In this document: positions 1 to 64,000 of the stretch, piece after piece
Layout: each line of letters opens with the position of its first letter
Numbering within the stretch: the stretch's first letter is position 1
Assembly (NCBI GenBank): GCA_013298125.1
Contig: JAAFJP010000008.1
Coordinates: 1 to 64,000 of the forward strand
Source of the DNA: Cytophagales bacterium
Lineage (GTDB): Bacteria > Bacteroidota > Bacteroidia > Cytophagales > Spirosomataceae
Reading direction: 5' to 3'
DNA: 64,000 nt
Notes under the pieces: model-generated
The model's database searches: none
What the model saw: only the letters and a program-made list of their open reading frames with translations
What the model was told of the DNA's origin: nothing
Translations under genes and position numbers: made by a program

Positions 1-269
1 AATTGAAACTCAAAACAAAACTCAATCACTTTGAATTAAAGGCTAAAATTTATATCAAAGCTCTCAAAGCCGCCTATGCGGAGCTAACAAATATTAAAAG
101 TCAGGCTATGCCTGCGTAACATCAGTAACTTAAACTATTCCGAATATGTTTCTTAAGTAACTTCAAGACCGAATCCCACACCAAACACACTGAATATGAC
201 TAAATTAGCTAATTAACCAACCAAAATTATTTCCACTCTTAAAAAATCCGTAATTTCAACAAGAAAATA
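1..269. other. intergenic edge region with two mini-palindromes
   Basis: No convincing gene. Two short palindromes lie close together: CCGC-ctat-GCGG near 70-81 and CAGGC-tat-GCCTG near 102-114. They share a CTATG core, so they may be two halves of one small intergenic repeat or a terminator region. The DNA is otherwise AT-rich and featureless, and its left boundary is cut by the window. Confidence 0.3.
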
Positions 270-1349
270 TCATTCTGTCTTAAACGCTATCCCAAACCTA
301 TCTCCCAAAGCCTTCAAATCATTCATCACAGGCTCTAAAAGGTTGATTCCATTAGCTTTACGTTCTGCCTCAATTTCTCTTTCTGGGTCGCCTGGGACTA
401 ATACTTTTTGTCCGTCGATGGCTGGGGCGGCATGAAAACGGTCAATCCATTTATCCATATCCGCTTTGAAATCTTCGGCAGGACGGAAGCCGTCAATTCG
501 CATTGCACCTAAAAAATGTCCTGTGCCTTTGCCTACTTGTTCACCCGTATTCATGAACCCAGCCGTGGCAAAAGGAGGAACCCAAGGGCCAAAATTTGCC
601 CCTGACAAAACCCCCGAAAAAATATCTACAATCGCCCCAAGGCCATATCCTTTGTGTGAACCGTGTTCTCTGTCGCCACCCAATGGGAGTAATGCACCAC
701 CATTTTTCACGGCGTTTGAGTCGTCCGTAGCATTACCATCTTTATCTTGAACCCATCCCAAAGGGGCAGGAGAGCCTTTTCTTTGGAGAATTTCCATTTT
801 GCCATAAGCCACGGCAGTACTCGCAAAGTCAGCTATGAAGGCAGGATTTCTTTTGGCAGGAACAGCAACCGCAATCGGATTTGTACCTAATAATTTTTCT
901 TTCGAGAAAGTAGGCGTAACCAAAGGGGCAGCATTCGTCATTGCCCAACCTATCATATCATTTTCCAAAGCCATCATCGCATGAAATCCTGCAATACCGA
1001 AGTGATTTGAATTTTGAACTGAAATCCAACCAGAGCCAACATTATTGGCTTTTTGCATGGCTATATTCATGGCAAAAGGGGCAACAACGAGTCCTAAGCC
1101 CTTATCTCCATCAATTACTGCCGTTGAAGGTGTTTCGTGAATGACCTTGATTTGTGGATTTGGATTGAGTCGTCCGTTGTCATAAAGCCTCACATATCCA
1201 CTCAAACGTGCCGTCCCGTGCGAATCCACACCTCGTAAGTCTGCGGATACGAGAACCTTAGAAGCTAAGTCTGCATCTGCCTCTGGACAACCAATCGCTA
1301 AAAAAACTTTTCGGATAAATTCCTGTAAATAGCTATATTCGTAAATCAT
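270..1349 (-). CDS. Ldh family (malate/L-lactate/sulfolactate-type) NAD(P)-dependent dehydrogenase
   Basis: The 359-residue product matches the Ldh_2 family of cytosolic NAD(P)-dependent 2-hydroxyacid dehydrogenases, which are not Rossmann-type LDH/MDH. Visible signatures are the N-terminal DSHGTARLSGY block near residues 42-52, SNHFGIAG near 113-120, LLGTNPIAVAVP near 153-164, and the glycine-rich GSHKGYGLG segment near 231-239. Length is typical for the family (330-365). Family members reduce oxaloacetate, pyruvate, ureidoglycolate, sulfopyruvate or related 2-oxoacids, and the substrate cannot be read from sequence. It is transcribed alone. A TAAATTTG -7 element lies 26 nt upstream of the ATG, followed further upstream by a long hairpin repeat. 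Confidence 0.9.
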   Translation of the reverse strand: MIYEYSYLQEFIRKVFLAIGCPEADADLASKVLVSADLRGVDSHGTARLSGYVRLYDNGRLNPNPQIKVIHETPSTAVIDGDKGLGLVVAPFAMNIAMQKANNVGSGWISVQNSNHFGIAGFHAMMALENDMIGWAMTNAAPLVTPTFSKEKLLGTNPIAVAVPAKRNPAFIADFASTAVAYGKMEILQRKGSPAPLGWVQDKDGNATDDSNAVKNGGALLPLGGDREHGSHKGYGLGAIVDIFSGVLSGANFGPWVPPFATAGFMNTGEQVGKGTGHFLGAMRIDGFRPAEDFKADMDKWIDRFHAAPAIDGQKVLVPGDPEREIEAERKANGINLLEPVMNDLKALGDRFGIAFKTE

Positions 1350-1374
1350 AATTTCTTTTTTGAAAATTAAATGA

Positions 1375-1382
1375 CAAATTTA
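1375..1382 (-). promoter_or_regulatory. Bacteroidetes-type -7 element for the Ldh-family gene
   Basis: TAAATTTG on the minus strand matches the Bacteroidetes primary-sigma consensus TAnnTTTG and lies 26 nt before the ATG at 1349. The -33 element is not clear. Confidence 0.5.
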
Positions 1383-1410
1383 CGGATGAGATTGTGATTT
1401 TGAGTGAAAA

Positions 1411-1550
1411 ATTTTGTCTGAATCAGGATTGATTTGATTTTAAGATTTACAAGATTATAGAAAGGATTTGTAAAATAATTCAATAATCTAATTTCTTCAA
1501 ATGTAATCTTGTTAATCCTCCAATCTGGTAAATCCTGATTCAGACTAAAT
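1411..1550. repeat. long imperfect inverted repeat (GATT/GGATT type)
   Basis: The outer arms GTCTGAATCAGGATT (1416-1430) and its exact reverse complement (1531-1545) enclose about 100 nt. Further imperfect complementarity lies inside: GATTTACAAGATT-like on the left, AATCTTGTTAATCC-like on the right. The whole segment can fold into one long hairpin. A 65-codon reverse ORF across it is an artefact. The same inner vocabulary recurs in the repeats at 21097-21182 and 22806-22902, which suggests a dispersed intergenic element. Confidence 0.7.
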
Positions 1551-1599
1551 AAATTTACCTTCAAAACGTTTTAACCCTACACAGCAACCCCTAATATAA

Positions 1600-2118
1600 A
1601 TGCTAAGTAAGTCGAAAAAAAACATATTGTGTTTAACGCTAATTTGTGGATTAGTTCTACAATTTGGAATATTTTGTTACGCCCTAAGTTCCCCAAAGCA
1701 TCAGAAAAAGCCCTCTGGTGTGGGCAGAGACACGCTTTTTGTCAGTATTTCTCGAAATGAGAAAGTGGATATAAAACGCACTATCATGGGCAATACCAAG
1801 AAAATCGTAGGCACGAAAGTTGTTGAATTTAGGTCGTATAAGATAGAATTCAAGAACCCTAAAAAGGTAAATTTGAAGCTCAAAGTGCAGGATTTAATCC
1901 CGACTTCCAAAGATGGGCAGGTAGAATTGGAAATTTTAGAAAGTTCAGAGGCAGAAATTGACTTCACAAAAGGTCGTTTACTATGGAATTTCAGATTGAA
2001 ACCCAACGAAAAGAAACGTTTAGAAATAAAATACAACGTAACATATCCTAAAAATAGAATCATCCTTGGAATCGAAAATGTCCTCCAACTTCAAGCGAAT
2101 ATCCGCAAAACTGTTTAG
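1600..2118 (+). CDS. secreted DUF4139-like (mucoidy inhibitor A C-terminal) domain protein
   Basis: A 172-residue product with an N-terminal hydrophobic signal (about residues 9-29). Residues 70-160 resemble the end of DUF4139 proteins: RSYKIEFKN, then KVQDLIPTSKDG, then GRLLWNFRLKPNEKKRLEIKYNVTYP. Full DUF4139 proteins are 500-600 residues with an N-terminal DUF4140 and coiled coil. Only the final beta-domain is present here, so this is a stand-alone or degenerate version. The ATG at 1600 gives a normal signal peptide. The 3' end overlaps the DUF502 gene, suggesting translational coupling. Function is unknown; envelope location is inferred. Confidence 0.6.
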   Translation: MLSKSKKNILCLTLICGLVLQFGIFCYALSSPKHQKKPSGVGRDTLFVSISRNEKVDIKRTIMGNTKKIVGTKVVEFRSYKIEFKNPKKVNLKLKVQDLIPTSKDGQVELEILESSEAEIDFTKGRLLWNFRLKPNEKKRLEIKYNVTYPKNRIILGIENVLQLQANIRKTV

Positions 2119-2659
2119 TTTTTTTGTCAAGGGTTTACTATTGCTTGCCCCTGTATATATCACGGGCTATATCATTTTTAACCTTTTAGATTCATTAGAC
2201 AGCCAATTTTACTTTCAATTTAGAGGTACAGGCTTAATCGTTTTGATAGGAATTATCATGATTGTGGGCTTTTTGGGTTCAACTTTTATCTCAGTACCCG
2301 TTGTTCAGATTTTTGAAGATGCTATTGTTAAATTACCTTTAATCGGAATAATCTATTCATCTCTCAAAGACCTCGTTGGGGCATTTGTAGGAGATAAAAA
2401 GAAGTTTAATCAACCCGTCAGATTTGTTCTGAATAAAGAAAATGGCATTCAAAAAATTGGATTTATTACGCAACAAGATTTACAATTTATTGAAATAAAT
2501 GATTCCGTAATGGTCTATTGTCCACACTCTTATGCCTTTTCGGGCGAGCTTTTTATTGTACCTACTGCGAGCGTAACTTTATTGAATTTACCCGCTTCGG
2601 ATGTGATGAAAATGATAGTTTCGGGAGGGGTTTCGCTGAGTCAAGATTCTAAAAATTAA
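2078..2659 (+). CDS. DUF502 family membrane protein
   Basis: About 193 residues from the ATG at 2078; a TTG four codons upstream would add four residues. Two transmembrane helices are visible: FVKGLLLLAPVYITGYIIF near residues 15-33 and TGLIVLIGIIMIVGFLGS near 50-67. The conserved DUF502 block VKLPLIGIIYSSLKDLVGAF follows near residues 86-105. The soluble part ends with the usual VYCPHSYAFSGELFIVP segment. The family is found in many bacteria and in plants, and its biochemical role is unsettled. The start lies 41 nt inside the upstream DUF4139-like gene, and the FMN-binding protein starts 12 nt downstream, so the three probably form one transcript. Confidence 0.85.
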   Translation: MSSNFKRISAKLFSFFVKGLLLLAPVYITGYIIFNLLDSLDSQFYFQFRGTGLIVLIGIIMIVGFLGSTFISVPVVQIFEDAIVKLPLIGIIYSSLKDLVGAFVGDKKKFNQPVRFVLNKENGIQKIGFITQQDLQFIEINDSVMVYCPHSYAFSGELFIVPTASVTLLNLPASDVMKMIVSGGVSLSQDSKN

Positions 2660-2671
2660 ATAAAATACCTC

Positions 2672-4204
2672 ATGAACTACTGGCTACTAATCCCCATCGC
2701 CCTTGTTATTTTGGCAATTCGTGACGTTTTACAGAACCGTCATACTATTCAACACAACTTTCCTGTAATTGGACATTTACGATATATGCTCGAAAAAATT
2801 GGACCCGAAATTCGCCAATATCTCGTAGCCAATAATCGTGAAGAATTACCTTTCAATCGTGGGGAACGTGCATGGGTTTATGCGTCCTCAAAACAGGAAA
2901 ATAACCTGCAAGGTTTTGGCTCTGACCAAGACTTTAATTCGGCAGGATATATCTTTATCAAACACGCTATGTTGGGGCATCAATTACCCCCCAATCATCC
3001 TAATAAAAAAGACCCAAGTGCCGTGCCATGTGCCAAAACGATTGGGGAATTTCATAAACGGAAACGTCCCTTTAAGCCTTATTCCGTAGTCAATATTTCA
3101 GGGATGAGTTATGGCTCATTGTCTGCAAAAGCCATTGAATCACTCAATAAAGGGGCTTTGAAGTTTGGGTGCTATCATAATACAGGCGAAGGTTCATTGT
3201 CACCTTATCATAAATTTGGTTCGGATGTTATCGTAAACATTGGTACAGCTTACTTTGGTGTTCGGGATGATGAAGGGAATTTTTCGATGGAAAAATTGAT
3301 TAAAATGACTACCGAAAACCCACAAGTCAGAGCCTTAGAATTGAAACTTTCACAAGGAGCAAAACCTGGAAAGGGCGGTATGCTACCAGCCGCAAAAATC
3401 ACTCAAGATATCGCAGATATTCGCCATATTCCGATGGGAAAAGATGCCATGTCTCCTGCCTTTCATTCAAAGTTTTCGACTATTCCAGAAATGGTACAAT
3501 TCATAGAAGACATGGCGGAACAAACGGGGATTCCAGTCGGGATAAAATCAGCCGTTGGAAAAACCGAGATGTGGGAAGAATTAGCTCAATACATGGCTAA
3601 AACGGGTAAAGGTCCAGATTTTATCACAATAGATGGGGGAGAGGGAGGCACAGGGGCAGCTCCACACGCTTTTGCCGACCACGTGTCGTTGCCTTTCAAC
3701 TTTGGATTTACAAAAATTTATAAAATCTTCCAAAAATACGATTTGACTGATAAAATTGTCTTCATCGGTTCGGGGAAATTGGGCTTCCCAGAAAAGGCAA
3801 TGATGGCTTTTGCGATGGGTTGTGATTTGATAAATGTAGGTCGTGAAGCAATGCTTTCGATTGGTTGTATTCAAGCACAAATTTGTCATACTAACCGTTG
3901 TCCTACGGGCGTGGCGACTTCTGATAAATGGCTTCAATCAGGCATTGACCCCGCTTTGAAGAGCGAACGTTTTTATAATTATGTCAAAACTTTAAACAAA
4001 GAAATCCTCGAAATCTCACACGCTTGTGGCTATGAACACCCTTGTCAGATGACCATGCAGGACGTGGATATGGTGATGGGAGATAATAACAAAACGCATT
4101 CGTTGGCAACTACTTTTGGATATAATAAAACGGCTGTGCCTTTTGAGGGAGTTGAGAAATTGTTAGGTAGTCCTTACTTGGGTGGGGGTAAAAGTAGTGT
4201 GTAG
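2672..4204 (+). CDS. FMN-binding glutamate synthase family protein
   Basis: A 510-residue protein that resembles the FMN/synthase domain of GltB without the amidotransferase or NADPH modules. It starts with a short membrane anchor (NYWLLIPIALVILAI). Key blocks are MSYGSLSAKAIESLNKGA near residues 145-162, DGGEGGTGAAPHAF near 322-335 for FMN phosphate binding, and CIQAQICHTNRCPTG near 398-412. The three cysteines of the last block match the 3Fe-4S ligand pattern of glutamate synthases. Related short proteins are archaeal-type GltS or unknown oxidoreductases. Real activity is uncertain because no glutaminase partner lies nearby. It is probably co-transcribed with the DUF502 gene 12 nt upstream. 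Confidence 0.88.
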   Translation: MNYWLLIPIALVILAIRDVLQNRHTIQHNFPVIGHLRYMLEKIGPEIRQYLVANNREELPFNRGERAWVYASSKQENNLQGFGSDQDFNSAGYIFIKHAMLGHQLPPNHPNKKDPSAVPCAKTIGEFHKRKRPFKPYSVVNISGMSYGSLSAKAIESLNKGALKFGCYHNTGEGSLSPYHKFGSDVIVNIGTAYFGVRDDEGNFSMEKLIKMTTENPQVRALELKLSQGAKPGKGGMLPAAKITQDIADIRHIPMGKDAMSPAFHSKFSTIPEMVQFIEDMAEQTGIPVGIKSAVGKTEMWEELAQYMAKTGKGPDFITIDGGEGGTGAAPHAFADHVSLPFNFGFTKIYKIFQKYDLTDKIVFIGSGKLGFPEKAMMAFAMGCDLINVGREAMLSIGCIQAQICHTNRCPTGVATSDKWLQSGIDPALKSERFYNYVKTLNKEILEISHACGYEHPCQMTMQDVDMVMGDNNKTHSLATTFGYNKTAVPFEGVEKLLGSPYLGGGKSSV

Positions 4205-4250
4205 TTGTCATGCTATTAATTATTCACAATTAGTTTAAAATCAACATATT

Positions 4251-4682
4251 ATGAAAAACATAACAATTATGCCTCTGATTATTATTCTCTCAATTTTGAT
4301 ATTCAGTTGTAAGAAAACAGAAGATGTTGTAGTTCTACCAGAAACTAAAACAGACATTTTGACTGCAAATGTCTGGAAAGCCAATAAAGCATACACTATT
4401 ACAAATGGAGTTCCTAAACTTATTTTTGAAAGAGGTATTACTCCCGCAAGTGATAGAAATGATTTGAATAAATTTAGATTAACCTTTTTGAAAGATGGGA
4501 CGACAACTTCTATTGATGCTGATGGAGTAAAAGGGAAAACTGTTTGGAAGTTTGCTAATAATGAAACTCAACTATTGATTGGTGATTTAGATAAACAAAG
4601 TGCATGGCAGGTAAATAAATTAGAAACTGGATTTTTTGATTATTCAGAAAGTAATTATAAAATTGAATTAGTACCCGAATAA
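4251..4682 (+). CDS. small lipoprotein, lipocalin-like fold possible
   Basis: A 143-residue protein with a lipoprotein signal peptide: a hydrophobic stretch ending LIFSC, with the lipidated Cys near residue 20. The mature part contains LIFERG, a repeated strand pattern and WKFANNETQLLIGD. These are shared with the next gene downstream, so the two are tandem paralogues. The layout resembles small lipocalin-like lipoproteins of Bacteroidetes, in which W..(F/L)..NETQL is common. Function is unknown. It lies 46 nt after the glutamate-synthase-like gene. Confidence 0.7.
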   Translation: MKNITIMPLIIILSILIFSCKKTEDVVVLPETKTDILTANVWKANKAYTITNGVPKLIFERGITPASDRNDLNKFRLTFLKDGTTTSIDADGVKGKTVWKFANNETQLLIGDLDKQSAWQVNKLETGFFDYSESNYKIELVPE

Positions 4683-4772
4683 CCTTTTAACAGAATTTAA
4701 CAATCCATCCGAAATATCAGAAAATCATCACCGTTATTCTTGTGTTCTTAACAATTTAAACACAAAAATAAC

Positions 4773-5231
4773 ATGAAGAAAGTAACAGCAAATCTCCTCA
4801 TCATTTTAATTTCATTGACTACATTTAGTTGTATCATTAAATCCAGTAGTTATCAACCCTGCACTGTTCCCAAAACAAATCTTGAAGTCTTAACTTTTCG
4901 AGGGTGGAAAGTTGATAAGGTTAATAACTTGGTAGATGGACAAAAGAAATTGATTTTTGATAGAGGCTCTTCATTGATTACTGCAAAAAACAATTACAGT
5001 AATGTTCGGATTAGATTTTCAATAAATGGAATGATGTCTTTGGTAAATCCTAATAATGAATTTGAAACGGGAAATTGGCGATTTGCAAATAATGAAACTC
5101 AAATCGAAAGTAAAAAATCAGACCAAAAGGATTATCTTTCTGTCACAGTTGATAAATTAGATATTACAAGATTAATTTTTACGCAAAAGGAAAATAATTC
5201 AACACAGCAATATGAGTTTATTCCAGAATGA
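4773..5231 (+). CDS. small lipoprotein, paralogue of the preceding gene
   Basis: A 152-residue protein with a type II signal peptide ending TTFSC, the lipid-modified Cys being near residue 20. It shares WKVDKV, LIFDRGS and WRFANNETQIE with the lipoprotein at 4251-4682, in the same order and spacing, so the two arose by tandem duplication and have since diverged strongly. It is followed directly by a strong hairpin terminator shared with the convergent WG-repeat gene. Function is unknown. Confidence 0.7.
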   Translation: MKKVTANLLIILISLTTFSCIIKSSSYQPCTVPKTNLEVLTFRGWKVDKVNNLVDGQKKLIFDRGSSLITAKNNYSNVRIRFSINGMMSLVNPNNEFETGNWRFANNETQIESKKSDQKDYLSVTVDKLDITRLIFTQKENNSTQQYEFIPE

Positions 5232-5241
5232 TAATAAAACC

Positions 5242-5277
5242 AAAAGTCCCTTCAAATCTAATTTGAAGGGACTTTTT
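5242..5277. terminator. bidirectional rho-independent terminator
   Basis: A 16-bp perfect stem (AAAAGTCCCTTCAAAT paired across a CTA loop with its complement) is flanked by A and T runs, so it can act in both directions. It sits between the convergent lipoprotein and WG-repeat genes. Confidence 0.9.
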
Positions 5278-5281
5278 AAAT

Positions 5282-7249
5282 TTAATTCTTAACTGCATTA
5301 GCCTTAATCCTAATTGCTTCCAACTCTTTGCAATTTTGGGTACATTCGCCTTGTTGATTCAAAACGTAGCGATTATTGTCTTTATCTAACACTTCGTATT
5401 CCTTCGTAACATCCTTATATTTAACCTCTTTAAACACAAAGGGAACAATCTTCGCATTGAATTTATTGATGAGTCCCGCTTGATTTTCACCTTTGGAAGC
5501 AATGGCAAAACCATTTTTGAAATAACCCAAAGACTCATATTCTGGACTCACTTGTACTTTTCCTCGTGGGTCAAGATAGCCATATTTTCCGTTATCGTGT
5601 TGTACCAAATAGTAGTCTTCCGAAGCCATCAAAACCGTTTTGAACTGACATTTTGCTAAGTATTTCCCCGTAGTATCCAACGTTCCCCAAAGTCCATTTT
5701 GACGAACAAAAAAGAATTGATGCTTACTCACCGCTTGTACAAAGTCAAAAGGTTCAGGCGTTAAAACCTTGAAATCTTCTCCTCTGACAAGCATAAATTT
5801 AGCGTATTTACTTTTCTCTTCATTTTTAGAAGCCTTTACCATAATACAGTTATAAACCATTGAATCAGTAACGGTATAGCTAATTTTACCCGCATCGGGA
5901 TATTTGGTAATCGGCAAAATTACCGTACTTCCATTCACGTCAATTACTTTATCAGCCTTGCAAGTTCCAATCTTTTTGCCTTTTTCATCTAAATTACAAC
6001 TTACTACTTCTTTGACAACCAAAAGCCCTTTTTTATTGATTTTACCAACCGATTCATACTCTAACGGAATCACCTCAATACCTTTTAAATTAACAAAACC
6101 GTGTTTGATGCCTTTGCCAACAATATCTTTACTCACAGGCACTAAATCAAACTCGCCAACCGTACCAATAGTATTAAATTGCGGTTCAAGAACAGTTTTG
6201 AGGTCTTTGTTAATTAATCCATACAAATTATTTTCATTTTGAATAATTGCCAAACCACGTTGGTCAAAGTCGCTGATTTGTTTGTACGCCTTACTCACAC
6301 GGAAATCGTTGATATTGATGAGTTGTTGTTTTGACTCTCCAATACCTTTCATAAATCCAAAATTATCAACATCAGTCATAACATTGAATTCTGGTTTCCA
6401 CAAAATTTCACCGTTGGCATTTACCAAACCCACTTTTTTGTTCTGATAAATTTTGAATAAATTATCTTTGCCAGAAGGCTCAACTAAATCAAAATTTGCC
6501 TCAGCAACGGCACCTTCACCAATTTTGAAAACACCCCATTTTGCATTAACCTTAACGCCCAAAGTCGTTTCGTTCAAAACAATAATTTCATCATAAAGGG
6601 CTGAAACAGGTTTGTTCGTTTTGTCATAATTATTATCAATCAAACCCATTTGGTTATTTTTAAACTTCACCAAACTCAGTCCTTTTGAAATGGCTTTGGC
6701 ATCCACGATATTTTGGAGTTCTTCGCTTTCGACTCCGATATTATCAATAAAAAGCCAGCCTACACGTCTCACAAGGGCTTTTCCTTCGTTGAAGTTTTCC
6801 GCTTTTTCAAATTGAGAGGCGATAATTTCTTCTCCACAAAGATTGATAAAACCAAAAACGCCATCTTTTTTGATGCGGGCGAATCCTTGTTTGTAGTTAT
6901 CTACGAAACCATAACGCACGTTATTTCTGAGTCTTTCGAGTGGGAAAGCCAAAACATCTCGTCCATCTAAATCCTTGGTTTGCGAAAGACTTACGCCAGA
7001 TTTATTGTTGAAACACGTTACGGCATTTGCGTTTTTGGTAGGGTCGCTTGGAGGCGTTTTGGTAGGTTCAACTACGATTTTTATAGCCTCAGTTTGTTGT
7101 GGGGCTTGCGTAGTGGGTTGTTGCTGATTGAATTTTAGAATTTTGACAGGCTCACTTTTGGTTTCTAATGAGGCTAATTGAGCTGATGAAAAGGCGTTGG
7201 CATTGCCTAAATATGCCAGCAATCCTATTGCTAAACATAGTTGTTTCAT
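5282..7249 (-). CDS. secreted WG-repeat (KWG-type) protein
   Basis: A 655-residue protein with an N-terminal signal peptide (MKQLCLAIGLLAYLGNANA). About ten WG-type repeats follow, each with a strand-turn core: YGFVDN, FGFINL, MGLIDN, WGVFKI, VGLVNA, YGLINK, HGFVNL, WGTLDT, YGYLDP, AGLINK. WG repeats are expected to form a beta-propeller or solenoid used for binding in the periplasm or outside the cell. No enzymatic domain is visible. A Pro/Thr/Gln-rich linker (about residues 42-72) separates the signal peptide from the repeats. It is a single gene, convergent with the lipoproteins, and ends at the shared terminator. Confidence 0.85.
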   Translation of the reverse strand: MKQLCLAIGLLAYLGNANAFSSAQLASLETKSEPVKILKFNQQQPTTQAPQQTEAIKIVVEPTKTPPSDPTKNANAVTCFNNKSGVSLSQTKDLDGRDVLAFPLERLRNNVRYGFVDNYKQGFARIKKDGVFGFINLCGEEIIASQFEKAENFNEGKALVRRVGWLFIDNIGVESEELQNIVDAKAISKGLSLVKFKNNQMGLIDNNYDKTNKPVSALYDEIIVLNETTLGVKVNAKWGVFKIGEGAVAEANFDLVEPSGKDNLFKIYQNKKVGLVNANGEILWKPEFNVMTDVDNFGFMKGIGESKQQLININDFRVSKAYKQISDFDQRGLAIIQNENNLYGLINKDLKTVLEPQFNTIGTVGEFDLVPVSKDIVGKGIKHGFVNLKGIEVIPLEYESVGKINKKGLLVVKEVVSCNLDEKGKKIGTCKADKVIDVNGSTVILPITKYPDAGKISYTVTDSMVYNCIMVKASKNEEKSKYAKFMLVRGEDFKVLTPEPFDFVQAVSKHQFFFVRQNGLWGTLDTTGKYLAKCQFKTVLMASEDYYLVQHDNGKYGYLDPRGKVQVSPEYESLGYFKNGFAIASKGENQAGLINKFNAKIVPFVFKEVKYKDVTKEYEVLDKDNNRYVLNQQGECTQNCKELEAIRIKANAVKN

Positions 7250-7498
7250 AATTTTATGGATTATTTTAAAGTAAGGGAATCCCCTCGAAATGTATTATTC
7301 ATTTTTCATGCCAAAGCATCAATAAATAGCATTTTCAACGAGACAAAATCATAATCAATTAATCCTGTGGCGGTTGGACATTTGATTAACAAAATTAAGC
7401 GATGGCGGGAGCTTAACAGATGGTGATAATTTATATGTTTCAAAAATAATTGAAAGTTTTATAATAACCTAATTTGTAGGCAGTTTTTTAGTATGTGG

Positions 7499-8317
7499 CT
7501 AATTTGAACCACTATATGTTAGTCCGATGGTCGTATTAGTTTGGGCATTTTTGACGAGTTCAGGATTGAAGTTTTCATAAGTATTTTCAAAAGAAGCTAA
7601 TATGGATAAATGTTTTCCGACTTTGTAAGACAATTGTGAAGACGAATTCCAACGGAAGTAATTGTCCGTTAATGAAGGCTGAATAAATACCACACTATTG
7701 AAAGAAAGTTTCTCAGGAATTAAATTAACAATCAATTTAAATCTTGTTGAATTTCGATAAAGAATGATGTCTTGTTTAGTAGCAAAATCAGTTGACTCAT
7801 GCACTAAAACATTGCTCAGACTCAATTTAATGGGTGATTTTGGCTTATGCTTTCCACCAATAATTTTCCATCCAATGCCTGCACCTACATTATAACGGGT
7901 AGTTATCTTACGAAGATTACTTTGCTCAAAAGCCCCAAAAGCTAAGAAATATACGTTATGTTGTAAATAAAAAAGCGTACTATTGAGGTCTAAAAATATT
8001 TCCCTTTCTTGTAAAATAGAGGCATTTGTACCAAATTGAAATCGAGGATTTGTAAAAAAACCAAAAATATGTTTCGGACTTTCAAAGTTTAATGAAGATT
8101 TGATATTGAGTAATTCCCGATTAACATTTCCAGAACTCACAGTTCCATCTAAACTTAAGCTATAAAACCACGAAGGCTTTTTTTTGATGACTGAATCTTT
8201 GGTTATGGGTTTAACAATGCTTTTATTGGATTTAGAGCTATCTGCGGTGGGTAATTGTGCATTAATTCTTATCGTAAAAAAAAGACAAAGAATAATGGTT
8301 AAATTTATGTGTGTCAT
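7499..8317 (-). CDS. DUF481-type outer-membrane beta-barrel protein
   Basis: A 272-residue protein with a signal peptide cleaved near NAQ at residues 19-21, then a Lys/Ser-rich linker. Alternating strands follow, typical of DUF481 (YdiY-like) proteins: WFYSLSLDGTVSSGN, later YNVGAGIGWKIIG, SLSNVLVHES and a terminal TTIGLTYSGSN. Length and strand-rich pattern fit a small outer-membrane barrel. Family function is unknown. The coding end lies close to a gap of about 250 nt before the WG gene, and the gene appears to be transcribed alone. Confidence 0.75.
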   Translation of the reverse strand: MTHINLTIILCLFFTIRINAQLPTADSSKSNKSIVKPITKDSVIKKKPSWFYSLSLDGTVSSGNVNRELLNIKSSLNFESPKHIFGFFTNPRFQFGTNASILQEREIFLDLNSTLFYLQHNVYFLAFGAFEQSNLRKITTRYNVGAGIGWKIIGGKHKPKSPIKLSLSNVLVHESTDFATKQDIILYRNSTRFKLIVNLIPEKLSFNSVVFIQPSLTDNYFRWNSSSQLSYKVGKHLSILASFENTYENFNPELVKNAQTNTTIGLTYSGSN

Positions 8318-8441
8318 TGCAAAAAAATAGTCAGTTCTGAAAATTAAAGATACATGATAATCTTTTAGAAAAAATAAAATCCCAATAGATAAAAGTTTTT
8401 TGCATATAACTTTCTGATAATCAATGCTTTAATTTCTTGTT

Positions 8442-8487
8442 TATCCCTAATTCCCAACCCTTAATCCCTAATCCCTAATCCCTAATT
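8442..8487. repeat. heptamer tandem repeat (CCCTAAT type)
   Basis: Degenerate then perfect copies of TCCCTAA/CCCTAAT, with four clean units at the right end. The repeat runs directly into the -33 TTTG of the fabG promoter. The same heptamer appears in both arms inside rnpB (28707-28904) and upstream of hslV (58713-58767). Confidence 0.85.
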
Positions 8488-8517
8488 TTGTCATCTTCTA
8501 ACCTTAGCGTAAATTTG
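8487..8517 (+). promoter_or_regulatory. fabG promoter (TTTG-N19-TAAATTTG)
   Basis: TTTG at 8487-8490 and TAAATTTG at 8510-8517 are separated by 19 nt, matching the Bacteroidetes housekeeping sigma consensus. The expected start is near 8524, giving a leader of about 35 nt. Confidence 0.75.
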
Positions 8518-8559
8518 AACTTCAAAATATTTCCCAACCAAAGAAATTAATTAAAGTTT

Positions 8560-9306
8560 ATGGCATTATTACAGAATAAAGTCGTTTTAGTAACGGGTGC
8601 ATCACGTGGAATTGGTCGTGCGATTGCCCTTAAAATGGCTCAACAAGGAGCAAATGTAGCTTTTACCTATCTTTCATCAGTTGAAAAAGGAGAGGCTCTT
8701 GTATCAGAGCTGACGGCTTTTGGTGTAAAAGCTATCGGATATCGTTCAGATGCTTCTGATTATAAACAAGCGGAAGAATTGATGAATTCTGTTGTGGCAG
8801 ATTTTGGCACAATAGATGTATTAATAAACAATGCGGGCATAACCAAAGACGGTTTATTGATGCGTATGTCAGAAGAACAATGGGATACGGTGATTCAAGT
8901 AAATTTGAAATCTGTCTTCAATTTGACCAAAGCCGCAACTAAACCCATGATGAAAGCAAAATCTGGTTCAATCATCAACTTGACCTCTGTTGTGGGTATT
9001 CGTGGAAATGCTGGACAAGCCAATTACGCCGCTTCAAAGGCTGGAATCATCGGTTTTACTAAATCAGTTGCCTTAGAATTAGGTTCAAGAAATATTCGTT
9101 CAAATGCCATTGCTCCAGGTTTTATCTTGACTGAAATGACAGGCGAATTGAATGCTGCTGCAACGGAAGAATGGACAAAATCTATTCCTTTGAAACGTGG
9201 AGGCGAAGCCGAAGAAGTGGCAGATGCTTGTGTTTTCTTAGCCTCAGATATGTCAAAATACATCACTGGACAAGTGCTTCAAGTGGATGGTGGAATGCTG
9301 ACGTAG
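8560..9306 (+). CDS. fabG: 3-oxoacyl-[acyl-carrier-protein] reductase
   Basis: A 248-residue classical short-chain dehydrogenase. The NADP-binding TGASRGIG lies at residues 13-20 and NNAG near 90-93. The active site has Ser in INLTSVVG, then Tyr and Lys in NYAASKAG, in standard spacing. The C-terminal end DGGML is typical of FabG. It reduces 3-oxoacyl-ACP to (R)-3-hydroxyacyl-ACP in fatty-acid elongation. Other SDRs have the same motifs, but length and overall pattern favour FabG. No acp or fabF lies adjacent. The stop codon overlaps the first base of a long inverted repeat that separates it from the VWA gene. Confidence 0.9.
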   Translation: MALLQNKVVLVTGASRGIGRAIALKMAQQGANVAFTYLSSVEKGEALVSELTAFGVKAIGYRSDASDYKQAEELMNSVVADFGTIDVLINNAGITKDGLLMRMSEEQWDTVIQVNLKSVFNLTKAATKPMMKAKSGSIINLTSVVGIRGNAGQANYAASKAGIIGFTKSVALELGSRNIRSNAIAPGFILTEMTGELNAAATEEWTKSIPLKRGGEAEEVADACVFLASDMSKYITGQVLQVDGGMLT

Positions 9307-9423
9307 TCGTAAGTCTCTAAGTCATAAGTCGTAAGTAATTTGAACTTACAATTTGATTACTTACGAACTTTTGACTATAAATTCCTAACTTACTTACGAC
9401 TTAAAGACTTACAGACTTACGAC
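9306..9423. repeat. long inverted repeat between fabG and the VWA gene
   Basis: The arms of about 33 nt (9306-9338 and 9390-9423) are built from GTCGTAAGT / ACTTACGAC units and are complementary apart from two or three positions. The loop of about 50 nt contains further ACTTAC/GTAAGT pieces. No U-tract follows, so it is more like an intergenic palindromic element than a simple terminator, though it may attenuate read-through from fabG. Confidence 0.8.
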
Positions 9424-9432
9424 TCAAAATAC

Positions 9433-11514
9433 ATGAAATTCGATTTTCTTTTTCAAACTTCACCCTGGTTTATTCCTCTTTGTTTATTGGCTGGCGGTTT
9501 GTACGCAGTTGTTTTGTATCAAAAAAATGCAAATTGGAGCAAGTTCCAAAATCTTCTGATGAGTGCCTTTCGGTTCTTGTCGGTGAGTTTGTTGTGCCTT
9601 TTATTATTGAATTTTTTGATACGTCAAATTACCCAAACCGTTCAGAAAAAAACAGTTGTTTTAGCGATTGATAATTCGCAATCAATGACCGTTGCAGGGC
9701 AGAAAAATTTATCAGATTTGACTGCAAATTTGAATAAATTGAAAGAAGATTTAATCGAACAAGAATATAATGTTTCCTTCTCATCTTTAAACGAAGAAAC
9801 GAATCAAAACCTTGAAGGATTGAAATTTGACAAGAAAACTACCAATTTGTCTGGTTTACTTTCGGGGGTAAAAAATGCTTTTGAAGGAGAAAATTTAACG
9901 GACGTAGTGTTGATTTCAGATGGTATTGCCAATCAAGGGATTTCTCCCGCATCCGAGAATTTTAGTTTTGCGGTTCATACGGTTGGATTGGGCGATACGA
10001 TTCCTAAAAAAGATATTGCTGTTAAGTCGATTTATGCGAATAAGGTAGCGTATTTGGGAAATAAATTTCCTGTACAAGCTGACATTTCTTCTTTTGGGTT
10101 TTCTGGGAAAAGTGCAAATGTATATCTGAAACAAGGCGGCAAGATTTTAGACAAACAGAGTTTAATTTTCAAGCAAAATGATGAAATAAAAACGGTTTCA
10201 TTTAATACAACAGCCACACAAATTGGAGTCCAGCATTTAGTGGTTGAAGTTGATGTATTAGGAGGAGAATTTTCTTCAAGAAACAATCATCAAGATGCCT
10301 ATGTGGAGGTGATTGATGGAAAAGAGAAGATTTTGTTACTTGCCTTGTCGCCACATCCCGACATCAAAGCTCTGAAAAGTATCATCGAAAAGAATGAGAA
10401 TTATGAATTAGATATTAAAGTTTTGACAGAAAATCCCAATCCAGATGTTTTGTCAAAGCCTTATGATTTATTGATTCTGCATCAATTGCCCGATTATTTT
10501 AATTCCTATTCCAATATTTTCAAACCCATCATCGACAAAGGCACGCCTACGATGTTTGTGTTGGGTAATCAATCAGGGACAACTTATTTGAATCAGATTA
10601 ATCAAGTGATGCAAATAAACTCGCAAGCGGGGCAGAGTGATAAGGTAACGGGTACGTACAATCAAGCCTTTAAATCTTTGAATTTTGAGGCGGAGAAAAT
10701 GCAATTAATCAATAAACTACCTCAAATTTCAGTACCTTTTGGAGAGTTTAAATTATTGCCAAATTCGGAGGTTTTATTGTATCAAAAAGTCGGTTCAGTA
10801 CAAACGCAAAAGCCTCTTTTTGTGGTGAATACAGGTGCAAAAAAATCGGCATTTTTCACAGGCGAAGGACTTTGGTCTTGGCGTTTGGAAGAATATCAAT
10901 TGACTGAAAAACAGGAAGTTGTGGATGATTTAGTTTTGAAAGTCCTACAATTTATTTCAGCCAAAGACGACAAAAGAAAACTGAGAGTTTATCCAATCAA
11001 TACAGAATTTTTGTTGGGTGAAAAAGTGGTTTTTGAAACGGAAATTTATAATGCCATTTATGAGAAATTGTATAATCTGCCCATCAAATTAGAGGTAAAA
11101 GATGAGAAAGGCGTAGCACGAAATTATAGCTACTCAACCACGCCCGATAATTCTAAATTTGAGATAAGTTCGTTACCAGCGGGCGTATATCGTTATCGTG
11201 CGAGCACGACAGTTTTAGGCAAATCAGAATTATCAACGGGTGAATTTGTGATTAGAGATATTCAATTAGAAAACCTAAATCTGACGGCAGATTTTGATGT
11301 TTTACGACAACTTTCTGCCAAAACAGGAGGGAAGTTTTTTAAGAATAACCAATTTGAAGCCATCAAACAAACCATCCTAAACCACAAAGTCCCAGAAAAA
11401 ATTGATGCCACCGAAGACTTAAAAGAAATGATAAATTTACGCTGGATTTTCTTTTTGATATTGGCTTTATTGACGGTGGAGTGGGTTTTGAGGAAATATT
11501 GGGGGGGGTATTGA
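9433..11514 (+). CDS. membrane VWA-domain protein
   Basis: About 693 residues from the ATG at 9433. A possible upstream TTG lies inside the inverted repeat and is unlikely. Two N-terminal hydrophobic segments (FIPLCLLAGGLYAVVLY and FLSVSLLCLLLLNFLI) precede a von Willebrand A-type domain. Its metal site begins LAIDNSQSM (DxSxS) and continues with DVVLISDGIANQG. The middle part resembles the extracytoplasmic glutamine amidotransferase-like region of Bacteroidetes VWA proteins. A final helix (IFFLILALLTVEWVL) returns to the membrane. Related proteins lie in BatA-like or unknown membrane operons. Binding partners are unknown. Confidence 0.75.
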   Translation: MKFDFLFQTSPWFIPLCLLAGGLYAVVLYQKNANWSKFQNLLMSAFRFLSVSLLCLLLLNFLIRQITQTVQKKTVVLAIDNSQSMTVAGQKNLSDLTANLNKLKEDLIEQEYNVSFSSLNEETNQNLEGLKFDKKTTNLSGLLSGVKNAFEGENLTDVVLISDGIANQGISPASENFSFAVHTVGLGDTIPKKDIAVKSIYANKVAYLGNKFPVQADISSFGFSGKSANVYLKQGGKILDKQSLIFKQNDEIKTVSFNTTATQIGVQHLVVEVDVLGGEFSSRNNHQDAYVEVIDGKEKILLLALSPHPDIKALKSIIEKNENYELDIKVLTENPNPDVLSKPYDLLILHQLPDYFNSYSNIFKPIIDKGTPTMFVLGNQSGTTYLNQINQVMQINSQAGQSDKVTGTYNQAFKSLNFEAEKMQLINKLPQISVPFGEFKLLPNSEVLLYQKVGSVQTQKPLFVVNTGAKKSAFFTGEGLWSWRLEEYQLTEKQEVVDDLVLKVLQFISAKDDKRKLRVYPINTEFLLGEKVVFETEIYNAIYEKLYNLPIKLEVKDEKGVARNYSYSTTPDNSKFEISSLPAGVYRYRASTTVLGKSELSTGEFVIRDIQLENLNLTADFDVLRQLSAKTGGKFFKNNQFEAIKQTILNHKVPEKIDATEDLKEMINLRWIFFLILALLTVEWVLRKYWGGY

Positions 11515-11535
11515 TAAATGTAAATTCAGAGAAAT

Positions 11536-11757
11536 ATGATTTTACTTTCAGGAGACCCAGTTGCAATATTTATAGGATTAGGAATTTATGTGGTAGTATT
11601 TTTTGTCTTATGGACTTTGCTTTTTTACCTATTTGAGAAAGTCAATCCTTTTAATATTACGAATGAAAGAATAAAGAAAGTTGCTTATTGGGGACTTTCT
11701 TTGATTGAGTTAATTTTGTCTTTTATTGCTTGTGGAGCAATTTTTGGTATGCTATAA
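11536..11757 (+). CDS. small two-helix membrane protein, unknown
   Basis: A 73-residue protein with two strong hydrophobic helices: IFIGLGIYVVVFFVLWTLLF near residues 11-30 and a second near 47-70. A short basic connector (NERIKKVAYW) joins them. It starts 21 nt after the VWA gene and is probably co-transcribed. No family was recognised. Confidence 0.55.
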   Translation: MILLSGDPVAIFIGLGIYVVVFFVLWTLLFYLFEKVNPFNITNERIKKVAYWGLSLIELILSFIACGAIFGML

Positions 11758-11857
11758 ATACCAATTTCATAAAGTTTTTTAAGATAATTAAGCTTATATT
11801 TTCAAGAAAACCTTCTCAAATATCTACTATTTTTCATATACAATAGTCATTTTTATA

Positions 11858-12763
11858 TCAATTTGAAGAAGATTTAATTCGTTTGATATACTCTTCAATT
11901 TTTTGTATTGGCAATTTAAAAGCATCGGCTATAAAAGTAGCGTCTAAGCCTTTTTCAATTAATGCTTTTACGTGATTAAAAGTATTTTCTTCTCTTACTC
12001 TCTCCGAAATTTGGTCTGCAATAGTCATGGCAATGTCGTTTACGTTTGTTGAAACTTCTGTAAATATAGGGTTTAAATCTTCTTGTGTCAAGTTCAAAGC
12101 GTTTTCTATGTACAGAAAAACGGTTGTAATAAATTCTAATTGTTTGTCAGCATCCAATCGGTTGAGCCTTTCCGCCCAAAACGACGATAATTTCATGAAC
12201 TCATCTTCTTTATCATGACTGTGTTTCAATAACATAGTCGTTACGCTCAACAGTAAATTCTGAAAATTCGCTATTTGATTATCGTCAATTTTATCAAGCG
12301 TAAAAAGCAAATAATCAAAGTCTGGAATAAATCTGTCGAGAGATGGATGCAAACCCTTGAAATAGCTTTTCATGGATTTGTATTTCCATTTGCCTTCGCC
12401 GTGATGAATGATGATGGGAATTACGACTGACAATTTCTTTCTCTGTTTCCGTTCTTCTTTCCAAACATTTAGAATATACTGCAAAAGCTGTAAATGAGGA
12501 TATTTTTGAACGTAAGATTTATGCTCGAACAAAAGCGTTACTAAGGTTTTCTGCCCTGCATACTCGGTTTGATAAACAATATCAGCCATGTACTCTTCCA
12601 ATTCTTCATCTGTGAAGGAGTCATTAACTCGTTTAAGGGCGGATAAATTGAGCCTTTCAAGCAAATCAGGAGGGAATACTTCTTCAATAAAACTTTGTGC
12701 GATTTCTAAACGGGAGAAAGTCTCTTTAAAGAATTTATCGTGAGGGTTATTGATTTGATTCAT
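11858..12763 (-). CDS. Rpn family recombination-promoting nuclease / putative transposase
   Basis: About 301 residues from the ATG at 12763; the longer TTG start would overlap the upstream gene. The N-terminus NNPHDKFFKETF is the signature of the Rpn/YhgA-like (transposase_31) family, followed by YMADIVYQTEYAG and LVTLLFEHKSY. The latter correspond to the Asp and E-x-K of a PD-(D/E)XK nuclease core. Family members in E. coli are Mg-dependent DNases that promote RecA-independent recombination. The C-terminal part (LIEKGLDATFIADAF) is a common Rpn tail. It is preceded by a PD-(D/E)XK-like gene 25 nt upstream on the same strand. Confidence 0.85.
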   Translation of the reverse strand: MNQINNPHDKFFKETFSRLEIAQSFIEEVFPPDLLERLNLSALKRVNDSFTDEELEEYMADIVYQTEYAGQKTLVTLLFEHKSYVQKYPHLQLLQYILNVWKEERKQRKKLSVVIPIIIHHGEGKWKYKSMKSYFKGLHPSLDRFIPDFDYLLFTLDKIDDNQIANFQNLLLSVTTMLLKHSHDKEDEFMKLSSFWAERLNRLDADKQLEFITTVFLYIENALNLTQEDLNPIFTEVSTNVNDIAMTIADQISERVREENTFNHVKALIEKGLDATFIADAFKLPIQKIEEYIKRIKSSSN

Positions 12764-12788
12764 GTTGTGGTTACGGTATTTTACGATT

Positions 12789-13421
12789 TTACTTCCCCTC
12801 AAAATATTCCAAAATATAAAGATTAGCCTGTTTCAAAATTGCATAGATATTCAACAAATCACCTTGTGTGGCATCGTGGGCTAAACTTACAGAATATTCT
12901 TTATCAATCAAGGTTACAAAAAACCACAAACGACCTATGATATAAGAACCGTAAATAGGTCTTCCGTCATTATTCCTAAATTGGGCAGCAACCATGGCTA
13001 CTAATAATTGCCCAAGTGGGTCATTATCTTTTTTTTTCTCTTGTTTATATTCGTGAATGAAAAAAAATGGATGTTTAGGTTCTACTTTTCCAGTCGCAAT
13101 CACAAAATCAACATTGCCTGAGAGTATTTCTCCGTTAAATGGAACGGATAGTTTTCTGCCAAGAAATGCTTTGTATTTTTCGTTATCCATACCTACCAAA
13201 TCCATTAGAAGTCCTAAGAATTGATATTTTAGCTCTTCTTCATTCCAAGACTCAACATTATCAATCAATCGATTTTTTAATACTTCCAAGCGTTTTTGAA
13301 CAAAATCATCCCCTTCAAATGGAGCTGCAAGCCATTTTTCTAAAACTGGATGGTTTCTAACTCTTTTTACACCAAAAGTTTCTTCTACATCTTCAAATGT
13401 CCAACGTTCAAATGATTTCAT
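12789..13421 (-). CDS. PD-(D/E)XK-like nuclease-fold protein, unknown
   Basis: About 210 residues from the ATG at 13421, which matches the length of its paralogue at 15152-15787. Both contain the series GxxDxxxATG, PFFxxHEYKQE and DPxGQLL, which resembles the Asp ... E-x-K core of PD-(D/E)XK proteins. YG.Y..G..WFFV follows. No named family was recognised with certainty. A TAACTTTG -7 element lies 23 nt upstream, and the Rpn gene follows 25 nt downstream, so the two probably form one transcript. Nuclease activity is inference. Confidence 0.65.
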   Translation of the reverse strand: MKSFERWTFEDVEETFGVKRVRNHPVLEKWLAAPFEGDDFVQKRLEVLKNRLIDNVESWNEEELKYQFLGLLMDLVGMDNEKYKAFLGRKLSVPFNGEILSGNVDFVIATGKVEPKHPFFFIHEYKQEKKKDNDPLGQLLVAMVAAQFRNNDGRPIYGSYIIGRLWFFVTLIDKEYSVSLAHDATQGDLLNIYAILKQANLYILEYFEGK

Positions 13422-13444
13422 GTTTTTAATGATTTTATTTACCC

Positions 13445-13452
13445 CAAAGTTA
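13445..13452 (-). promoter_or_regulatory. -7 element for the PD-(D/E)XK/Rpn pair
   Basis: TAACTTTG on the minus strand matches TAnnTTTG and lies 23 nt before the ATG at 13421, in the 76-nt gap to the divergent DUF2027 gene. Confidence 0.5.
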
Positions 13453-13497
13453 GTAAATATTTCCTTAATTTCGTTATACAATTACACAGACAAACAC

Positions 13498-14478
13498 ATG
13501 AACATAGGAGACAGAGTACGCCTCATGCGAGGAAAAGAAGAGGGTATCGTTACCAAATTATTAGGCAATAATATCATCGAAATAGAGATTGAGGATGGTT
13601 TTACGATACCCGTGAAAGCCAATGAAGTGGTGATTATCAGTGAATTAGAACAAAAGGTATTTAATCCAACACCTGCCTCACGTATCGAACCACAAGCTAC
13701 TGATAAATGTCAAACAGTGAATGAGATTCTCGCAAATCGTGGGGTTTATATGGCTTTTGTGCCTGTCAATGACCGTGAACTCTCACAGCATCTCATCAAC
13801 AATACGGATTGGGATTTACCGTTTATGCTTTCGTCGGGTTCAGACCCGCATCACAAAGGTTTGGCTTCGGGGGTGTTGAAACCAAAGACTTCTATCAAAG
13901 TTCAAAGCCTTTTGATTAAGGATTTTGACGAATGGGGGACGTTTGTATTTCAAGCATTTTTCTTCCGATTGGCATTTATGAAATTGCCAGAACCATTGAT
14001 TAAACGCTTGAAATTTAGAGTAAATACTTTCTTCAAAAATCAATCAAAAGCCCCATTGTTGAACGTTGATGCACATTTATTTCAGATGGATGCGGAGGAT
14101 TCTGTTACGCCTGTGAATTTAAAACTTGACCCTGCAAAAATTGTAGAGCAAATGTTTGAAAAGCAAGCTCCCGAACCATTGCAATTACCCACAAAACCTT
14201 CATTATCAATTGATTTGCATATTGAAGCCCTAACAAAAGACTCATGGGCGATGTCAAATACTGAAATGCTGACCTTACAAATGGGAACTTTTGAAAGACA
14301 ATTTGAAGCCGCCATTGCTAATGGAATGGACGAAATTATCTTTATTCACGGCGTTGGAAATGGGGTATTACGTGATTCCATTCATAGACGTTTGTCAGGG
14401 AATAAAAATGTAGCTTATTTTGAAGATGCTCAGAAGGAGAAGTTTGGATATGGAGGTACTAAGGTTAGGATAAAGTAG
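13498..14478 (+). CDS. DUF2027 / Smr-domain protein
   Basis: About 326 residues from the ATG at 13498 (MNIGDRVRLM). The N-terminal 55 residues form a small beta domain with MRGKEEGIVTK, typical of DUF2027 proteins, and a central domain (about 75-215) follows. The C-terminal 85 residues form an Smr domain with DLHIE in place of LDLHG and IHGVGNGVLR matching the GxGxGxL(R/K) signature. Smr domains have endonuclease or nucleic-acid-binding roles in MutS2 and related proteins. The precise role of the Bacteroidetes DUF2027 fusion is not known. It is divergent from the PD-(D/E)XK/Rpn pair. Confidence 0.82.
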   Translation: MNIGDRVRLMRGKEEGIVTKLLGNNIIEIEIEDGFTIPVKANEVVIISELEQKVFNPTPASRIEPQATDKCQTVNEILANRGVYMAFVPVNDRELSQHLINNTDWDLPFMLSSGSDPHHKGLASGVLKPKTSIKVQSLLIKDFDEWGTFVFQAFFFRLAFMKLPEPLIKRLKFRVNTFFKNQSKAPLLNVDAHLFQMDAEDSVTPVNLKLDPAKIVEQMFEKQAPEPLQLPTKPSLSIDLHIEALTKDSWAMSNTEMLTLQMGTFERQFEAAIANGMDEIIFIHGVGNGVLRDSIHRRLSGNKNVAYFEDAQKEKFGYGGTKVRIK

Positions 14479-14497
14479 AATTAGATTAGTTCTCTTG

Positions 14498-14716
14498 TCA
14501 TAGATTAAGGTACTTTTTAGCTTCTGACAAAGTGTATGCAGGTGTTTTGCGTGCTTCGTTTAACATATCTTCATATTCCATTTCTGACATTTTTTTTCCA
14601 GAAAATGAAATAGATTTTTTGTTCGTAAAAGTAAGTAAATGCCTATGTTCAAATGCCCGTAAAGCATCCATCACAAGGCTTTCATCTTTAAGGATATTTA
14701 TTTCTAATGTTGTCAT
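14498..14716 (-). CDS. small antitoxin-like protein, unknown
   Basis: A 72-residue protein. A basic/hydrophobic N-terminus (MTTLEINILKDESLVMDALRAF) is followed by KMSEMEYEDMLNEARKTPAYTLSEAKKYL. This tail resembles that of RelB/Phd-like or similar antitoxins, in which an acidic helix is followed by P.y.l.eAkk.l. No toxin gene is visible next to it: the only upstream neighbour on the strand is a signal-peptide ORF. It is therefore an orphan antitoxin-like gene at best, and identification is tentative. Confidence 0.45.
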   Translation of the reverse strand: MTTLEINILKDESLVMDALRAFEHRHLLTFTNKKSISFSGKKMSEMEYEDMLNEARKTPAYTLSEAKKYLNL

Positions 14717-14741
14717 TGTTATTCTGATTAAAACAAGTTTT

Positions 14742-15005
14742 TTAATAAAATCTTAAAATACTTTCGATAGAAGAGTGATTTGACGATTGCCAATTTTGTT
14801 TCTTTGGGATATTTGAAATGCAAATACATCCAAATCCACCAATCAGGAAATATTGATACTCAATTTTAGTAGGAACAAAAGAGATTTTCAGAAGAGTAAT
14901 TGGTTTTGGACTTAGTGAAACTAACTCATTATCACTACTTTTAATTTGACCAAAAGAAGTTGAATAGCACAACAAAAATATCGATAAAAGGACGGTCAGT
15001 TTCAT
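14742..15005 (-). CDS. short secreted protein, unknown
   Basis: About 87 residues from the second ATG; an ATG four codons upstream is also possible. A clear signal peptide (LTVLLSIFLLCYSTSFG, cleaved near residues 19-20) makes it a credible gene. The remaining 65 residues contain GGFGCICIS and otherwise match nothing I recognise. TAAGTTTG, a -7-like element, lies at 15034-15041 on the minus strand. It may be a decayed fragment of a longer protein. Confidence 0.45.
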   Translation of the reverse strand: MKLTVLLSIFLLCYSTSFGQIKSSDNELVSLSPKPITLLKISFVPTKIEYQYFLIGGFGCICISNIPKKQNWQSSNHSSIESILRFY

Positions 15006-15033
15006 TTCAGAAATCATTAATACAATTTTTTTA

Positions 15034-15041
15034 CAAACTTA
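15034..15041 (-). promoter_or_regulatory. -7 element for the short secreted protein
   Basis: TAAGTTTG on the minus strand matches TAnnTTTG, with a TTTG 22 nt further upstream (15064-15067). It lies 29 nt before the second ATG of the gene ending at 14742. Confidence 0.4.
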
Positions 15042-15118
15042 TGTAATTAACAGATAGGCATAACAAATTTTCAATAATTTTTCTAATCTTTTCCGTGTGT
15101 ACGTGAGGCTTGTTATGT

Positions 15119-15126
15119 TAGCTTTG
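15119..15126 (+). promoter_or_regulatory. -7 element for the PD-(D/E)XK-like gene
   Basis: TAGCTTTG matches TAnnTTTG and lies 25 nt before the ATG at 15152. No clear -33 element. Confidence 0.5.
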
Positions 15127-15151
15127 TATAAATATTCGATGAAAAATTAAC

Positions 15152-15787
15152 ATGAGAGCTAAAAGTTTCAAATATTGGATTACCCAAGAACTACATGAAC
15201 AATTTGGTTTGGAAAGAGTAGAACCCTCAATTCTACTTAGTAACTGGTTGGCTTCAGATGGTGAAATAACCATTGAAGAGACGAATCGTTTGAACAGTCT
15301 TCGGAGTCAATTACGTGAAAATGTTGATTATTGGAATGAGGAAGAATTGAAGATGAAATTCATAGGTCAAATTCTGGATTTAGTTAATATTGACAGTAAA
15401 AACTTCCGAACATTTTATGACCGTACCATCACCGTTGAAGTAAAAGGAGTTAAACTAAACGGTAAACTTGATATGTTGGTAGCAACGGGTTTTCAAGTAC
15501 CAAAAAAACCTTTCTTCTGTGTTCACGAGTATAAGCAAGAAACCAAAAGAGACGGCGACCCCAAAGGACAATTATTAGTAGAAATGGTTGCTTTACAAGC
15601 ACTTAATCAAAATGATGATCCTATTTATGGATGTTATGTGTTGGGTGAAAATTGGCACTTTGTTGTTTTAGAAAATAATCAATATTGCATCAGTGATGCT
15701 TTCAGAGCTACTCAGGATGATGTATTTATGATTTTTAAGATGTTAAGAAAAATTAAAGAGTATGTTATTGAATTGACCAAAGCTTAA
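15152..15787 (+). CDS. PD-(D/E)XK-like nuclease-fold protein, second copy
   Basis: A 211-residue paralogue of the product of 12789-13421. It has the same order of conserved blocks: WNEEELKMKFIG, GKLDMLVATG, KPFFCVHEYKQETK, GDPKGQLLVEMVA and PIYGCYVLGENWHFVVL. The Asp in LDML and the Glu/Lys of HEYKQ are candidate metal-binding residues. This copy lacks an Rpn partner; a 129-residue unknown gene follows 11 nt downstream. Enzymatic function is inferred only from motif spacing. Confidence 0.65.
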   Translation: MRAKSFKYWITQELHEQFGLERVEPSILLSNWLASDGEITIEETNRLNSLRSQLRENVDYWNEEELKMKFIGQILDLVNIDSKNFRTFYDRTITVEVKGVKLNGKLDMLVATGFQVPKKPFFCVHEYKQETKRDGDPKGQLLVEMVALQALNQNDDPIYGCYVLGENWHFVVLENNQYCISDAFRATQDDVFMIFKMLRKIKEYVIELTKA

Positions 15788-15798
15788 TTTTTTTCCAG

Positions 15799-16188
15799 AT
15801 GACTTTTGAATATCAAGATTTTAGTAGTGTTACGAAAAGTACAATCATTGAAAACCCAACTTGGGATATAATTAACTTACATTTGAATGAAATAAGTATG
15901 ACTCAAAAATCGTATTTTATTTTGTCTCAGGGTGATAATTATATACAATGTGCAGGTGCAAAAGCGAAACTTACTGTTGAGTATAAATCAATAAAGCACT
16001 ATCGTTTTAGTTTAAAAGCTATTGATAATACACCAGCATCTATAAATTATAGTTATGGAATTATTCAAATTATGAAAAGTGAACAACTTAGATTGATTCA
16101 TGCCTTAGACATATTTGAAACCTTTTATAAAACTGGCTTACCATCAAATGATTATGTTCTTAATGAATTGAATATAGTCTATTCATAA
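15799..16188 (+). CDS. unknown 129-residue protein
   Basis: A soluble-looking protein with no signal peptide, membrane segment or recognised motif. It starts MTFEYQDFSSVTK and has a strand-rich middle (FILSQGDNYIQCAGAKAKLTV). It starts 11 nt after the PD-(D/E)XK-like gene, so the two may be co-transcribed and functionally linked. It could be an immunity or inhibitor-type partner, but nothing in the sequence proves this. Confidence 0.55.
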   Translation: MTFEYQDFSSVTKSTIIENPTWDIINLHLNEISMTQKSYFILSQGDNYIQCAGAKAKLTVEYKSIKHYRFSLKAIDNTPASINYSYGIIQIMKSEQLRLIHALDIFETFYKTGLPSNDYVLNELNIVYS

Positions 16189-16226
16189 TCTTTTTTGAAA
16201 AGTTATCTTTTACTTTTATCTTCTCA

Positions 16227-17669
16227 ATGAAACAAACCCTAATAATCTTATCAGCATCAGCCCTAATCCTCCAAAGCTGTGCCAGTACAAATACTCCTTC
16301 AAGTAGGGGAGGAGGAGGAACAACAACCACCGTTACCCAATCAAACCCAGAAGCTCCCAAGGAATCATATCTTTATAAAGGAAAACAAGTGGAAAAGAAC
16401 ATTTCGACCATCGGAATTCCTTTTGAAATTACGATGGCTGACGTTGAACGTCAAATCAATGCAACGGTCAAAGACTTGGTTTTTGAGGATAATTCGATGG
16501 AAGACAATAATTATGACAACTTCATGTGTAAGGTTTACAAGCGTGAAAACATTGTCGTAACTACTCAGAATGAGGCTTTTACCTTCAACGTACCTCTGAA
16601 AGTTTGGGCAAAAGTGGGTTACAAAGTCATGGGTATGAACATTCCTCCGCAAGAATTGAACTTTGAATTGAATGTAAAATTTGGTTCAAAATTCTCAATT
16701 GCCCCCAATTGGGAAGCTAACGTTCAGAGTTTTCCGATTGGTTATGATTGGGTGAAAAAACCTGTGGTTCGTTTGGCTGGATTTGATATTTCGGTAGCTG
16801 GTTTAGTTGAAAAAGCATTGAACTCGAAACAAGATGCCATTTTGAAGGCTTTGGATGATGCTGTGCGTAAGAATGTCGAAATCAAAAAATACATCGTTCA
16901 GGCTTGGAATACTGCCATGCAACCCTATTTGCTTTCTGAAAAATATCGTACATGGTTGAAAGTAACGCCTACAGAATTACAAATGACTCCTTTGACGACG
17001 GTCAATAATAAAGTTAAGGCAACCATCGGCATCAAGGCAATTACGGAGACTGTTACAGGAGCAAAGCCAATGGTTACGCCTGTCGTTACTGTTCCAGATT
17101 TGAAATTAGTTACATCAATTCCAGATGATTTTCAGGTCGGAATTATTGCAGAAATTCCATTGAGCGAAGCGGCTAAATTGACGGCTGATACGTTGATTGG
17201 ACAAAATTTTTCTTTCAAAGACGGTAAATACAATGTGCAGGTTACAGACATAGATATTTACGGAGATGGTGATAAAATGGTCATTAAATCAGGCTTGAAA
17301 GGAAATATCAACGGAAAGATTTACTACAAAGGCATACCCGCCTACGACCCCGTGAAGCGAACCGTTTTCTTAGATAATTTTGATTATGACCTCAAAACCA
17401 AAAACTTTTTGGTAGGAGCTGCCAATTGGTTATTTCAAGGTGTTTTTACGAAAAATATGAAAGAGGCACTTACTTTCAACATCGGAGGACAGATAGATGA
17501 TATGAAAAAACAGATGCAAGCCAATTTGAATAAACCTGTTTCAAAAGGCGTGAATCTCAACGGCAATGTCGCAGATTTAGCCCCTGATAAAGTATATCTC
17601 ACGCCCAATTCTATCATTTGTGTGATTAATGCCAAGGGGAAATTGGATATAAAGATTGATGGGTTGTAA
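16227..17669 (+). CDS. DUF4403 family lipoprotein
   Basis: A 480-residue protein with a type II signal peptide: LILSASALILQSC, the lipidated Cys being near residue 18. A Gly/Thr-rich linker precedes a DUF4403-like body (residues 60-480). Repeated amphipathic strands include ITMADVERQINATVKDLVFED, KVWAKVGYKVMG and PIGYDWVKKPVVRLAGF, with a similar second half (LVTSIPDDFQVGIIAEIPLSEAAK). The fold is expected to be of the lipid-binding tubular (TULIP-like) type, but this is inference. The gene is transcribed alone, convergent with the histidine kinase, with a 22-nt gap. Confidence 0.8.
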   Translation: MKQTLIILSASALILQSCASTNTPSSRGGGGTTTTVTQSNPEAPKESYLYKGKQVEKNISTIGIPFEITMADVERQINATVKDLVFEDNSMEDNNYDNFMCKVYKRENIVVTTQNEAFTFNVPLKVWAKVGYKVMGMNIPPQELNFELNVKFGSKFSIAPNWEANVQSFPIGYDWVKKPVVRLAGFDISVAGLVEKALNSKQDAILKALDDAVRKNVEIKKYIVQAWNTAMQPYLLSEKYRTWLKVTPTELQMTPLTTVNNKVKATIGIKAITETVTGAKPMVTPVVTVPDLKLVTSIPDDFQVGIIAEIPLSEAAKLTADTLIGQNFSFKDGKYNVQVTDIDIYGDGDKMVIKSGLKGNINGKIYYKGIPAYDPVKRTVFLDNFDYDLKTKNFLVGAANWLFQGVFTKNMKEALTFNIGGQIDDMKKQMQANLNKPVSKGVNLNGNVADLAPDKVYLTPNSIICVINAKGKLDIKIDGL

Positions 17670-17691
17670 AAAAGTTGTTAAGTTGTCGATT

Positions 17692-19875
17692 TTAAGAAAT
17701 ATTCAATGTAAACACCGTTCCAACTCCCAATTTTGATTCAACCGAAATCTCACAATTAATCGCTTTGGCAAGGTCACGGATGAGGTGCAAACCCAAACCC
17801 GTTTTAATGCCAACTACCTCATTATCATCGTATAAGGCTTTGAATTGTTCTTGATTTGCTCCTGGTCCATTGTCGGAAATTGATAGATATTTTTTCCCGT
17901 TTTCTTGCCAAGCCTTCCATTCAATGATTGGATGTTGGGTTTTTGCCAAGGCTTTTATGGCGTTGCCCGTGAGGTTTCGGATGATAGTTTTTAGGTAATC
18001 TTCATCGGTAATTAACGTTAAATTTTCAAGATTATGAAAGTCAATTTTTACTTTTTCTTGACTCTCAAAATGCCTTCTGGTGTCTTCAAATAGGGAATTT
18101 ACGGATATTTTTTTAAGTTGGGGCGTAAAATTTTGCATCTGTCCTTTGCTCCAAAGTAAAATGTCTTCCATCGAAGTCAAGAGGTTTTCGGCACCCGCCA
18201 TTGTCTTGCTTTGCAATCTTTTTTTGGTAGCTTCATCAATCGATTCAGGGCTGTCTTGTTGCATCTGTAAAAACTGAATCAGATTCGCCACGGGACTGCG
18301 TAAATCGTGGTTCAGAATACCCAAAAATCTCACTTTTGCTTGATTGGCTTCGTCTAATTCTGTATTCAAAACTTGTAGTTTTTTGTTGGCTTTTTGACTA
18401 CTGTTTCGTTGGTAGAAAAGCAAACTTCCAATAATCGTGAGCATCAAAAGACCCGCTATCAGATACCATTTTTGTTTTTCCTTAGCGGCTATGTTCAGAT
18501 TGGCAATTTCAATTTCGCTCTTCCTTAATTTTACTTCATTTTCAGCGATTTCTAATTGTTTTTTTCGTGAATCGCTTTCCAATTGTTTTGTTTTTAAATC
18601 GGTTTGGGTTTTCAAAAAATTCAGTTTTGCCAAATCTCTTTCTTTGTTACTTACCGTTAGTTTAGCGTTGTTGAGAGCTAATTGAAACTGTTGTTGTTTC
18701 AGGTTTTGGGCATCTAATAATTGCTGGTTTTTATATTTTTCTTCCTTTGTGTCGAACTCATACTGCACTTCTAATCTTGATATTTGCTTGCGGTTATTTT
18801 CATTATCGATGCTTTCTTTTACGTCATAATATTTTTTGAAATAAACATAAGCACTATCCATTTTACCTTGCTTTTCAAAAATTTCACTCAAATTCTTAAA
18901 CACGCTTTGTTGAACATCTTTCAAGCCAATTTCAGTGGCAAGTTTTAAGGCATTATTAGAAAAAGTTAAGGCTTCATTCAGTTTGTTTTGTTTTAAATAA
19001 TATTCGCCAATACCATAATTATTGTTGGCAAGTCCTTTTTTATTTCCAATTTCTTCATTGATTTTCAAGGCTTTTAAGTAGTTTTCAAAGGCTTCTTGAA
19101 ATTTATTTTGTCTTGCAAATACGCTCGCTAAGTTTCCATATTCGCCTGCCATGCCCGTTTTGTTATTGTTTTCAATGTCTTTGTTCAAGCCTTTACTAAA
19201 ATAATCCGAAGCCTTTTCATAATCTTTCATGTTGAAATAAACATTACCCAAATTCCCCAAACTCGCTGAAATACCCTGACCATAATTAGCCGTTGTGTGC
19301 ATATTCAGAGATTCTTGAAAATACTTAATTGCTAAATCAAACTTTTTTTGTTCGCTGTAAATGACACCCATATTGGTATAAGCCAAAGCTGCTTTTTGGG
19401 GCATTTTTGACTTTTCAGCAACTCTTACAGAATTTTGATAATAAGTTAATGCCTCTGGATATTTACCTTGCACAAGGGCAACTGTACCTAAGTTTGCATA
19501 GTTCTGAATGGAGGCGGGGTGAAATTTTATTTCTTCGCTAATTTTCAAAGATTTCAAAAAATACACCTCCGCATTTTTATAATCACTCGTGAATAAATAC
19601 TTTGCCCCCATACCCTTATAACCATCGGCAAGCCCTTTTTTGAAATTCAATTTTTCGGATAAAGCAATTACTTCTTCTGCCGCCGTTTGCATATTTTTTG
19701 GACTAAACCCGTAGTTTGCTAATAGATATTTCAAAAGTAAATAGACTCTGGTGGTATCTTGTTTGGGATAGTTTTGGAGTTGAATTGTCAAATCATCAAC
19801 TGTTTTGTTGGTTTGCGAAAATGAAGGATATGATAGGGAAAAAAACAGAATCAAGGTCAGTGATTTAGTCTTCAT
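17692..19875 (-). CDS. TPR-containing sensor histidine kinase
   Basis: A 727-residue kinase with a signal peptide, then about eight tetratricopeptide repeats (residues 60-350; GNLGNVYF, GEYGNLASVF, NNNYGIGEYYL) on the periplasmic side. A long coiled coil, one transmembrane helix (WYLIAGLLMLTIIGSLLFY) and a cytoplasmic kinase follow. The H-box ILNHDLRSPVANL places the phosphoacceptor His near residue 520. The N-box IIRNLTGNAIKAL, the G1 box ISDNGPGA and the G2 box GLGLHLIRDLA are all intact. Its ATG overlaps the stop of the LytTR response regulator by 4 nt, so the two are translationally coupled and probably function as a pair. Confidence 0.9.
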   Translation of the reverse strand: MKTKSLTLILFFSLSYPSFSQTNKTVDDLTIQLQNYPKQDTTRVYLLLKYLLANYGFSPKNMQTAAEEVIALSEKLNFKKGLADGYKGMGAKYLFTSDYKNAEVYFLKSLKISEEIKFHPASIQNYANLGTVALVQGKYPEALTYYQNSVRVAEKSKMPQKAALAYTNMGVIYSEQKKFDLAIKYFQESLNMHTTANYGQGISASLGNLGNVYFNMKDYEKASDYFSKGLNKDIENNNKTGMAGEYGNLASVFARQNKFQEAFENYLKALKINEEIGNKKGLANNNYGIGEYYLKQNKLNEALTFSNNALKLATEIGLKDVQQSVFKNLSEIFEKQGKMDSAYVYFKKYYDVKESIDNENNRKQISRLEVQYEFDTKEEKYKNQQLLDAQNLKQQQFQLALNNAKLTVSNKERDLAKLNFLKTQTDLKTKQLESDSRKKQLEIAENEVKLRKSEIEIANLNIAAKEKQKWYLIAGLLMLTIIGSLLFYQRNSSQKANKKLQVLNTELDEANQAKVRFLGILNHDLRSPVANLIQFLQMQQDSPESIDEATKKRLQSKTMAGAENLLTSMEDILLWSKGQMQNFTPQLKKISVNSLFEDTRRHFESQEKVKIDFHNLENLTLITDEDYLKTIIRNLTGNAIKALAKTQHPIIEWKAWQENGKKYLSISDNGPGANQEQFKALYDDNEVVGIKTGLGLHLIRDLAKAINCEISVESKLGVGTVFTLNIS

Positions 19876-20576
19876 TGTAATAAAATTAGATTGTCTCTAA
19901 AACTTCTTCCGATGGGTAAAATAGAGTCATTTTGTAGCATTATATCGTTTGAGAGGATTCTTGATACATAATGTTTCTGAATAGCGTAGCTCCTATGTAT
20001 GCGAATGAAGGCACTAAAATTACTTTCCTTAATCAACAAACCCAGACTTGACAACACGCAATAATTTTTGTTTTCTGTTACGATTTTGGTATAATCTTTC
20101 AAGGCTTCGAGGTATAAAATATCGTGCAATTTTATTTTTACTTGTTCAGTACCCTCTTTGATATAGATGATGTCGCCCCCAATATTTGCTTCAAAAAGAC
20201 TTGCTTTTTCTTTCAATTCCATGTAATCCTCAATGCGAGTGACGGTTTGCTTGAAACGTTCATATTTGAGTGGTTTCACAATAAAATCGAGCGTATCCAA
20301 TTCAAAACTCTCCACGGCAAATTCTGGATGAGACGTAATGAAAATGCAGATTGGAACGGATTTGGCTATTTTTCTGAATTCGATTCCACTCATTTCGGGC
20401 ATATCAATATCCAAAAACATCACATCAATTTGTTCTTCTTGTAGCACTGAAATTGCCTCCGTTGCATCTTCAAAAACGCCCACAATCTTAAAAATAGGAT
20501 GCTTTTTTACGAAAGAAGTGACAGTGAGTCTGTCTATTTCATCATCGTCAATGATTATACAATTGATGTGTTTCAT
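19872..20576 (-). CDS. LytTR-family response regulator
   Basis: A 234-residue regulator. The receiver domain (1-120) has acidic residues D10-D12, the phosphoacceptor D56 in FLDIDMP, the switch residue T/S near FITSH and the conserved Lys in VKPLK. A LytTR DNA-binding domain (about 135-234) contains HDILYLEALKDYTKI and IRIHRSYAIQ. LytTR regulators bind short direct repeats, often to control envelope or surface genes. It is the first gene of the operon with the kinase, and divergent from a LytTR-only protein 150 nt away. Nearby targets could include the tail-fibre genes, which is inference. Confidence 0.92.
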   Translation of the reverse strand: MKHINCIIIDDDEIDRLTVTSFVKKHPIFKIVGVFEDATEAISVLQEEQIDVMFLDIDMPEMSGIEFRKIAKSVPICIFITSHPEFAVESFELDTLDFIVKPLKYERFKQTVTRIEDYMELKEKASLFEANIGGDIIYIKEGTEQVKIKLHDILYLEALKDYTKIVTENKNYCVLSSLGLLIKESNFSAFIRIHRSYAIQKHYVSRILSNDIMLQNDSILPIGRSFRDNLILLQ

Positions 20577-20726
20577 ACCGCTTACTAAGTAATAGTCTTC
20601 GCTCGTCTATTTTTTGGGTTGTTAGTCGATTAATGATTTTTTGTCAGTTAAAGTAGCGGCAAATTTGGGTATTATTTGATATTTCATAAAAATATCGAAA
20701 AGAAGTCAATTAAACAAATACCTCTT

Positions 20727-21077
20727 ATGAAAAATAATGCTATGATGCCCGCCAGCCATTTTGTTATGGTTAATCGCAAACAAAAAATTCGGATTCCTGT
20801 CCAAAATATCATCATGTTGGAAGGGTTCAATAATTACACCCTTTTTCATCTCCAAAGTGGTAAACAGCGATTGTACGCTCGCCCAATTCGCCATTTTGAA
20901 GCCCAACTTCTTCAAGAAAATTTTATCCGTATTCATCGGGGCTATTTGGTCAATTCTTCCTGCATTGTGGGTTACGATAAATTAGAAAATAAGTTGCAGA
21001 TGGAAAACAATCTACAAGCCATGATTTCGAGGAGAAGGCGGAAGAATTTGTCAGATTTTTATGCTATTGCAAACTAA
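20727..21077 (+). CDS. LytTR DNA-binding domain protein without receiver
   Basis: About 116 residues from the ATG at 20727; a longer TTG start is unlikely. The whole protein is a LytTR domain, with IPVQNIIMLEGFNNYTLFHLQSG and then FIRIHRGYLVN, the typical core. It lacks a receiver and a membrane segment. Such stand-alone LytTR proteins occur in Bacteroidetes, sometimes acting as regulators of adjacent genes. It lies between the divergent two-component operon and the tail-fibre-like genes, so it is a candidate regulator of the latter. Confidence 0.85.
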   Translation: MKNNAMMPASHFVMVNRKQKIRIPVQNIIMLEGFNNYTLFHLQSGKQRLYARPIRHFEAQLLQENFIRIHRGYLVNSSCIVGYDKLENKLQMENNLQAMISRRRRKNLSDFYAIAN

Positions 21078-21096
21078 CGTTTAAAAAACAATAATT

Positions 21097-21182
21097 TGTC
21101 GGAACACGATTTTAAGATTCGTAGGATTAACAGGATTGTTCTTAAAAATCTCATAAATCCTAAAATCGTGTTCCGACAAAAT
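21097..21182. repeat. long hairpin repeat (GATT/GGATT type)
   Basis: Two 25-nt arms (21097-21121 and 21158-21182) begin with TTTGTCGGAACACGATTTTA and its complement and differ at one position. They enclose a loop containing GTAGGATTAACAGGATTG. This is the same inner vocabulary as at 1411-1550. It follows the LytTR gene by 19 nt and may also serve as its terminator. Confidence 0.8.
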
Positions 21183-21228
21183 AAAGTTTTCCGAACACTA
21201 AATATAAAATCTTATCCCAAACAAAAAA

Positions 21229-22773
21229 ATGAAAAATCTATCCTTAATTATCTTAGTATTATTCTGTATATCAAACACTTACGCTCAAATAGGCATTAAA
21301 GCTGATAACACCGCCCCTATACCTTCAGCACAATTGGAAGTGCAAAGTACAACCAAGGCATTTTATCCTCCACGCATGACTACGGCACAGCGAACAACCT
21401 TAACCAACAACATTCTAAACCCTCCGCAAGAAGGAGCAATGGTTTTTGATACTGATTTGAATGGGTTGTTTACTTATAATGGGGCTTCTTGGGTTTCAGG
21501 GAGTGGGCTTACTTTGCCTTACTCGGTGAGTCAGAGTGAGGTAGGAAGTTTATTAAGAATTGTCAATACAAATACCAATACTAATTCTGCTACAATTAGA
21601 GGCGAAACGAATTCATTAGGTTCTGGGTATGGCATCTATGGTATCGCAGCTAATTTAACTCCAAGTGGTGCTTCATTTGGAGTATCTGGATTAAACGTTT
21701 CAACAAATTCAAACGGTGTCGGTGTTTATGGACAACACAATGGAACAGGAACAGGTGTTCAGGGTCAATCATTATTAGGATATGGTGTAGTCGGAATTGC
21801 AGGTAGTGGAACCGCTGGTTATTTTAGTGCCAATAACTATGCCCTAATTACAGGTAATGGAAACGTTGGTTTTGGTACCAATACACCTACTAATGCGAAG
21901 CTTCATATCTTAGGATCAAGTTTTTGTTGTGGGACACCCTCAACCGCCGAATTAAGATTAGACCAAACTTCAGCCAGTGATTTCGCTCGTCTCAAATTTA
22001 CTAACGCTAATTCTACCTCTAATGCTTTTTTTTGGGACATTGCAGGTCTTTCAGCAACGTCAGGAAATGAAGCAAATGCCTTCTTGAACTTTTATTATCA
22101 GAACGGAGTAAATACTGGAAAAAATATTATGTCAATGCTTGGTAATGGCAATGTCGGTATTGGTACAAATACACCCAATGCACCACTACAATTCAGCAAT
22201 GCCGCCGTAAATCGTAAAGTAGTGCTGTACGAAACTGCCAACAACAATCATCAATTTTATGGATTAGGTATTAATGGTTTTACCTTTCGCTACCAAGTGG
22301 ATGATGTCTCTTCTTCTCATGTTTTTTATGCTGCTACTGGTACGACTACTTCCAATGAATTAATGCGAGTTAGAGGGGATGGTAATGTGGGTATTGGAAA
22401 CGTCAACCCTTCGGAAAAATTAGATGTTAGTGGGAATATTAAAGCCAACGGAGAAATTAATCGCACGCAAACAACCGATGCCAATTTAGTACCGATTGCT
22501 TATGGTAATGTACTTAGTAATGGATCACTCAATTCTACATCTACCACTGCTAATGTTTTGGTTTCAAAAGTTTCAACGGGCGTGTATCAAATATCTATTA
22601 CGGGTGAAACATATAACGCCAATGATTATACCACCCAAGTTACACTTAATGGTTCTTCAACTTTTGGTTTTATTGTCACATCATCTGGTGCAGGTATCTT
22701 AAATGTTTATACTGCGAATGTATCAGGCACTGCCACAGACAGAGCTTTTACGTTTGTGGTTTACAAAAAATAA
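21229..22773 (+). CDS. secreted tail-fibre-like protein
   Basis: A 514-residue protein with a signal peptide (cleaved after NTYA near residue 20). The start of the mature protein (AQLEVQSTTKAFYPPRMTTAQR, then PQEGAMVFDTDLNGLFTYNG) is the module commonly found at the beginning of Bacteroidetes tail-fibre-like or adhesin proteins. Repeated GNGNVGFGTNTP/GNGNVGIGTNTP steps follow, interspersed with glycine-rich strands. The C-terminus (FGFIVTSSGAGILNVYTA) looks like a small beta-sandwich. No T9SS C-terminal domain is visible. Probably a surface-exposed oligomer. It is the first of four such genes on the same strand. Confidence 0.75.
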   Translation: MKNLSLIILVLFCISNTYAQIGIKADNTAPIPSAQLEVQSTTKAFYPPRMTTAQRTTLTNNILNPPQEGAMVFDTDLNGLFTYNGASWVSGSGLTLPYSVSQSEVGSLLRIVNTNTNTNSATIRGETNSLGSGYGIYGIAANLTPSGASFGVSGLNVSTNSNGVGVYGQHNGTGTGVQGQSLLGYGVVGIAGSGTAGYFSANNYALITGNGNVGFGTNTPTNAKLHILGSSFCCGTPSTAELRLDQTSASDFARLKFTNANSTSNAFFWDIAGLSATSGNEANAFLNFYYQNGVNTGKNIMSMLGNGNVGIGTNTPNAPLQFSNAAVNRKVVLYETANNNHQFYGLGINGFTFRYQVDDVSSSHVFYAATGTTTSNELMRVRGDGNVGIGNVNPSEKLDVSGNIKANGEINRTQTTDANLVPIAYGNVLSNGSLNSTSTTANVLVSKVSTGVYQISITGETYNANDYTTQVTLNGSSTFGFIVTSSGAGILNVYTANVSGTATDRAFTFVVYKK

Positions 22774-22805
22774 ACGGAATTATAAACTTTAAGTCGCAAA
22801 TTTTC

Positions 22806-22902
22806 ATTAGACCACTGATAACACGGATTAGACTGATTTTCACGGATTAAATGATAAAAAATCATCGTAAATCCGTTAAATCTGTATCATCCGTGGTCTA
22901 AA
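22806..22902. repeat. long hairpin repeat (GGATT type)
   Basis: The arms begin TTAGACCAC and end GTGGTCTAA, with further pairing through ACGGATT/AATCCGT motifs. Most of the 97 nt can fold into one stem. It lies between two tail-fibre-like genes. Confidence 0.75.
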
Positions 22903-23006
22903 TTCCAAGTTTGACTATCAATAATTCATTTGCGACACAAAGTATATAATTCAGAAAATAAAAAACAATCACCTGATTGTTTTCAGAACTATAATTTTAA
23001 AAAATC

Positions 23007-24251
23007 ATGAAAAAGGCTTATCTCTTTATTACAATTTCAGTGCTTTCATTTTCGGTGAAAGCACAAACAACCTTTAATTATTCGGGGAATGCGGCAAAGA
23101 TTTTAACGGGACAAATAACAAAAATTGGGCTTATTGGTCAAAACATCATAACCACCAATTCATCCAACTATCATTTGGGCGTACTGGGAACTTCCCAAAA
23201 TGCTGTTTTGGCAAATATTGGTGTTTTTGGCACTACTGAACAAAGTATTGTTTCTAATTCGGTGAGTGCAGTAGCGGTTTGGGGCGATAATCTCACTAAT
23301 AATATAGTTGCAAACAATAGCACCGTAACAGGTGGACTCTTTACTTCAAAAAATGTAGGTTCAAACGGATTTAGTTATGGAGTAAATGCTATTGCCAGCA
23401 GCAATAACAACACAAATACTACTTTTGGAGTCTTGGCATTAGCCGATAATACCTTAAATACAAGCCCCGAAGAAACTATTGCAGTAAAAGGAATTACCAC
23501 CTCTGGGCAATCAACGGTAGCCAATATTTATAAAGGGGTAGCTAATCCAGGGGGGTATTTTAGTAGCAACGACGGACAGGGAATTTACGCCACAACTTCT
23601 GGAACATACAAGTCAGGAAGTATCGTAATATCACAGGCGGTAACGGGTTATAGTAAAACTACAAATGCTTATAACAATGTGGGAGTGGTTGGGTACAGCG
23701 AGGGTACTGGAACTTTTAAAACGGGGGTTTATGGAGTGGTTGAGGGTACGGCAGCGTCATTACTTTCGAGCGGAATAACGGGAGAAGATAAGATTAATGT
23801 TGCGAATAGTTATGCGGGGTATTTTTTTGGTAAAGTCAATATAACCAGCAGTTTATCGGTCAGTTCAGCGGGGAGTTTCACGGGTTGTGTAACTGCCTCA
23901 AACCTAACTTGCCCTTCTGATTCGAGATTCAAGAAAAACATTACTCCAATAGAAAAACCTTTGTCTAACATATTGAAAATCAAAGGAGTAAGATATGATT
24001 GGAAAACAAATGAATTCCCAGAAAAGAATTTCTCCGAAAAAAATCAAATTGGTTTCATTGCCCAAGACCTCGAAAAAATCTTTCCAGAAATGGTTTTTAC
24101 CGATGAAAAAGGTTTTAAATCGGTGGATTATGCAAGGCTTACTCCCGTGCTGGTGGAGGCAATCAAAGAACTGACCTTAAAGAATCAAAAATTAGAAAAT
24201 CGTTTGGAAAAAGTTGAGGAAATTCTCTCAGTGAGTGCCTCGAAGAAATGA
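23007..24251 (+). CDS. secreted tail-fibre-like protein with S74 chaperone domain
   Basis: A 414-residue protein with a signal peptide (cleaved near VKAQ, residue 20). A Gly/Asn/Thr-rich repeat body (GVLGTSQN, GVFGTTEQ, GVVGYSEGTG) leads to a C-terminal peptidase S74 / intramolecular chaperone domain (about residues 305-405). SDSRFKKNITPIEKPL contains the Ser and Lys of the autocleavage dyad, followed by IGFIAQDLEKIFPEMV and VDYARLTPVLVEAIKEL. A coiled-coil tail (LENRLEKVEEIL) ends the protein. In phage tail fibres this domain trimerises the shaft and then cuts itself off. Homotrimeric surface fibre assembly is inferred here. Confidence 0.85.
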   Translation: MKKAYLFITISVLSFSVKAQTTFNYSGNAAKILTGQITKIGLIGQNIITTNSSNYHLGVLGTSQNAVLANIGVFGTTEQSIVSNSVSAVAVWGDNLTNNIVANNSTVTGGLFTSKNVGSNGFSYGVNAIASSNNNTNTTFGVLALADNTLNTSPEETIAVKGITTSGQSTVANIYKGVANPGGYFSSNDGQGIYATTSGTYKSGSIVISQAVTGYSKTTNAYNNVGVVGYSEGTGTFKTGVYGVVEGTAASLLSSGITGEDKINVANSYAGYFFGKVNITSSLSVSSAGSFTGCVTASNLTCPSDSRFKKNITPIEKPLSNILKIKGVRYDWKTNEFPEKNFSEKNQIGFIAQDLEKIFPEMVFTDEKGFKSVDYARLTPVLVEAIKELTLKNQKLENRLEKVEEILSVSASKK

Positions 24252-24303
24252 CATTTTATCAATTATAACCTTAGTTTTTAACAATTAACTTACCAAAAAA
24301 ATC

Positions 24304-26508
24304 ATGAAAAAGTCAATATTTTTAATGCTAATTTTCCAAATCTTAACATTTAATTTTGCCATAAACGCTCAACAAAATGTTGGTTATACTACTTCTAATA
24401 ATTCAAACGGTTTTTATAATTCAACGTTAGGCGTTTTTGCGGGAAATTCACTTACGGGTACATCCTCAACTTATAATTCCAATAATGCTTATTTGGGGTA
24501 TGCTGCTGGGGGATTTGCATCCAGTACAACGGTTGGGCAAAATGTAGGTAATGTCGCCGTAGGGGCAAACACAGGGTATAATATGACTACTGGTTCGTAT
24601 AATTCTTTTCTTGGAAGTAACGCTGGATATTATAACAAAGCAGCTGCCTTCAACGTTTTTATGGGTTATGCTTCTGGTTATGGGAACACATCTGTTTATA
24701 CTACTGGTGGTAATAATACAGGGTTAGGTTCTTACAGTATGCAAAATTTAACAACGGGAAACAATAATGTAGGCTTAGGATATAATGCTATGGGAGCAAC
24801 TGTACTCTCTGGTACTTTTAATATTGCATTGGGGGCAAGTGCAGGAGCAAATCTTTCATCGGGAGACAACAATATTCTGATTGGGAAATCGGCTGGTTTC
24901 TCCGTAACGGCTGCCTCACTAACTGGTGATGCTAATATTGCCATTGGACAAGAAGCAGGTTTTAAACTAAATACTGCATCATTCAATACTCTCATAGGCT
25001 ATCAAAGTGGCTATAATTTAACGACCAGCAACGATAATCTTTTCATCGGGTATCAGTCAGGTTTGAATCAAACCACTTTGGTTGGTTCTGGCAATTCGTT
25101 CGTGGGTAATTTTTCAGGTTTTTCCAATACCACAGGAGCTAATAATACTTACCTTGGTAGTGCTGCGGGAAAGGGTAACGTAGCAACGAGTCATAATACG
25201 TGTATTGGTACAAATGCAGGGGATGCAGTTTTTACCACTGGAAGTAATAGTGGAAATAACACCTTTGTTGGTTCAACATCTGGCACAAATACCACAGCGG
25301 GTTATAACACCTTTGTTGGCTCTGCGTCAGGAAATTCAAATACCAGTGGCACTTTCAATGTAATGATTGGGAGCAACGCAGGGTATTATTGTTCAACTTC
25401 CAGTAGGAATGTAATCATTGGCGATAGAGCTGGATTTGGATTAAGTTCATTCAGTTCACAAAGCGACAATACTTTGATTGGATTTTCTTGTGGAAATAAT
25501 ACCTACGGAGGAGATAACATCATGTTGGGAGGGTACTGTGGGCAGAATAATACTTCTGGATTTTCAAATGTTTATGTTGGAAAATTTGCTGGGAATAACA
25601 TTGTGTCTGGGTATGATAACTTGTTTTTAGGTAACAATACGTATGCACAAGGAACAAACAAAGCAACCCTTAATAATGTAACCGTTATTGGAAATAATGC
25701 CATTGGTTTAAGAAATAGCACGATGATTTTGGGTGATACTACTAAAAACATCCAAGTAGGTATTGGCACATCTTGGCCCACCCAAAGACTCACCGTCAAA
25801 GGAAACTTTTCCTTCGTAGCCTACAACGACGGAATGTTCTACCAAAACAAAAGATTCCTCTTCCAAGACGAACAAGAAAACATCGCCCTCGGCACAAATC
25901 ATGACGAAGATTTTATGGGTAGAGGAAATTTATTGTTAGGAGCAAACACAAAACTTAATAACTTAACAACTCAACAACTTATTAACGCTACCGCCATCGG
26001 AAACGGTGCAACTGTCTCAGTATCAGATGGTTTGGTTTTAGGTAATCAAGATATTCATGTGGGCATAGGCACATCTACACCTACCGCTCGCTTGGAAATA
26101 GCCTCTGGGAAAGATGGTGAAAGTGGCGTTGTTTTTAGTAATCTCAAACAAAATTATTCTAATAAATTCCTCACCGTCAATCAGTTAGGGCAAGTTATTT
26201 TAGAGAAACCTCGCACTCAAATAAATTCAGTTGAGGAATGGTCAGATAAAGTTTTTGAAAGTAATTATCAACTCAAATCTTTGAGCGAAGTGGAACAATT
26301 TGTGAAGGTAAATAAGCACCTTCCTAACATTCCATCCGCCCATGAAATGATTGAGAAGGGGATTGAAAACGAAAAACTATCGGCAAAATTATTGGAGAAA
26401 ATTGAGGAATTGACCTTGTATTTGATTGAGATGAAGAAAGAGAATCAAGAAATTAAGAAGGAAAATGCTGACATGAAATCAAGAGTTTTGCTATTAGAAA
26501 AGAAGTAA
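24304..26508 (+). CDS. secreted YadA-head-like repeat protein with coiled-coil C-terminus
   Basis: A 734-residue protein with a signal peptide (to about residue 23, INA-QQ). Some 30 degenerate repeats of the type N..(I/L)G..AGxN.TTG.NN follow (residues 30-480). They resemble the left-handed beta-roll repeats of trimeric autotransporter heads. A shaft module with IQVGIGTSWPTQRLTVKGN and a C-terminal region follow: EEWSDKVFESNYQLKSL, HLPNIPSAHEM and a heptad coiled coil (LLEKIEELTLYLIEMKKE). The coiled coil would trimerise the fibre. No outer-membrane anchor was found. It is a paralogue of the next gene, with very similar C-terminal DNA. Confidence 0.75.
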   Translation: MKKSIFLMLIFQILTFNFAINAQQNVGYTTSNNSNGFYNSTLGVFAGNSLTGTSSTYNSNNAYLGYAAGGFASSTTVGQNVGNVAVGANTGYNMTTGSYNSFLGSNAGYYNKAAAFNVFMGYASGYGNTSVYTTGGNNTGLGSYSMQNLTTGNNNVGLGYNAMGATVLSGTFNIALGASAGANLSSGDNNILIGKSAGFSVTAASLTGDANIAIGQEAGFKLNTASFNTLIGYQSGYNLTTSNDNLFIGYQSGLNQTTLVGSGNSFVGNFSGFSNTTGANNTYLGSAAGKGNVATSHNTCIGTNAGDAVFTTGSNSGNNTFVGSTSGTNTTAGYNTFVGSASGNSNTSGTFNVMIGSNAGYYCSTSSRNVIIGDRAGFGLSSFSSQSDNTLIGFSCGNNTYGGDNIMLGGYCGQNNTSGFSNVYVGKFAGNNIVSGYDNLFLGNNTYAQGTNKATLNNVTVIGNNAIGLRNSTMILGDTTKNIQVGIGTSWPTQRLTVKGNFSFVAYNDGMFYQNKRFLFQDEQENIALGTNHDEDFMGRGNLLLGANTKLNNLTTQQLINATAIGNGATVSVSDGLVLGNQDIHVGIGTSTPTARLEIASGKDGESGVVFSNLKQNYSNKFLTVNQLGQVILEKPRTQINSVEEWSDKVFESNYQLKSLSEVEQFVKVNKHLPNIPSAHEMIEKGIENEKLSAKLLEKIEELTLYLIEMKKENQEIKKENADMKSRVLLLEKK

Positions 26509-26559
26509 TGATGGACTTCATAAGAAATTAAAATTACTCATTTACAATCACAAAATACC

Positions 26560-28362
26560 ATGAAAAATACTATTACTTGCTCTTTAATTTTAGTACTCAC
26601 AATGCTTTTCACATCACTGAAAGCACAACAAAATGTTGGTTTTACCACAAACAACAATGCCAATGGTTTTTATAATTCACTATTGGGTTTTGGAGCTGGC
26701 AACGGAATTGTTGGAACAAATTCTCTCAGAAATTCAGGCAATAGTTATTTAGGCTATTTGGCTGGATATAGTTCAGCGGCAACTGCCAACAACGAAAATG
26801 TTAATAATGTAGTCGTTGGAAGTATGGCTGGTTATTCCCTATCAACGGGGTCAAATAATACGTTTATGGGCGTTGAGGCAGGATATTATAACAAAACAGC
26901 CAAGTTTAACGTCTATGTGGGTTTGAATGCCGGGCAAGGAGACAACACAGTTTATACGGCGGGAGGATATAATACGGGCGTGGGTACGTTCAGTTTGAAT
27001 GAAGTAACGTCGGGTACATATAATACGGGCTTGGGTGTATTAGCTTTGGGCGGAACAACCTTGACGGGAAACTTTAATACGGCAGTAGGTCCGTTTGCGG
27101 GTCATTATCTCTCAACATCTTCTGACAATATCTTGGTTGGAAATTCAGCGGGATATTCAACATCAGCAAACAAACTAACTGGAAACGGAAATATTGCCAT
27201 CGGTTCAAAATCGGGCTATAAATTAGGTGCTGCCGAATATAATACGTTGCTTGGGTTTGAGAGTGGCTATAATCTTTCAACGAGTAGTAATAATATTTTC
27301 ATAGGCTATCAGTCAGGGTATAATCAAACCAATGCAATTCGTGCTTTTAATTCATTTGTAGGGTATCAATCAGGTTTCCTAAATACTTCGGGTATTAATA
27401 ACACGATGTTAGGTTCTAACTCAGGTTATACCAACACAACAGGATATTCTAATGTTTTTGTTGGTAATAATGCGGGATATAACATTGAATCTGGGTATAA
27501 AAATGTTTTTCTGGGGGATTCTGCCCGTTCGGAAGGTAGAGGTCGAGGAAGTATAAATTATGCAACCGCCATTGGTTATAATGCAGTTGCCATCAGGAGC
27601 AATACCATGATTTTGGGTGATACAACCCAAAATATCCAAGTTGGAATCGGTACGGCTTCACCCACCCAAAAACTCACTATCAAAGGTAATTTCTCTTTCG
27701 TAGCCTACAACGACGGAATGTTCTATAAAAACAAACGTTTCCTCTTTCAAGACGAACAAGAAAATATTGCTTTGGGAACAAATCATGACGAAGATTTTGC
27801 GGGCAAAGGAAATTTGTTAATTGGTGTGGACTCTAAAATCAACAATTCAAAAATCAACAATTCAACCGCTATCGGCTATGGTGCAACTGTCTCAGTATCA
27901 AACGGTTTGGTGTTGGGAAATCAAGATATTCACGTGGGCATTGGTACTTCTGCACCCACCGCTCGCTTGGAAATAGCCTCTGGGAAAGATGGTGAAAGTG
28001 GCGTTGTTTTCAGTAATCTTAAACAAAATTCTGCTAATAAATTTCTCACCGTCAATCAGTTAGGTCAAGTTGTTTTAGAGAAGCCCCGTACACAAATTAA
28101 ATCAATTGAAGACTGGTCAGACAAAGTTTTTGAGCGTAATTATCAACTCAAATCTTTGAATGAAGTTGAACAATTTATTAACGCAAATAAGCATCTACCA
28201 AACATTCCATCCGCCCAAGAAATGACGGAGAAGGGAATTGAAAATGAAAAATTATCGGCAAAATTATTGGAGAAAATTGAGGAATTAACTTTGTATTTGA
28301 TTGAAATGAAGAAGGAAAATAAAGAATTGAAATCAAGGGTTTTGATTTTAGAAAACAAATAA
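26560..28362 (+). CDS. secreted YadA-head-like repeat protein, second copy
   Basis: A 600-residue paralogue of 24304-26508 with the same layout: signal peptide ending LKAQ, a beta-roll head with N..(I/L)G..AG repeats (residues 25-350), an IQVGIGTASPTQKLTIKGN module and a coiled-coil end. The head has fewer repeats and is more divergent, while the DNA from about 27640 to the stop is nearly identical to the other gene. That pattern suggests recent duplication or gene conversion of the C-terminal part. It ends 5 nt before a strong bidirectional terminator shared with rnpB. Confidence 0.75.
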   Translation: MKNTITCSLILVLTMLFTSLKAQQNVGFTTNNNANGFYNSLLGFGAGNGIVGTNSLRNSGNSYLGYLAGYSSAATANNENVNNVVVGSMAGYSLSTGSNNTFMGVEAGYYNKTAKFNVYVGLNAGQGDNTVYTAGGYNTGVGTFSLNEVTSGTYNTGLGVLALGGTTLTGNFNTAVGPFAGHYLSTSSDNILVGNSAGYSTSANKLTGNGNIAIGSKSGYKLGAAEYNTLLGFESGYNLSTSSNNIFIGYQSGYNQTNAIRAFNSFVGYQSGFLNTSGINNTMLGSNSGYTNTTGYSNVFVGNNAGYNIESGYKNVFLGDSARSEGRGRGSINYATAIGYNAVAIRSNTMILGDTTQNIQVGIGTASPTQKLTIKGNFSFVAYNDGMFYKNKRFLFQDEQENIALGTNHDEDFAGKGNLLIGVDSKINNSKINNSTAIGYGATVSVSNGLVLGNQDIHVGIGTSAPTARLEIASGKDGESGVVFSNLKQNSANKFLTVNQLGQVVLEKPRTQIKSIEDWSDKVFERNYQLKSLNEVEQFINANKHLPNIPSAQEMTEKGIENEKLSAKLLEKIEELTLYLIEMKKENKELKSRVLILENK

Positions 28363-28367
28363 AATAC

Positions 28368-28407
28368 ACCAAAACGGCTCTGAGGATTTCCTCAGAGCCG
28401 TTTTGGT
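28368..28407. terminator. bidirectional terminator between tail-fibre gene and rnpB
   Basis: A perfect 19-bp stem (ACCAAAACGGCTCTGAGGA and its complement) has a 2-nt loop and A-rich/T-rich flanks on both sides. It ends the convergent tail-fibre gene and rnpB. Confidence 0.9.
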
Positions 28408-28526
28408 AAAAACAAATCTATAAGCCGCATTCTGTCAGTACCGAAGCACCGTCTTATCATTTATCTCGACGCACCGTCACCGATACGCTCTATCAACCTA
28501 CCCACTGACATCAGGCGAGCAGCCCT

Positions 28527-28605
28527 TTTTTAGTTAAGAATTATTAATTAATAGTTAACAGTCTTCACTTTTAATTCTTAATTTTTCATTATTAACTATG
28601 CTGTC
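28527..28605. repeat. AT-rich hairpin insertion inside rnpB (P16/P17 position)
   Basis: Nearly all A/T, with TTAAGAATTA / TAATTCTTAA and TTAATAA-type complementary pieces that can form a hairpin. It occupies the variable region next to the pseudoknot strand, just before GGCTGCTCGCC of the RNA (minus strand). Confidence 0.75.
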
Positions 28606-28706
28606 AGCCTATTTGGTCTTTCAACTCATGAGGTTTACCGATGCCCTCGATGTCACCACCGAGGCGGTAGGCTCTTACTCTACCTTTTCACCCTTACTTG
28701 ATTAAG

Positions 28707-28904
28707 TTTTAGGGATTAGGGATTAGGGATTAGGGATTAGTGATTAGTGATTAGATACTGAGAGTTTGAGAATTAGGAGTTAAAAATTTAGTAATAGAAA
28801 AATCTTTACTTATGTTTTAATTCCCAATTCTCCAATTCTCCAATTCCCAATTCCCAATTCCCTAATCCCCAATTCCCTAATCCCTAATTCCCCAATCCCC
28901 AAAA
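28707..28904. repeat. inverted heptamer repeat inside rnpB (P9 position)
   Basis: The left arm (28707-28750) carries four perfect TAGGGAT units followed by TGATTAG. The right arm (28819-28900) carries many CCCTAAT/CCCAATT-type units. The two arms are complementary, so the segment can extend P9 as a long hairpin. This is the same heptamer as at 8442-8487 and 58713-58767. Confidence 0.85.
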
Positions 28905-29044
28905 AGCGGTAATTTTCTGTGGCACTTGCTGTTACGGATTCGTCACCAAAGCCGTACCTTCCCGTTAGGAAGCATGATGCTCTACGTTGTGCGGACTTTC
29001 CTCCCTCGCATACACGAAGGCGATAAGACGACTTGTTTTCGTTA

Positions 29045-29052
29045 CAAAGTTA
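29045..29052 (-). promoter_or_regulatory. rnpB -7 element
   Basis: TAACTTTG on the minus strand is a perfect TAnnTTTG match. It ends 5 nt before the predicted 5' end of the RNA at 29040. Confidence 0.7.
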
Positions 29053-29124
29053 TCATTTTAAATCGAAGGACTAAGATTTTTTTGTAATTTACAAGGTGTT
29101 TATTATTTTCAAATAGTCCAAACT

Positions 29125-30237
29125 ATGTTCAAATATCTACTGGTCTTATTTTCTATTATAGCCCTTTGTTTCTCGAATGGACATGCCCAATCTACATTGT
29201 ATTTAATTGAAGGAGATGTTATAGAAACTAAAAATGCAGAATCTGTCCCCTCAGCAAATGTTTTTTTAGAAGGTACAACACTTGGTACACAGTCTGATTC
29301 CCAAGGGCATTTTGTTATCAAAAATATTCCAGCGGGAAACTATCAATTGGCGGCTTCGATGGTGGGTTTTCAAACCTATTCTCAGAAAATTTTAGTTTCA
29401 AACAAAAATCTTATTCTCAAAATCTCATTGGTTGAAGATGTGAAATCATTAGAGGAGGTGAAAGTTGTAGGTGAAAGAGACAAAAATTGGGAGAAACAAT
29501 ACAAAGTTTTTGAGAGAGAGTTTCTTGGTAATAATTTTGATAAAAAAGAAGTAAAAATTCTCAATAAAGAAGTACTTGATTTTCAGTATAAACAAGGAGT
29601 TTTTAAGGCATCAGCCATCAAGCCAATCGTTATTGAAAACAAGACTCTGGGCTACAAAATCACTTATATATTGAAAGGTTTTGAAAAAAATAAGTATCAT
29701 TCTTCATACAAAGGTATTCCACGGTATGAAAAACTAATTCCAGCAAACAGTGAGCAAGAAAAATTGTGGGATAATAACCGCCAGAATGCTTACAAAGGCT
29801 CAATTACCCATTTTTTGAAAGCCTTACTTGATGATAAATTAGTCTCAGAAGGATTCGATGCTCATTTTGTGAATCCTCATTATGTTAAAAATACCCCATT
29901 TAAACTCATGTTTTATGAACTATCAGACCGCACTTTACCACTTCACCCCAAAGAGATTATACAGAAAATTAATGAAGAACCATTGGTGTACAGGCTTACA
30001 TGGAAGTATCCATTAGAAGTGGTCTATAACAAACAACAAGAACGTTCCCCTATTTTTTCAGATGCACCACACCCATACTCTTTTTTAAAGCCACTCAATA
30101 CTATTTTTATTACCCATGATGGTAATCTTTTAGACCCTTATTCAGTAGAAATTAGAGGTAAAATGGGAGAGTTTGGTTATGCCGACTTACTGCCTTTGGA
30201 TTATATACTGCCTAATGAAAATATTGAGTTAAGATAA
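29125..30237 (+). CDS. secreted carboxypeptidase-regulatory-like domain protein
   Basis: A 370-residue protein with a signal peptide (FKYLLVLFSIIALCF, cleaved near HAQ). A CarboxypepD_reg-like beta-sandwich follows (about residues 26-115): GDVIETKNAESVPSANVFL, then GTQSDSQGHFVIKNIPAGNYQLAASMVGF. The remaining 250 residues have no TonB-dependent barrel or recognised family but contain many aromatic and basic residues. Similar proteins are common in Bacteroidetes, and their function is unknown. It is monocistronic and divergent from rnpB. Confidence 0.78.
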   Translation: MFKYLLVLFSIIALCFSNGHAQSTLYLIEGDVIETKNAESVPSANVFLEGTTLGTQSDSQGHFVIKNIPAGNYQLAASMVGFQTYSQKILVSNKNLILKISLVEDVKSLEEVKVVGERDKNWEKQYKVFEREFLGNNFDKKEVKILNKEVLDFQYKQGVFKASAIKPIVIENKTLGYKITYILKGFEKNKYHSSYKGIPRYEKLIPANSEQEKLWDNNRQNAYKGSITHFLKALLDDKLVSEGFDAHFVNPHYVKNTPFKLMFYELSDRTLPLHPKEIIQKINEEPLVYRLTWKYPLEVVYNKQQERSPIFSDAPHPYSFLKPLNTIFITHDGNLLDPYSVEIRGKMGEFGYADLLPLDYILPNENIELR

Positions 30238-30299
30238 GAGTATGAATTAAAAGATAAATTTTTTTTCAAAAAATCAAATGTCAAGTCGTCAAAATTCAC

Positions 30300-30307
30300 T
30301 ATCTTTG
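30300..30307 (+). promoter_or_regulatory. rpsP -7 element
   Basis: TATCTTTG, a strong TAnnTTTG match, lies 63 nt before the rpsP ATG. No clear -33 element. The resulting leader holds a short stem-loop (GAAGGA/TCCTTC). Confidence 0.55.
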
Positions 30308-30333
30308 CACTCCAATTTACAAATACCATAACC

Positions 30334-30350
30334 GAAGGACGGGTTCCTTC
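30334..30350 (+). promoter_or_regulatory. rpsP leader hairpin
   Basis: A short stem-loop (GAAGGA-cgggt-TCCTTC) sits 20 nt before the rpsP ATG. It is a possible site of translational control, but it is small and unproven. Confidence 0.35.
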
Positions 30351-30369
30351 ACTAAAACGTAAATAACAG

Positions 30370-30972
30370 ATGGCTGTTAAAATTAGATTAGCACGTCGTG
30401 GACGTAAAAAATTAGCGATGTATGACATCGTAGTTGCAGACGCAAGAGCTCCACGTGATGGTAAATTCATCGAAAAAATCGGTACTTACAATCCAAATAC
30501 AAACCCTGCCTCAATCAATTTGAATGAAGCAAGTGCATTGAAATGGATTATGAACGGTGCTCAACCAACAGATACTACTCGTGCGATTTTGTCATATAAA
30601 GGTGTAATGTTGAAAAAACACTTACAAGTAGGTGTGAACAAAGGAGCTATCTCACAAGATGCTGCCGATACGAAATTCGCAGACTGGAAAGAAGCAAAAG
30701 ATTCTAAAATTACTGGTAAAACAGATGGTTTAGATTCAGCAAAAGCAGCTGACAAAGCAGCTCGTATGGCAAGAGAAGTTGAAATCAATGCAGCTCGTGC
30801 AGCAGCAATTGCTAAGAAAAATACTCCAGAGGTTGATGCAGTAGCAGAAGAGGTTGTTGAAGAAGTTGCAGTCGCCGAAGAAGTTGAGGCAGTTGTTGAA
30901 GAAGCAGCACCAGTAGCAGAAGAGGTTGTTGCGGAAGTAGCACCAGAAGCAGAAGCACCTGCGGCTGAGTAA
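30370..30972 (+). CDS. rpsP: 30S ribosomal protein S16, long C-terminal extension
   Basis: 200 residues. The first 80 match S16: [39 protein letters not shown], then [19 protein letters not shown]. Canonical S16 has about 80-90 residues. Here about 110 residues follow: a basic linker, then an Ala/Glu/Val-rich acidic tail with repeated [12 protein letters not shown]-type motifs. Such tails are usual in Bacteroidetes S16 and are probably disordered. S16 is a primary assembly protein of the 30S head/body junction. The gene is followed by its own terminator, then by rimM and trmD. Confidence 0.97.
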
Positions 30973-30994
30973 TTTTCAGAAAAATAATTTAAGG

Positions 30995-31034
30995 AATGAT
31001 ACAAGACATCAATAGTTTTGTATCATTTTTTTTT
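30995..31034 (+). terminator. rho-independent terminator after rpsP
   Basis: The stem AATGATACAA/TTGTATCATT (30995-31004 and 31018-31027) is followed by a run of eight or more T. It separates rpsP from rimM/trmD. Confidence 0.8.
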
Positions 31035-31040
31035 GAACAT

Positions 31041-31126
31041 TAGCCACTAAGGCACAAAGTCTCCAAGTAAAGATGAAAAATTTGTTTAAAATTTACTTTC
31101 TTAGTGGCTTTGTGTCTTGGTGGCAG
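31041..31126. repeat. long inverted repeat (GCCACTAAGG type)
   Basis: The arms GCCACTAAGGCACAAAG (31043-31059) and CTTTGTGTCTTGGTGGC (31108-31124) pair with two G-U-type differences, with more pairing inside. It is the familiar CACAAAG/CACTAAGG vocabulary of Bacteroidetes intergenic repeats, and it lies directly upstream of rimM. Confidence 0.75.
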
Positions 31127-31139
31127 ATTTTAAAAAATA

Positions 31140-31667
31140 ATGACAAAAGATACTTGTTTTGAATTAGGTAAAATAACCAAAACTCATGGCATTAGAGGAG
31201 AAGTAATCCTTTGGCTTGATGTAGATTTTCCAGGAGATTATGAAGATTTGGAAAGTGTTTTCTTGGAAGTTAGGGGAGAATTAGTCCCTTATTTTATGGA
31301 TTCATATCGCCTGTCTGGCAATCGTGCTATTGTACAATTTGAAGATATTGATACCTTCGAGAAAGCCGAAGCCTTAATAAATCTTCAAGCCTTTTTGCCT
31401 TTAGAAGAATTACCAGAGTTAGAAGATAATCAGTTTTATTATCACGAAATAATTGGTTATCAAGTAGTTGATAAGAACTTAGGAGAATTAGGTATTGTAC
31501 ACACAGTACACTCTATGCAAGCACAAGACCTTTTGGTGATGGATTATAAAGGTAAAGAAGTATTGATTCCAGTCATTTCTGAAATTGTATTAAATGCAGA
31601 TAAGGGAGCTAAGGTGTTGAATGTGAATTTGCCAGAAGGACTTTTGGAGGTTTATATGGAGGATTAG
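31140..31667 (+). CDS. rimM: ribosome maturation factor RimM
   Basis: 175 residues with the diagnostic GKITKTHGIRGEV at the N-terminus (RimM beta-barrel) and a C-terminal PRC-barrel: QFYYHEIIGYQVVD, then LLVMDYKGKEVLIPV and LPEGLLEVY. RimM binds S19 in the 30S head and helps processing of 16S rRNA. It is followed after 14 nt by trmD, the classical order. It appears to be transcribed separately from rpsP, because a terminator and an inverted repeat lie between them. Confidence 0.96.
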   Translation: MTKDTCFELGKITKTHGIRGEVILWLDVDFPGDYEDLESVFLEVRGELVPYFMDSYRLSGNRAIVQFEDIDTFEKAEALINLQAFLPLEELPELEDNQFYYHEIIGYQVVDKNLGELGIVHTVHSMQAQDLLVMDYKGKEVLIPVISEIVLNADKGAKVLNVNLPEGLLEVYMED

Positions 31668-31681
31668 TTTATCATTGAATT

Positions 31682-32371
31682 ATGCGAATAGACATCATAT
31701 CAGTAGTTCCTAAATTGATGGAAAGTTTCTTTGGACATTCCATCCTGAAACGTGGACAAGAGGCGGGTCATGCAGAAGTTGTGTTGCATGATTTACGTGA
31801 TTATACTACTACCAAAAGCCGTCAAGTTGATGATTATGCGTTTGGCGGAGGAGCTGGGATGGTCATGTTGGCTGAACCCATTGCTCGTTGTATTCGTCAT
31901 TTGCAGAGTGAAAGAGCGTATGATGAAGTAATTTATATGACTCCCGATGGTGAGACTTTTAACCAGCAAATTGCTAATAATTTATCATTAGGAGGGAACT
32001 TAATTTTCTTGTGTGGGCATTACAAAGGAGTGGATCAAAGAGTAAGAGATATGTTCATTACCAAAGAAATTTCCATTGGTGATTATGTCCTGTCAGGGGG
32101 AGAATTAGCCGCTGCCGTATGTGCTGATGCTATTATCCGATTGATTCCTGGTGTTTTGAATGATGAGACTTCTGCCTTGACGGATTCATTTCAAGATAAC
32201 CTTTTAGCCCCACCCGTTTATACACGTCCTGCCGAATTTGAGGGAGTAGGTATTCCAGAAATATTGCTTTCTGGACATGAAGCCAAGATTAACGAATGGC
32301 GTTTTGAACAATCTATCGAAAGAACCAAAATCAGACGACCAGATTTATTATTGAAGTCTGGGCTACATTAG
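31682..32371 (+). CDS. trmD: tRNA (guanine-N1)-methyltransferase
   Basis: 229 residues of the SPOUT class. Conserved blocks are [37 protein letters not shown] and [14 protein letters not shown], the trefoil knot that binds S-adenosylmethionine, followed by [14 protein letters not shown]. TrmD methylates G37 of tRNAs to prevent +1 frameshifting. It starts 14 nt after rimM. The usual rplS gene is absent: a 530-nt intergenic region and a giant SdrD-like gene follow instead. Confidence 0.97.
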
Positions 32372-32522
32372 AATGATATTTGTCAATAGAATGGTGATTT
32401 TGACGGTTATGTAATACCGCATACTCATTCGTTTGTTATTATTTAAAGAATTTTTCGTTAAAATTATTTTTTTATAAAACATTTATATTATATTGCATTC
32501 CCAATCCAAAATATACGATTTG

Positions 32523-32672
32523 AACAATCAACATACCTGGGGTGTTAATGACTATATGTTGTAGAAATTGTGAAGAGAATTGAGTAAACATAGAACATTT
32601 TTAGAATAGAAAAAACAAAGTAAGGATTATAATTCGGAAAGCTCGACGTTAATAACGTTGGGCTTTTTTGTG
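32523..32672 (+). ncRNA. candidate small RNA or leader with mini-ORF
   Basis: A promoter-like site near 32493-32522 and a hairpin terminator at 32640-32670 would give a transcript of about 145 nt. It includes the short ORF 32548-32583 (MTICCRNCEEN, three Cys in 11 residues) and the AAAACAAAGTAAGGA-N8-CGGAAAGC box. The promoter match is imperfect (TAnnnTTTG), so this is a hypothesis only. Confidence 0.25.
32612..32670 (+). terminator. bipartite box with hairpin terminator, copy 1
   Basis: AAAACAAAGTAAGGA (32612-32626), 8 nt, then CGGAAAGC (32635-32642) merging into an 11-bp stem (32640-32650 with 32654-32664) and a T run. The same box with the same 8-nt spacing, but a different stem sequence, lies at 57135-57192. 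Pairing is conserved while the sequence is not. Confidence 0.75.
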
Positions 32673-32869
32673 TTTAAACGCATTCGTGGCATTTTTTTTG
32701 AAACGACAACATCTCTTCAAATATTCTTCTTTTCGATTTCATCTCATGTTGGAGTAGTAAATTATTTTATACTTGTAACGTGTTGATTTTTAAATAATTA
32801 TGTATCTTCATTTAGGATTGAACAGGTAAGCCGATTTTTTTGGTATGCTATTTGTAAAATAATGAGTTA

Positions 32870-32941
32870 TACATTTTAATCCAAATTTCTTTCCAACCGC
32901 CATGAAGAAAGATTTCCAATTCAAGGCTCTATTTTTTAGAG
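32870..32941 (+). repeat. duplicated 5' leader plus signal-peptide block, copy 1
   Basis: About 71 nt spanning the leader and the first 13 codons of giant gene A are identical to 35867-35938 of giant gene B. The leader part (TACATTTTAATCC, then TTTCTTTCCAACCGCC) is as conserved as the coding part, so a common regulatory leader was duplicated along with the gene. Confidence 0.85.
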
Positions 32942-35811
32942 TATTCGCAGTAATCTGCTTCTTTTTCATTTCTCAATCTGCCTTTTCACAGGTCTCAGGT
33001 ATTGTCTTCCGTGATTATAATTCCAACGGTAAAATTGATACTACTGCTTCTTCTTACAAAGAAATTGGTCAGATTGGTGTCACCGTTAAGGTATATAATG
33101 CTTCTGGTGCAGAAGTAGGCACAGCTACTACTGATAAAAACGGGAAATACACCATTGCAGGTGTATCAGGACCTTTGCGGGTTGAATTTTCCAATCTCCC
33201 CAATCTTGATTTTCCTTCATTTTCAGGAGGTACTTCCGTTCAGTTTGTGAATGGCGGGGCAACGAATATAAACTTTGGAACTAACATTCCAGGTGATTAT
33301 TGTCAAGCTAACCCAAACATAGTTACGGTTTGTTTTGCAAGCCAAGATCTTGCACCAGGGACAGATAAGGTAATGATTAAGTTTCCTTTAAATTATACAT
33401 TAGACCCTGATGGAAATGCAAATGGTACAACAACTCAGGGGGGAACTTATGGTCAAGTTATTTATACGCCAACACGTCCAGACCCTTCTGGTATTGGAAT
33501 GGTAAATCAAGTTGGAAGTACGTGGGGAGTTGCCTACGATAAAATAAGCAAGAAACTTTATACATCAACTTATATTAGACGGGGAACACGTTTAGGACCA
33601 ACGGAAAGCACAGGAGCAATTTATGTCATTACGGATGTTGTTAATGCTTCGACACCAGCGTTATTTGTTGATTTGAACACTGTTTTTGGAGCGAATACTA
33701 CTGGAGCAAATCCACACCCGTTTTCAACAACAAGTTGGAATGGTGGAAATTGGGATTTGAATACTTTGGATAAAGTCGGTAAAGTGGGTTTTGGTGATAT
33801 TGAGATGAGTAAAGACGGTACTAAACTATACGCTGTTAATCTTGCTGATAAGCGACTTTACGAGATTCCTACGAGTGGCCCCTTAAATTCAACAACGATA
33901 AAAAGATATGATATTCCAACTACAGGATTACCAGTTGTTAAAGATGCGGCTGGTACAGCAGGAGTTGCCAATAGTGTTGATGTGCGACCTTTTGCGTTAG
34001 GTTTCGACAAAAGTGGGAATCTTTTTGTGGGAGCGGTTCATACGTGTGAATCCATTTCGGCAGGTGTTGATGCTAACCCAAATCCAGCTTCATACCAAAT
34101 GACTGGTTATGTTTGGAAATTTTCGAATGGTGCTTTTACCTTAGTATTGAATGAATCATTACGTTTTGATAGAGACAATAGTGGGAGCTATACAACATTT
34201 GATAATGTTAATGCCTCAGCGTCGAATACTTATAATTATGACTGGGAGCCGTGGAGTAATGTTGATAATTATGGAAATCAGCAACCAATGCTAACTGATA
34301 TAGATTTTACGGATGATAAAATGATACTCGGATTTAGAGATAGAGGAGCCGACCAGTCTTTTGGACCAAATGGAGGGGGAGGATTTCAATCATCAGGGGA
34401 TATTTACATGGCTTGTTTGCAGGGAAGCATCTGGAAGTTTGAACAAGCTGGTGGATGTGGAGGCTTGCAATCAACAAGGGGAACAAACAAACAAGGTCCT
34501 GGGGGTGGTGAGTTTTTTGAAGATACTCAGGGAGATGGAGTACTAAACGGAGGAAATGGAGGTATTGCGATTCTGCAAGGTTACGGAGTTATAAGCACAT
34601 CTACTGACGCTGTTGTTAGAAAAACGAATGGTACTTTTTTAGATAACGTTGCCGCCGCAGGAGTTCAAATGTATGACTTTACTTCTGGAAATTATAAAGG
34701 AGGGTACGATGTTTATTACAAAGGAAACTCTCAGGCATCGTCATACGCCAAAGCATCGGGTGTAGGGGATGTAGAAATCTTGTGTAATGTAGCACCACTC
34801 GAAATCGGTAACCGAATCTGGAATGATAAAGACAAAGACGGAATCCAAGATGCAGATGAAGTTGGGATTGGTAATGTTAGAGTAGAACTTTATGACGGAA
34901 ATACATTAGTTGGTACCACACTTACTGATGCAACTGGAAATTGGTATTTTAACGAATCTAATGTTCCAGATGGCTCTACGGATGCTGGAACGCAATTAGG
35001 AGTTCAACCAAATAAAAATTATTCAATCAGAATAGGGAATACAGATTGGTCTGGAGGAAATGGGATAGGGGATTTAGCAAATTTGCAATTAACAAATGCT
35101 AATGCAAACTCGAGTGGACTTCAAGACGTTAGTGATAGTGATGCACTCATCATCAACTCAATCCCAACTATTACGTACACTACTGGTGATTATGGACAAA
35201 ATAATCATACGTTAGACATGGGTTTTAGCTGTATTGAGCTAAATGCAGGTGCAGACCAAAGTTTCTGCCAACCATCTGACGGAAAATATAAATTAGCAGA
35301 TGCTCCTTCTGGACAAACTTGGACTAAACTTTCTGGTTCTTCTTCAATTGATGCCAGTACAGGTCAAATCACAGGTTTGACGGCTGGTACAAACGAATAT
35401 ATTTTGAAATATACAGCTACTTCTGATTGTTCAGATACAGTAAAAATAACGGTTAATGCTGTTCCAGATTTAGCAATCACTTCAACCCAAGCCACTTGTC
35501 CAGCAAGCGGAGGTAATGCTAACTATGATGCAAAAATCAATTTAGTAACTACATCCAATGGAATTAAAGTTGATTACACCAGTGGCTCAACTTATACAGG
35601 TACAAAATCGTATGCTTCATTACCTACGGGTATGCCTTCTGGAAATGTATTTACAGTTCCTAATCCTTCTGTTGCAAAGAATTTTACAGTAAGATTATAC
35701 AATCAAGGAGGTACTTGTTTTATAGACAAGACCATTGAAGTCAAACACATAGATTGTCCTTTGATTTGTCCACCAAACACTTGTTTACCAATAAGTTCAG
35801 AAAAGAATTAA
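32902..35811 (+). CDS. giant secreted SdrD-B-like protein A (969 residues)
   Basis: Signal peptide (residues 1-29, FFISQSAFS-Q), then an SdrD-like module (VSGIVFRDYNSNGK, GKYTIAGVSGPLRVEF). A large domain of about 500 residues (about 130-630) follows, with GSTWGVAYDKISKKLY, GDIEMSKDGTKLYAVN and DKRLYEIP steps. These strands look propeller-like and are shared with proteins B and C. An SdrD-B repeat (630-775, IGNRIWNDKDKDGIQDADE, Ca-loop type), one AGADQSFC repeat (778-855) and a C-terminal beta domain (855-950) follow. The end CPPNTCLPISSEKN is the short two-Cys tail shared with B and C. No T9SS C-terminal domain and no LPXTG were seen. Surface adhesion or structural role is inferred. Confidence 0.8.
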   Translation: MKKDFQFKALFFRVFAVICFFFISQSAFSQVSGIVFRDYNSNGKIDTTASSYKEIGQIGVTVKVYNASGAEVGTATTDKNGKYTIAGVSGPLRVEFSNLPNLDFPSFSGGTSVQFVNGGATNINFGTNIPGDYCQANPNIVTVCFASQDLAPGTDKVMIKFPLNYTLDPDGNANGTTTQGGTYGQVIYTPTRPDPSGIGMVNQVGSTWGVAYDKISKKLYTSTYIRRGTRLGPTESTGAIYVITDVVNASTPALFVDLNTVFGANTTGANPHPFSTTSWNGGNWDLNTLDKVGKVGFGDIEMSKDGTKLYAVNLADKRLYEIPTSGPLNSTTIKRYDIPTTGLPVVKDAAGTAGVANSVDVRPFALGFDKSGNLFVGAVHTCESISAGVDANPNPASYQMTGYVWKFSNGAFTLVLNESLRFDRDNSGSYTTFDNVNASASNTYNYDWEPWSNVDNYGNQQPMLTDIDFTDDKMILGFRDRGADQSFGPNGGGGFQSSGDIYMACLQGSIWKFEQAGGCGGLQSTRGTNKQGPGGGEFFEDTQGDGVLNGGNGGIAILQGYGVISTSTDAVVRKTNGTFLDNVAAAGVQMYDFTSGNYKGGYDVYYKGNSQASSYAKASGVGDVEILCNVAPLEIGNRIWNDKDKDGIQDADEVGIGNVRVELYDGNTLVGTTLTDATGNWYFNESNVPDGSTDAGTQLGVQPNKNYSIRIGNTDWSGGNGIGDLANLQLTNANANSSGLQDVSDSDALIINSIPTITYTTGDYGQNNHTLDMGFSCIELNAGADQSFCQPSDGKYKLADAPSGQTWTKLSGSSSIDASTGQITGLTAGTNEYILKYTATSDCSDTVKITVNAVPDLAITSTQATCPASGGNANYDAKINLVTTSNGIKVDYTSGSTYTGTKSYASLPTGMPSGNVFTVPNPSVAKNFTVRLYNQGGTCFIDKTIEVKHIDCPLICPPNTCLPISSEKN

Positions 35812-35840
35812 GTTCTGGTACGAATATTGTTTATCCTTAA

Positions 35841-35867
35841 ATGGTGGTATCTTTTCGATGCCACCAT
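35841..35867 (+). repeat. hairpin between giant genes A and B
   Basis: ATGGTGGTATC (35841-35851) pairs with GATGCCACCAT (35857-35867) across a TTTTC loop. No T run follows, so it is a possible processing or attenuation hairpin rather than a full terminator. It ends where the duplicated leader of gene B begins. Confidence 0.55.
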
Positions 35868-35938
35868 ACATTTTAATCCAAATTTCTTTCCAACCGCCAT
35901 GAAGAAAGATTTCCAATTCAAGGCTCTATTTTTTAGAG
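35867..35938 (+). repeat. duplicated 5' leader plus signal-peptide block, copy 2
   Basis: Copy of 32870-32941 with a constant offset of 2997 nt. It is identical through the first 13 codons and then diverges gradually within the signal peptide. Confidence 0.85.
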
Positions 35939-38900
35939 CATTCGCAGTAATCTGCCTCTTTTTAATTTCCCAATCTGTGTTTGCACAGGTTTCTGGGACA
36001 GTTTTCCGTGATTATAATAGTAATGGAGCAAAAGACGACCAACATGAGTTGGGCGTTAAAGGCATTTCTGTGTCTGCCACTGATGCAGGAGGAACTATTT
36101 ATGGACCTGTTATTACAGCCGATGATGGTACTTATACCATTTCGGGCGTTCCTACTGGAAAAGAGGTTAGAATAGAGTTTTCAATTCCTGCAACGGTGGG
36201 GTGTTATAATGAAAAGGTTTTTGAATCATTTGGTAATTCTTCAAATTCCACATCGGTTCAATTTGTAAAAGGAGGAGCAACTAATGTTAGTTATGGTGTA
36301 AACAACCCCATTGATTATGCTAAGAACAGCCCAGATATTGCTACAACTTGTTTTATAAACGGTGATAGAACGTTGCCGAAAACGGCTATTCAATTTGGTA
36401 TTCAAGTTGGTGTTTCTGATATGGATGTTGCTTTGAAATTTAATTATTCCAAAGCAATTGCTATTCCGAGTGGAGCGGGTTCAAGAAATAATGGTGCTGC
36501 CCCAGTTACTCCCAATAATACTTATTATTCAATTGCCGAGAAAATGGGTTCAGTTTGGGGGCTTGCATATCAGAAAGACTCTAAAAAACTATTTATGTCT
36601 GCTATAATGAGACGGCATAGTCAGTTTGGACCACTTGGGACAGGAGGAATCTACGTAGTTAATAATGCAGATGGAAATACTTTCAATGTTACGGATAATA
36701 GAAATTTTATTGATGTTCAAACCATTGGTATAATTACAGGAACTGACCCACACCCTTTACCAGCAACATCAACAAATAATACTGCTTTTGACCTTGCTGT
36801 TTGTGATGCAGTTTCATTTGATAAAGTAGGTAAAATAGGAATTGGAGATATAGATTTATCCGACGATGGAATTTTCTTATATATGACAAACTTGAATGAT
36901 AGAAAACTTTACAGAATAAAACTAAATAATCCTGCGACAACTCCAACATCAGCCGATGTGTTACCTTATGATACAGCTCCTTGGCTTGCATCGGGTACTT
37001 GTCAGAACGGAGTTGCCAGACCTTGGGCTACAAAATATTATCGTGATAAAGTATATGTTGGTGTTGTTTGTACAGGAGAAAATGGAGGAACAGTAGCCGA
37101 CTTAAAAGCTATGGTTTATGAGTTAGATGCCAAAACAGATGTCTGGAAAAACACACCAACATTTACACAGGCTTTAAACTATACAAAGGGTAAAGCTGCC
37201 AGTGCTGCAACTGTTTCAATCGTTTCAAACCAAGGAATTACGTGGAATCCTTGGACTAATATTTTTCCTGATCCAGGCGATACAAAGACAACATTTACAG
37301 CAATTTATCCATCTCCAATACTTTCAGACATTGAGTTTGATACTGATGGTTCAATAATTTTAGGATTAATGGATAGATTTGGACACCAAGCTGGTTCAGG
37401 AACAAAAATTCCTAAAAGTGATGGTTCATGTATTGCAGACCCTGCCAGAGGTTTTGGTCCTTATACATCTGTTTCGTCGGGTGGAGATTTGCTCAGAATA
37501 GGTATGACAGCAGGGTGTGTATATGAGTCTGAGAATAACGGCAAAGCGGTTAATAGGACTTCATTAGGCGTTGGTAATGGACAGGGAATAGGTGGAGGAG
37601 AATTTTACAGTGGTGATAATATTGCTGGTGTTGAAAATAATCACGAAGAAACATTTGTGGGAGGTTTAGCACTTTTACCAGGTTCTAATCAAGTACTTGG
37701 TGCTACTTATGACCCCATGGGATTTGTTTCAGGGGGAATAAACTTTTTTGACAATACAACTGGAAAAGCACCTAATAGATATGAGGTTTATCCACCCGCT
37801 AATGCACCATTTCCTGGGAAAGGTAATGGTGTAGGAGATATTGAATTACTTTTAACAAATGCCCCCATCCAAATTGGAAACCGTGTTTGGTATGATAAGG
37901 ACAAAGACGGCATTCAAGATGCAGAAGAGAAACCACTGCCAAATATCAAAGTAGCTTTATACAATTCAAGCGGTGTAAAAGTTTCGGAAGTAACCACTAA
38001 CGCCTTGGGCGAGTATTATTTTGATACTTTGAATATTGCTGGGGGTAAATTATTACCATTGAGTCGTTACGAAATCAGAGTCGCCAAAACTACTATTAAT
38101 GATTCTCTAAGTTTAACAGAATCAAACACAGGTACAAATGATGCTATCGATTCAGATGCTGAGACAGTAGGAGCAGACTATGTTATTCCAGTTTTGACAG
38201 GTAATTACGGAGAAAACAATCATACTTACGACATTGGTTTTGCTCCTGAATTACCAGATTTGAAAGTTACGAAAACGGTTGATAAATCAATTGTCAAAAA
38301 AGGGCAAAACGCCAAATACACCGTAACAATCAAAAATCAAGGAAAAGGAAAGGCTACTAAGGTAAAATTAGAGGATTTGATTCCCGCAGGAACCACGCTT
38401 GTGAGTGCAACGCCAAGTAGCACAACGAGTACGGATAAAGGAACATTCTCGGCAGGTATTTGGTCATTAGATTCATTAGTCGCCAAAGATAGCGTTGTGT
38501 TAGTGATTGAAGTTACAGCCACAACCGAGGGTGTTAAGAGTAATGTTGCACAGATAAAATCTATGAACGAAAAGGATGTAGATTCAACGCCAGGTAATTC
38601 TGATTATAAAGAAGATGATATTGCAACGGCTTGTTTTACAGTTCCTTACGAATATTGTAAAGCTGATAAGCCATCATTCACTATCACAGCCCCAGATTCT
38701 TTGACAACCGTAAAATGGTTTAAAAATGGAACAGAATTAACCGCAGAAGCAGGTAAGAAATTTATCACCGTTTCGGATTCTGGAAGTTATTATTACGAAG
38801 GAATTACCCCAAACACACTTTGTAAAGCGGGTAGTTGTTGTCCAGTAATTTTAGACCCTTACAAGATTGCAAAAGCAGGAAAAGATACTACTATTTGTTC

Positions 38901-41900
38901 GACGATTACCACATTCAAATTAGCAAATGCTCCAGCAGGAACGGCTTGGTCAGTTGCATCAGGAAATCCGAGTGCAGCAACAATTGATGCCACCACTGGA
39001 CAAGTAGCAGGTTTGACCAAAGTAGGAGCGTATCAGTTTATCATTAAAGGAGATACTTGTTGTGCTGATACTGTAAAAATAACCTTAAAAAGTTGTGACG
39101 TGTATGGTTCAATCGGAGACTATGTTTGGACGGATATAAATAGAGACGGACAGCAAGGCGACCCATTGGTCGAAAAACCAATTGAGGGCGTAAAAGTCTA
39201 TTTATATGATGGTACAGGAATAACAAAATTAGATTCAACAACCACCGATGCTAACGGTAAATATACATTTGATAGTTTAGTAACGGGTGCTTATAAAGTA
39301 AAATTTGTACTCCCAACCACGGCTACGAGTTTCACGAAAGCCAATTCTGGTGATGATAAAAAAGATAGTGATGTTGGTACAAACGGATTCAGTCAAGTAA
39401 TTAACATCAACACAACGTTGGCAGTTACTGACACACTTAGAAACAATCCACAAATTGATGCGGGTATTATTTGCCAGCCAAAAATCACGGCAACGCCAAA
39501 TCAATTAATTTGTAAAGCAGGAACGCCAAGTGCTTTCACGATGAACAAAGTGTTGGGAAATGTTACTTCTCAACAATGGTATGGACCTTTGAACGATACG
39601 ACCTCAGCATTAGGAACGGCAATTGCAGGAGCATCCAATCCAAACTATACGCCCGTTTCGCCAGCTTCTGGTACGAAATATTATGCAGTGGTAGCTATTA
39701 ATGACGAAGCAGCTTGTTCTGATACCGCTTTTGTAGTAATTACGATTGCCCCACCTGTAAAATTACAAGTAGCCCCAACCAATCCTACGTGTTATGCAGG
39801 AACGGGAACATTAACAGCAACTGCTTCGGCAGGAAAATCTCCTTATACGTATTCATGGAGTACAGGAGCAACGACCTCGAGTATTTCAGCGGTTGCGGCA
39901 GGTTCATATACCATCACGGTAACGGATGCCAATGGTTGTAAGGTTGATTCAACTTTATTGATTACGCAACCAGATTCAATTGGTTTGTCTGTTACTTCGA
40001 CAAACGTAACTTGCAATACAGGAACTGACGGTGTTTTGATGAGTATGGTAACGGGTGGAAAGCCAGCCTTTGCTTATCAATGGTTTACGGGAACTACCTC
40101 AACAGGCTTAGCTTTCTCAACAAATCCAACCGTAACAGGTTTAACAGCAGGTACTTTTACTTTGAAAGTTACGGATGCAAATGGATGTTTCAAAAATAGA
40201 ACATTTACTTTAACTGAACCAGTTGCTATCAACATCGCTCAGACGGCGACTAATAATATTTGTTTTGACCAAAGTAAAGGAACGATTACGGTAAATGCAC
40301 AAGGAGGAGTTGCTCCATACACAATCACTTGGAAAGTAGATGGTGTTTTGAATCCAGCATTAAATGGATTAACCACACTCTCGAACTTAAAAGCTGGTGT
40401 GTATGAATTGACTTTGGTAGATGCCAACGGTTGTACAGTTAAAGAAACAACCACGGTTACTCAACCAACCAAAATGGTGATTAACTACACCAAAAAAGAC
40501 GGTGTTTGTTCAAATGGAAATAAAGGAAGTGCCGTTGCTACGGTAACGGGCGGTGTTGCACCTTACACATACGCATGGTCGAATGGAATTGAAACAGCTT
40601 CTGTAACTGACTTAGCAACAGGTAATTATAAATTAGTGGTAACAGATTCTAAGGCTTGTAAAGATTCAGTAACAGTATTTATTGATGCGCAAGATTGTCG
40701 TGTTGATGTTGAATTAAAGAAAACAGTTGCGGGAACTTGCGAACGTAAAGCGGGTGACGTAGTAGTTTTTAAAGTAGTGGTTTCAAGAAAAGATACTGTT
40801 ACTCAAAATGCTGCCGTAGTCGTAAAAGATGTTTTGGCTACACAATTTACTTTTGTTTCTGCGACACCATCTAAGGGGACTTTTGATGATGGAACAGGCT
40901 TATGGTCAGGTATTACTTTGGCAAAAACTGATTCGGCAACATTAACCGTAACCGCCAAAATCAATGCAGGTTCAGAAGGTTTATTGTGCAATCAGGCTTA
41001 CGTTAATTTCATAGATAAAGATGATATTGATTCTCAGGCAGGTAATACAAACCCTGTTGAAGATGATATTGCTTACGCTTGTGTATCTGTGCCTATCAAA
41101 TTGTGTTCACAAGATTCTCCGAATGGCGTAGCACTAACAACACCAGCAGAATTAACCAACATTAAATGGTTTAAAGACGGAGTCGAAATAACAGCCGAGG
41201 CAGGAAAAGCTACCATAAATGTTTCAGCAGCAGGTTCTTATACCTACACTGGAACATCAAACGGAACAGAATGTCAAGTTGGAAATTGTTGTCCAGTGAT
41301 TATTCAGAATACTTGTTTTGGTTCAATCGGAGATTATGTTTGGACAGATACAAACAACGACGGACAACAAGCAGGAGAATCTCCAATTGCAGGAGTAAAA
41401 GTTTATTTATACAATGCAGCAGGAACAACGAAATTAGATTCAACAGTAACTGATGCAACAGGTAAGTATCTGTTTGATAGCCTTGTAACGGGAAGTTATA
41501 AAGTTAAATTCGTAGCCCCAGCAGGTACTATTCCTGCAAAATCGAATACAGGTGCAGACGTTTCAGATAGTGATGCAGGTAAAAATGGATTTACTCACAC
41601 AATCAACATTGATACAACAAAACCAGCCTCAGATACACTCAGAAACAATCCGCAAATAGATGCAGGATTTGTTCCAGTAGGTTCAATCGGAGATTATGTT
41701 TGGAATGATAAAAACGGAAACGGCATTCAAAACGGAACAGAACCTCCGATAGATGGAGTTAAAGTTTATTTATTAGACGGTGTTACGGGGGCAAAATTAG
41801 ATAGTACAACCACAGCAGGTGGAGGTAAATATCTATTCGATAGCCTTGTAGCGGGTTCTTATAAAGTAAGATTCGTAATTCCAGCAGGAAGCGAAGCAAC

Positions 41901-44900
41901 TTTAAAAACACAAGGTGGTGACCCTACGAAAGATAGCAATATCAATCCAGACGGCACAACCGATGCAGTAGTTATTGATACAACAAAACCAGTAGGTGAC
42001 CCTGCAAGAGACAACAGAGATGTTGATGCGGGTATCAAACCAGCCTACGGAAGTATCGGAGATTATGTTTGGACAGATAAAAACAACGATGGACAACAGG
42101 CAGGTGAAAGCCCAATTGCTGGCGTAAAAGTTTATTTATACAACGCAGCAGGAACTACGAAATTAGATTCAACAGTAACTGATGCCAACGGTAAGTATCT
42201 GTTTGACAGTCTTGTAACTGGAAGCTATAAAGTGAAATTCGTAGCCCCAGCAGGTACAGTTCCAGCGAAAGCAAACATTGGAGATGATAAGTCAGATTCA
42301 GATGCAGGCAAAAATGGATTTACTCAGGTAATCAACATTGACACTTCTAAATTACCAGCAGATACTTTAAGAAACAATCCACAAATTGATGCAGGATTTG
42401 TTCCAGTAGGTTCAATTGGTGATTATGTTTGGAATGATAAAAATGGAGACGGAAAACAGGATGCAAGCGAAGCTCCAATTGATGGAATCAAGGTTTATTT
42501 ATTGAACTCAGCAGGTGTTAAAATAGATAGCACCGTTACAGCAGGCGGAGGTAAATACTTGTTTGACAGTCTTGTAGCAGGTGATTATTCAGTAAGATTC
42601 GTAATTCCAGTAGGAAGCGAAGCAACTTTAAAAGCCGCAACTGGAAACGTAGCCAACGACAGCAATATCAATCCAGATGGAACAACTGATAAAGTAACAA
42701 TTGATACAACACAGCCACTTGGTGACCCTGCAAGAGATAACAGAGATGTAGATGCGGGTATCAAACCAGCTTACGGAAGTATCGGAGATTACGTTTGGAC
42801 AGATAAAAATAACGACGGACAGCAAGCAGGAGAAACGCCAATCCAAGGTGTAAAAGTTTATTTATACGATGGAACAGGCACTACAAAACTTGACAGTACA
42901 GTAACTGACGTAAATGGTAAGTATCTGTTTGACAGCTTATTAACTGGTTCTTACAAAGTTAAATTCGTAGCCCCAGCAGGTACAATACCAGCTAAGCAAA
43001 ATATTGGAGCAGACGTTTCAGATTCAGATGCAGGTAAAAATGGATTTACTCAGGTAATAAACATTGATACTTCTAAATTACCATCGGACACTTTACGCAA
43101 TAATCCACAAATAGATGCAGGATTCGTTCCAGTAGGTTCAATTGGAGATTATGTATTCTTTGACAAAGACAACAACAATGTCCAGTCGGCAGGAGATACG
43201 CCAATTGCAGGAGTGAAGGTTTATTTATTAAACTCAGCGGGTGTAAAAATTGATTCAACCGTAACCAATTCAGCGGGTAAGTATCTGTTTGATAGCTTGT
43301 TAGCGGGAGATTATAAAGTACAATTTGTAAAACCAGTTGGCACTTTAATCGTAACCAAAGGCACAGGCACAGCAACCGATTCAGATGCTGACCAAACCAC
43401 AGGACTCACGGATAAAATCACCATTGATACAAGTTTGCCATTGGGAGATATTGGAAGAGATAATCCAACAATTGACGCAGGATTGAAAGGAGAACCACAA
43501 TACGGTTCAATTGGAGACTACGTTTGGACAGACAAAAACAACGACGGACAGCAAGCAGGTGAAACGCCAATCCAAGGGGTGAAAGTTTATTTATACGATG
43601 GAACAGGCACTACGAAACTTGATAGTACAACAACTGATGTAAACGGTAAGTATCTGTTTGACAGTCTTGTAACTGGAAGCTATAAAGTGAAATTCGTAGC
43701 ACCAACAGGTATGATTCCTGCAAAACAAAACGTAGGAGATGATAAAACAGACAGTGATGCTAACAAGTTGGGATTCAGTCAAGTAGTAAACATTGACATT
43801 TCTAAACTACCAGCAGATACTCTACGTAATAATCCACAGATTGATGCAGGATTTGTTCCAGTAGGTTCAATTGGAGATTATGTTTGGAATGATAAAAACG
43901 GAGACGGAAAACAAGATGCAGGCGAAGCCCCAATTGATGGAATTAAGGTTTATCTATTGAATTCAGCGGGTGTAAAAATTGACAGTACAGTTACCGCAAA
44001 CGGAGGCAAATACTTGTTTGATAGCCTTGTAGCAGGTGATTATTCAGTAAGATTTGTGATTCCAGTAGGAAGCGAAGCAACTTTAAAAGCTGCAACTGGA
44101 AATGTAACCAACGACAGTAACATCAATCCAGATGGAACAACTGATAAAGTAACAATTGATACAACACAACCACTTGGTGACCCTGCAAGAGACAATAGAG
44201 ATGTTGATGCAGGTATCAAACCAGCTTACGGTTCAATCGGTGATTATGTTTGGACAGATAAAAATAACGACGGACAGCAAACAGCAGGAGAATTACCGAT
44301 TGCAGGTGTAAAAGTTTATTTATACAATGCCGCAGGAACTACGAAGTTAGATTCGACAGTAACAGACGTAAACGGTAAGTATTTGTTTGATAGCTTATTA
44401 ACTGGAAGTTACAAAGTGAAATTCGTAGCCCCAGCAGGTACAATTCCAGCGAAGCAAAATATTGGTACGGATGTTTCAGATAGTGATGCTAACAAGTTAG
44501 GATTCAGTCAATTAATCAACATTGACACAACCAAACCAGTAGCGGACACTTTAAGAAACAATCCACAAATAGATGCAGGATTTGTTCCAGTAGGTTCAAT
44601 TGGAGACTATGTATTCTTAGATAAAGACAACTCAAATACGCAAACAGCAGGTGATACACCAGTAGCAGGAGTGAAGGTTTATTTATTGAATAATGCAGGT
44701 GTAAAAATTGACAGTACAGTAACCGATGTAGCAGGTAAATATTTGTTTGATAGCTTAGTTGCAGGAACATACACCGTTCAATTTGTAAAACCAGCAGGTT
44801 TAGATTTAGTAACGAAAGACACAGGAGCAGACGACAAAGACAGTGATGCCAATCCAGCAGATGGCAAATCATCACCAGTAACTTTGGACACAACTCAACC

Positions 44901-47900
44901 AGTAGGAAGTCCAGCCAGAGACAACCGTGATGTAGATGCAGGATTGAAAGGCATTCCACAGTACGGAAGTATCGGAGACTATGTTTGGACAGACAAAAAC
45001 AACGACGGACAGCAAGCAGGTGAAACTCCAATCCAAGGTGTAAAAGTAATTTTATACGATGGAACTGGGACTACGAAACTTGACAGTACAGTAACTGACG
45101 TAAACGGTAAGTATTTGTTTGACAGTCTTTTAACGGGAAGTTACAAAGTGAAATTCGTAGCCCCAGCAGGTACAATTCCAGCAAAACAGAATATTGGAGC
45201 AGACGTTTCAGACAGTGATGCCAACAAGTTAGGATTCAGCCAATTAATCAATATTGACACAACCAAACCAGTAGCGGACACTTTAAGAAACAATCCACAA
45301 ATAGATGCAGGATTTGTTCCAGTAGGTTCAATTGGAGATTATGTATTCTTAGATAAAGACAACTCAAATACGCAAACAGCAGGTGATACACCAGTAGGCG
45401 GCGTTAAAGTTTACTTATTGAATAATGCAGGAGCGAAGATTGATTCAACTGTAACAGATGCAAACGGTAAATATTTGTTTGATAGCTTAGTTGCAGGAAC
45501 GTACACCGTACAATTTGTGAAGCCAGCAGGTTTGGATTTAGTAACGAAAGACACAGGTACAGACGACAAAGACAGTGATGCTAATCCAGTTGATGGTAAA
45601 TCATCACCAGTAACTTTGGACACTACCCAACCATTAGGAAGTCCAGCAAGAGACAACCGTGATGTAGATGCAGGATTAAAAGGCATTCCACAGTACGGCA
45701 GTATCGGAGACTACGTTTGGACAGACAAAAACAACGACGGACAACAAGCGGGTGATACTCCAATCCAAGGTGTAAAAGTAATTTTATACGATGGAACAGG
45801 AACTACGAAATTAGATTCAACTGTAACAGACGCAAATGGTAAGTATTTGTTTGACAGCTTATTAACTGGAAGTTATAAAGTTAAATTCGTAGCACCAGCA
45901 GGTACAATTCCAGCGAAGCAAAATATTGGAGCAGATGTTTCAGATAGTGATGCCAACAAGTTAGGATTCAGTCAATTAATCAACATTGACACAACCAAAC
46001 CAGTAGCAGATACTTTAAGAAATAATCCACAAATAGATGCAGGATTTGTTCCAGTAGGTTCAATTGGAGATTATGTACTCTTAGATAAAGACAACTCAAA
46101 TACGCAAACAGCAGGTGATACACCAGTAGGCGGCGTTAAAGTTTACTTATTGAATAATGCAGGAGCGAAGATTGATTCAACAGTAACAGATGCAAACGGT
46201 AAATATTTGTTTGATAGTTTGGTTGCAGGAACATACACCGTCCAATTTGTAAAACCAGCAGGTTTGGATTTAGTAACGAAAGACACAGGTGCAGACGACA
46301 AAGACAGTGATGCCAATCCAGTAGATGGCAAATCATCACCAGTAACTTTGGACACTACTCAACCACTCGGAAGTCCAGCAAGAGACAACCGTGATGTAGA
46401 TGCAGGATTAAAAGGCATTCCACAATATGGAAGTATCGGAGACTATGTTTGGACAGACAAAAATAACGACGGACAACAAGCAGGAGATGCTCCAATCCAA
46501 GGTGTGAAAGTAATTTTATACGACGGAACAGGAACTACGAAACTTGACAGTACAACAACTGACGTAAACGGTAAGTATTTGTTTGACAGCTTATTAACTG
46601 GAAGTTACAAAGTTAAATTCGTAGCCCCAGCAGGAACAATTCCAGCGAAATCGAATGTAGGAGCAGATGTTTCAGATAGTGATGCAGGTAAAAACGGATT
46701 TACTCATGTAGTAAATATTGACACAACCAAACCAGTAGCAGACACTTTAAGAAATAATCCACAAATAGATGCAGGATTTGTTCCAGTAGGTTCAATTGGA
46801 GATTATGTATTCAACGATAAAGACAACAATAATGTCCAATCGGTAGGAGATACACCAGTGGCGGGAGTGAAGGTTTATTTACTCAATTCAGCGGGTGTAA
46901 AAATTGATTCAACCGTAACCAATTCAGCAGGTAAGTATCTGTTTGACAGTTTGTTAGCGGGAGATTATAAAGTGCAATTTGTAAAACCAGTTGGCACTTT
47001 AATCGTAACCAAAGGCACAGGCACAGCAACCGATTCAGATGCTGACCAAACTACGGGAATCACGGATAAAATCACCATCGATACAAGTTTACCATTGGGC
47101 GATATTGGTAGAGATAATTCAACAATTGATGCAGGATTGAAAGGAGAACCACAATACGGTTCAATTGGGGATTACGTATGGTTTGATACTAACAAAGACG
47201 GTTTACAGTCGAGCGGAGAGCCAGCAGTCAAAGGAATCACCGTTCAATTGACGGATGCACTTGGAAATGTTTTAGCGACAACGGCAACCGATAATAACGG
47301 TAAATACTTATTCAGCAACTTAGTTTCGGGCAATTATAGAGTTAAATTTATTGCTCCAAAAGATTCTAATTTGACGGTGAAAGGTTTAAATCCAAGTTCA
47401 GCCATTGACAGTAATCCAGACGTAAATACAGGTTTGACCGACATCGTAAATATCGACACCACCAAGCCAGCGGGCGACCCAGGACGTGATAATCGTGATG
47501 TAGATGCAGGAATAACCGTTAATTTAGGTTCGATTGCAGGTAAGTCATTCGATGATAACGACAAGTCAAATACACAAAACGCAGGTGATACAGACCGTTC
47601 AGGCGTGAAAGTATATCTGTATAAAGAAGTAGGAGGGGTGTACGTGAAAGTTGATTCAGTAATCACCGATTCGCAAGGAAATTATAAATTCAACAACTTG
47701 ACCACAGGCAACTATCAAGTAGAATTTAAGAAACCAAACGGAACGACATTCAGTAATCCAAACGTTGGCGACGACACCAAAGACAGTGATGCAAGTCCAG
47801 TAAATGGAAGAACGGGCATTATCCCAATCAACACCAATTTGCCAGAAACCGACTTAGGTCGCAACAGCAAATACAATGATGCAGGATTCACCCCAATTCC

Positions 47901-47958
47901 AGTGGAATGTAAACAAGATGTTTGTGTACCTTATGAGATTAAGAAGGTTAAGAAGTAG
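35899..47958 (+). CDS. giant secreted SdrD-B-like protein B (about 4019 residues)
   Basis: The ATG at 35899 aligns with gene A; the longer TTG start is rejected. Order: signal peptide (FLISQSVFA-Q), SdrD-like module, propeller-like region (about 130-650), SdrD-B (657-780), DUF11-like domain (784-920, VTKTVDKSIVKKGQNAKYTV), a CCP-containing block, one AGKDTTIC repeat, SdrD-B (1067-1190), an Ig-like domain, four SprB-type repeats (1290-1597, GSYTITVTDANGC), a second DUF11, a second CCP block, then 18 tandem SdrD-B repeats (1806-4004). These begin GSIGDYVWTDKNNDGQQ, an EF-hand-like Ca loop. The end is CKQDVCVPYEIKKVKK. Probably a long Ca-stiffened surface rod. It ends at a strong terminator. Confidence 0.85.
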   Translation: MKKDFQFKALFFRAFAVICLFLISQSVFAQVSGTVFRDYNSNGAKDDQHELGVKGISVSATDAGGTIYGPVITADDGTYTISGVPTGKEVRIEFSIPATVGCYNEKVFESFGNSSNSTSVQFVKGGATNVSYGVNNPIDYAKNSPDIATTCFINGDRTLPKTAIQFGIQVGVSDMDVALKFNYSKAIAIPSGAGSRNNGAAPVTPNNTYYSIAEKMGSVWGLAYQKDSKKLFMSAIMRRHSQFGPLGTGGIYVVNNADGNTFNVTDNRNFIDVQTIGIITGTDPHPLPATSTNNTAFDLAVCDAVSFDKVGKIGIGDIDLSDDGIFLYMTNLNDRKLYRIKLNNPATTPTSADVLPYDTAPWLASGTCQNGVARPWATKYYRDKVYVGVVCTGENGGTVADLKAMVYELDAKTDVWKNTPTFTQALNYTKGKAASAATVSIVSNQGITWNPWTNIFPDPGDTKTTFTAIYPSPILSDIEFDTDGSIILGLMDRFGHQAGSGTKIPKSDGSCIADPARGFGPYTSVSSGGDLLRIGMTAGCVYESENNGKAVNRTSLGVGNGQGIGGGEFYSGDNIAGVENNHEETFVGGLALLPGSNQVLGATYDPMGFVSGGINFFDNTTGKAPNRYEVYPPANAPFPGKGNGVGDIELLLTNAPIQIGNRVWYDKDKDGIQDAEEKPLPNIKVALYNSSGVKVSEVTTNALGEYYFDTLNIAGGKLLPLSRYEIRVAKTTINDSLSLTESNTGTNDAIDSDAETVGADYVIPVLTGNYGENNHTYDIGFAPELPDLKVTKTVDKSIVKKGQNAKYTVTIKNQGKGKATKVKLEDLIPAGTTLVSATPSSTTSTDKGTFSAGIWSLDSLVAKDSVVLVIEVTATTEGVKSNVAQIKSMNEKDVDSTPGNSDYKEDDIATACFTVPYEYCKADKPSFTITAPDSLTTVKWFKNGTELTAEAGKKFITVSDSGSYYYEGITPNTLCKAGSCCPVILDPYKIAKAGKDTTICSTITTFKLANAPAGTAWSVASGNPSAATIDATTGQVAGLTKVGAYQFIIKGDTCCADTVKITLKSCDVYGSIGDYVWTDINRDGQQGDPLVEKPIEGVKVYLYDGTGITKLDSTTTDANGKYTFDSLVTGAYKVKFVLPTTATSFTKANSGDDKKDSDVGTNGFSQVININTTLAVTDTLRNNPQIDAGIICQPKITATPNQLICKAGTPSAFTMNKVLGNVTSQQWYGPLNDTTSALGTAIAGASNPNYTPVSPASGTKYYAVVAINDEAACSDTAFVVITIAPPVKLQVAPTNPTCYAGTGTLTATASAGKSPYTYSWSTGATTSSISAVAAGSYTITVTDANGCKVDSTLLITQPDSIGLSVTSTNVTCNTGTDGVLMSMVTGGKPAFAYQWFTGTTSTGLAFSTNPTVTGLTAGTFTLKVTDANGCFKNRTFTLTEPVAINIAQTATNNICFDQSKGTITVNAQGGVAPYTITWKVDGVLNPALNGLTTLSNLKAGVYELTLVDANGCTVKETTTVTQPTKMVINYTKKDGVCSNGNKGSAVATVTGGVAPYTYAWSNGIETASVTDLATGNYKLVVTDSKACKDSVTVFIDAQDCRVDVELKKTVAGTCERKAGDVVVFKVVVSRKDTVTQNAAVVVKDVLATQFTFVSATPSKGTFDDGTGLWSGITLAKTDSATLTVTAKINAGSEGLLCNQAYVNFIDKDDIDSQAGNTNPVEDDIAYACVSVPIKLCSQDSPNGVALTTPAELTNIKWFKDGVEITAEAGKATINVSAAGSYTYTGTSNGTECQVGNCCPVIIQNTCFGSIGDYVWTDTNNDGQQAGESPIAGVKVYLYNAAGTTKLDSTVTDATGKYLFDSLVTGSYKVKFVAPAGTIPAKSNTGADVSDSDAGKNGFTHTINIDTTKPASDTLRNNPQIDAGFVPVGSIGDYVWNDKNGNGIQNGTEPPIDGVKVYLLDGVTGAKLDSTTTAGGGKYLFDSLVAGSYKVRFVIPAGSEATLKTQGGDPTKDSNINPDGTTDAVVIDTTKPVGDPARDNRDVDAGIKPAYGSIGDYVWTDKNNDGQQAGESPIAGVKVYLYNAAGTTKLDSTVTDANGKYLFDSLVTGSYKVKFVAPAGTVPAKANIGDDKSDSDAGKNGFTQVINIDTSKLPADTLRNNPQIDAGFVPVGSIGDYVWNDKNGDGKQDASEAPIDGIKVYLLNSAGVKIDSTVTAGGGKYLFDSLVAGDYSVRFVIPVGSEATLKAATGNVANDSNINPDGTTDKVTIDTTQPLGDPARDNRDVDAGIKPAYGSIGDYVWTDKNNDGQQAGETPIQGVKVYLYDGTGTTKLDSTVTDVNGKYLFDSLLTGSYKVKFVAPAGTIPAKQNIGADVSDSDAGKNGFTQVINIDTSKLPSDTLRNNPQIDAGFVPVGSIGDYVFFDKDNNNVQSAGDTPIAGVKVYLLNSAGVKIDSTVTNSAGKYLFDSLLAGDYKVQFVKPVGTLIVTKGTGTATDSDADQTTGLTDKITIDTSLPLGDIGRDNPTIDAGLKGEPQYGSIGDYVWTDKNNDGQQAGETPIQGVKVYLYDGTGTTKLDSTTTDVNGKYLFDSLVTGSYKVKFVAPTGMIPAKQNVGDDKTDSDANKLGFSQVVNIDISKLPADTLRNNPQIDAGFVPVGSIGDYVWNDKNGDGKQDAGEAPIDGIKVYLLNSAGVKIDSTVTANGGKYLFDSLVAGDYSVRFVIPVGSEATLKAATGNVTNDSNINPDGTTDKVTIDTTQPLGDPARDNRDVDAGIKPAYGSIGDYVWTDKNNDGQQTAGELPIAGVKVYLYNAAGTTKLDSTVTDVNGKYLFDSLLTGSYKVKFVAPAGTIPAKQNIGTDVSDSDANKLGFSQLINIDTTKPVADTLRNNPQIDAGFVPVGSIGDYVFLDKDNSNTQTAGDTPVAGVKVYLLNNAGVKIDSTVTDVAGKYLFDSLVAGTYTVQFVKPAGLDLVTKDTGADDKDSDANPADGKSSPVTLDTTQPVGSPARDNRDVDAGLKGIPQYGSIGDYVWTDKNNDGQQAGETPIQGVKVILYDGTGTTKLDSTVTDVNGKYLFDSLLTGSYKVKFVAPAGTIPAKQNIGADVSDSDANKLGFSQLINIDTTKPVADTLRNNPQIDAGFVPVGSIGDYVFLDKDNSNTQTAGDTPVGGVKVYLLNNAGAKIDSTVTDANGKYLFDSLVAGTYTVQFVKPAGLDLVTKDTGTDDKDSDANPVDGKSSPVTLDTTQPLGSPARDNRDVDAGLKGIPQYGSIGDYVWTDKNNDGQQAGDTPIQGVKVILYDGTGTTKLDSTVTDANGKYLFDSLLTGSYKVKFVAPAGTIPAKQNIGADVSDSDANKLGFSQLINIDTTKPVADTLRNNPQIDAGFVPVGSIGDYVLLDKDNSNTQTAGDTPVGGVKVYLLNNAGAKIDSTVTDANGKYLFDSLVAGTYTVQFVKPAGLDLVTKDTGADDKDSDANPVDGKSSPVTLDTTQPLGSPARDNRDVDAGLKGIPQYGSIGDYVWTDKNNDGQQAGDAPIQGVKVILYDGTGTTKLDSTTTDVNGKYLFDSLLTGSYKVKFVAPAGTIPAKSNVGADVSDSDAGKNGFTHVVNIDTTKPVADTLRNNPQIDAGFVPVGSIGDYVFNDKDNNNVQSVGDTPVAGVKVYLLNSAGVKIDSTVTNSAGKYLFDSLLAGDYKVQFVKPVGTLIVTKGTGTATDSDADQTTGITDKITIDTSLPLGDIGRDNSTIDAGLKGEPQYGSIGDYVWFDTNKDGLQSSGEPAVKGITVQLTDALGNVLATTATDNNGKYLFSNLVSGNYRVKFIAPKDSNLTVKGLNPSSAIDSNPDVNTGLTDIVNIDTTKPAGDPGRDNRDVDAGITVNLGSIAGKSFDDNDKSNTQNAGDTDRSGVKVYLYKEVGGVYVKVDSVITDSQGNYKFNNLTTGNYQVEFKKPNGTTFSNPNVGDDTKDSDASPVNGRTGIIPINTNLPETDLGRNSKYNDAGFTPIPVECKQDVCVPYEIKKVKK
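41318..47910 (+). repeat. 18-unit SdrD-B tandem array with two-unit higher-order period
   Basis: Repeats of about 350-370 nt start GSIGDYV. Two subtypes alternate: WTDKNNDGQQ units ending IDAGFVPV, and WNDKNG(N/D)G or (F/L)LDKDNSNTQ units ending VDAGLKG or VDAGIKP. This gives a two-unit period of about 725-735 nt (starts near 42050, 42770, 43500, 44228, 44962, 45697, 46432, 47157). Units between about 44600 and 46800 are nearly identical in DNA, which points to recent expansion or gene conversion. Confidence 0.9.
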
Positions 47959-47973
47959 TGATTCGTAAATGCA

Positions 47974-48011
47974 AAAAGACCTCAATTCGTAATGGATTGG
48001 GGTCTTTTTTT
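47974..48011 (+). terminator. terminator after giant gene B
   Basis: AAAAGACCTCAAT (47974-47986) pairs with ATTGGGGTCTTTT (47996-48008), followed by T residues. It lies 16 nt after the stop codon, between gene B and the convergent short ORF. Confidence 0.9.
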
Positions 48012-48015
48012 ATTT

Positions 48016-48237
48016 TCAAATAACAACCTCACTCTCCATAAAATACCTTGCTCCCCCATCCGTCCAATCCACATTTATTTCCCATTTTCCTTCCTTTAGC
48101 TTCTCCCTTGAATAATCAAATCCTGTTAATTTTTTTAATTGAAAGAAAGAAATATAATCTCTTTCTTTCAGGATAAGTATTAGTAAAAAATAAATTGATA
48201 ATGAAAATCTATGAGGTTTGACGCTTAACTTGCTCAT
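48016..48237 (-). pseudogene. FixH-like C-terminal fragment (possible)
   Basis: About 73 residues from the ATG at 48237. The last 32 residues (REKLKEGKWEINVDWTDGG then YFMESEVVI) resemble the end of FixH proteins, where L..GkW.v.vdW...g..Y is conserved. The first 40 residues, hydrophobic and basic, do not look like FixH. No other fix/cco genes lie here. It may be a remnant created by recombination next to the giant gene, or a small unrelated protein. The identification is tentative. Confidence 0.35.
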
Positions 48238-48383
48238 AATCAAATAATTATACAAAATCTTATAGGTTTAGATAATTAGTGACCTGTACTTATTTAAAAA
48301 TAATTTCTCCTTTTCTGACAGGTACTGGGAATCCGATTTTCAATAGCTGAATTTCGGGTAAGTATGTCATGAGGTTTGCAATT

Positions 48384-49040
48384 TTAAAAATTAACTTTCA
48401 ACCCTGATTCTTGAAATTGATTATAGTTGATGTTGGGGACTAATGGATTTTGCTTTAATTCCAAATATTTCAAATTTTTCATTGACTTTATTTGCTGAGG
48501 TACAAATCTGAGGTTGTTTTGAGTCAAATAAAGCGTTTCTAAATGACTCAATAAGGTTATATTTTTTGGGAGTTTCGAAATTTTATCTTTTTCTAAATGC
48601 AGGGCTTTTAATTTTGGTAATTTCCCCAAAAGCTCAAAATCCTTACTGAGATTAATACTTTTTTCTTCATCCAAATATAACTCTTCCAAATTTTTGAGTT
48701 TAGTAAAACTAATGGGTAAAACTTGGAAATCATTACCTCCTAAATCCAAGACACGTAAATTTTGTAGTTCAGTTAGCTCAGAAGGCACTTCTTTGAGGTG
48801 GTCGTTACGAAGGCTTAGGTATCTGAGATTTACGAATTTTGATAGACCCAATGGGAATTTATTGAAAGATTGGTTACTCAAATTTAATCTGTAAACCTTT
48901 TCTGGGGCTTTCAAGGCTTCGTCTAATTGCGTAAATTCTTTCGTTACCTCAAGCGAATCGACATCTTGCCCTCTCGCAACGTTGGAATTGCGAAGAACCA
49001 CAAGAATAAAAAAAATCAAGATACACTGATACCTTTTCAT
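48384..49040 (-). CDS. secreted leucine-rich-repeat protein
   Basis: About 218 residues from the ATG at 49040; a longer start would include the leader hairpin. The signal peptide (CILIFFILVVLRNSNVARG) is followed by six to seven LRRs of about 23 residues: VNLRYLSLRNDHLKEVP, QNLRVLDLGGNDFQVLP, SHLETLYLTQNNLRFVP. The pattern LxxLxLxxNxLxxxP is the bacterial or plant-RI-like type. LRRs form a curved solenoid for protein binding. No second domain is present. A TACATTTG -7 element and a hairpin lie in its leader. Confidence 0.85.
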   Translation of the reverse strand: MKRYQCILIFFILVVLRNSNVARGQDVDSLEVTKEFTQLDEALKAPEKVYRLNLSNQSFNKFPLGLSKFVNLRYLSLRNDHLKEVPSELTELQNLRVLDLGGNDFQVLPISFTKLKNLEELYLDEEKSINLSKDFELLGKLPKLKALHLEKDKISKLPKNITLLSHLETLYLTQNNLRFVPQQIKSMKNLKYLELKQNPLVPNINYNQFQESGLKVNF

Positions 49041-49054
49041 GATTAATGTTGTTT

Positions 49055-49081
49055 GTAAAGTCTTCGTTTTGAAGACTTTAC
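49055..49081 (-). promoter_or_regulatory. leader hairpin or operator of the LRR gene
   Basis: A perfect 11-bp inverted repeat (GTAAAGTCTTC and its complement, 5-nt loop) sits directly after the TACATTTG -7 element (49081-49088, minus strand). It could be a repressor site or a structured 5' leader. Confidence 0.5.
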
Positions 49082-49088
49082 AAATGTA
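49081..49088 (-). promoter_or_regulatory. -7 element for the LRR gene
   Basis: TACATTTG (minus strand) matches TAnnTTTG and lies 41 nt before the ATG at 49040. Confidence 0.5.
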
Positions 49089-49225
49089 TCTTAACAAGGT
49101 TAGTCTGAGGTTAAGGTAATGTTAGAAGTAAATTAGAATTACTGATTTGTTTTTTTTCAATAGCTCTTATCCAATTTTATAATTTGATAATCCCTCCACA
49201 ACACATTTTCCTCTCAAATCAAAAC

Positions 49226-49255
49226 TTTGGCATAGCTTTTGCAAAAGTATTTTTG
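49226..49255 (+). promoter_or_regulatory. promoter of giant gene C (TTTG-N18-TATTTTTG)
   Basis: TTTG at 49226-49229 and TATTTTTG at 49248-49255 are spaced by 18 nt, close to the Bacteroidetes consensus. The predicted start is near 49262. Confidence 0.6.
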
Positions 49256-49266
49256 AACAAATAGTG

Positions 49267-49318
49267 TTTCGATAGCGTGCCAAAAATTAAGATCCGCCAA
49301 AAATCTTATCCATCGAAA
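49267..49318 (+). promoter_or_regulatory. 5' leader stem-loop of giant gene C
   Basis: Nested complementary segments (TTTCGAT with ATCGAAA; AAGAT with ATCTT) lie within the first 60 nt of the predicted transcript. A possible stability or regulatory element. Confidence 0.4.
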
Positions 49319-49510
49319 TCAAAATCACCCCTTTCTTCCCGCCAGTTGCAAGGTTTTTTGAAGTCTTTTTACAATTAACCCTTGTAATATTCTTTCAAAA
49401 AAACTAAAGCCGTATTTCCTTACATAATTAGTCACTGATTTAATGAATTTCAGAAGTCTGTTTCAGACGATTGTTTTAATTTATTTCAGTCCATAAAAAC
49501 CCATAAATCA

Positions 49511-52500
49511 ATGAAAAAATCCTTACGTCTTCGGATAGTAAAGGCTTTAATTCCTTGCTTTTCCCTACTGTTAATTACATCAGTATTTACAGAAATTAAC
49601 GCTCAAAACGTTACAGGTAAAGTTTTCCGTGATTTTGATGCCAATGGGCAACAAACCGCAACAAACCCAATCGAGCCTTCGGTGGCTGGTGTTACTGTGA
49701 CGGCTTTTAAGGCTGACGGTACTCCCGCAGGTACGGCTACTACGGCGGCAGATGGTACATACTCAATCGCAGTAGGTACAGGAAGCCAAGTCAGAATCGA
49801 ATTTTCAAATTTCCCATCAGCTTATTATTCAGGACCAAAAGGTTTAGGCAGCGGTACTTCTGTTCAGTTTGTGAACGGTGGAGGTACGGCTAATCTTGGT
49901 ATCAATTATCCTTCTGATTACTGTGGTGTGGCTAATCCTAAGTTGGTTACGCCTTGCTACATTAATGGAACGCCTTTGAACGGTGGAACTTCTGGAAATG
50001 ACGATGCAATAGTGTCTGTTCCTTACACGCCAACAGGTAATGGTTCAAAACTACCCGCTGGTACTAACCCTTCTGAAAATGGGTATTTAGCCAAAGGTAA
50101 GGATGTAGGAGCAACGTGGGGAATGGCTTACCAAAGAAGTTCAAAATTCATTTTTACGAGTGCCTTATTAAAGAGACACTCAGGCTTTGGAAATGGTGGA
50201 CCTGGTGCAATTTATAAAATTGATAATTCAGGAGCAAATCCAGTAGCATCACTTTTTGTTGATTTGAACAGTGATTTAGGCGTTTCTGCGGGTACAGACC
50301 CACGTAAACCTCTTTCAGCGGCTGACTCAATCCCAAAAATTAAAACACAGCCAAGTCGTGATTCAACGGCTTTTGGCTTAGTTGGAAAAATGTCATTAGG
50401 AGATTTAGATATTTCTGATGACGAAAAGACGTTGTGGGTTATCAATACATTTGATAGAAAATTATACGAATTACCAATCGGTTCTCCTGCGGTAAAACCT
50501 ACTACAAAAATTGCACATACACTTCCAAATCCAGGTTGTACCAACGGTGTTTTTCGTCCTTGGGCAGTGAAATTTTGGAGAGGAAAAGTTTATGTGGGTG
50601 GTGTTTGTACGGCTGAAAATGCAGGAGGTACTGCGGCTGATTTGAAGGCTTATATTTATTCATTTACGCCAGGGAGTGCTAATCCAGACAATTTTACGGA
50701 AGTTTATAATTTCAAGTTAGACTATCCACGTGGATATACCAGTGTGGACGGTTTTAATACGACAAGTAGCAAAACAACTTCGGCGGCATGGAAACCATGG
50801 ATTGCACAATGGTCAGATATTACCAACCCTTTGCCAGATAAAGCCACTTATAACCAAACAATCTGTCCTCAGCCAATGCTTTCGGATATTGAGTTTGATG
50901 TAGATGGGTCTATGATTTTAGGTTTTATGGATAGAGCTGGGCATCAGTTAGGTAGTAATAATTACAGCACACTTGTAACAGATTTTAGTACAGCAGACCC
51001 AACGGTAAGAAATGTTTATGAAGGAACATCAGCAGGGGATATATTGAGAGTTGGACTGAATGCAGACAAAGTAACTTATTCTCTTGAAAATAATGCAACG
51101 GTTAATGGAGTAGTCTCAGGAGGTAATGGTCAGTCGCCAAGTCAAGGTCCAGGTAATGGAGAATTTTATTGGCAAGATATGTATCCGCTATCTTCTGATA
51201 AAAACAGACCAAATGGTTCAATTCCAACTGGACAGACTAATCCAGACGGAGGACATCAAGAGATTTCTTTAGGTGGAATAGCGTTGTTTCCAGGAAAAAA
51301 TGAAGTTGTCGAAACCGTTTTTGACCCAGTAAATGCTTTCCGTGCAGGAGGTGTGCGTTGGTTTGATAACACAACGGGTGCTTCGCCAAGAGGTTATGAA
51401 ATCTTCGGACAAGATGCGGGTGGATTAGGAGTTACTTTCGGAAAAGCAAATGGTTTAGGAGATTTAGAATTGTTATGTAACGTTCAACCAATCGAAGTTG
51501 GAAACAGAATGTGGAATGATACCAATAAAAATGGTATTCAAGATGCAGGAGAGCCAGTTTTGACAGGCGTTACAGTTGAACTTTGGAAAGGAAATACTAA
51601 AATAGATACAAAAACTACGGATGGTACAACAGGTGAATATTTCTTCACGGATTTAACACCAAATTCAGCTTACGAAATTCGTATTCCGAATGTAAATGGA
51701 GTATCAAAACAAACGCAATTAGCTGGTTTACAACCCACAACTGATAACGTAAGTGCCAATTCAAAAGATAATATTGATTCAGACGTAAGTGTCACAGGTT
51801 CAAATACTTATGCAGCAATAGCTTTCAACACAGGTAATGCGGGTGAAAACTTACATTCCTTAGATGCAGGTTTCTCGTGCTTACCTCCAAACGCAAAACC
51901 AAACGGTCAAAATGTAGCCATTTGTGACCCAACATCAACTTTTACAGGTTTAACAGCTGCATCAGCCTCTGAAACTTGGGGAGTAGTAACGACTCCTGCA
52001 AATCCAGCAACGGCTACCATTAATCCAACAACTGGTGCAGTAGCAGGAATGACGGTAAACGGAACGTATAGATTTGTACTTTCAAATACACAAGGTTGTT
52101 CAGATACAGTTTCTATTGTTCGTGGTTCAATTCCGATGGCAGGTGCTGACAAAACGATTTGTTCGCCAGCAACTACTTCTATTGTAAATGCTTCGACAAC
52201 TGGTCAAGTATGGACAGTAACTAATAAGCCTTCTGGAACTAATCCTGTAATAGCCGCTGACGGAAAAGTAACAGGTTTAACAGTGGACGGTGTTTATCTA
52301 TTCACAATTTCACAAGGCAATTGCTCGGATGTGGTAGAAATCAGAAGATTAGCAAGACCAAATGCAGGTGCTGACCTTTCTACTTGTGGAACATCAATCA
52401 TTATCAAAGACCAAGGTTCAGATACATGGGCGGTTGTGGCAAATCCAGCAAACCCCGCTTCGGCTACGATTGATAGCTTTGGAGAGGTTACTGGAATGAC

Positions 52501-55500
52501 AGTTGCAGGTACTTATCAGTTTGCTCTTACTTCTGCAAATGGATGTTCGGATACCGTGAAGGTTGTGAAAAATGTTGCTGCAAATGTAACAGCAACAGAT
52601 GTAAAAACTTGTATTGGAGGAGTTGCTAATTTGAAAGCAAATTCAACAACATTAGGAGCTACTTATTTTTGGTCGGGTCCAGTTAGCTTTACTTCAAGTC
52701 AGCAAAATCCTTCAATTGCTAATATTGCAAATAGTAATATGGGTAATTATACAGTAACAGTTACTTCACAAGATGGATGTACAGCTTCCGCAGTGGCAAA
52801 GGTTTCTCTACTAAATATCTCTGTATCATTAATTGCAGGAAAAACAGCTTATTGTGTAGGTGAAGATATTATTTTAAGAACATTCACTCCCGAAGCGGGA
52901 TACATATATGATTGGACTGGACCAAATAGTTTTAGTTCAATGAATACTTTGAATATCAGAATTCCAACAACACCAGCAAAAGTACAGCAAGGTGTATATT
53001 CAATGGCTATTACTGACCCAAGTGGTTGTTCGGCTGTTTCAACAATAAATATCACAGTTTCTGAATGTTTAAGTATCGGTAATTTAGTTTGGAATGATAC
53101 CAATAATGATGGATTAAATAATAACTCAGAAATAGGAGTAGGAGGTGCTCCAGTAAGACTTTTCAAAGCAACTTTAGACGGTGGAGGAAATCCAACAGAT
53201 GTACCAAATGGTGCTGCCATTGCCTCAACTACTACAAGCATAGTAGCTGGCAATGTAGGTAAATATTTATTTTCAGGATTGATTCCAGGATATTACATTG
53301 TAGAAATTGATGCCCCAACAGGATTCAAAACCAGTACAGGTACAAATGGTTCTGCAACTGGTACTTACGAACCAGCAAACAGCCCTAATAACGATGTGAA
53401 TGATAACGACGACGGAACTAAAATTACTGGTCAGACTATCAGAAGTAAAGCCATTGAATTAGGAAATTTCACAGAACCTACTGGCGATGGTGACTTAACT
53501 ACTGGAACTGATGCAGACAAAAATTCAAATTTAACGATTGATTTTGGTATTTTTAAAGCTGCACAAATCGGTGATTTAGTTTGGTCAGATACCAATAAAG
53601 ACGGTATTCAGCAAGCGTCAGAAACAGCAGGTGTTCCAAATGTTATCATAAAATTATATGATGGTACAGGAACAACCCTGATTGCAACAACAACATCTGA
53701 TGCAAACGGAAATTATACTTTTGATAATGTTATCCCAGGTACATACACAGTCGAATTTGTTAAATCTTCAATCGGAGCAGGAAATAATTTCTCTCCAAAA
53801 GGTGCAGGAACTGACCCATTGAAAAATAGTGATGCTGACCCTGTAACAGGTAAATCATCTCCTTTCACAGTAACAGAAGGACAAACGAATTTGGGAATCA
53901 ATGCAGGAGTTATAGGTGAATGTCCTGGCTCAACCACTGGAACAATCACAGTACCAAGTCTTTGTGTAGGGCAATCAGTAACATTGAAAGCCATAAGTTC
54001 TGACCCATTGGCAACGTATTCATGGTCTAAATCACCAGCAGGATTTACAGCAACGACACAAGAAGTAACGATTCCAAACTTGACAGTTGCTAACTCAGGA
54101 ACTTACTCAGTTTTGATTACGAATTCTAACGCTTGTACTTCGGCTTTGACTGCCAATGTGGTTGTTAATCCAATACCAACCGTTTCAGCAACAGGCATAG
54201 AAATCTGTCAAGGAACTACTGGAAAATTAACCGCATCAGGTGCAACTACTTACGCATGGACTGGTGCTAATAGTTTTACAGCAACAGGTTCACAAGTCTC
54301 TGTAACACAAGCGGGAGTATATACTGTAACAGGAACATCAAACGGGTGTACTGCCAATGCAACAGCGAGTGTAACAGTAAACCTAAATCCAACATTAACT
54401 GCCACAGGTGCAGCAATATGTTTAGGAGGAAGTGGTACAGTTTCAGTATTACCAGCAGGATTAACATATGCTTGGGTGGGTCCAAATGGCTTTGCAAGTA
54501 CACAACAAACGGCTTCTATAACGAACGCAATCGCCTCTAATCAAGGTACTTATACAGTAAATGTTACTAACGCAAAAGGTTGTTCTTCAACGGCAACAGT
54601 CTCAGTAACGGTAGGAGTTGCACTGACAGTAACCCCAACCAGTAACAGTCCAGTTTGTCAAGGTTCACGTTTAGAATTAACAATAAATGGAGGTACGGGA
54701 GCGAAATACTTATGGACAAGTCCATCAGGAGTAACAAGTACGATGCAGACACCATTCAATAATGGAGCAACTGCAATCGACAGTGGAGTTTGGACAGTAG
54801 CAGTAGAAAATGCAGATGGATGTAAAGGAGTTGGTTCAACTACAGTTGTTATAAATCCATTACCTACAAACGTTACAGCAACGGCATCAGCCCCAACGTG
54901 TGCAGGAGGAAATATCACGCTTACAGCAACGCCAGCAGGTGCCAAGTCTTACGAATGGTCTGGAACTCCAACATTCAGTTCGACAGTACAAAATCCAACT
55001 TTGACTTCGCCAGTAGCAGGTAATTATACTTTCACAGTAAAAGTTACTAACAACGAAGGATGTACAGCCGTAGCGACTACCGCAACAACGATTTTTGCAA
55101 CACCAACAGCAACAGCAAGTTCAAACTCTCCTGTATGTTTTGGTCAGAGTATTCAATTAGGTGTAACAACAAATGGAACTAAGTTTGCATGGTCAGGACC
55201 AAGTTTTACTTCAACTTCTCAATCACCAATAATTGCTAATGCAACAGCAGCGAAAGCGGGAGTTTATACAGTAGTCGTAACAAATGCAAATTCATGTTCA
55301 GTAACAGCAACGACAACAGTAACGGTAAATTCACAACTAAATGCTGGTAATGACATCTCAATTTGTGAACCAATAACAACGGCTCAATTACCGCTTATAG
55401 TAGGAACAAACTGGATATCGCAATCAACAAATCCAATTGGTGTGACAATAAACAATGCTACTGGACTTGTTTCTGGATTAAATTCCAACGGAACGTACGT

Positions 55501-57088
55501 ATTTATTGTCTCTAATGCGGGTGGATGTAAAGACACTGTAAATGTGTTCCGTAATCCTAAATTAGATGCAGGAAATGACAAAGTGATTTGTTCTCCAACA
55601 TCAACCGCTAAGTTATTAGCAACTTCAACAGGTCAAACTTGGAGATACTTTGCTAATGGTTCAACTGCCCCAGCACCAACAGTAAGTAGTGCAGGTAATG
55701 TATCAGGAATGACTCAGGACGGAACGTATTTATTCATATTAGAACAAACAGGAACACCAACATATTGTGCTGATACTGTGGGAGTTATTCGTAAGGCAGC
55801 ACCTAATGCAGGAATAGACCAAACAGGTGCATCTGGAATTTGCGAACCACAAACAACTGCAAAATTACAAGCCGCTGGTGCAAATCAAACTTGGACAGTA
55901 GCAAGTAACAGTACAGGTGCAGGAACAGTAGCGATAGATGCAACAGGAGCAATTACGAAAATGAATACCAACGGAACATACATCTTTGTATTGACCCAAG
56001 GCGATTGTTCAGATTCAATCAGAGTAGAACGTAAAGCTCGTCCAAATGCAGGAACTGACGTTGAGATTTGTGAACCAGAAACTACGGCAAAAGTAGCCGT
56101 TGCCACAACAGGATTTACATGGTCGGCAGCTTCTGGAAACCCAGCAACAGCATTGATTAATGCAAGCGGAAATATCAGCGGATTGACTTCAAACGGTGTT
56201 TATAACTTTGTACTAACAAGCGTAACAGGTTGTACAGATACGGTAAAAGTAACTCGTAACGGCAAACCAAACGCAGGAACAGATTTAGTAGGAAACAAAG
56301 GAATTTGTGAACCAGCAACTTTGGCAAACTTAACAGCAGCGACAACTGGCTTAGAATGGAAAGTAGGCAATAAACCTGCTGGAACAACACCAGTCATCAA
56401 CGCAACCACAGGAGCAATTACTGGAATGACCGCCAACGGTATCTATGAGTTTGTATTAGTAAACAAAACAACACTTTGTGCTGATACTATTAAAGTAGAA
56501 CGTTCAGCTAAACCAAGTGCAGGTGTTGATTTATCTTTCTGTGCTGACTCAACCAAGTACAAATTGCCAAATGCACCAGCAAATATGGTTTGGACATCAG
56601 TTCCAAGTAATCCATCAAGCACACAAATCGGTGGAGCAACGGGTGAGATTATCGGAATGACAGTTGTAGGAGATTATAATTTCGTATTGACCAACGCTTC
56701 AGGATGTACTGATACCGTAAAAGTAAGTCGTAAAGCCATTCCAGCTTTTGATGCAAAAACAGTTCAAGCAACGTGTACAACGGGAGCGGCAAATGCAGAT
56801 GGTCAATTAGTAGTCTCGGGATTTGATGTAGCTAACAAATATGATTTCTCAGAAGGAACATCATACACAGGTACAAAGACTTTTGCCACCGCAACTGCTA
56901 ATAGTACAATTCCAGCATCGGGAGTTATTGCTAACAACTTAGCAAACCCAACAGTAGAGAAAAGTTACACTGTCAGAATGTTTAATGCCAATGGATGTTA
57001 CACAGACAAAACAGTGAAATTGATAGAAAGAGCTTGTTTATGTAAACCAGACGTATGTTTACCATATTCATTCAAGAAGACAAAATAA
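49511..57088 (+). CDS. giant secreted SdrD-B-like protein C (2525 residues)
   Basis: Signal peptide (about 1-31, FTEINAQ), SdrD-like module (VTGKVFRDFDANGQQ), propeller-like region (about 150-650; GATWGMAYQRSSKFIF, LSDIEFDVDGSMILGFMDRAGHQLG) homologous to A and B, and SdrD-B (660-786). Three AG.D..IC-type repeats and an Ig-like domain follow, then two SdrD-B repeats (1187-1466), a run of Ig-like domains (1468-1940, YTVTVTNA-type ends), six more AG.D..IC repeats (1943-2408) and a beta domain shared with A. The end CKPDVCLPYSFKKTK is the shared tail. Each AG.D..IC repeat has two Cys, so disulfide-stabilised modules are likely. It is followed by the bipartite-box terminator. Confidence 0.82.
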   Translation: MKKSLRLRIVKALIPCFSLLLITSVFTEINAQNVTGKVFRDFDANGQQTATNPIEPSVAGVTVTAFKADGTPAGTATTAADGTYSIAVGTGSQVRIEFSNFPSAYYSGPKGLGSGTSVQFVNGGGTANLGINYPSDYCGVANPKLVTPCYINGTPLNGGTSGNDDAIVSVPYTPTGNGSKLPAGTNPSENGYLAKGKDVGATWGMAYQRSSKFIFTSALLKRHSGFGNGGPGAIYKIDNSGANPVASLFVDLNSDLGVSAGTDPRKPLSAADSIPKIKTQPSRDSTAFGLVGKMSLGDLDISDDEKTLWVINTFDRKLYELPIGSPAVKPTTKIAHTLPNPGCTNGVFRPWAVKFWRGKVYVGGVCTAENAGGTAADLKAYIYSFTPGSANPDNFTEVYNFKLDYPRGYTSVDGFNTTSSKTTSAAWKPWIAQWSDITNPLPDKATYNQTICPQPMLSDIEFDVDGSMILGFMDRAGHQLGSNNYSTLVTDFSTADPTVRNVYEGTSAGDILRVGLNADKVTYSLENNATVNGVVSGGNGQSPSQGPGNGEFYWQDMYPLSSDKNRPNGSIPTGQTNPDGGHQEISLGGIALFPGKNEVVETVFDPVNAFRAGGVRWFDNTTGASPRGYEIFGQDAGGLGVTFGKANGLGDLELLCNVQPIEVGNRMWNDTNKNGIQDAGEPVLTGVTVELWKGNTKIDTKTTDGTTGEYFFTDLTPNSAYEIRIPNVNGVSKQTQLAGLQPTTDNVSANSKDNIDSDVSVTGSNTYAAIAFNTGNAGENLHSLDAGFSCLPPNAKPNGQNVAICDPTSTFTGLTAASASETWGVVTTPANPATATINPTTGAVAGMTVNGTYRFVLSNTQGCSDTVSIVRGSIPMAGADKTICSPATTSIVNASTTGQVWTVTNKPSGTNPVIAADGKVTGLTVDGVYLFTISQGNCSDVVEIRRLARPNAGADLSTCGTSIIIKDQGSDTWAVVANPANPASATIDSFGEVTGMTVAGTYQFALTSANGCSDTVKVVKNVAANVTATDVKTCIGGVANLKANSTTLGATYFWSGPVSFTSSQQNPSIANIANSNMGNYTVTVTSQDGCTASAVAKVSLLNISVSLIAGKTAYCVGEDIILRTFTPEAGYIYDWTGPNSFSSMNTLNIRIPTTPAKVQQGVYSMAITDPSGCSAVSTINITVSECLSIGNLVWNDTNNDGLNNNSEIGVGGAPVRLFKATLDGGGNPTDVPNGAAIASTTTSIVAGNVGKYLFSGLIPGYYIVEIDAPTGFKTSTGTNGSATGTYEPANSPNNDVNDNDDGTKITGQTIRSKAIELGNFTEPTGDGDLTTGTDADKNSNLTIDFGIFKAAQIGDLVWSDTNKDGIQQASETAGVPNVIIKLYDGTGTTLIATTTSDANGNYTFDNVIPGTYTVEFVKSSIGAGNNFSPKGAGTDPLKNSDADPVTGKSSPFTVTEGQTNLGINAGVIGECPGSTTGTITVPSLCVGQSVTLKAISSDPLATYSWSKSPAGFTATTQEVTIPNLTVANSGTYSVLITNSNACTSALTANVVVNPIPTVSATGIEICQGTTGKLTASGATTYAWTGANSFTATGSQVSVTQAGVYTVTGTSNGCTANATASVTVNLNPTLTATGAAICLGGSGTVSVLPAGLTYAWVGPNGFASTQQTASITNAIASNQGTYTVNVTNAKGCSSTATVSVTVGVALTVTPTSNSPVCQGSRLELTINGGTGAKYLWTSPSGVTSTMQTPFNNGATAIDSGVWTVAVENADGCKGVGSTTVVINPLPTNVTATASAPTCAGGNITLTATPAGAKSYEWSGTPTFSSTVQNPTLTSPVAGNYTFTVKVTNNEGCTAVATTATTIFATPTATASSNSPVCFGQSIQLGVTTNGTKFAWSGPSFTSTSQSPIIANATAAKAGVYTVVVTNANSCSVTATTTVTVNSQLNAGNDISICEPITTAQLPLIVGTNWISQSTNPIGVTINNATGLVSGLNSNGTYVFIVSNAGGCKDTVNVFRNPKLDAGNDKVICSPTSTAKLLATSTGQTWRYFANGSTAPAPTVSSAGNVSGMTQDGTYLFILEQTGTPTYCADTVGVIRKAAPNAGIDQTGASGICEPQTTAKLQAAGANQTWTVASNSTGAGTVAIDATGAITKMNTNGTYIFVLTQGDCSDSIRVERKARPNAGTDVEICEPETTAKVAVATTGFTWSAASGNPATALINASGNISGLTSNGVYNFVLTSVTGCTDTVKVTRNGKPNAGTDLVGNKGICEPATLANLTAATTGLEWKVGNKPAGTTPVINATTGAITGMTANGIYEFVLVNKTTLCADTIKVERSAKPSAGVDLSFCADSTKYKLPNAPANMVWTSVPSNPSSTQIGGATGEIIGMTVVGDYNFVLTNASGCTDTVKVSRKAIPAFDAKTVQATCTTGAANADGQLVVSGFDVANKYDFSEGTSYTGTKTFATATANSTIPASGVIANNLANPTVEKSYTVRMFNANGCYTDKTVKLIERACLCKPDVCLPYSFKKTK

Positions 57089-57134
57089 AGTGTATCTCGA
57101 TTCAACAGAATCGGAATTCCTTAAAAATACTAAT

Positions 57135-57192
57135 AAAACAAAGTAAGGAATAGAGTGCGGAAAGCATAATCTCTTTGAGGTTATGCTTTTTT
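57135..57192 (+). terminator. bipartite box with hairpin terminator, copy 2
   Basis: AAAACAAAGTAAGGA (57135-57149), 8 nt, then CGGAAAGC (57158-57165) leads into the stem AAAGCATAA/TTATGCTTT (57161-57169 and 57181-57189) and a T run. It ends giant gene C. The stem sequence differs from copy 1 at 32612-32670 while pairing is kept. Confidence 0.8.
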
Positions 57193-57238
57193 GTTTTATG
57201 TTAAGTGAAAAGGCTTTTTGGAACTGAGTTCAAAATTA

Positions 57239-57604
57239 TTAATCTAATATTCTCGTACCCCTCTTTTGCATATTCAAAGCAACTTGCATAGTATTCCAAG
57301 TAGCAATTGCCTCAATACGCTCTTGAACTTTTCGTTGAATTTTAACCAAGGCAAGGTCATAATTATTCTGGGCATTGAGCCAAAAATCAGCGGAGACTCC
57401 AAGGGCAGCTTCTATCAAAACAGCCACCTCTGCATTTATAGCACGTTTGCCCTTAATAATTTCATTCAATTGAGATTTTTGCATCCCAATTTGTTGAGCA
57501 AAAGCCTGTTGTTTGATGGCTCTTGCTTCCAATTCATCTGCCAAAATTTCCCCAGGGTGTGTGGCGGAGATTGGTGTTAATTCAGAAATATGGATTGATT
57601 TCAT
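57239..57604 (-). CDS. higA: HigA family addiction-module antitoxin (orphan)
   Basis: 121 residues with an XRE-type helix-turn-helix. The signature HPGEILADELEARAIKQQAFAQQIGMQKSQLNEIIKGKRAI is followed by VLIEAALGVSADFWLNAQ, diagnostic of HigA/VapI antitoxins. HigA normally neutralises HigB, an mRNA-cutting RelE-like toxin, and represses its own operon. No higB-like gene lies upstream or downstream; the esterase precedes it. It is therefore an orphan regulator or remnant. A perfect 38-nt palindrome 61 nt upstream is a plausible binding site. Confidence 0.85.
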   Translation of the reverse strand: MKSIHISELTPISATHPGEILADELEARAIKQQAFAQQIGMQKSQLNEIIKGKRAINAEVAVLIEAALGVSADFWLNAQNNYDLALVKIQRKVQERIEAIATWNTMQVALNMQKRGTRILD

Positions 57605-57664
57605 AAATTTAATCAGCTAAAATTTGATTCTGGAATAATATTTCCATTGATAGAACAATTAGTG

Positions 57665-57702
57665 GTTATTAATAATTCACAAATTTGTGAATTATTAATA
57701 AC
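57665..57702. promoter_or_regulatory. 38-nt perfect palindrome upstream of higA
   Basis: GTTATTAATAATTCACAAA followed immediately by its exact reverse complement. It lacks a T run in the direction of the esterase gene, so it is more likely an operator, perhaps for HigA, than a terminator. It lies between the esterase stop and higA start. Confidence 0.6.
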
Positions 57703-57733
57703 TTTTTAAAATTTTTCGAGTTTATTTTTGAAA

Positions 57734-58648
57734 TTATTTCCCTAACCACCCCATCGACTCCATCCAATTCTGTACGTTACTCATCCATTTCTCCTTAGTC
57801 GTTTTATTATTCATCCCAAAACCATGACCTCCTTTTGGATAAACTACTAAACTCGCAGATACCCCATTTTTCTGACAGGCTTCATAATAGGCTAACGAAT
57901 TCTTTACAGGTACCGCCATATCATCGCCCGCATGAATGAGCATGGCTGGTGGTGTATCTTTTGTAACTTGGGTTTCGTTTGAATATAATTCAACCAAATC
58001 TGGCGTAGGCGTTTTGCCAATCAATTGGTCGGCAGAACCACGATGTCCAAATTCCTTGAAACTGATTACTGGATAAACCAAAATAGAAAAATCGGGTCTG
58101 ACGTTGGTTTCATCCGCATTTTCGCCCACAGGTTTCATAAAGTGAGTAGAGGCAGTAGCTGCCAAATGCCCACCCGCCGAAAATCCCATGATACCGATTC
58201 TATTAGGATTGATACCATATTTCAAAGCATCTTTCCGTACCATCCTGATTGCCTGTTGGGCATCTTGAAGCGGTGCAATCGTTCTATTGATTTGAGCTTT
58301 TTCATTCGGAATTCTGTATTTCAACACAAAAGCCGTAACGCCCATTTTGTTAAATACTTTTGCAATATCCGACCCTTCATGTGAAGCTGCCAAAATCCAA
58401 TAACCTCCTCCTGGACAGATAATTACGGATGTTCCATTAGATTTTCCTTTCTCGGGTGCATAGACTGTAAGGGTCGGAACAGTTACCTCTGAAATAATTA
58501 GAATCCCATCTTTATTTATTTCCGATTTTTGGGTATTAGGTACAGCAATTGAATTAGGAACACCACTCAGATATAAGGGCATTTCTTGTTGGGCATGACT
58601 ATTAGTTACTGACATAAATAGACCAATTGTAAAAAATATTTTGTTCAT
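57734..58648 (-). CDS. secreted alpha/beta-hydrolase (acetyl-esterase type)
   Basis: 304 residues with a signal peptide (FFTIGLFMSVTNSHAQQ). The oxyanion-hole region CPGGGYWILAASHEG and the nucleophile elbow GFSAGGHLA (Ser near residue 155) are typical of BD-FAE/acetylxylan-esterase-like hydrolases. The acid and base are in HAGDDMAVPV and KGGHGFGM. These proteins deacetylate hemicellulose or cut small esters in the periplasm. No other carbohydrate-active gene lies next to it. The two downstream motifs are correctly spaced, so it should be active. Confidence 0.88.
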   Translation of the reverse strand: MNKIFFTIGLFMSVTNSHAQQEMPLYLSGVPNSIAVPNTQKSEINKDGILIISEVTVPTLTVYAPEKGKSNGTSVIICPGGGYWILAASHEGSDIAKVFNKMGVTAFVLKYRIPNEKAQINRTIAPLQDAQQAIRMVRKDALKYGINPNRIGIMGFSAGGHLAATASTHFMKPVGENADETNVRPDFSILVYPVISFKEFGHRGSADQLIGKTPTPDLVELYSNETQVTKDTPPAMLIHAGDDMAVPVKNSLAYYEACQKNGVSASLVVYPKGGHGFGMNNKTTKEKWMSNVQNWMESMGWLGK

Positions 58649-58712
58649 AATTATTGAAATTTATTTGAAGAAATATCTATAAACTATTGAAAATGAATTG
58701 ATTAAAAAACTA

Positions 58713-58767
58713 CAATCCCGAATCCCTATTCCCCGAATCCCTATTTCCCTAATTCCCAATCCCCAAA
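58713..58767. repeat. heptamer repeat (ATTCCC / CCCTAAT type)
   Basis: Degenerate tandem units related to AATCCCTA and AATTCCC lie upstream of the hslV promoter. Same family as 8442-8487 and the rnpB insertion. Confidence 0.75.
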
Positions 58768-58793
58768 TTTATCCAAATGTACCATTTAGCTAA

Positions 58794-58801
58794 TATCTTT
58801 G
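58794..58801 (+). promoter_or_regulatory. hslV -7 element
   Basis: TATCTTTG, a TAnnTTTG match, lies 18 nt before the hslV ATG at 58819. This supports the shorter start. Confidence 0.55.
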
Positions 58802-58818
58802 CAAAAATTAAAATTATT

Positions 58819-59358
58819 ATGGAAAGAATCAGATCAACAACCGTCTTGGCGGTCGTACATAACGGAGAGGTAGCCATTGGTGCAGACGGACAGGCAACGA
58901 TGGGGGCAACCGTAGCGAAAAATCATGTCAAGAAAATTCGTAAAATGTTAGATGGTAAAATCATTACAGGTTTTGCGGGTTCAACTGCCGATGCTTTTAC
59001 GCTTTTAGAACGTTTTGAAGAAAAACTAAACGCTTACGGAGGCAACATGAAAAGAGCCAGTATTGAATTGGCAAAAGACTGGCGTACAGACCGTTACCTC
59101 CGAAAATTAGAGGCAATGATGATTGTAGCCAATAAAGAAGAAACCCTAATCATCTCAGGAACTGGCGATGTTCTCGAACCCGAAAACGGTATTGCTTCAA
59201 TTGGCTCAGGTAGCAATTATGCCCAATCTGCGGCAATGGCTTTGAAAAAACACGCCACCCATCTGACTGCCGAGGAAATGGTAAGAGAAGGACTAACGAT
59301 TGCGGCAGATATTTGTATTTATACAAATCATAATTTTATTATTGAAAAACCTGTGTAA
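58819..59358 (+). CDS. hslV: ATP-dependent protease peptidase subunit HslV
   Basis: About 179 residues from the ATG at 58819; the upstream in-frame start overlaps the promoter. The N-terminus [13 protein letters not shown] gives a short propeptide, with the catalytic Thr at residue 7 or 8, as in HslV/Clp[32 protein letters not shown] and [19 protein letters not shown] are family hallmarks. HslV forms a double hexamer that degrades unfolded proteins with the HslU ATPase. hslU is not in this window, so it must lie elsewhere. It is transcribed alone. Confidence 0.95.
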
Positions 59359-59426
59359 GTTGAACTAAAATCCATTTAATCTTGTAACTTAGTAGAGTAA
59401 TAAAAATTGTTAAGTTATTGAGTCAT

Positions 59427-59570
59427 TAAGTTACGGAATTATAAAGAATTTGGCAAATTGCCCTTCCAATATCCATAGCGAGGGGTTTAAACCCCTCGCT
59501 ATGGATATTGGAAGGCTTTTATTGTTGAAATTAGTCTTTGTGCCAAATAGTTTATAGTTCCGTTAAGTTA
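59427..59570. repeat. nested inverted repeat (palindrome inside a hairpin element)
   Basis: The outer imperfect arms are TTACGGAATTATAAA / TTTATAGTTCCGTTAA and TTTGGCAAA / TTTGTGCCAAA. Between them lies a perfect 54-nt palindrome (59462-59515) with no loop. The arrangement suggests one repeat element inserted into the loop of another. Confidence 0.75.
59462..59515. repeat. 54-nt perfect palindrome
   Basis: The left half is CCTTCCAATATCCATAGCG followed by AGGGGTTT; the right half is its exact reverse complement. The centre GGGGTTTAAACCCC is an extrudable cruciform or strong RNA hairpin. It lies between hslV and the peroxiredoxin gene. Confidence 0.95.
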
Positions 59571-59631
59571 TTAAACCAAGAGGACACTAAACTTAACAAC
59601 TTGAAACTTATCAACTTAAAACTTTAAAGAT

Positions 59632-60267
59632 ATGTCATTAAGATTAGGAGACATTGCCCCAGATTTCACGGCAGAAACAACCCAAGGCACAATTAATTTC
59701 CATGAGTGGATTGGCGACTCATGGGCAATGTTATTTAGTCACCCCGCAGACTTCACGCCTGTATGTACGACTGAGTTAGGAAAAACAGCCCTTTTGAAAG
59801 GAGAATTTGAGAAAAAAGGCGTAAAAGTTGTAGCCGTTTCGGTGGACGATTTGGACTCACACAACAAATGGGTACCAGACATTGAGGAGATTAATAATGT
59901 AAAAATGAACTTCCCAATTATCGCTGATTCAAACCGTAATGTAGCAACATTATACGATATGATTCACCCAAACGCTTCTGAAAAAGCAACGGTGCGTTCG
60001 GTATTTATTATTGGACCTGATAAGAAAGTAAAATTAACTTTAACCTATCCAGCATCCACAGGACGCAATTTTCAAGAACTTTTAAGAGTAATTGATTCGT
60101 TACAATTGACAGCCAATTATCAAGTTGCAACCCCCGCCGACTGGAAAGATGGTGAAGATGTAATCATCACCCCAGCTGTAAAAACGGAAGATGCAGCCGC
60201 TAAATTTCCAAAAGGATTTACGATTGTGAAACCATATTTACGCACGACTCCACAACCGAATAAGTAA
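59632..60267 (+). CDS. 1-Cys peroxiredoxin (Prx6 family)
   Basis: 211 residues. The peroxidatic Cys is C45 in HPADFTPVCTTE, and there is no other Cys in the protein, so it is a 1-Cys enzyme. WVPDIEEI, FPIIAD, VFIIGPDKKVKLTLTYPASTGRNF and the C-terminal PADWKDGEDVII region are typical of Prx6. It reduces hydrogen peroxide and lipid hydroperoxides, probably using external thiols. The gene is monocistronic. Downstream is a hairpin and then the terminator-promoter overlap of the GH25 gene. Confidence 0.94.
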   Translation: MSLRLGDIAPDFTAETTQGTINFHEWIGDSWAMLFSHPADFTPVCTTELGKTALLKGEFEKKGVKVVAVSVDDLDSHNKWVPDIEEINNVKMNFPIIADSNRNVATLYDMIHPNASEKATVRSVFIIGPDKKVKLTLTYPASTGRNFQELLRVIDSLQLTANYQVATPADWKDGEDVIITPAVKTEDAAAKFPKGFTIVKPYLRTTPQPNK

Positions 60268-60273
60268 CGATTT

Positions 60274-60336
60274 TACTGTAGCTCGAAGTGACCGACGCTC
60301 GGTGGTACTTCGAGTAGAGGTAGAACGGATACAGTA
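60274..60336. repeat. hairpin after the peroxiredoxin gene
   Basis: CTCGAAGT (60282-60289) pairs with ACTTCGAG (60307-60314), ACCGA with TCGGT, and an outer TACTGTA with TACAGTA. No T run follows, so it is a repeat-type structure rather than the main terminator. Confidence 0.7.
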
Positions 60337-60341
60337 TTTAA

Positions 60342-60407
60342 AAACAAAAAAGGATTAGGAAATAGTTTGTATTTTTGTACAAATCATTCCCTAATCCTTT
60401 TTTGTTT
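60342..60407 (+). terminator. terminator enclosing the promoter of the GH25 gene
   Basis: A 22-nt arm at 60342-60363 pairs with 60386-60407 (core AAAAAAGGATTAGG / CCTAATCCTTTTTT), differing by one base. The right arm ends one nt before the ATG at 60409. A TATTTTTG -7 element (60370-60377) lies in the loop, so the same DNA terminates the upstream unit and starts the next. Confidence 0.75.
60370..60377 (+). promoter_or_regulatory. -7 element of the GH25 gene
   Basis: TATTTTTG matches TAnnTTTG and lies 32 nt before the ATG at 60409, within the loop of the upstream terminator. Confidence 0.55.
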
Positions 60408-60408
60408 C

Positions 60409-61197
60409 ATGGATTTTATTAAATCACTATTAGCTCAATTCTTTTTGCTTCCTTCCAAGATAAAATACTCAATAATGGCTTTTGGGGCTATTTTGACCAT
60501 TATTTTATTCTATTTTACGTTTAGACCTAATCCAAATGGTTGGCAAAAAGTGTCTAAATTAGGAGTTACATTACCCCTCAAATACAAAATTCATGGCATT
60601 GATGTTTCGCATCACAACGGTACGATAGATTGGCAAAAAGTGAGAAAAATGAGATTTTCTGATGAAGAATTACGCATTAAATTTTGTTTTTTGAAAGCAA
60701 CCGAAGGTATGACTCATTCCGATAAACAATTTGATAGAAATTGGGAAAAATTGGCTCAAATGGGCATCAAAAGAGGAGCTTATCATTTTTATATTCCTTG
60801 GCGTGAACCCGTAGGACAAGCAAAGAATTTTATCAATTCAGTTAAATTAGAAAAAGGAGATTTTGCACCTGTTCTGGATATTGAAAAAAACTCTTTACGT
60901 GCTGATAGTCAAATAGTTAATGATATTGAAAAATGGTTAGATATCATCCAAAATCATTACGGAGTTAAGCCTATAATCTATACAAATCCTACTTTTTACA
61001 GAAAATTTATCAAAGGGAATTTTGATGATTATCCGCTTTGGATTGCGGACTATTCCAAAGAGACCTTGAAAGGATATAATTCAAGTTTATGGTTTTGGCA
61101 GCATACTCAAAGTGGCTGGTGCGAGGGCGTAAAAGGTACAGTAGATTATAACGTTTTCTTAGGTTCACAAGGAGATTTAGATGAATTATGTTTGTAA
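60409..61197 (+). CDS. membrane-anchored GH25 lysozyme-like protein
   Basis: About 262 residues from the ATG at 60409. One N-terminal membrane helix (IMAFGAILTIILFYFTF) is followed by a GH25 muramidase domain: HGIDVSHHNGTIDW, FCFLKATEG, GAYHFYIPW, FAPVLDIEKN, PIIYTNPTFY, LWIADYS and WFWQHTQSG. The Asp and Glu of DVSHH and DIEK are at the catalytic positions. It should cut beta-1,4 bonds between MurNAc and GlcNAc in peptidoglycan, on the periplasmic side. The C-terminus overlaps by 12 nt the convergent glycosyltransferase gene. Confidence 0.92.
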   Translation: MDFIKSLLAQFFLLPSKIKYSIMAFGAILTIILFYFTFRPNPNGWQKVSKLGVTLPLKYKIHGIDVSHHNGTIDWQKVRKMRFSDEELRIKFCFLKATEGMTHSDKQFDRNWEKLAQMGIKRGAYHFYIPWREPVGQAKNFINSVKLEKGDFAPVLDIEKNSLRADSQIVNDIEKWLDIIQNHYGVKPIIYTNPTFYRKFIKGNFDDYPLWIADYSKETLKGYNSSLWFWQHTQSGWCEGVKGTVDYNVFLGSQGDLDELCL

Positions 61198-62370
61198 ATT
61201 ATCCAAAATAACTTTGGCGTAATTCTCTGCACGATTCAATTTGGCGAATGCTTGCATTTTTTCAGGATTTCCAAGAGAAATATCATCTTTCAAAATCAAT
61301 TCTAACTTCTCAGGAAGGTCATTTTTGATGATTAATCCTAATTCATTTTCTTTGATGATTTTACCCATTAATCCATAATTATAAGCTAAAACGGGTTTTT
61401 GAGATGCCGAAGCACGTACAACGATTGCACTCATTCCTACGTGCTTTTGATACAATGCTAAAACGTAATCTGTAATCTCAAAATATTGTTGAATATTCTC
61501 TTCATCAACAAAATCATCAATCGTAATTATTTGGAAATCAGTCGATTCTGATATTTTATTTAGATTCAACCTAAAATTTATTTTTTCACTCTCTTCCCAA
61601 GGACCTACAATTAAGAGACACCCTTTCTTAGATTGTTCACTTGATATTTTTGAAATGGCATCCATAATTTCAGAAATTCCTTTTCTCGAATCCAAAAAGC
61701 CAAACACCAAAAGAACTTTTCGGTTTTCTTCAATTCCCAAAGATTCTCGAAATGAATTGAGGGTATTCTGACTTGGATAGACTTGTACAGGGTCGGGCAA
61801 AAAAATCATCTTGCTCGTACTCCATTTATTTTTTACGTACTCTGTTGCAAATGAATCAAGGTTAAAAATATTCTTGACTAATTTCTTATTGAGAACGAGT
61901 TTTAACATCTTTTCTTTTCTCCAATAATCAATCTTTTCTTTTAAGTTTTCAGATGGATAATTCACCAAAGTAGGTCTGAATAAAATCCCCGAAATAGGGC
62001 AGGGTGGAGGGTTTTGTGTTAAGATTGAAAATTGTAAATAATCAAGATACATTAAGAGTCCATGACTCACTTCGTATTTGAGAGCATACTTACAAAATAA
62101 ATCCCATTCAAAGACGGAACGTTTGAAAATATTTTTAGGTTTCTTCCATTCCTTAAACTCAGAGTCTGTGAATGTTATCCAACGAACTTTTGGCGAATAG
62201 GTTTTTTGAACAATTTGAGGGTGTTTTTTAATAAATTCAGGCATAACCAATACGGTCAAATGATATTCATAATCACTTAAAAGGTAATTATTTATCAAGT
62301 GAAAAAGATAACCAGGATGATGTCCGCTTGCGTCAGGTTCAAAGATAAGTATATTTTGGGGTATTATCAT
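61186..62370 (-). CDS. glycosyltransferase, GT4/GT1-like
   Basis: About 394 residues from the ATG at 62370, which leaves 7 nt to the upstream stop; the TTG seven codons upstream would overlap it. The N-terminal half starts ILIFEPDASGHHPGY. The C-terminal half has the GT-B fold with VLLVFGFLDSRKGI, GCLLIVGPWE, ITDYVLALYQKHVGMS and RASASQKPVLAYNYG. The last two correspond to the nucleotide-sugar site (E/S...K.P). No signal peptide or membrane segment is visible. It is the last gene of a minus-strand operon with a pentapeptide protein and a second glycosyltransferase, probably for surface polysaccharide synthesis. Confidence 0.85.
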   Translation of the reverse strand: MIIPQNILIFEPDASGHHPGYLFHLINNYLLSDYEYHLTVLVMPEFIKKHPQIVQKTYSPKVRWITFTDSEFKEWKKPKNIFKRSVFEWDLFCKYALKYEVSHGLLMYLDYLQFSILTQNPPPCPISGILFRPTLVNYPSENLKEKIDYWRKEKMLKLVLNKKLVKNIFNLDSFATEYVKNKWSTSKMIFLPDPVQVYPSQNTLNSFRESLGIEENRKVLLVFGFLDSRKGISEIMDAISKISSEQSKKGCLLIVGPWEESEKINFRLNLNKISESTDFQIITIDDFVDEENIQQYFEITDYVLALYQKHVGMSAIVVRASASQKPVLAYNYGLMGKIIKENELGLIIKNDLPEKLELILKDDISLGNPEKMQAFAKLNRAENYAKVILDNLQT

Positions 62371-62377
62371 GTTCGAT

Positions 62378-62950
62378 TTATTCAATCTCAATATTGTATT
62401 TCTCTAATAAACCAGAAAGTGTACTGGCGGAGAATTTTGCTCTTTTAATCTTGTTTTTTTCAGGGTCAATCGAAAAATTATAGGAACTTCTAAAATCAAC
62501 TTTTTCTAAATTGGTTTGGTCAAATTTCGCTCCAATCAAGTTACAATTATTGAATATCATTCCTGATAAATTTGTCTCCCCAAAATCAACTTCTTCAAGA
62601 CTACAATCTTTAAATTTAGAATTTTTTAAACTCAATTTATAAAATGAAGACAAATTTAATTGACAATTTTCAAAATTTATCGCAAATCCAAACGTATTAC
62701 AATCTTCAAAACGAACGCCCAAAAGTTTACAGCCTTTCATCGACACGTCTCTAAATGAAGTATTTTTTACAGAAACTAAACTAAAATCGCAGTTCAGAAA
62801 TTGGCAATCCATAAAACTGACTAGCGTGAGCGTTGAATTACTAAAAATACAGTTTTGAAAAGTACAATTTTCGTAATCTCCACGCTCTAATATGTTCTCT
62901 GTAAATGATTGATTTTGAAACGTTTGGTCTTCTGTAAAAGCTCTTTCCAT
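62378..62950 (-). CDS. pentapeptide-repeat protein
   Basis: 190 residues, almost all in A(D/N)LXX-type pentapeptide repeats that form a right-handed quadrilateral beta-helix. Examples are FMDCQFLNCDFSLVSVKN, then CKLLGVRFEDC, LSSFYKLSLKNSKFKDCSL and NLSGMIFNNCNLIGAKF. Central F/L positions and flanking N/C/S/D are clear. No other domain is present. Function in polysaccharide operons is unknown. It is flanked closely by two glycosyltransferases (11 nt and 7 nt). Confidence 0.88.
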   Translation of the reverse strand: MERAFTEDQTFQNQSFTENILERGDYENCTFQNCIFSNSTLTLVSFMDCQFLNCDFSLVSVKNTSFRDVSMKGCKLLGVRFEDCNTFGFAINFENCQLNLSSFYKLSLKNSKFKDCSLEEVDFGETNLSGMIFNNCNLIGAKFDQTNLEKVDFRSSYNFSIDPEKNKIKRAKFSASTLSGLLEKYNIEIE

Positions 62951-62961
62951 TTTACTTTTTT

Positions 62962-64000
62962 CTATAAAATACTACGATAAACGCTTATCGTTTCTTGACT
63001 TCTTCTTTGAACAGAATACTTCTTTTTCTGTGATTGTCCCTTGATAATCAGACTTTTACGCAATTCTATATTTGAAATAATTTGTTCTAATTTATCAGCT
63101 ATATCCTCTGAATTATTTGGGTTGAAATACAAGGCTGCATCTTCGGCTATTTCTGGAAAACACGAAGCATTACTCAAAACCACGGGACAATCACACGTAA
63201 AAGCCTCTAAAATCGGTATTCCAAAACCTTCGTATATTGAAGGATAAACAAAGGCAATTGCATTTTGATAGAGTTCGATTAATGTATCATCATTATTAAA
63301 ACTTTGATGAATTACCTTTTTAATCAAACCTAAATGAGTAATGATTTCAATTTCAGATTGAGAAAATTGCTCACCCCCTGCACACAAAATATAAGTATCG
63401 GGATGTTTATGAGTTATTAAAGCAAAAGCCTCTAAAAATCCTTTAAAATTTTTGTAATCATTTCTCGCACCCACATAAAGCAAATATTTCTCAGGAAGGA
63501 GAACTACTTTTTTATTGAAACTAAGCAATTGGTTGAAATTTGTAGCGTGATAAATAACTTCAATTTTATCAGATTGAATATCATAAAATTTTAATAAATC
63601 AATTTTTGTATTTTCTGAAACCGCAATGATTTTTGAGGCTTTATTTAGCATTTCTTGCTTCTGTTCATGGCTCGCATTATCAAGATGTTCAAGATTAAAT
63701 TTTTCTTTGATACAATCGTGATAAGTCATCACAAAAGGCTTATTTTCAAGGTGTTGTAAAAAGTAATTATTGAAAAATGTAGGGTGGAATACATCAAAAT
63801 CTCCTTTTTTGAGTTGATAAATACTATGGAAACGATTTGCTAATGAGGCAAACCTATCAGTAACTTTTTTTCCTAAAATATAAGGATATTGGGTTGAGCT
63901 TTTTAGAAAATTATCTTTCAAATATTCATTATTTGAAAATCTTGCTGAAATATCAACTTCAATTTCTATTTCAGTCAATGATTCTACTAATTCACTGAAA
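62962..64000 (-). CDS. glycosyltransferase family 4, N-terminus cut by window
   Basis: The reading frame is open to the window edge; the TTG at 63978 is not a real start. Family GT4 blocks are YLLYVGARNDYKNFKGF, IVIHQSFNNDDTLIELYQNAIAFVYPSIYEGFGIPILEAF (donor-binding EGFGIP) and CPVVLSNASCFPEIA. The N-terminal part contains VFHPTFFNNYF and FVMTYHDC. It transfers a sugar from a nucleotide donor, probably to a surface glycan. It is first of the visible operon, followed by the pentapeptide protein and second glycosyltransferase. Confidence 0.9.
   Translation of the reverse strand, partial: FSELVESLTEIEIEVDISARFSNNEYLKDNFLKSSTQYPYILGKKVTDRFASLANRFHSIYQLKKGDFDVFHPTFFNNYFLQHLENKPFVMTYHDCIKEKFNLEHLDNASHEQKQEMLNKASKIIAVSENTKIDLLKFYDIQSDKIEVIYHATNFNQLLSFNKKVVLLPEKYLLYVGARNDYKNFKGFLEAFALITHKHPDTYILCAGGEQFSQSEIEIITHLGLIKKVIHQSFNNDDTLIELYQNAIAFVYPSIYEGFGIPILEAFTCDCPVVLSNASCFPEIAEDAALYFNPNNSEDIADKLEQIISNIELRKSLIIKGQSQKKKYSVQRRSQETISVYRSIL

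Follow-up and report, generated by a model that had tools for sequence, protein, structure and literature searches.

Identification of rnpB in the window

The window, that is the whole stretch of 64,000 nucleotides that was analysed, belongs to the genome of a Cytophagales bacterium (G000) and carries an RNase P RNA gene (rnpB) on its minus strand. The RF00010 covariance model matched this gene with 220.1 bits against a cut-off of 100 and spanned all of model positions 1-367, which places the RNA in class A. The assembly (5.85 Mb, 72 contigs, 95.5% complete) contained this single match, and no second intact rnpB was found in it. An earlier sequence-only reading had described an RNase P RNA of about 633 nt at 28408-29040 with all its conserved blocks; the blocks stand, and the gene is complete and spans 28405-29039. 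The gene and its flanking elements are as follows.

28405..29039, minus strand: rnpB, RNase P RNA class A, 635 nt (RF00010 covariance match, the only one in the genome)
28367..28408, minus strand: terminator-like hairpin of 19 pairs after rnpB, found also after rnpB of the congener G004 (L252 sequence)
29045..29052, minus strand: TAACTTTG, promoter-like, directly upstream of rnpB and likewise upstream of rnpB in G004 (by eye)

The conserved core blocks GGAGGAAAGUCCG, ACAGAAA, GUAAGGGUGAAA and ACAGAAUGCGGCUUA were all present in the covariance alignment, as was the P4 pairing, which read by eye is UCCGCA/UGCGG in G000 and UCCGGA/UCCGG in G002 (alignment with the G001 row left out). The fold predicted for the whole RNA, without pseudoknots, had a z-score of -8.8 relative to 20 shuffles. 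The -7 promoter motif of Bacteroidota is TAnnTTTG, and we take the TAACTTTG upstream of rnpB to match it. The rnpB of G000 looks like a live gene.

The surroundings of the gene differ between congeners. By blastn, genes matching the window at 9.1-17.7 kb directly adjoin rnpB in G003 and G004, and the other side is shorter there too. About 10.7 kb of the window (~17700-28360, including a Peptidase_S74 protein at 23007-24251) looks inserted or moved in G000, and so does the CarbopepD_reg gene at 29125-30237, within the stretch 29053-30278; among the 22 rnpB loci searched, this gene was present only in its own. Among named matches, the best ones for the protein encoded at 31140-31667, presumably RimM-like, and for its relatives belong to Spirosoma and other Bacteroidota. 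Very long ORFs lie at 35827-47958 (4043 aa) and 49511-57088 (2525 aa); in the former, a tandem repeat occupies 44570-46409 and has a period of 372 bp.

Two enlarged segments in the G000 RNA

The covariance alignment located enlarged segments in the P12 hairpin and at the P16/P17 junction, both outside the conserved blocks.

28696..28913, minus strand: P12 region, 218 nt, hairpin with arms of heptamers and octamers (covariance alignment, segment lengths, fold z -10.7)
28818..28903, minus strand: 5' arm of the P12 hairpin, G-rich in the RNA, GGGAATT/AGGGATT-type units of 7-8 nt (TRF)
28709..28754, minus strand: 3' arm of the P12 hairpin, 6.6 copies at 97% of a heptamer that reads TTAGGGA on the plus strand (TRF)
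28525..28607, minus strand: 83-nt segment at the P16/P17 junction, enclosing an AT-rich hairpin at 28531-28598 (covariance alignment, hairpin scan)

In the hairpin scan the P12 hairpin ran from 28712 to 28891, one arm measuring 83 nt and the other 86 nt. Taken by itself, the P12 insert is predicted to form one long hairpin of -96.1 kcal/mol (z -10.7, none of 200 shuffles as good), its arms joined by 72 Watson-Crick and 6 G-U pairs. The inverted CCCTAAT/TAGGGAT units of the sequence-only reading are there (TRF 28709-28754 and 28818-28902). That reading had placed them at P9; alignment to the model confirmed the class A core over 367 positions and ruled P9 out as the site, the insert lying after ACAGAAAauu-ACCGC and before GUAAGGGUGAAA, in P12. 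The AT-rich hairpin that it had noted near P16/P17 does lie between P16 and P17, where some class A RNAs have a helix P16.1, and folds weakly alone (z -2.3 or -1.6, depending on the ends chosen).

Inserts in congeners and relatives

Eight genomes of the genus were compared. From G000 to G007, the P12 lengths were 218, 18, 89, 18, 96, 24, 18 and 24 nt and the P16/P17 junction lengths 83, 37, 129, 83, 95, 13, 93 and 13 nt. P12 is therefore enlarged in 3/8 and the junction in 5/8 (G001 being intermediate), and P19 in one, G004, where it measures 187 nt. The G004 gene, with inserts at all three sites, reaches ~690 nt by blast landmarks, and the class A model matched just its positions 12-321.

A sample of the family gave an rnpB match in 139 of 145 genomes. 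Among the 136 complete matches, from which the partial one of G004 is excluded, the median span was 406 nt, with spans of at least 440 nt in 36 and of at least 480 nt in 19; the G000 gene was the longest, at 635 nt. Segments were surveyed in 58 loci, eight of which could not be segmented (L129, L134, L136, L137, L138 and L145 of these were read separately); the loci were mostly picked for length, so that the share with inserts is not a rate for the family. In the loci read, insert sites were confined to P12, the P16/P17 junction or P19. This confinement, and the presence of large inserts in many separate assemblies, including genomes of one or two contigs (e.g. G134, G291 and G333), argue against an artefact of assembly or binning, an explanation that draft genomes and the error-proneness of repeats might suggest and that we find scarcely credible.

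Named species were approached through 80 loci beside a conserved neighbour gene, in 17 of which rnpB was segmented. P12 measured at least 60 nt in 7 of these 17: Flavobacterium sp. SUN052, a metagenome genome of Spirosoma and five named Spirosoma (110 nt in S. panaciterrae, 124 in S. terrae, 118 in S. utsteinense, 99 in S. telluris and 124 in S. oryzae). S. lacussanchae has a P12 segment of just 13 nt. The insert of the Flavobacterium (L182), outside Spirosoma and the genus of G000, is an 86-nt P12 palindrome of CAGTGA/CAGTTA-type units and their complement. The rnpB of this strain adjoins a relative of the gene at 31140-31667 of the window.

The P12 hairpins of other species are built from other units, such as AATGAGTG octamers in G247 and ACAGTTT heptamers in G009; the P12 segment of G364 measures 97 nt. 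Comparison with sister species, as the sequence-only reading had proposed, thus showed inserts that vary around a core that stays, and a phenomenon broader than first supposed, with three sites, several heptamers and octamers and many species. At ~283-378 of the G256 locus (L138), non-octamer sequence was seen by eye within the tip of a AATGAGTG P12 hairpin, as if hairpin tips were being reused as places of insertion.

A tree of 53 rnpB cores (65 loci tried, 12 unsegmented and left out; 246 columns), with good support for 17/49 inner branches, served to count changes of state. With P12 scored as at least 80 nt versus at most 35 nt, which assigned 43 of the 53 rows, the P12 state required at least 14 changes on this tree and the junction state at least three; as length had partly guided the choice of loci, these numbers do not express a rate. 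G417 and G457, with enlarged P12 segments that make poor hairpins, were scored as inserts on this tree.

Folded singly, 11 of 13 inserts had a z-score of -3.66 or below, the weak two being the junction inserts of G000 (-1.6) and G006 (-2.6). The P12 insert of G247 forms a nearly perfect predicted duplex (z -16.05). Long duplexes of this kind are typical RNase III substrates, and fragmented 23S rRNAs offer a parallel for RNAs that work in pieces. The G247 duplex and the long predicted P12 hairpin of G000, with its 72 Watson-Crick pairs, would suit an intervening-sequence reading, in which RNase III cuts the long arms and the mature RNA functions as two or three fragments. Many inserts, on the other hand, are broken up by mismatches and bulges, and the STRR repeats of cyanobacterial RNase P RNA reportedly lengthen P12. 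We regard such cutting, which is compatible with the explanation that we prefer below, as possible but rather unlikely.

Divergence and pairing of the inserts

Over 5.6 kb around rnpB, G003 and G006 share 92% identity. Their rnpB cores agree at 354/357 positions, and of the 78 bases aligned between their junction inserts (88 columns) 49 match, so that in this one sister pair the divergence of the insert far outpaces that of the sequence around it. Read by eye, the most divergent stretch of the 5.6 kb is an extragenic TAACTGA-type palindrome (L248, ~181-310).

Lengths of tmRNA were uniform: 397-400 nt in 7/8 congeners (no match over the cut-off in G006) and 365-403 nt in all of the 28 relatives, out of 29, that gave a match over the cut-off. 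We therefore rejected, for tmRNA, the idea that such inserts are a general trait of structured RNA genes.

If pairing matters in the RNA, G-U should exceed A-C among the mispairs of the arms. On the RNA strand of the rnpB inserts we counted 47 G-U versus 24 A-C (pooled P 0.009), and a permutation that flipped strands per insert gave P 0.019 one-sided and 0.039 two-sided; by a sign test per insert, 12 were for the excess and 6 against, with 5 ties (P 0.24). The count covers 23 of 30 inserts, leaving aside those with no clear hairpin (L125 P12, L125 P17, L128 P17 and L144 P12) and the copies or near-copies L135, L148 and L030. Twenty extragenic palindromes gave 31 G-U versus 24 A-C. The excess lends modest support to the pairing being used in the RNA.

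The slight G-U excess and the hairpin form of many inserts would also be expected of adaptive extended helices kept by selection, for instance as protein-binding sites or folding aids. The sequence of the inserts, and even their presence, differs between close species, G005 and G007 lack them, and palindromes of the same build occur outside genes; we hold this reading to be very unlikely.

Dispersed repeats and palindromes in G000

A scan of 432,591 bases of G000 found 124 hairpins of score at least 45, versus 3, 4 and 5 when the sequence was dinucleotide-shuffled three times. Most (111/124) lay mostly outside ORFs of at least 100 aa, yet these ORFs take up 87% of the sample. The arms were periodic (self-match of at least 0.55 at a lag of 6-9 nt) in 22 hairpins, the lag being 7 nt in 10 of them, 8 nt in 11 and 9 nt in one. 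All 22 lay mostly outside these ORFs, and two of them are the rnpB inserts. Further repeats were located in the window.

8443..8486, no strand assigned: one-sided array of the P12 heptamer (ATCCCTA), extragenic (TRF)
58714..58768, no strand assigned: array of AATCCCG/CCCTATTC units, extragenic (TRF)
9305..9424, no strand assigned: palindrome with arms of an ACTTACG-type heptamer, built like the rnpB inserts (hairpin scan and TRF; it failed the periodicity cut)

The two arrays, which agree with the two intergenic occurrences of the heptamer in the sequence-only reading, are taken as one-sided because they are absent from the 13 window hairpins of score at least 45.

The TTAGGGA pattern had 75 matches in G000, at ~40 loci. 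Its 19-base form matched 45 times in G000, 10, 9 and 1 times in G002, G004 and G005 and twice in G210, and was absent from the other seven of the 12 genomes compared; the backwards-pattern control is uninformative for this pattern, since the reversed heptamer is the same repeat. For two other patterns the same control gave 0 matches in all 12 genomes. The AATGAGTG pattern occurred in 10/12 genomes, G000 included, and its units are widespread also where a genome's own rnpB has none. The TAACTGA-type pattern, which resembles the junction inserts of congeners, occurred in 8/12 genomes and had no match in G000; no source of the G000 junction insert was traced, a point against the explanation preferred below. 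Likewise, no TAACTGA tandem pair was found in the 432.6-kb sample of G000, the word is absent from its rnpB, and a related three-unit pattern had no match in the whole genome.

Palindromes of fixed sequence were seen as well. One with arms of 25-27 bp and a TTAA loop is near-identical at 59462-59515 of the window and at 15547-15604 of L106. Two families are possibly REP-like: CCTCACCCCCAGCCCCTCTCC... in L103, L104, L106, L108, L109, L110, L111, L119 and L121, and TACTGTAGCTCGAAGT... in L103, L105, L109 and L114. The genome has five matches to Y1_Tnp proteins, and a Y1-type enzyme could take part in the movement of palindromes.

The arms of short tandem units, the many differing unit sequences and the fast divergence in place are what one would expect had an ordinary rnpB hairpin grown by slippage and template switching, with no element arriving. 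Such in-place expansion, if it involved no exchange, leaves unexplained that the P12 heptamer lies at ~40 loci of G000 while the other genomes compared have fewer copies or none, and we judge it unlikely.

Discussion

We consider it likely that a working, single rnpB has been entered repeatedly at outer sites by dispersed palindromes, which were tolerated and then changed fast. The pool would consist of those extragenic palindromes scattered in G000 that have arms of arrayed 7-8-nt units, and its members may have entered rnpB time and again at its periphery, namely at P12, the P16/P17 junction and P19. Among the loci compared, no pair of filled and empty sites with clean junctions was caught, which counts against arrival from such a pool. 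Once in place, a hairpin would be tolerated because it lengthens or adds an outer helix alone and spares the core fold; the RNA would still be transcribed and function with its inserts, which would be close to neutral. The insert would then change fast by slippage of its short units and probably by copying from arm to arm.

That an essential structured RNA absorbed a repeat family and kept its core, as the sequence-only reading had put it, is supported by sequence evidence, because the gene is single-copy, its blocks are intact, the terminator and promoter-like motif are common to G000 and G004, and congeners carry short and long forms.

In a bolder version, RNase III would nick or remove the P12 and P16/P17 hairpins and the enzyme would work in pieces that the core keeps together; palindromes with units of 7-8 nt would then be general fast-changing hairpins, which the loops of rnpB have received again and again in two phyla. 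This we think unlikely, though conceivable.

The cited part of PMC7191817 gives RNase P RNAs a length of 250-550 nt and those of class A an average of 374 nt. The enlarged rnpB genes exceed this usual range, and the class A model can then match partly, as in G004. The short and long forms within one genus are natural pairs for asking which outer helices vary freely and whether a fragmented form works. The inserts also point to a class of palindromes that changes faster than nearby DNA, as seen in the one sister pair compared.

Comparison with known systems

Three known systems come close. STRR repeats have been reported in the RNase P RNA of heterocystous cyanobacteria (Vioque 1997, NAR 25:3471, as cited in PMC2858038), and a passage of the latter paper describes P12 as sometimes dispensable in cyanobacteria. 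As reported for that system, short tandem repeats lengthen P12 in the G000 rnpB, their occurrence among genomes is scattered and the core is kept. In contrast to it, the host is no heterocystous cyanobacterium, the protein at 31140-31667 matching best, among named genomes, those of Spirosoma and other Bacteroidota; two extra sites are used, the P16/P17 junction and P19; and the units are heptamers and octamers of several kinds. The arms of the Bacteroidota inserts are moreover inverted, so that the insert itself is a palindrome, a possible further difference from the cyanobacterial repeats.

TAACTGA heptamer repeats have been described in Beggiatoaceae, Cyanobacteria and some Bacteroidetes (MacGregor 2015, PMC4679880); the cited sections present them as mainly direct repeats, which in the main genome examined there tend to sit immediately before start codons, and neither RNase P nor rnpB occurs in the main text of that paper. 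The likeness to our repeats is in heptamers mostly outside genes and in the word TAACTGA, which the junction inserts of G002, G004 and G409 contain. The G000 rnpB differs in having no TAACTGA and in arms that are inverted rather than mainly direct repeats.

REP/REPIN palindromes are mobilised by RAYT (Y1) transposases, according to the cited passages of PMC3116915 and PMC3733652. Many short extragenic palindromes and encoded Y1_Tnp proteins are found in G000 too; instead of one fixed palindrome, this genome has palindromes whose arms repeat 7-8-mers in tandem, in many different sequences.

In the open-licence PMC literature, among the matches listed, we found no report of rnpB inserts in Bacteroidota. 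Relative to the precedents, what is new is the other phylum, the inverted arms, the three sites and the recurrence. The Bacteroidota would be a second phylum in which the outer helices of an essential ribozyme admit repeated invasion, or growth, by hairpins built from repeats.
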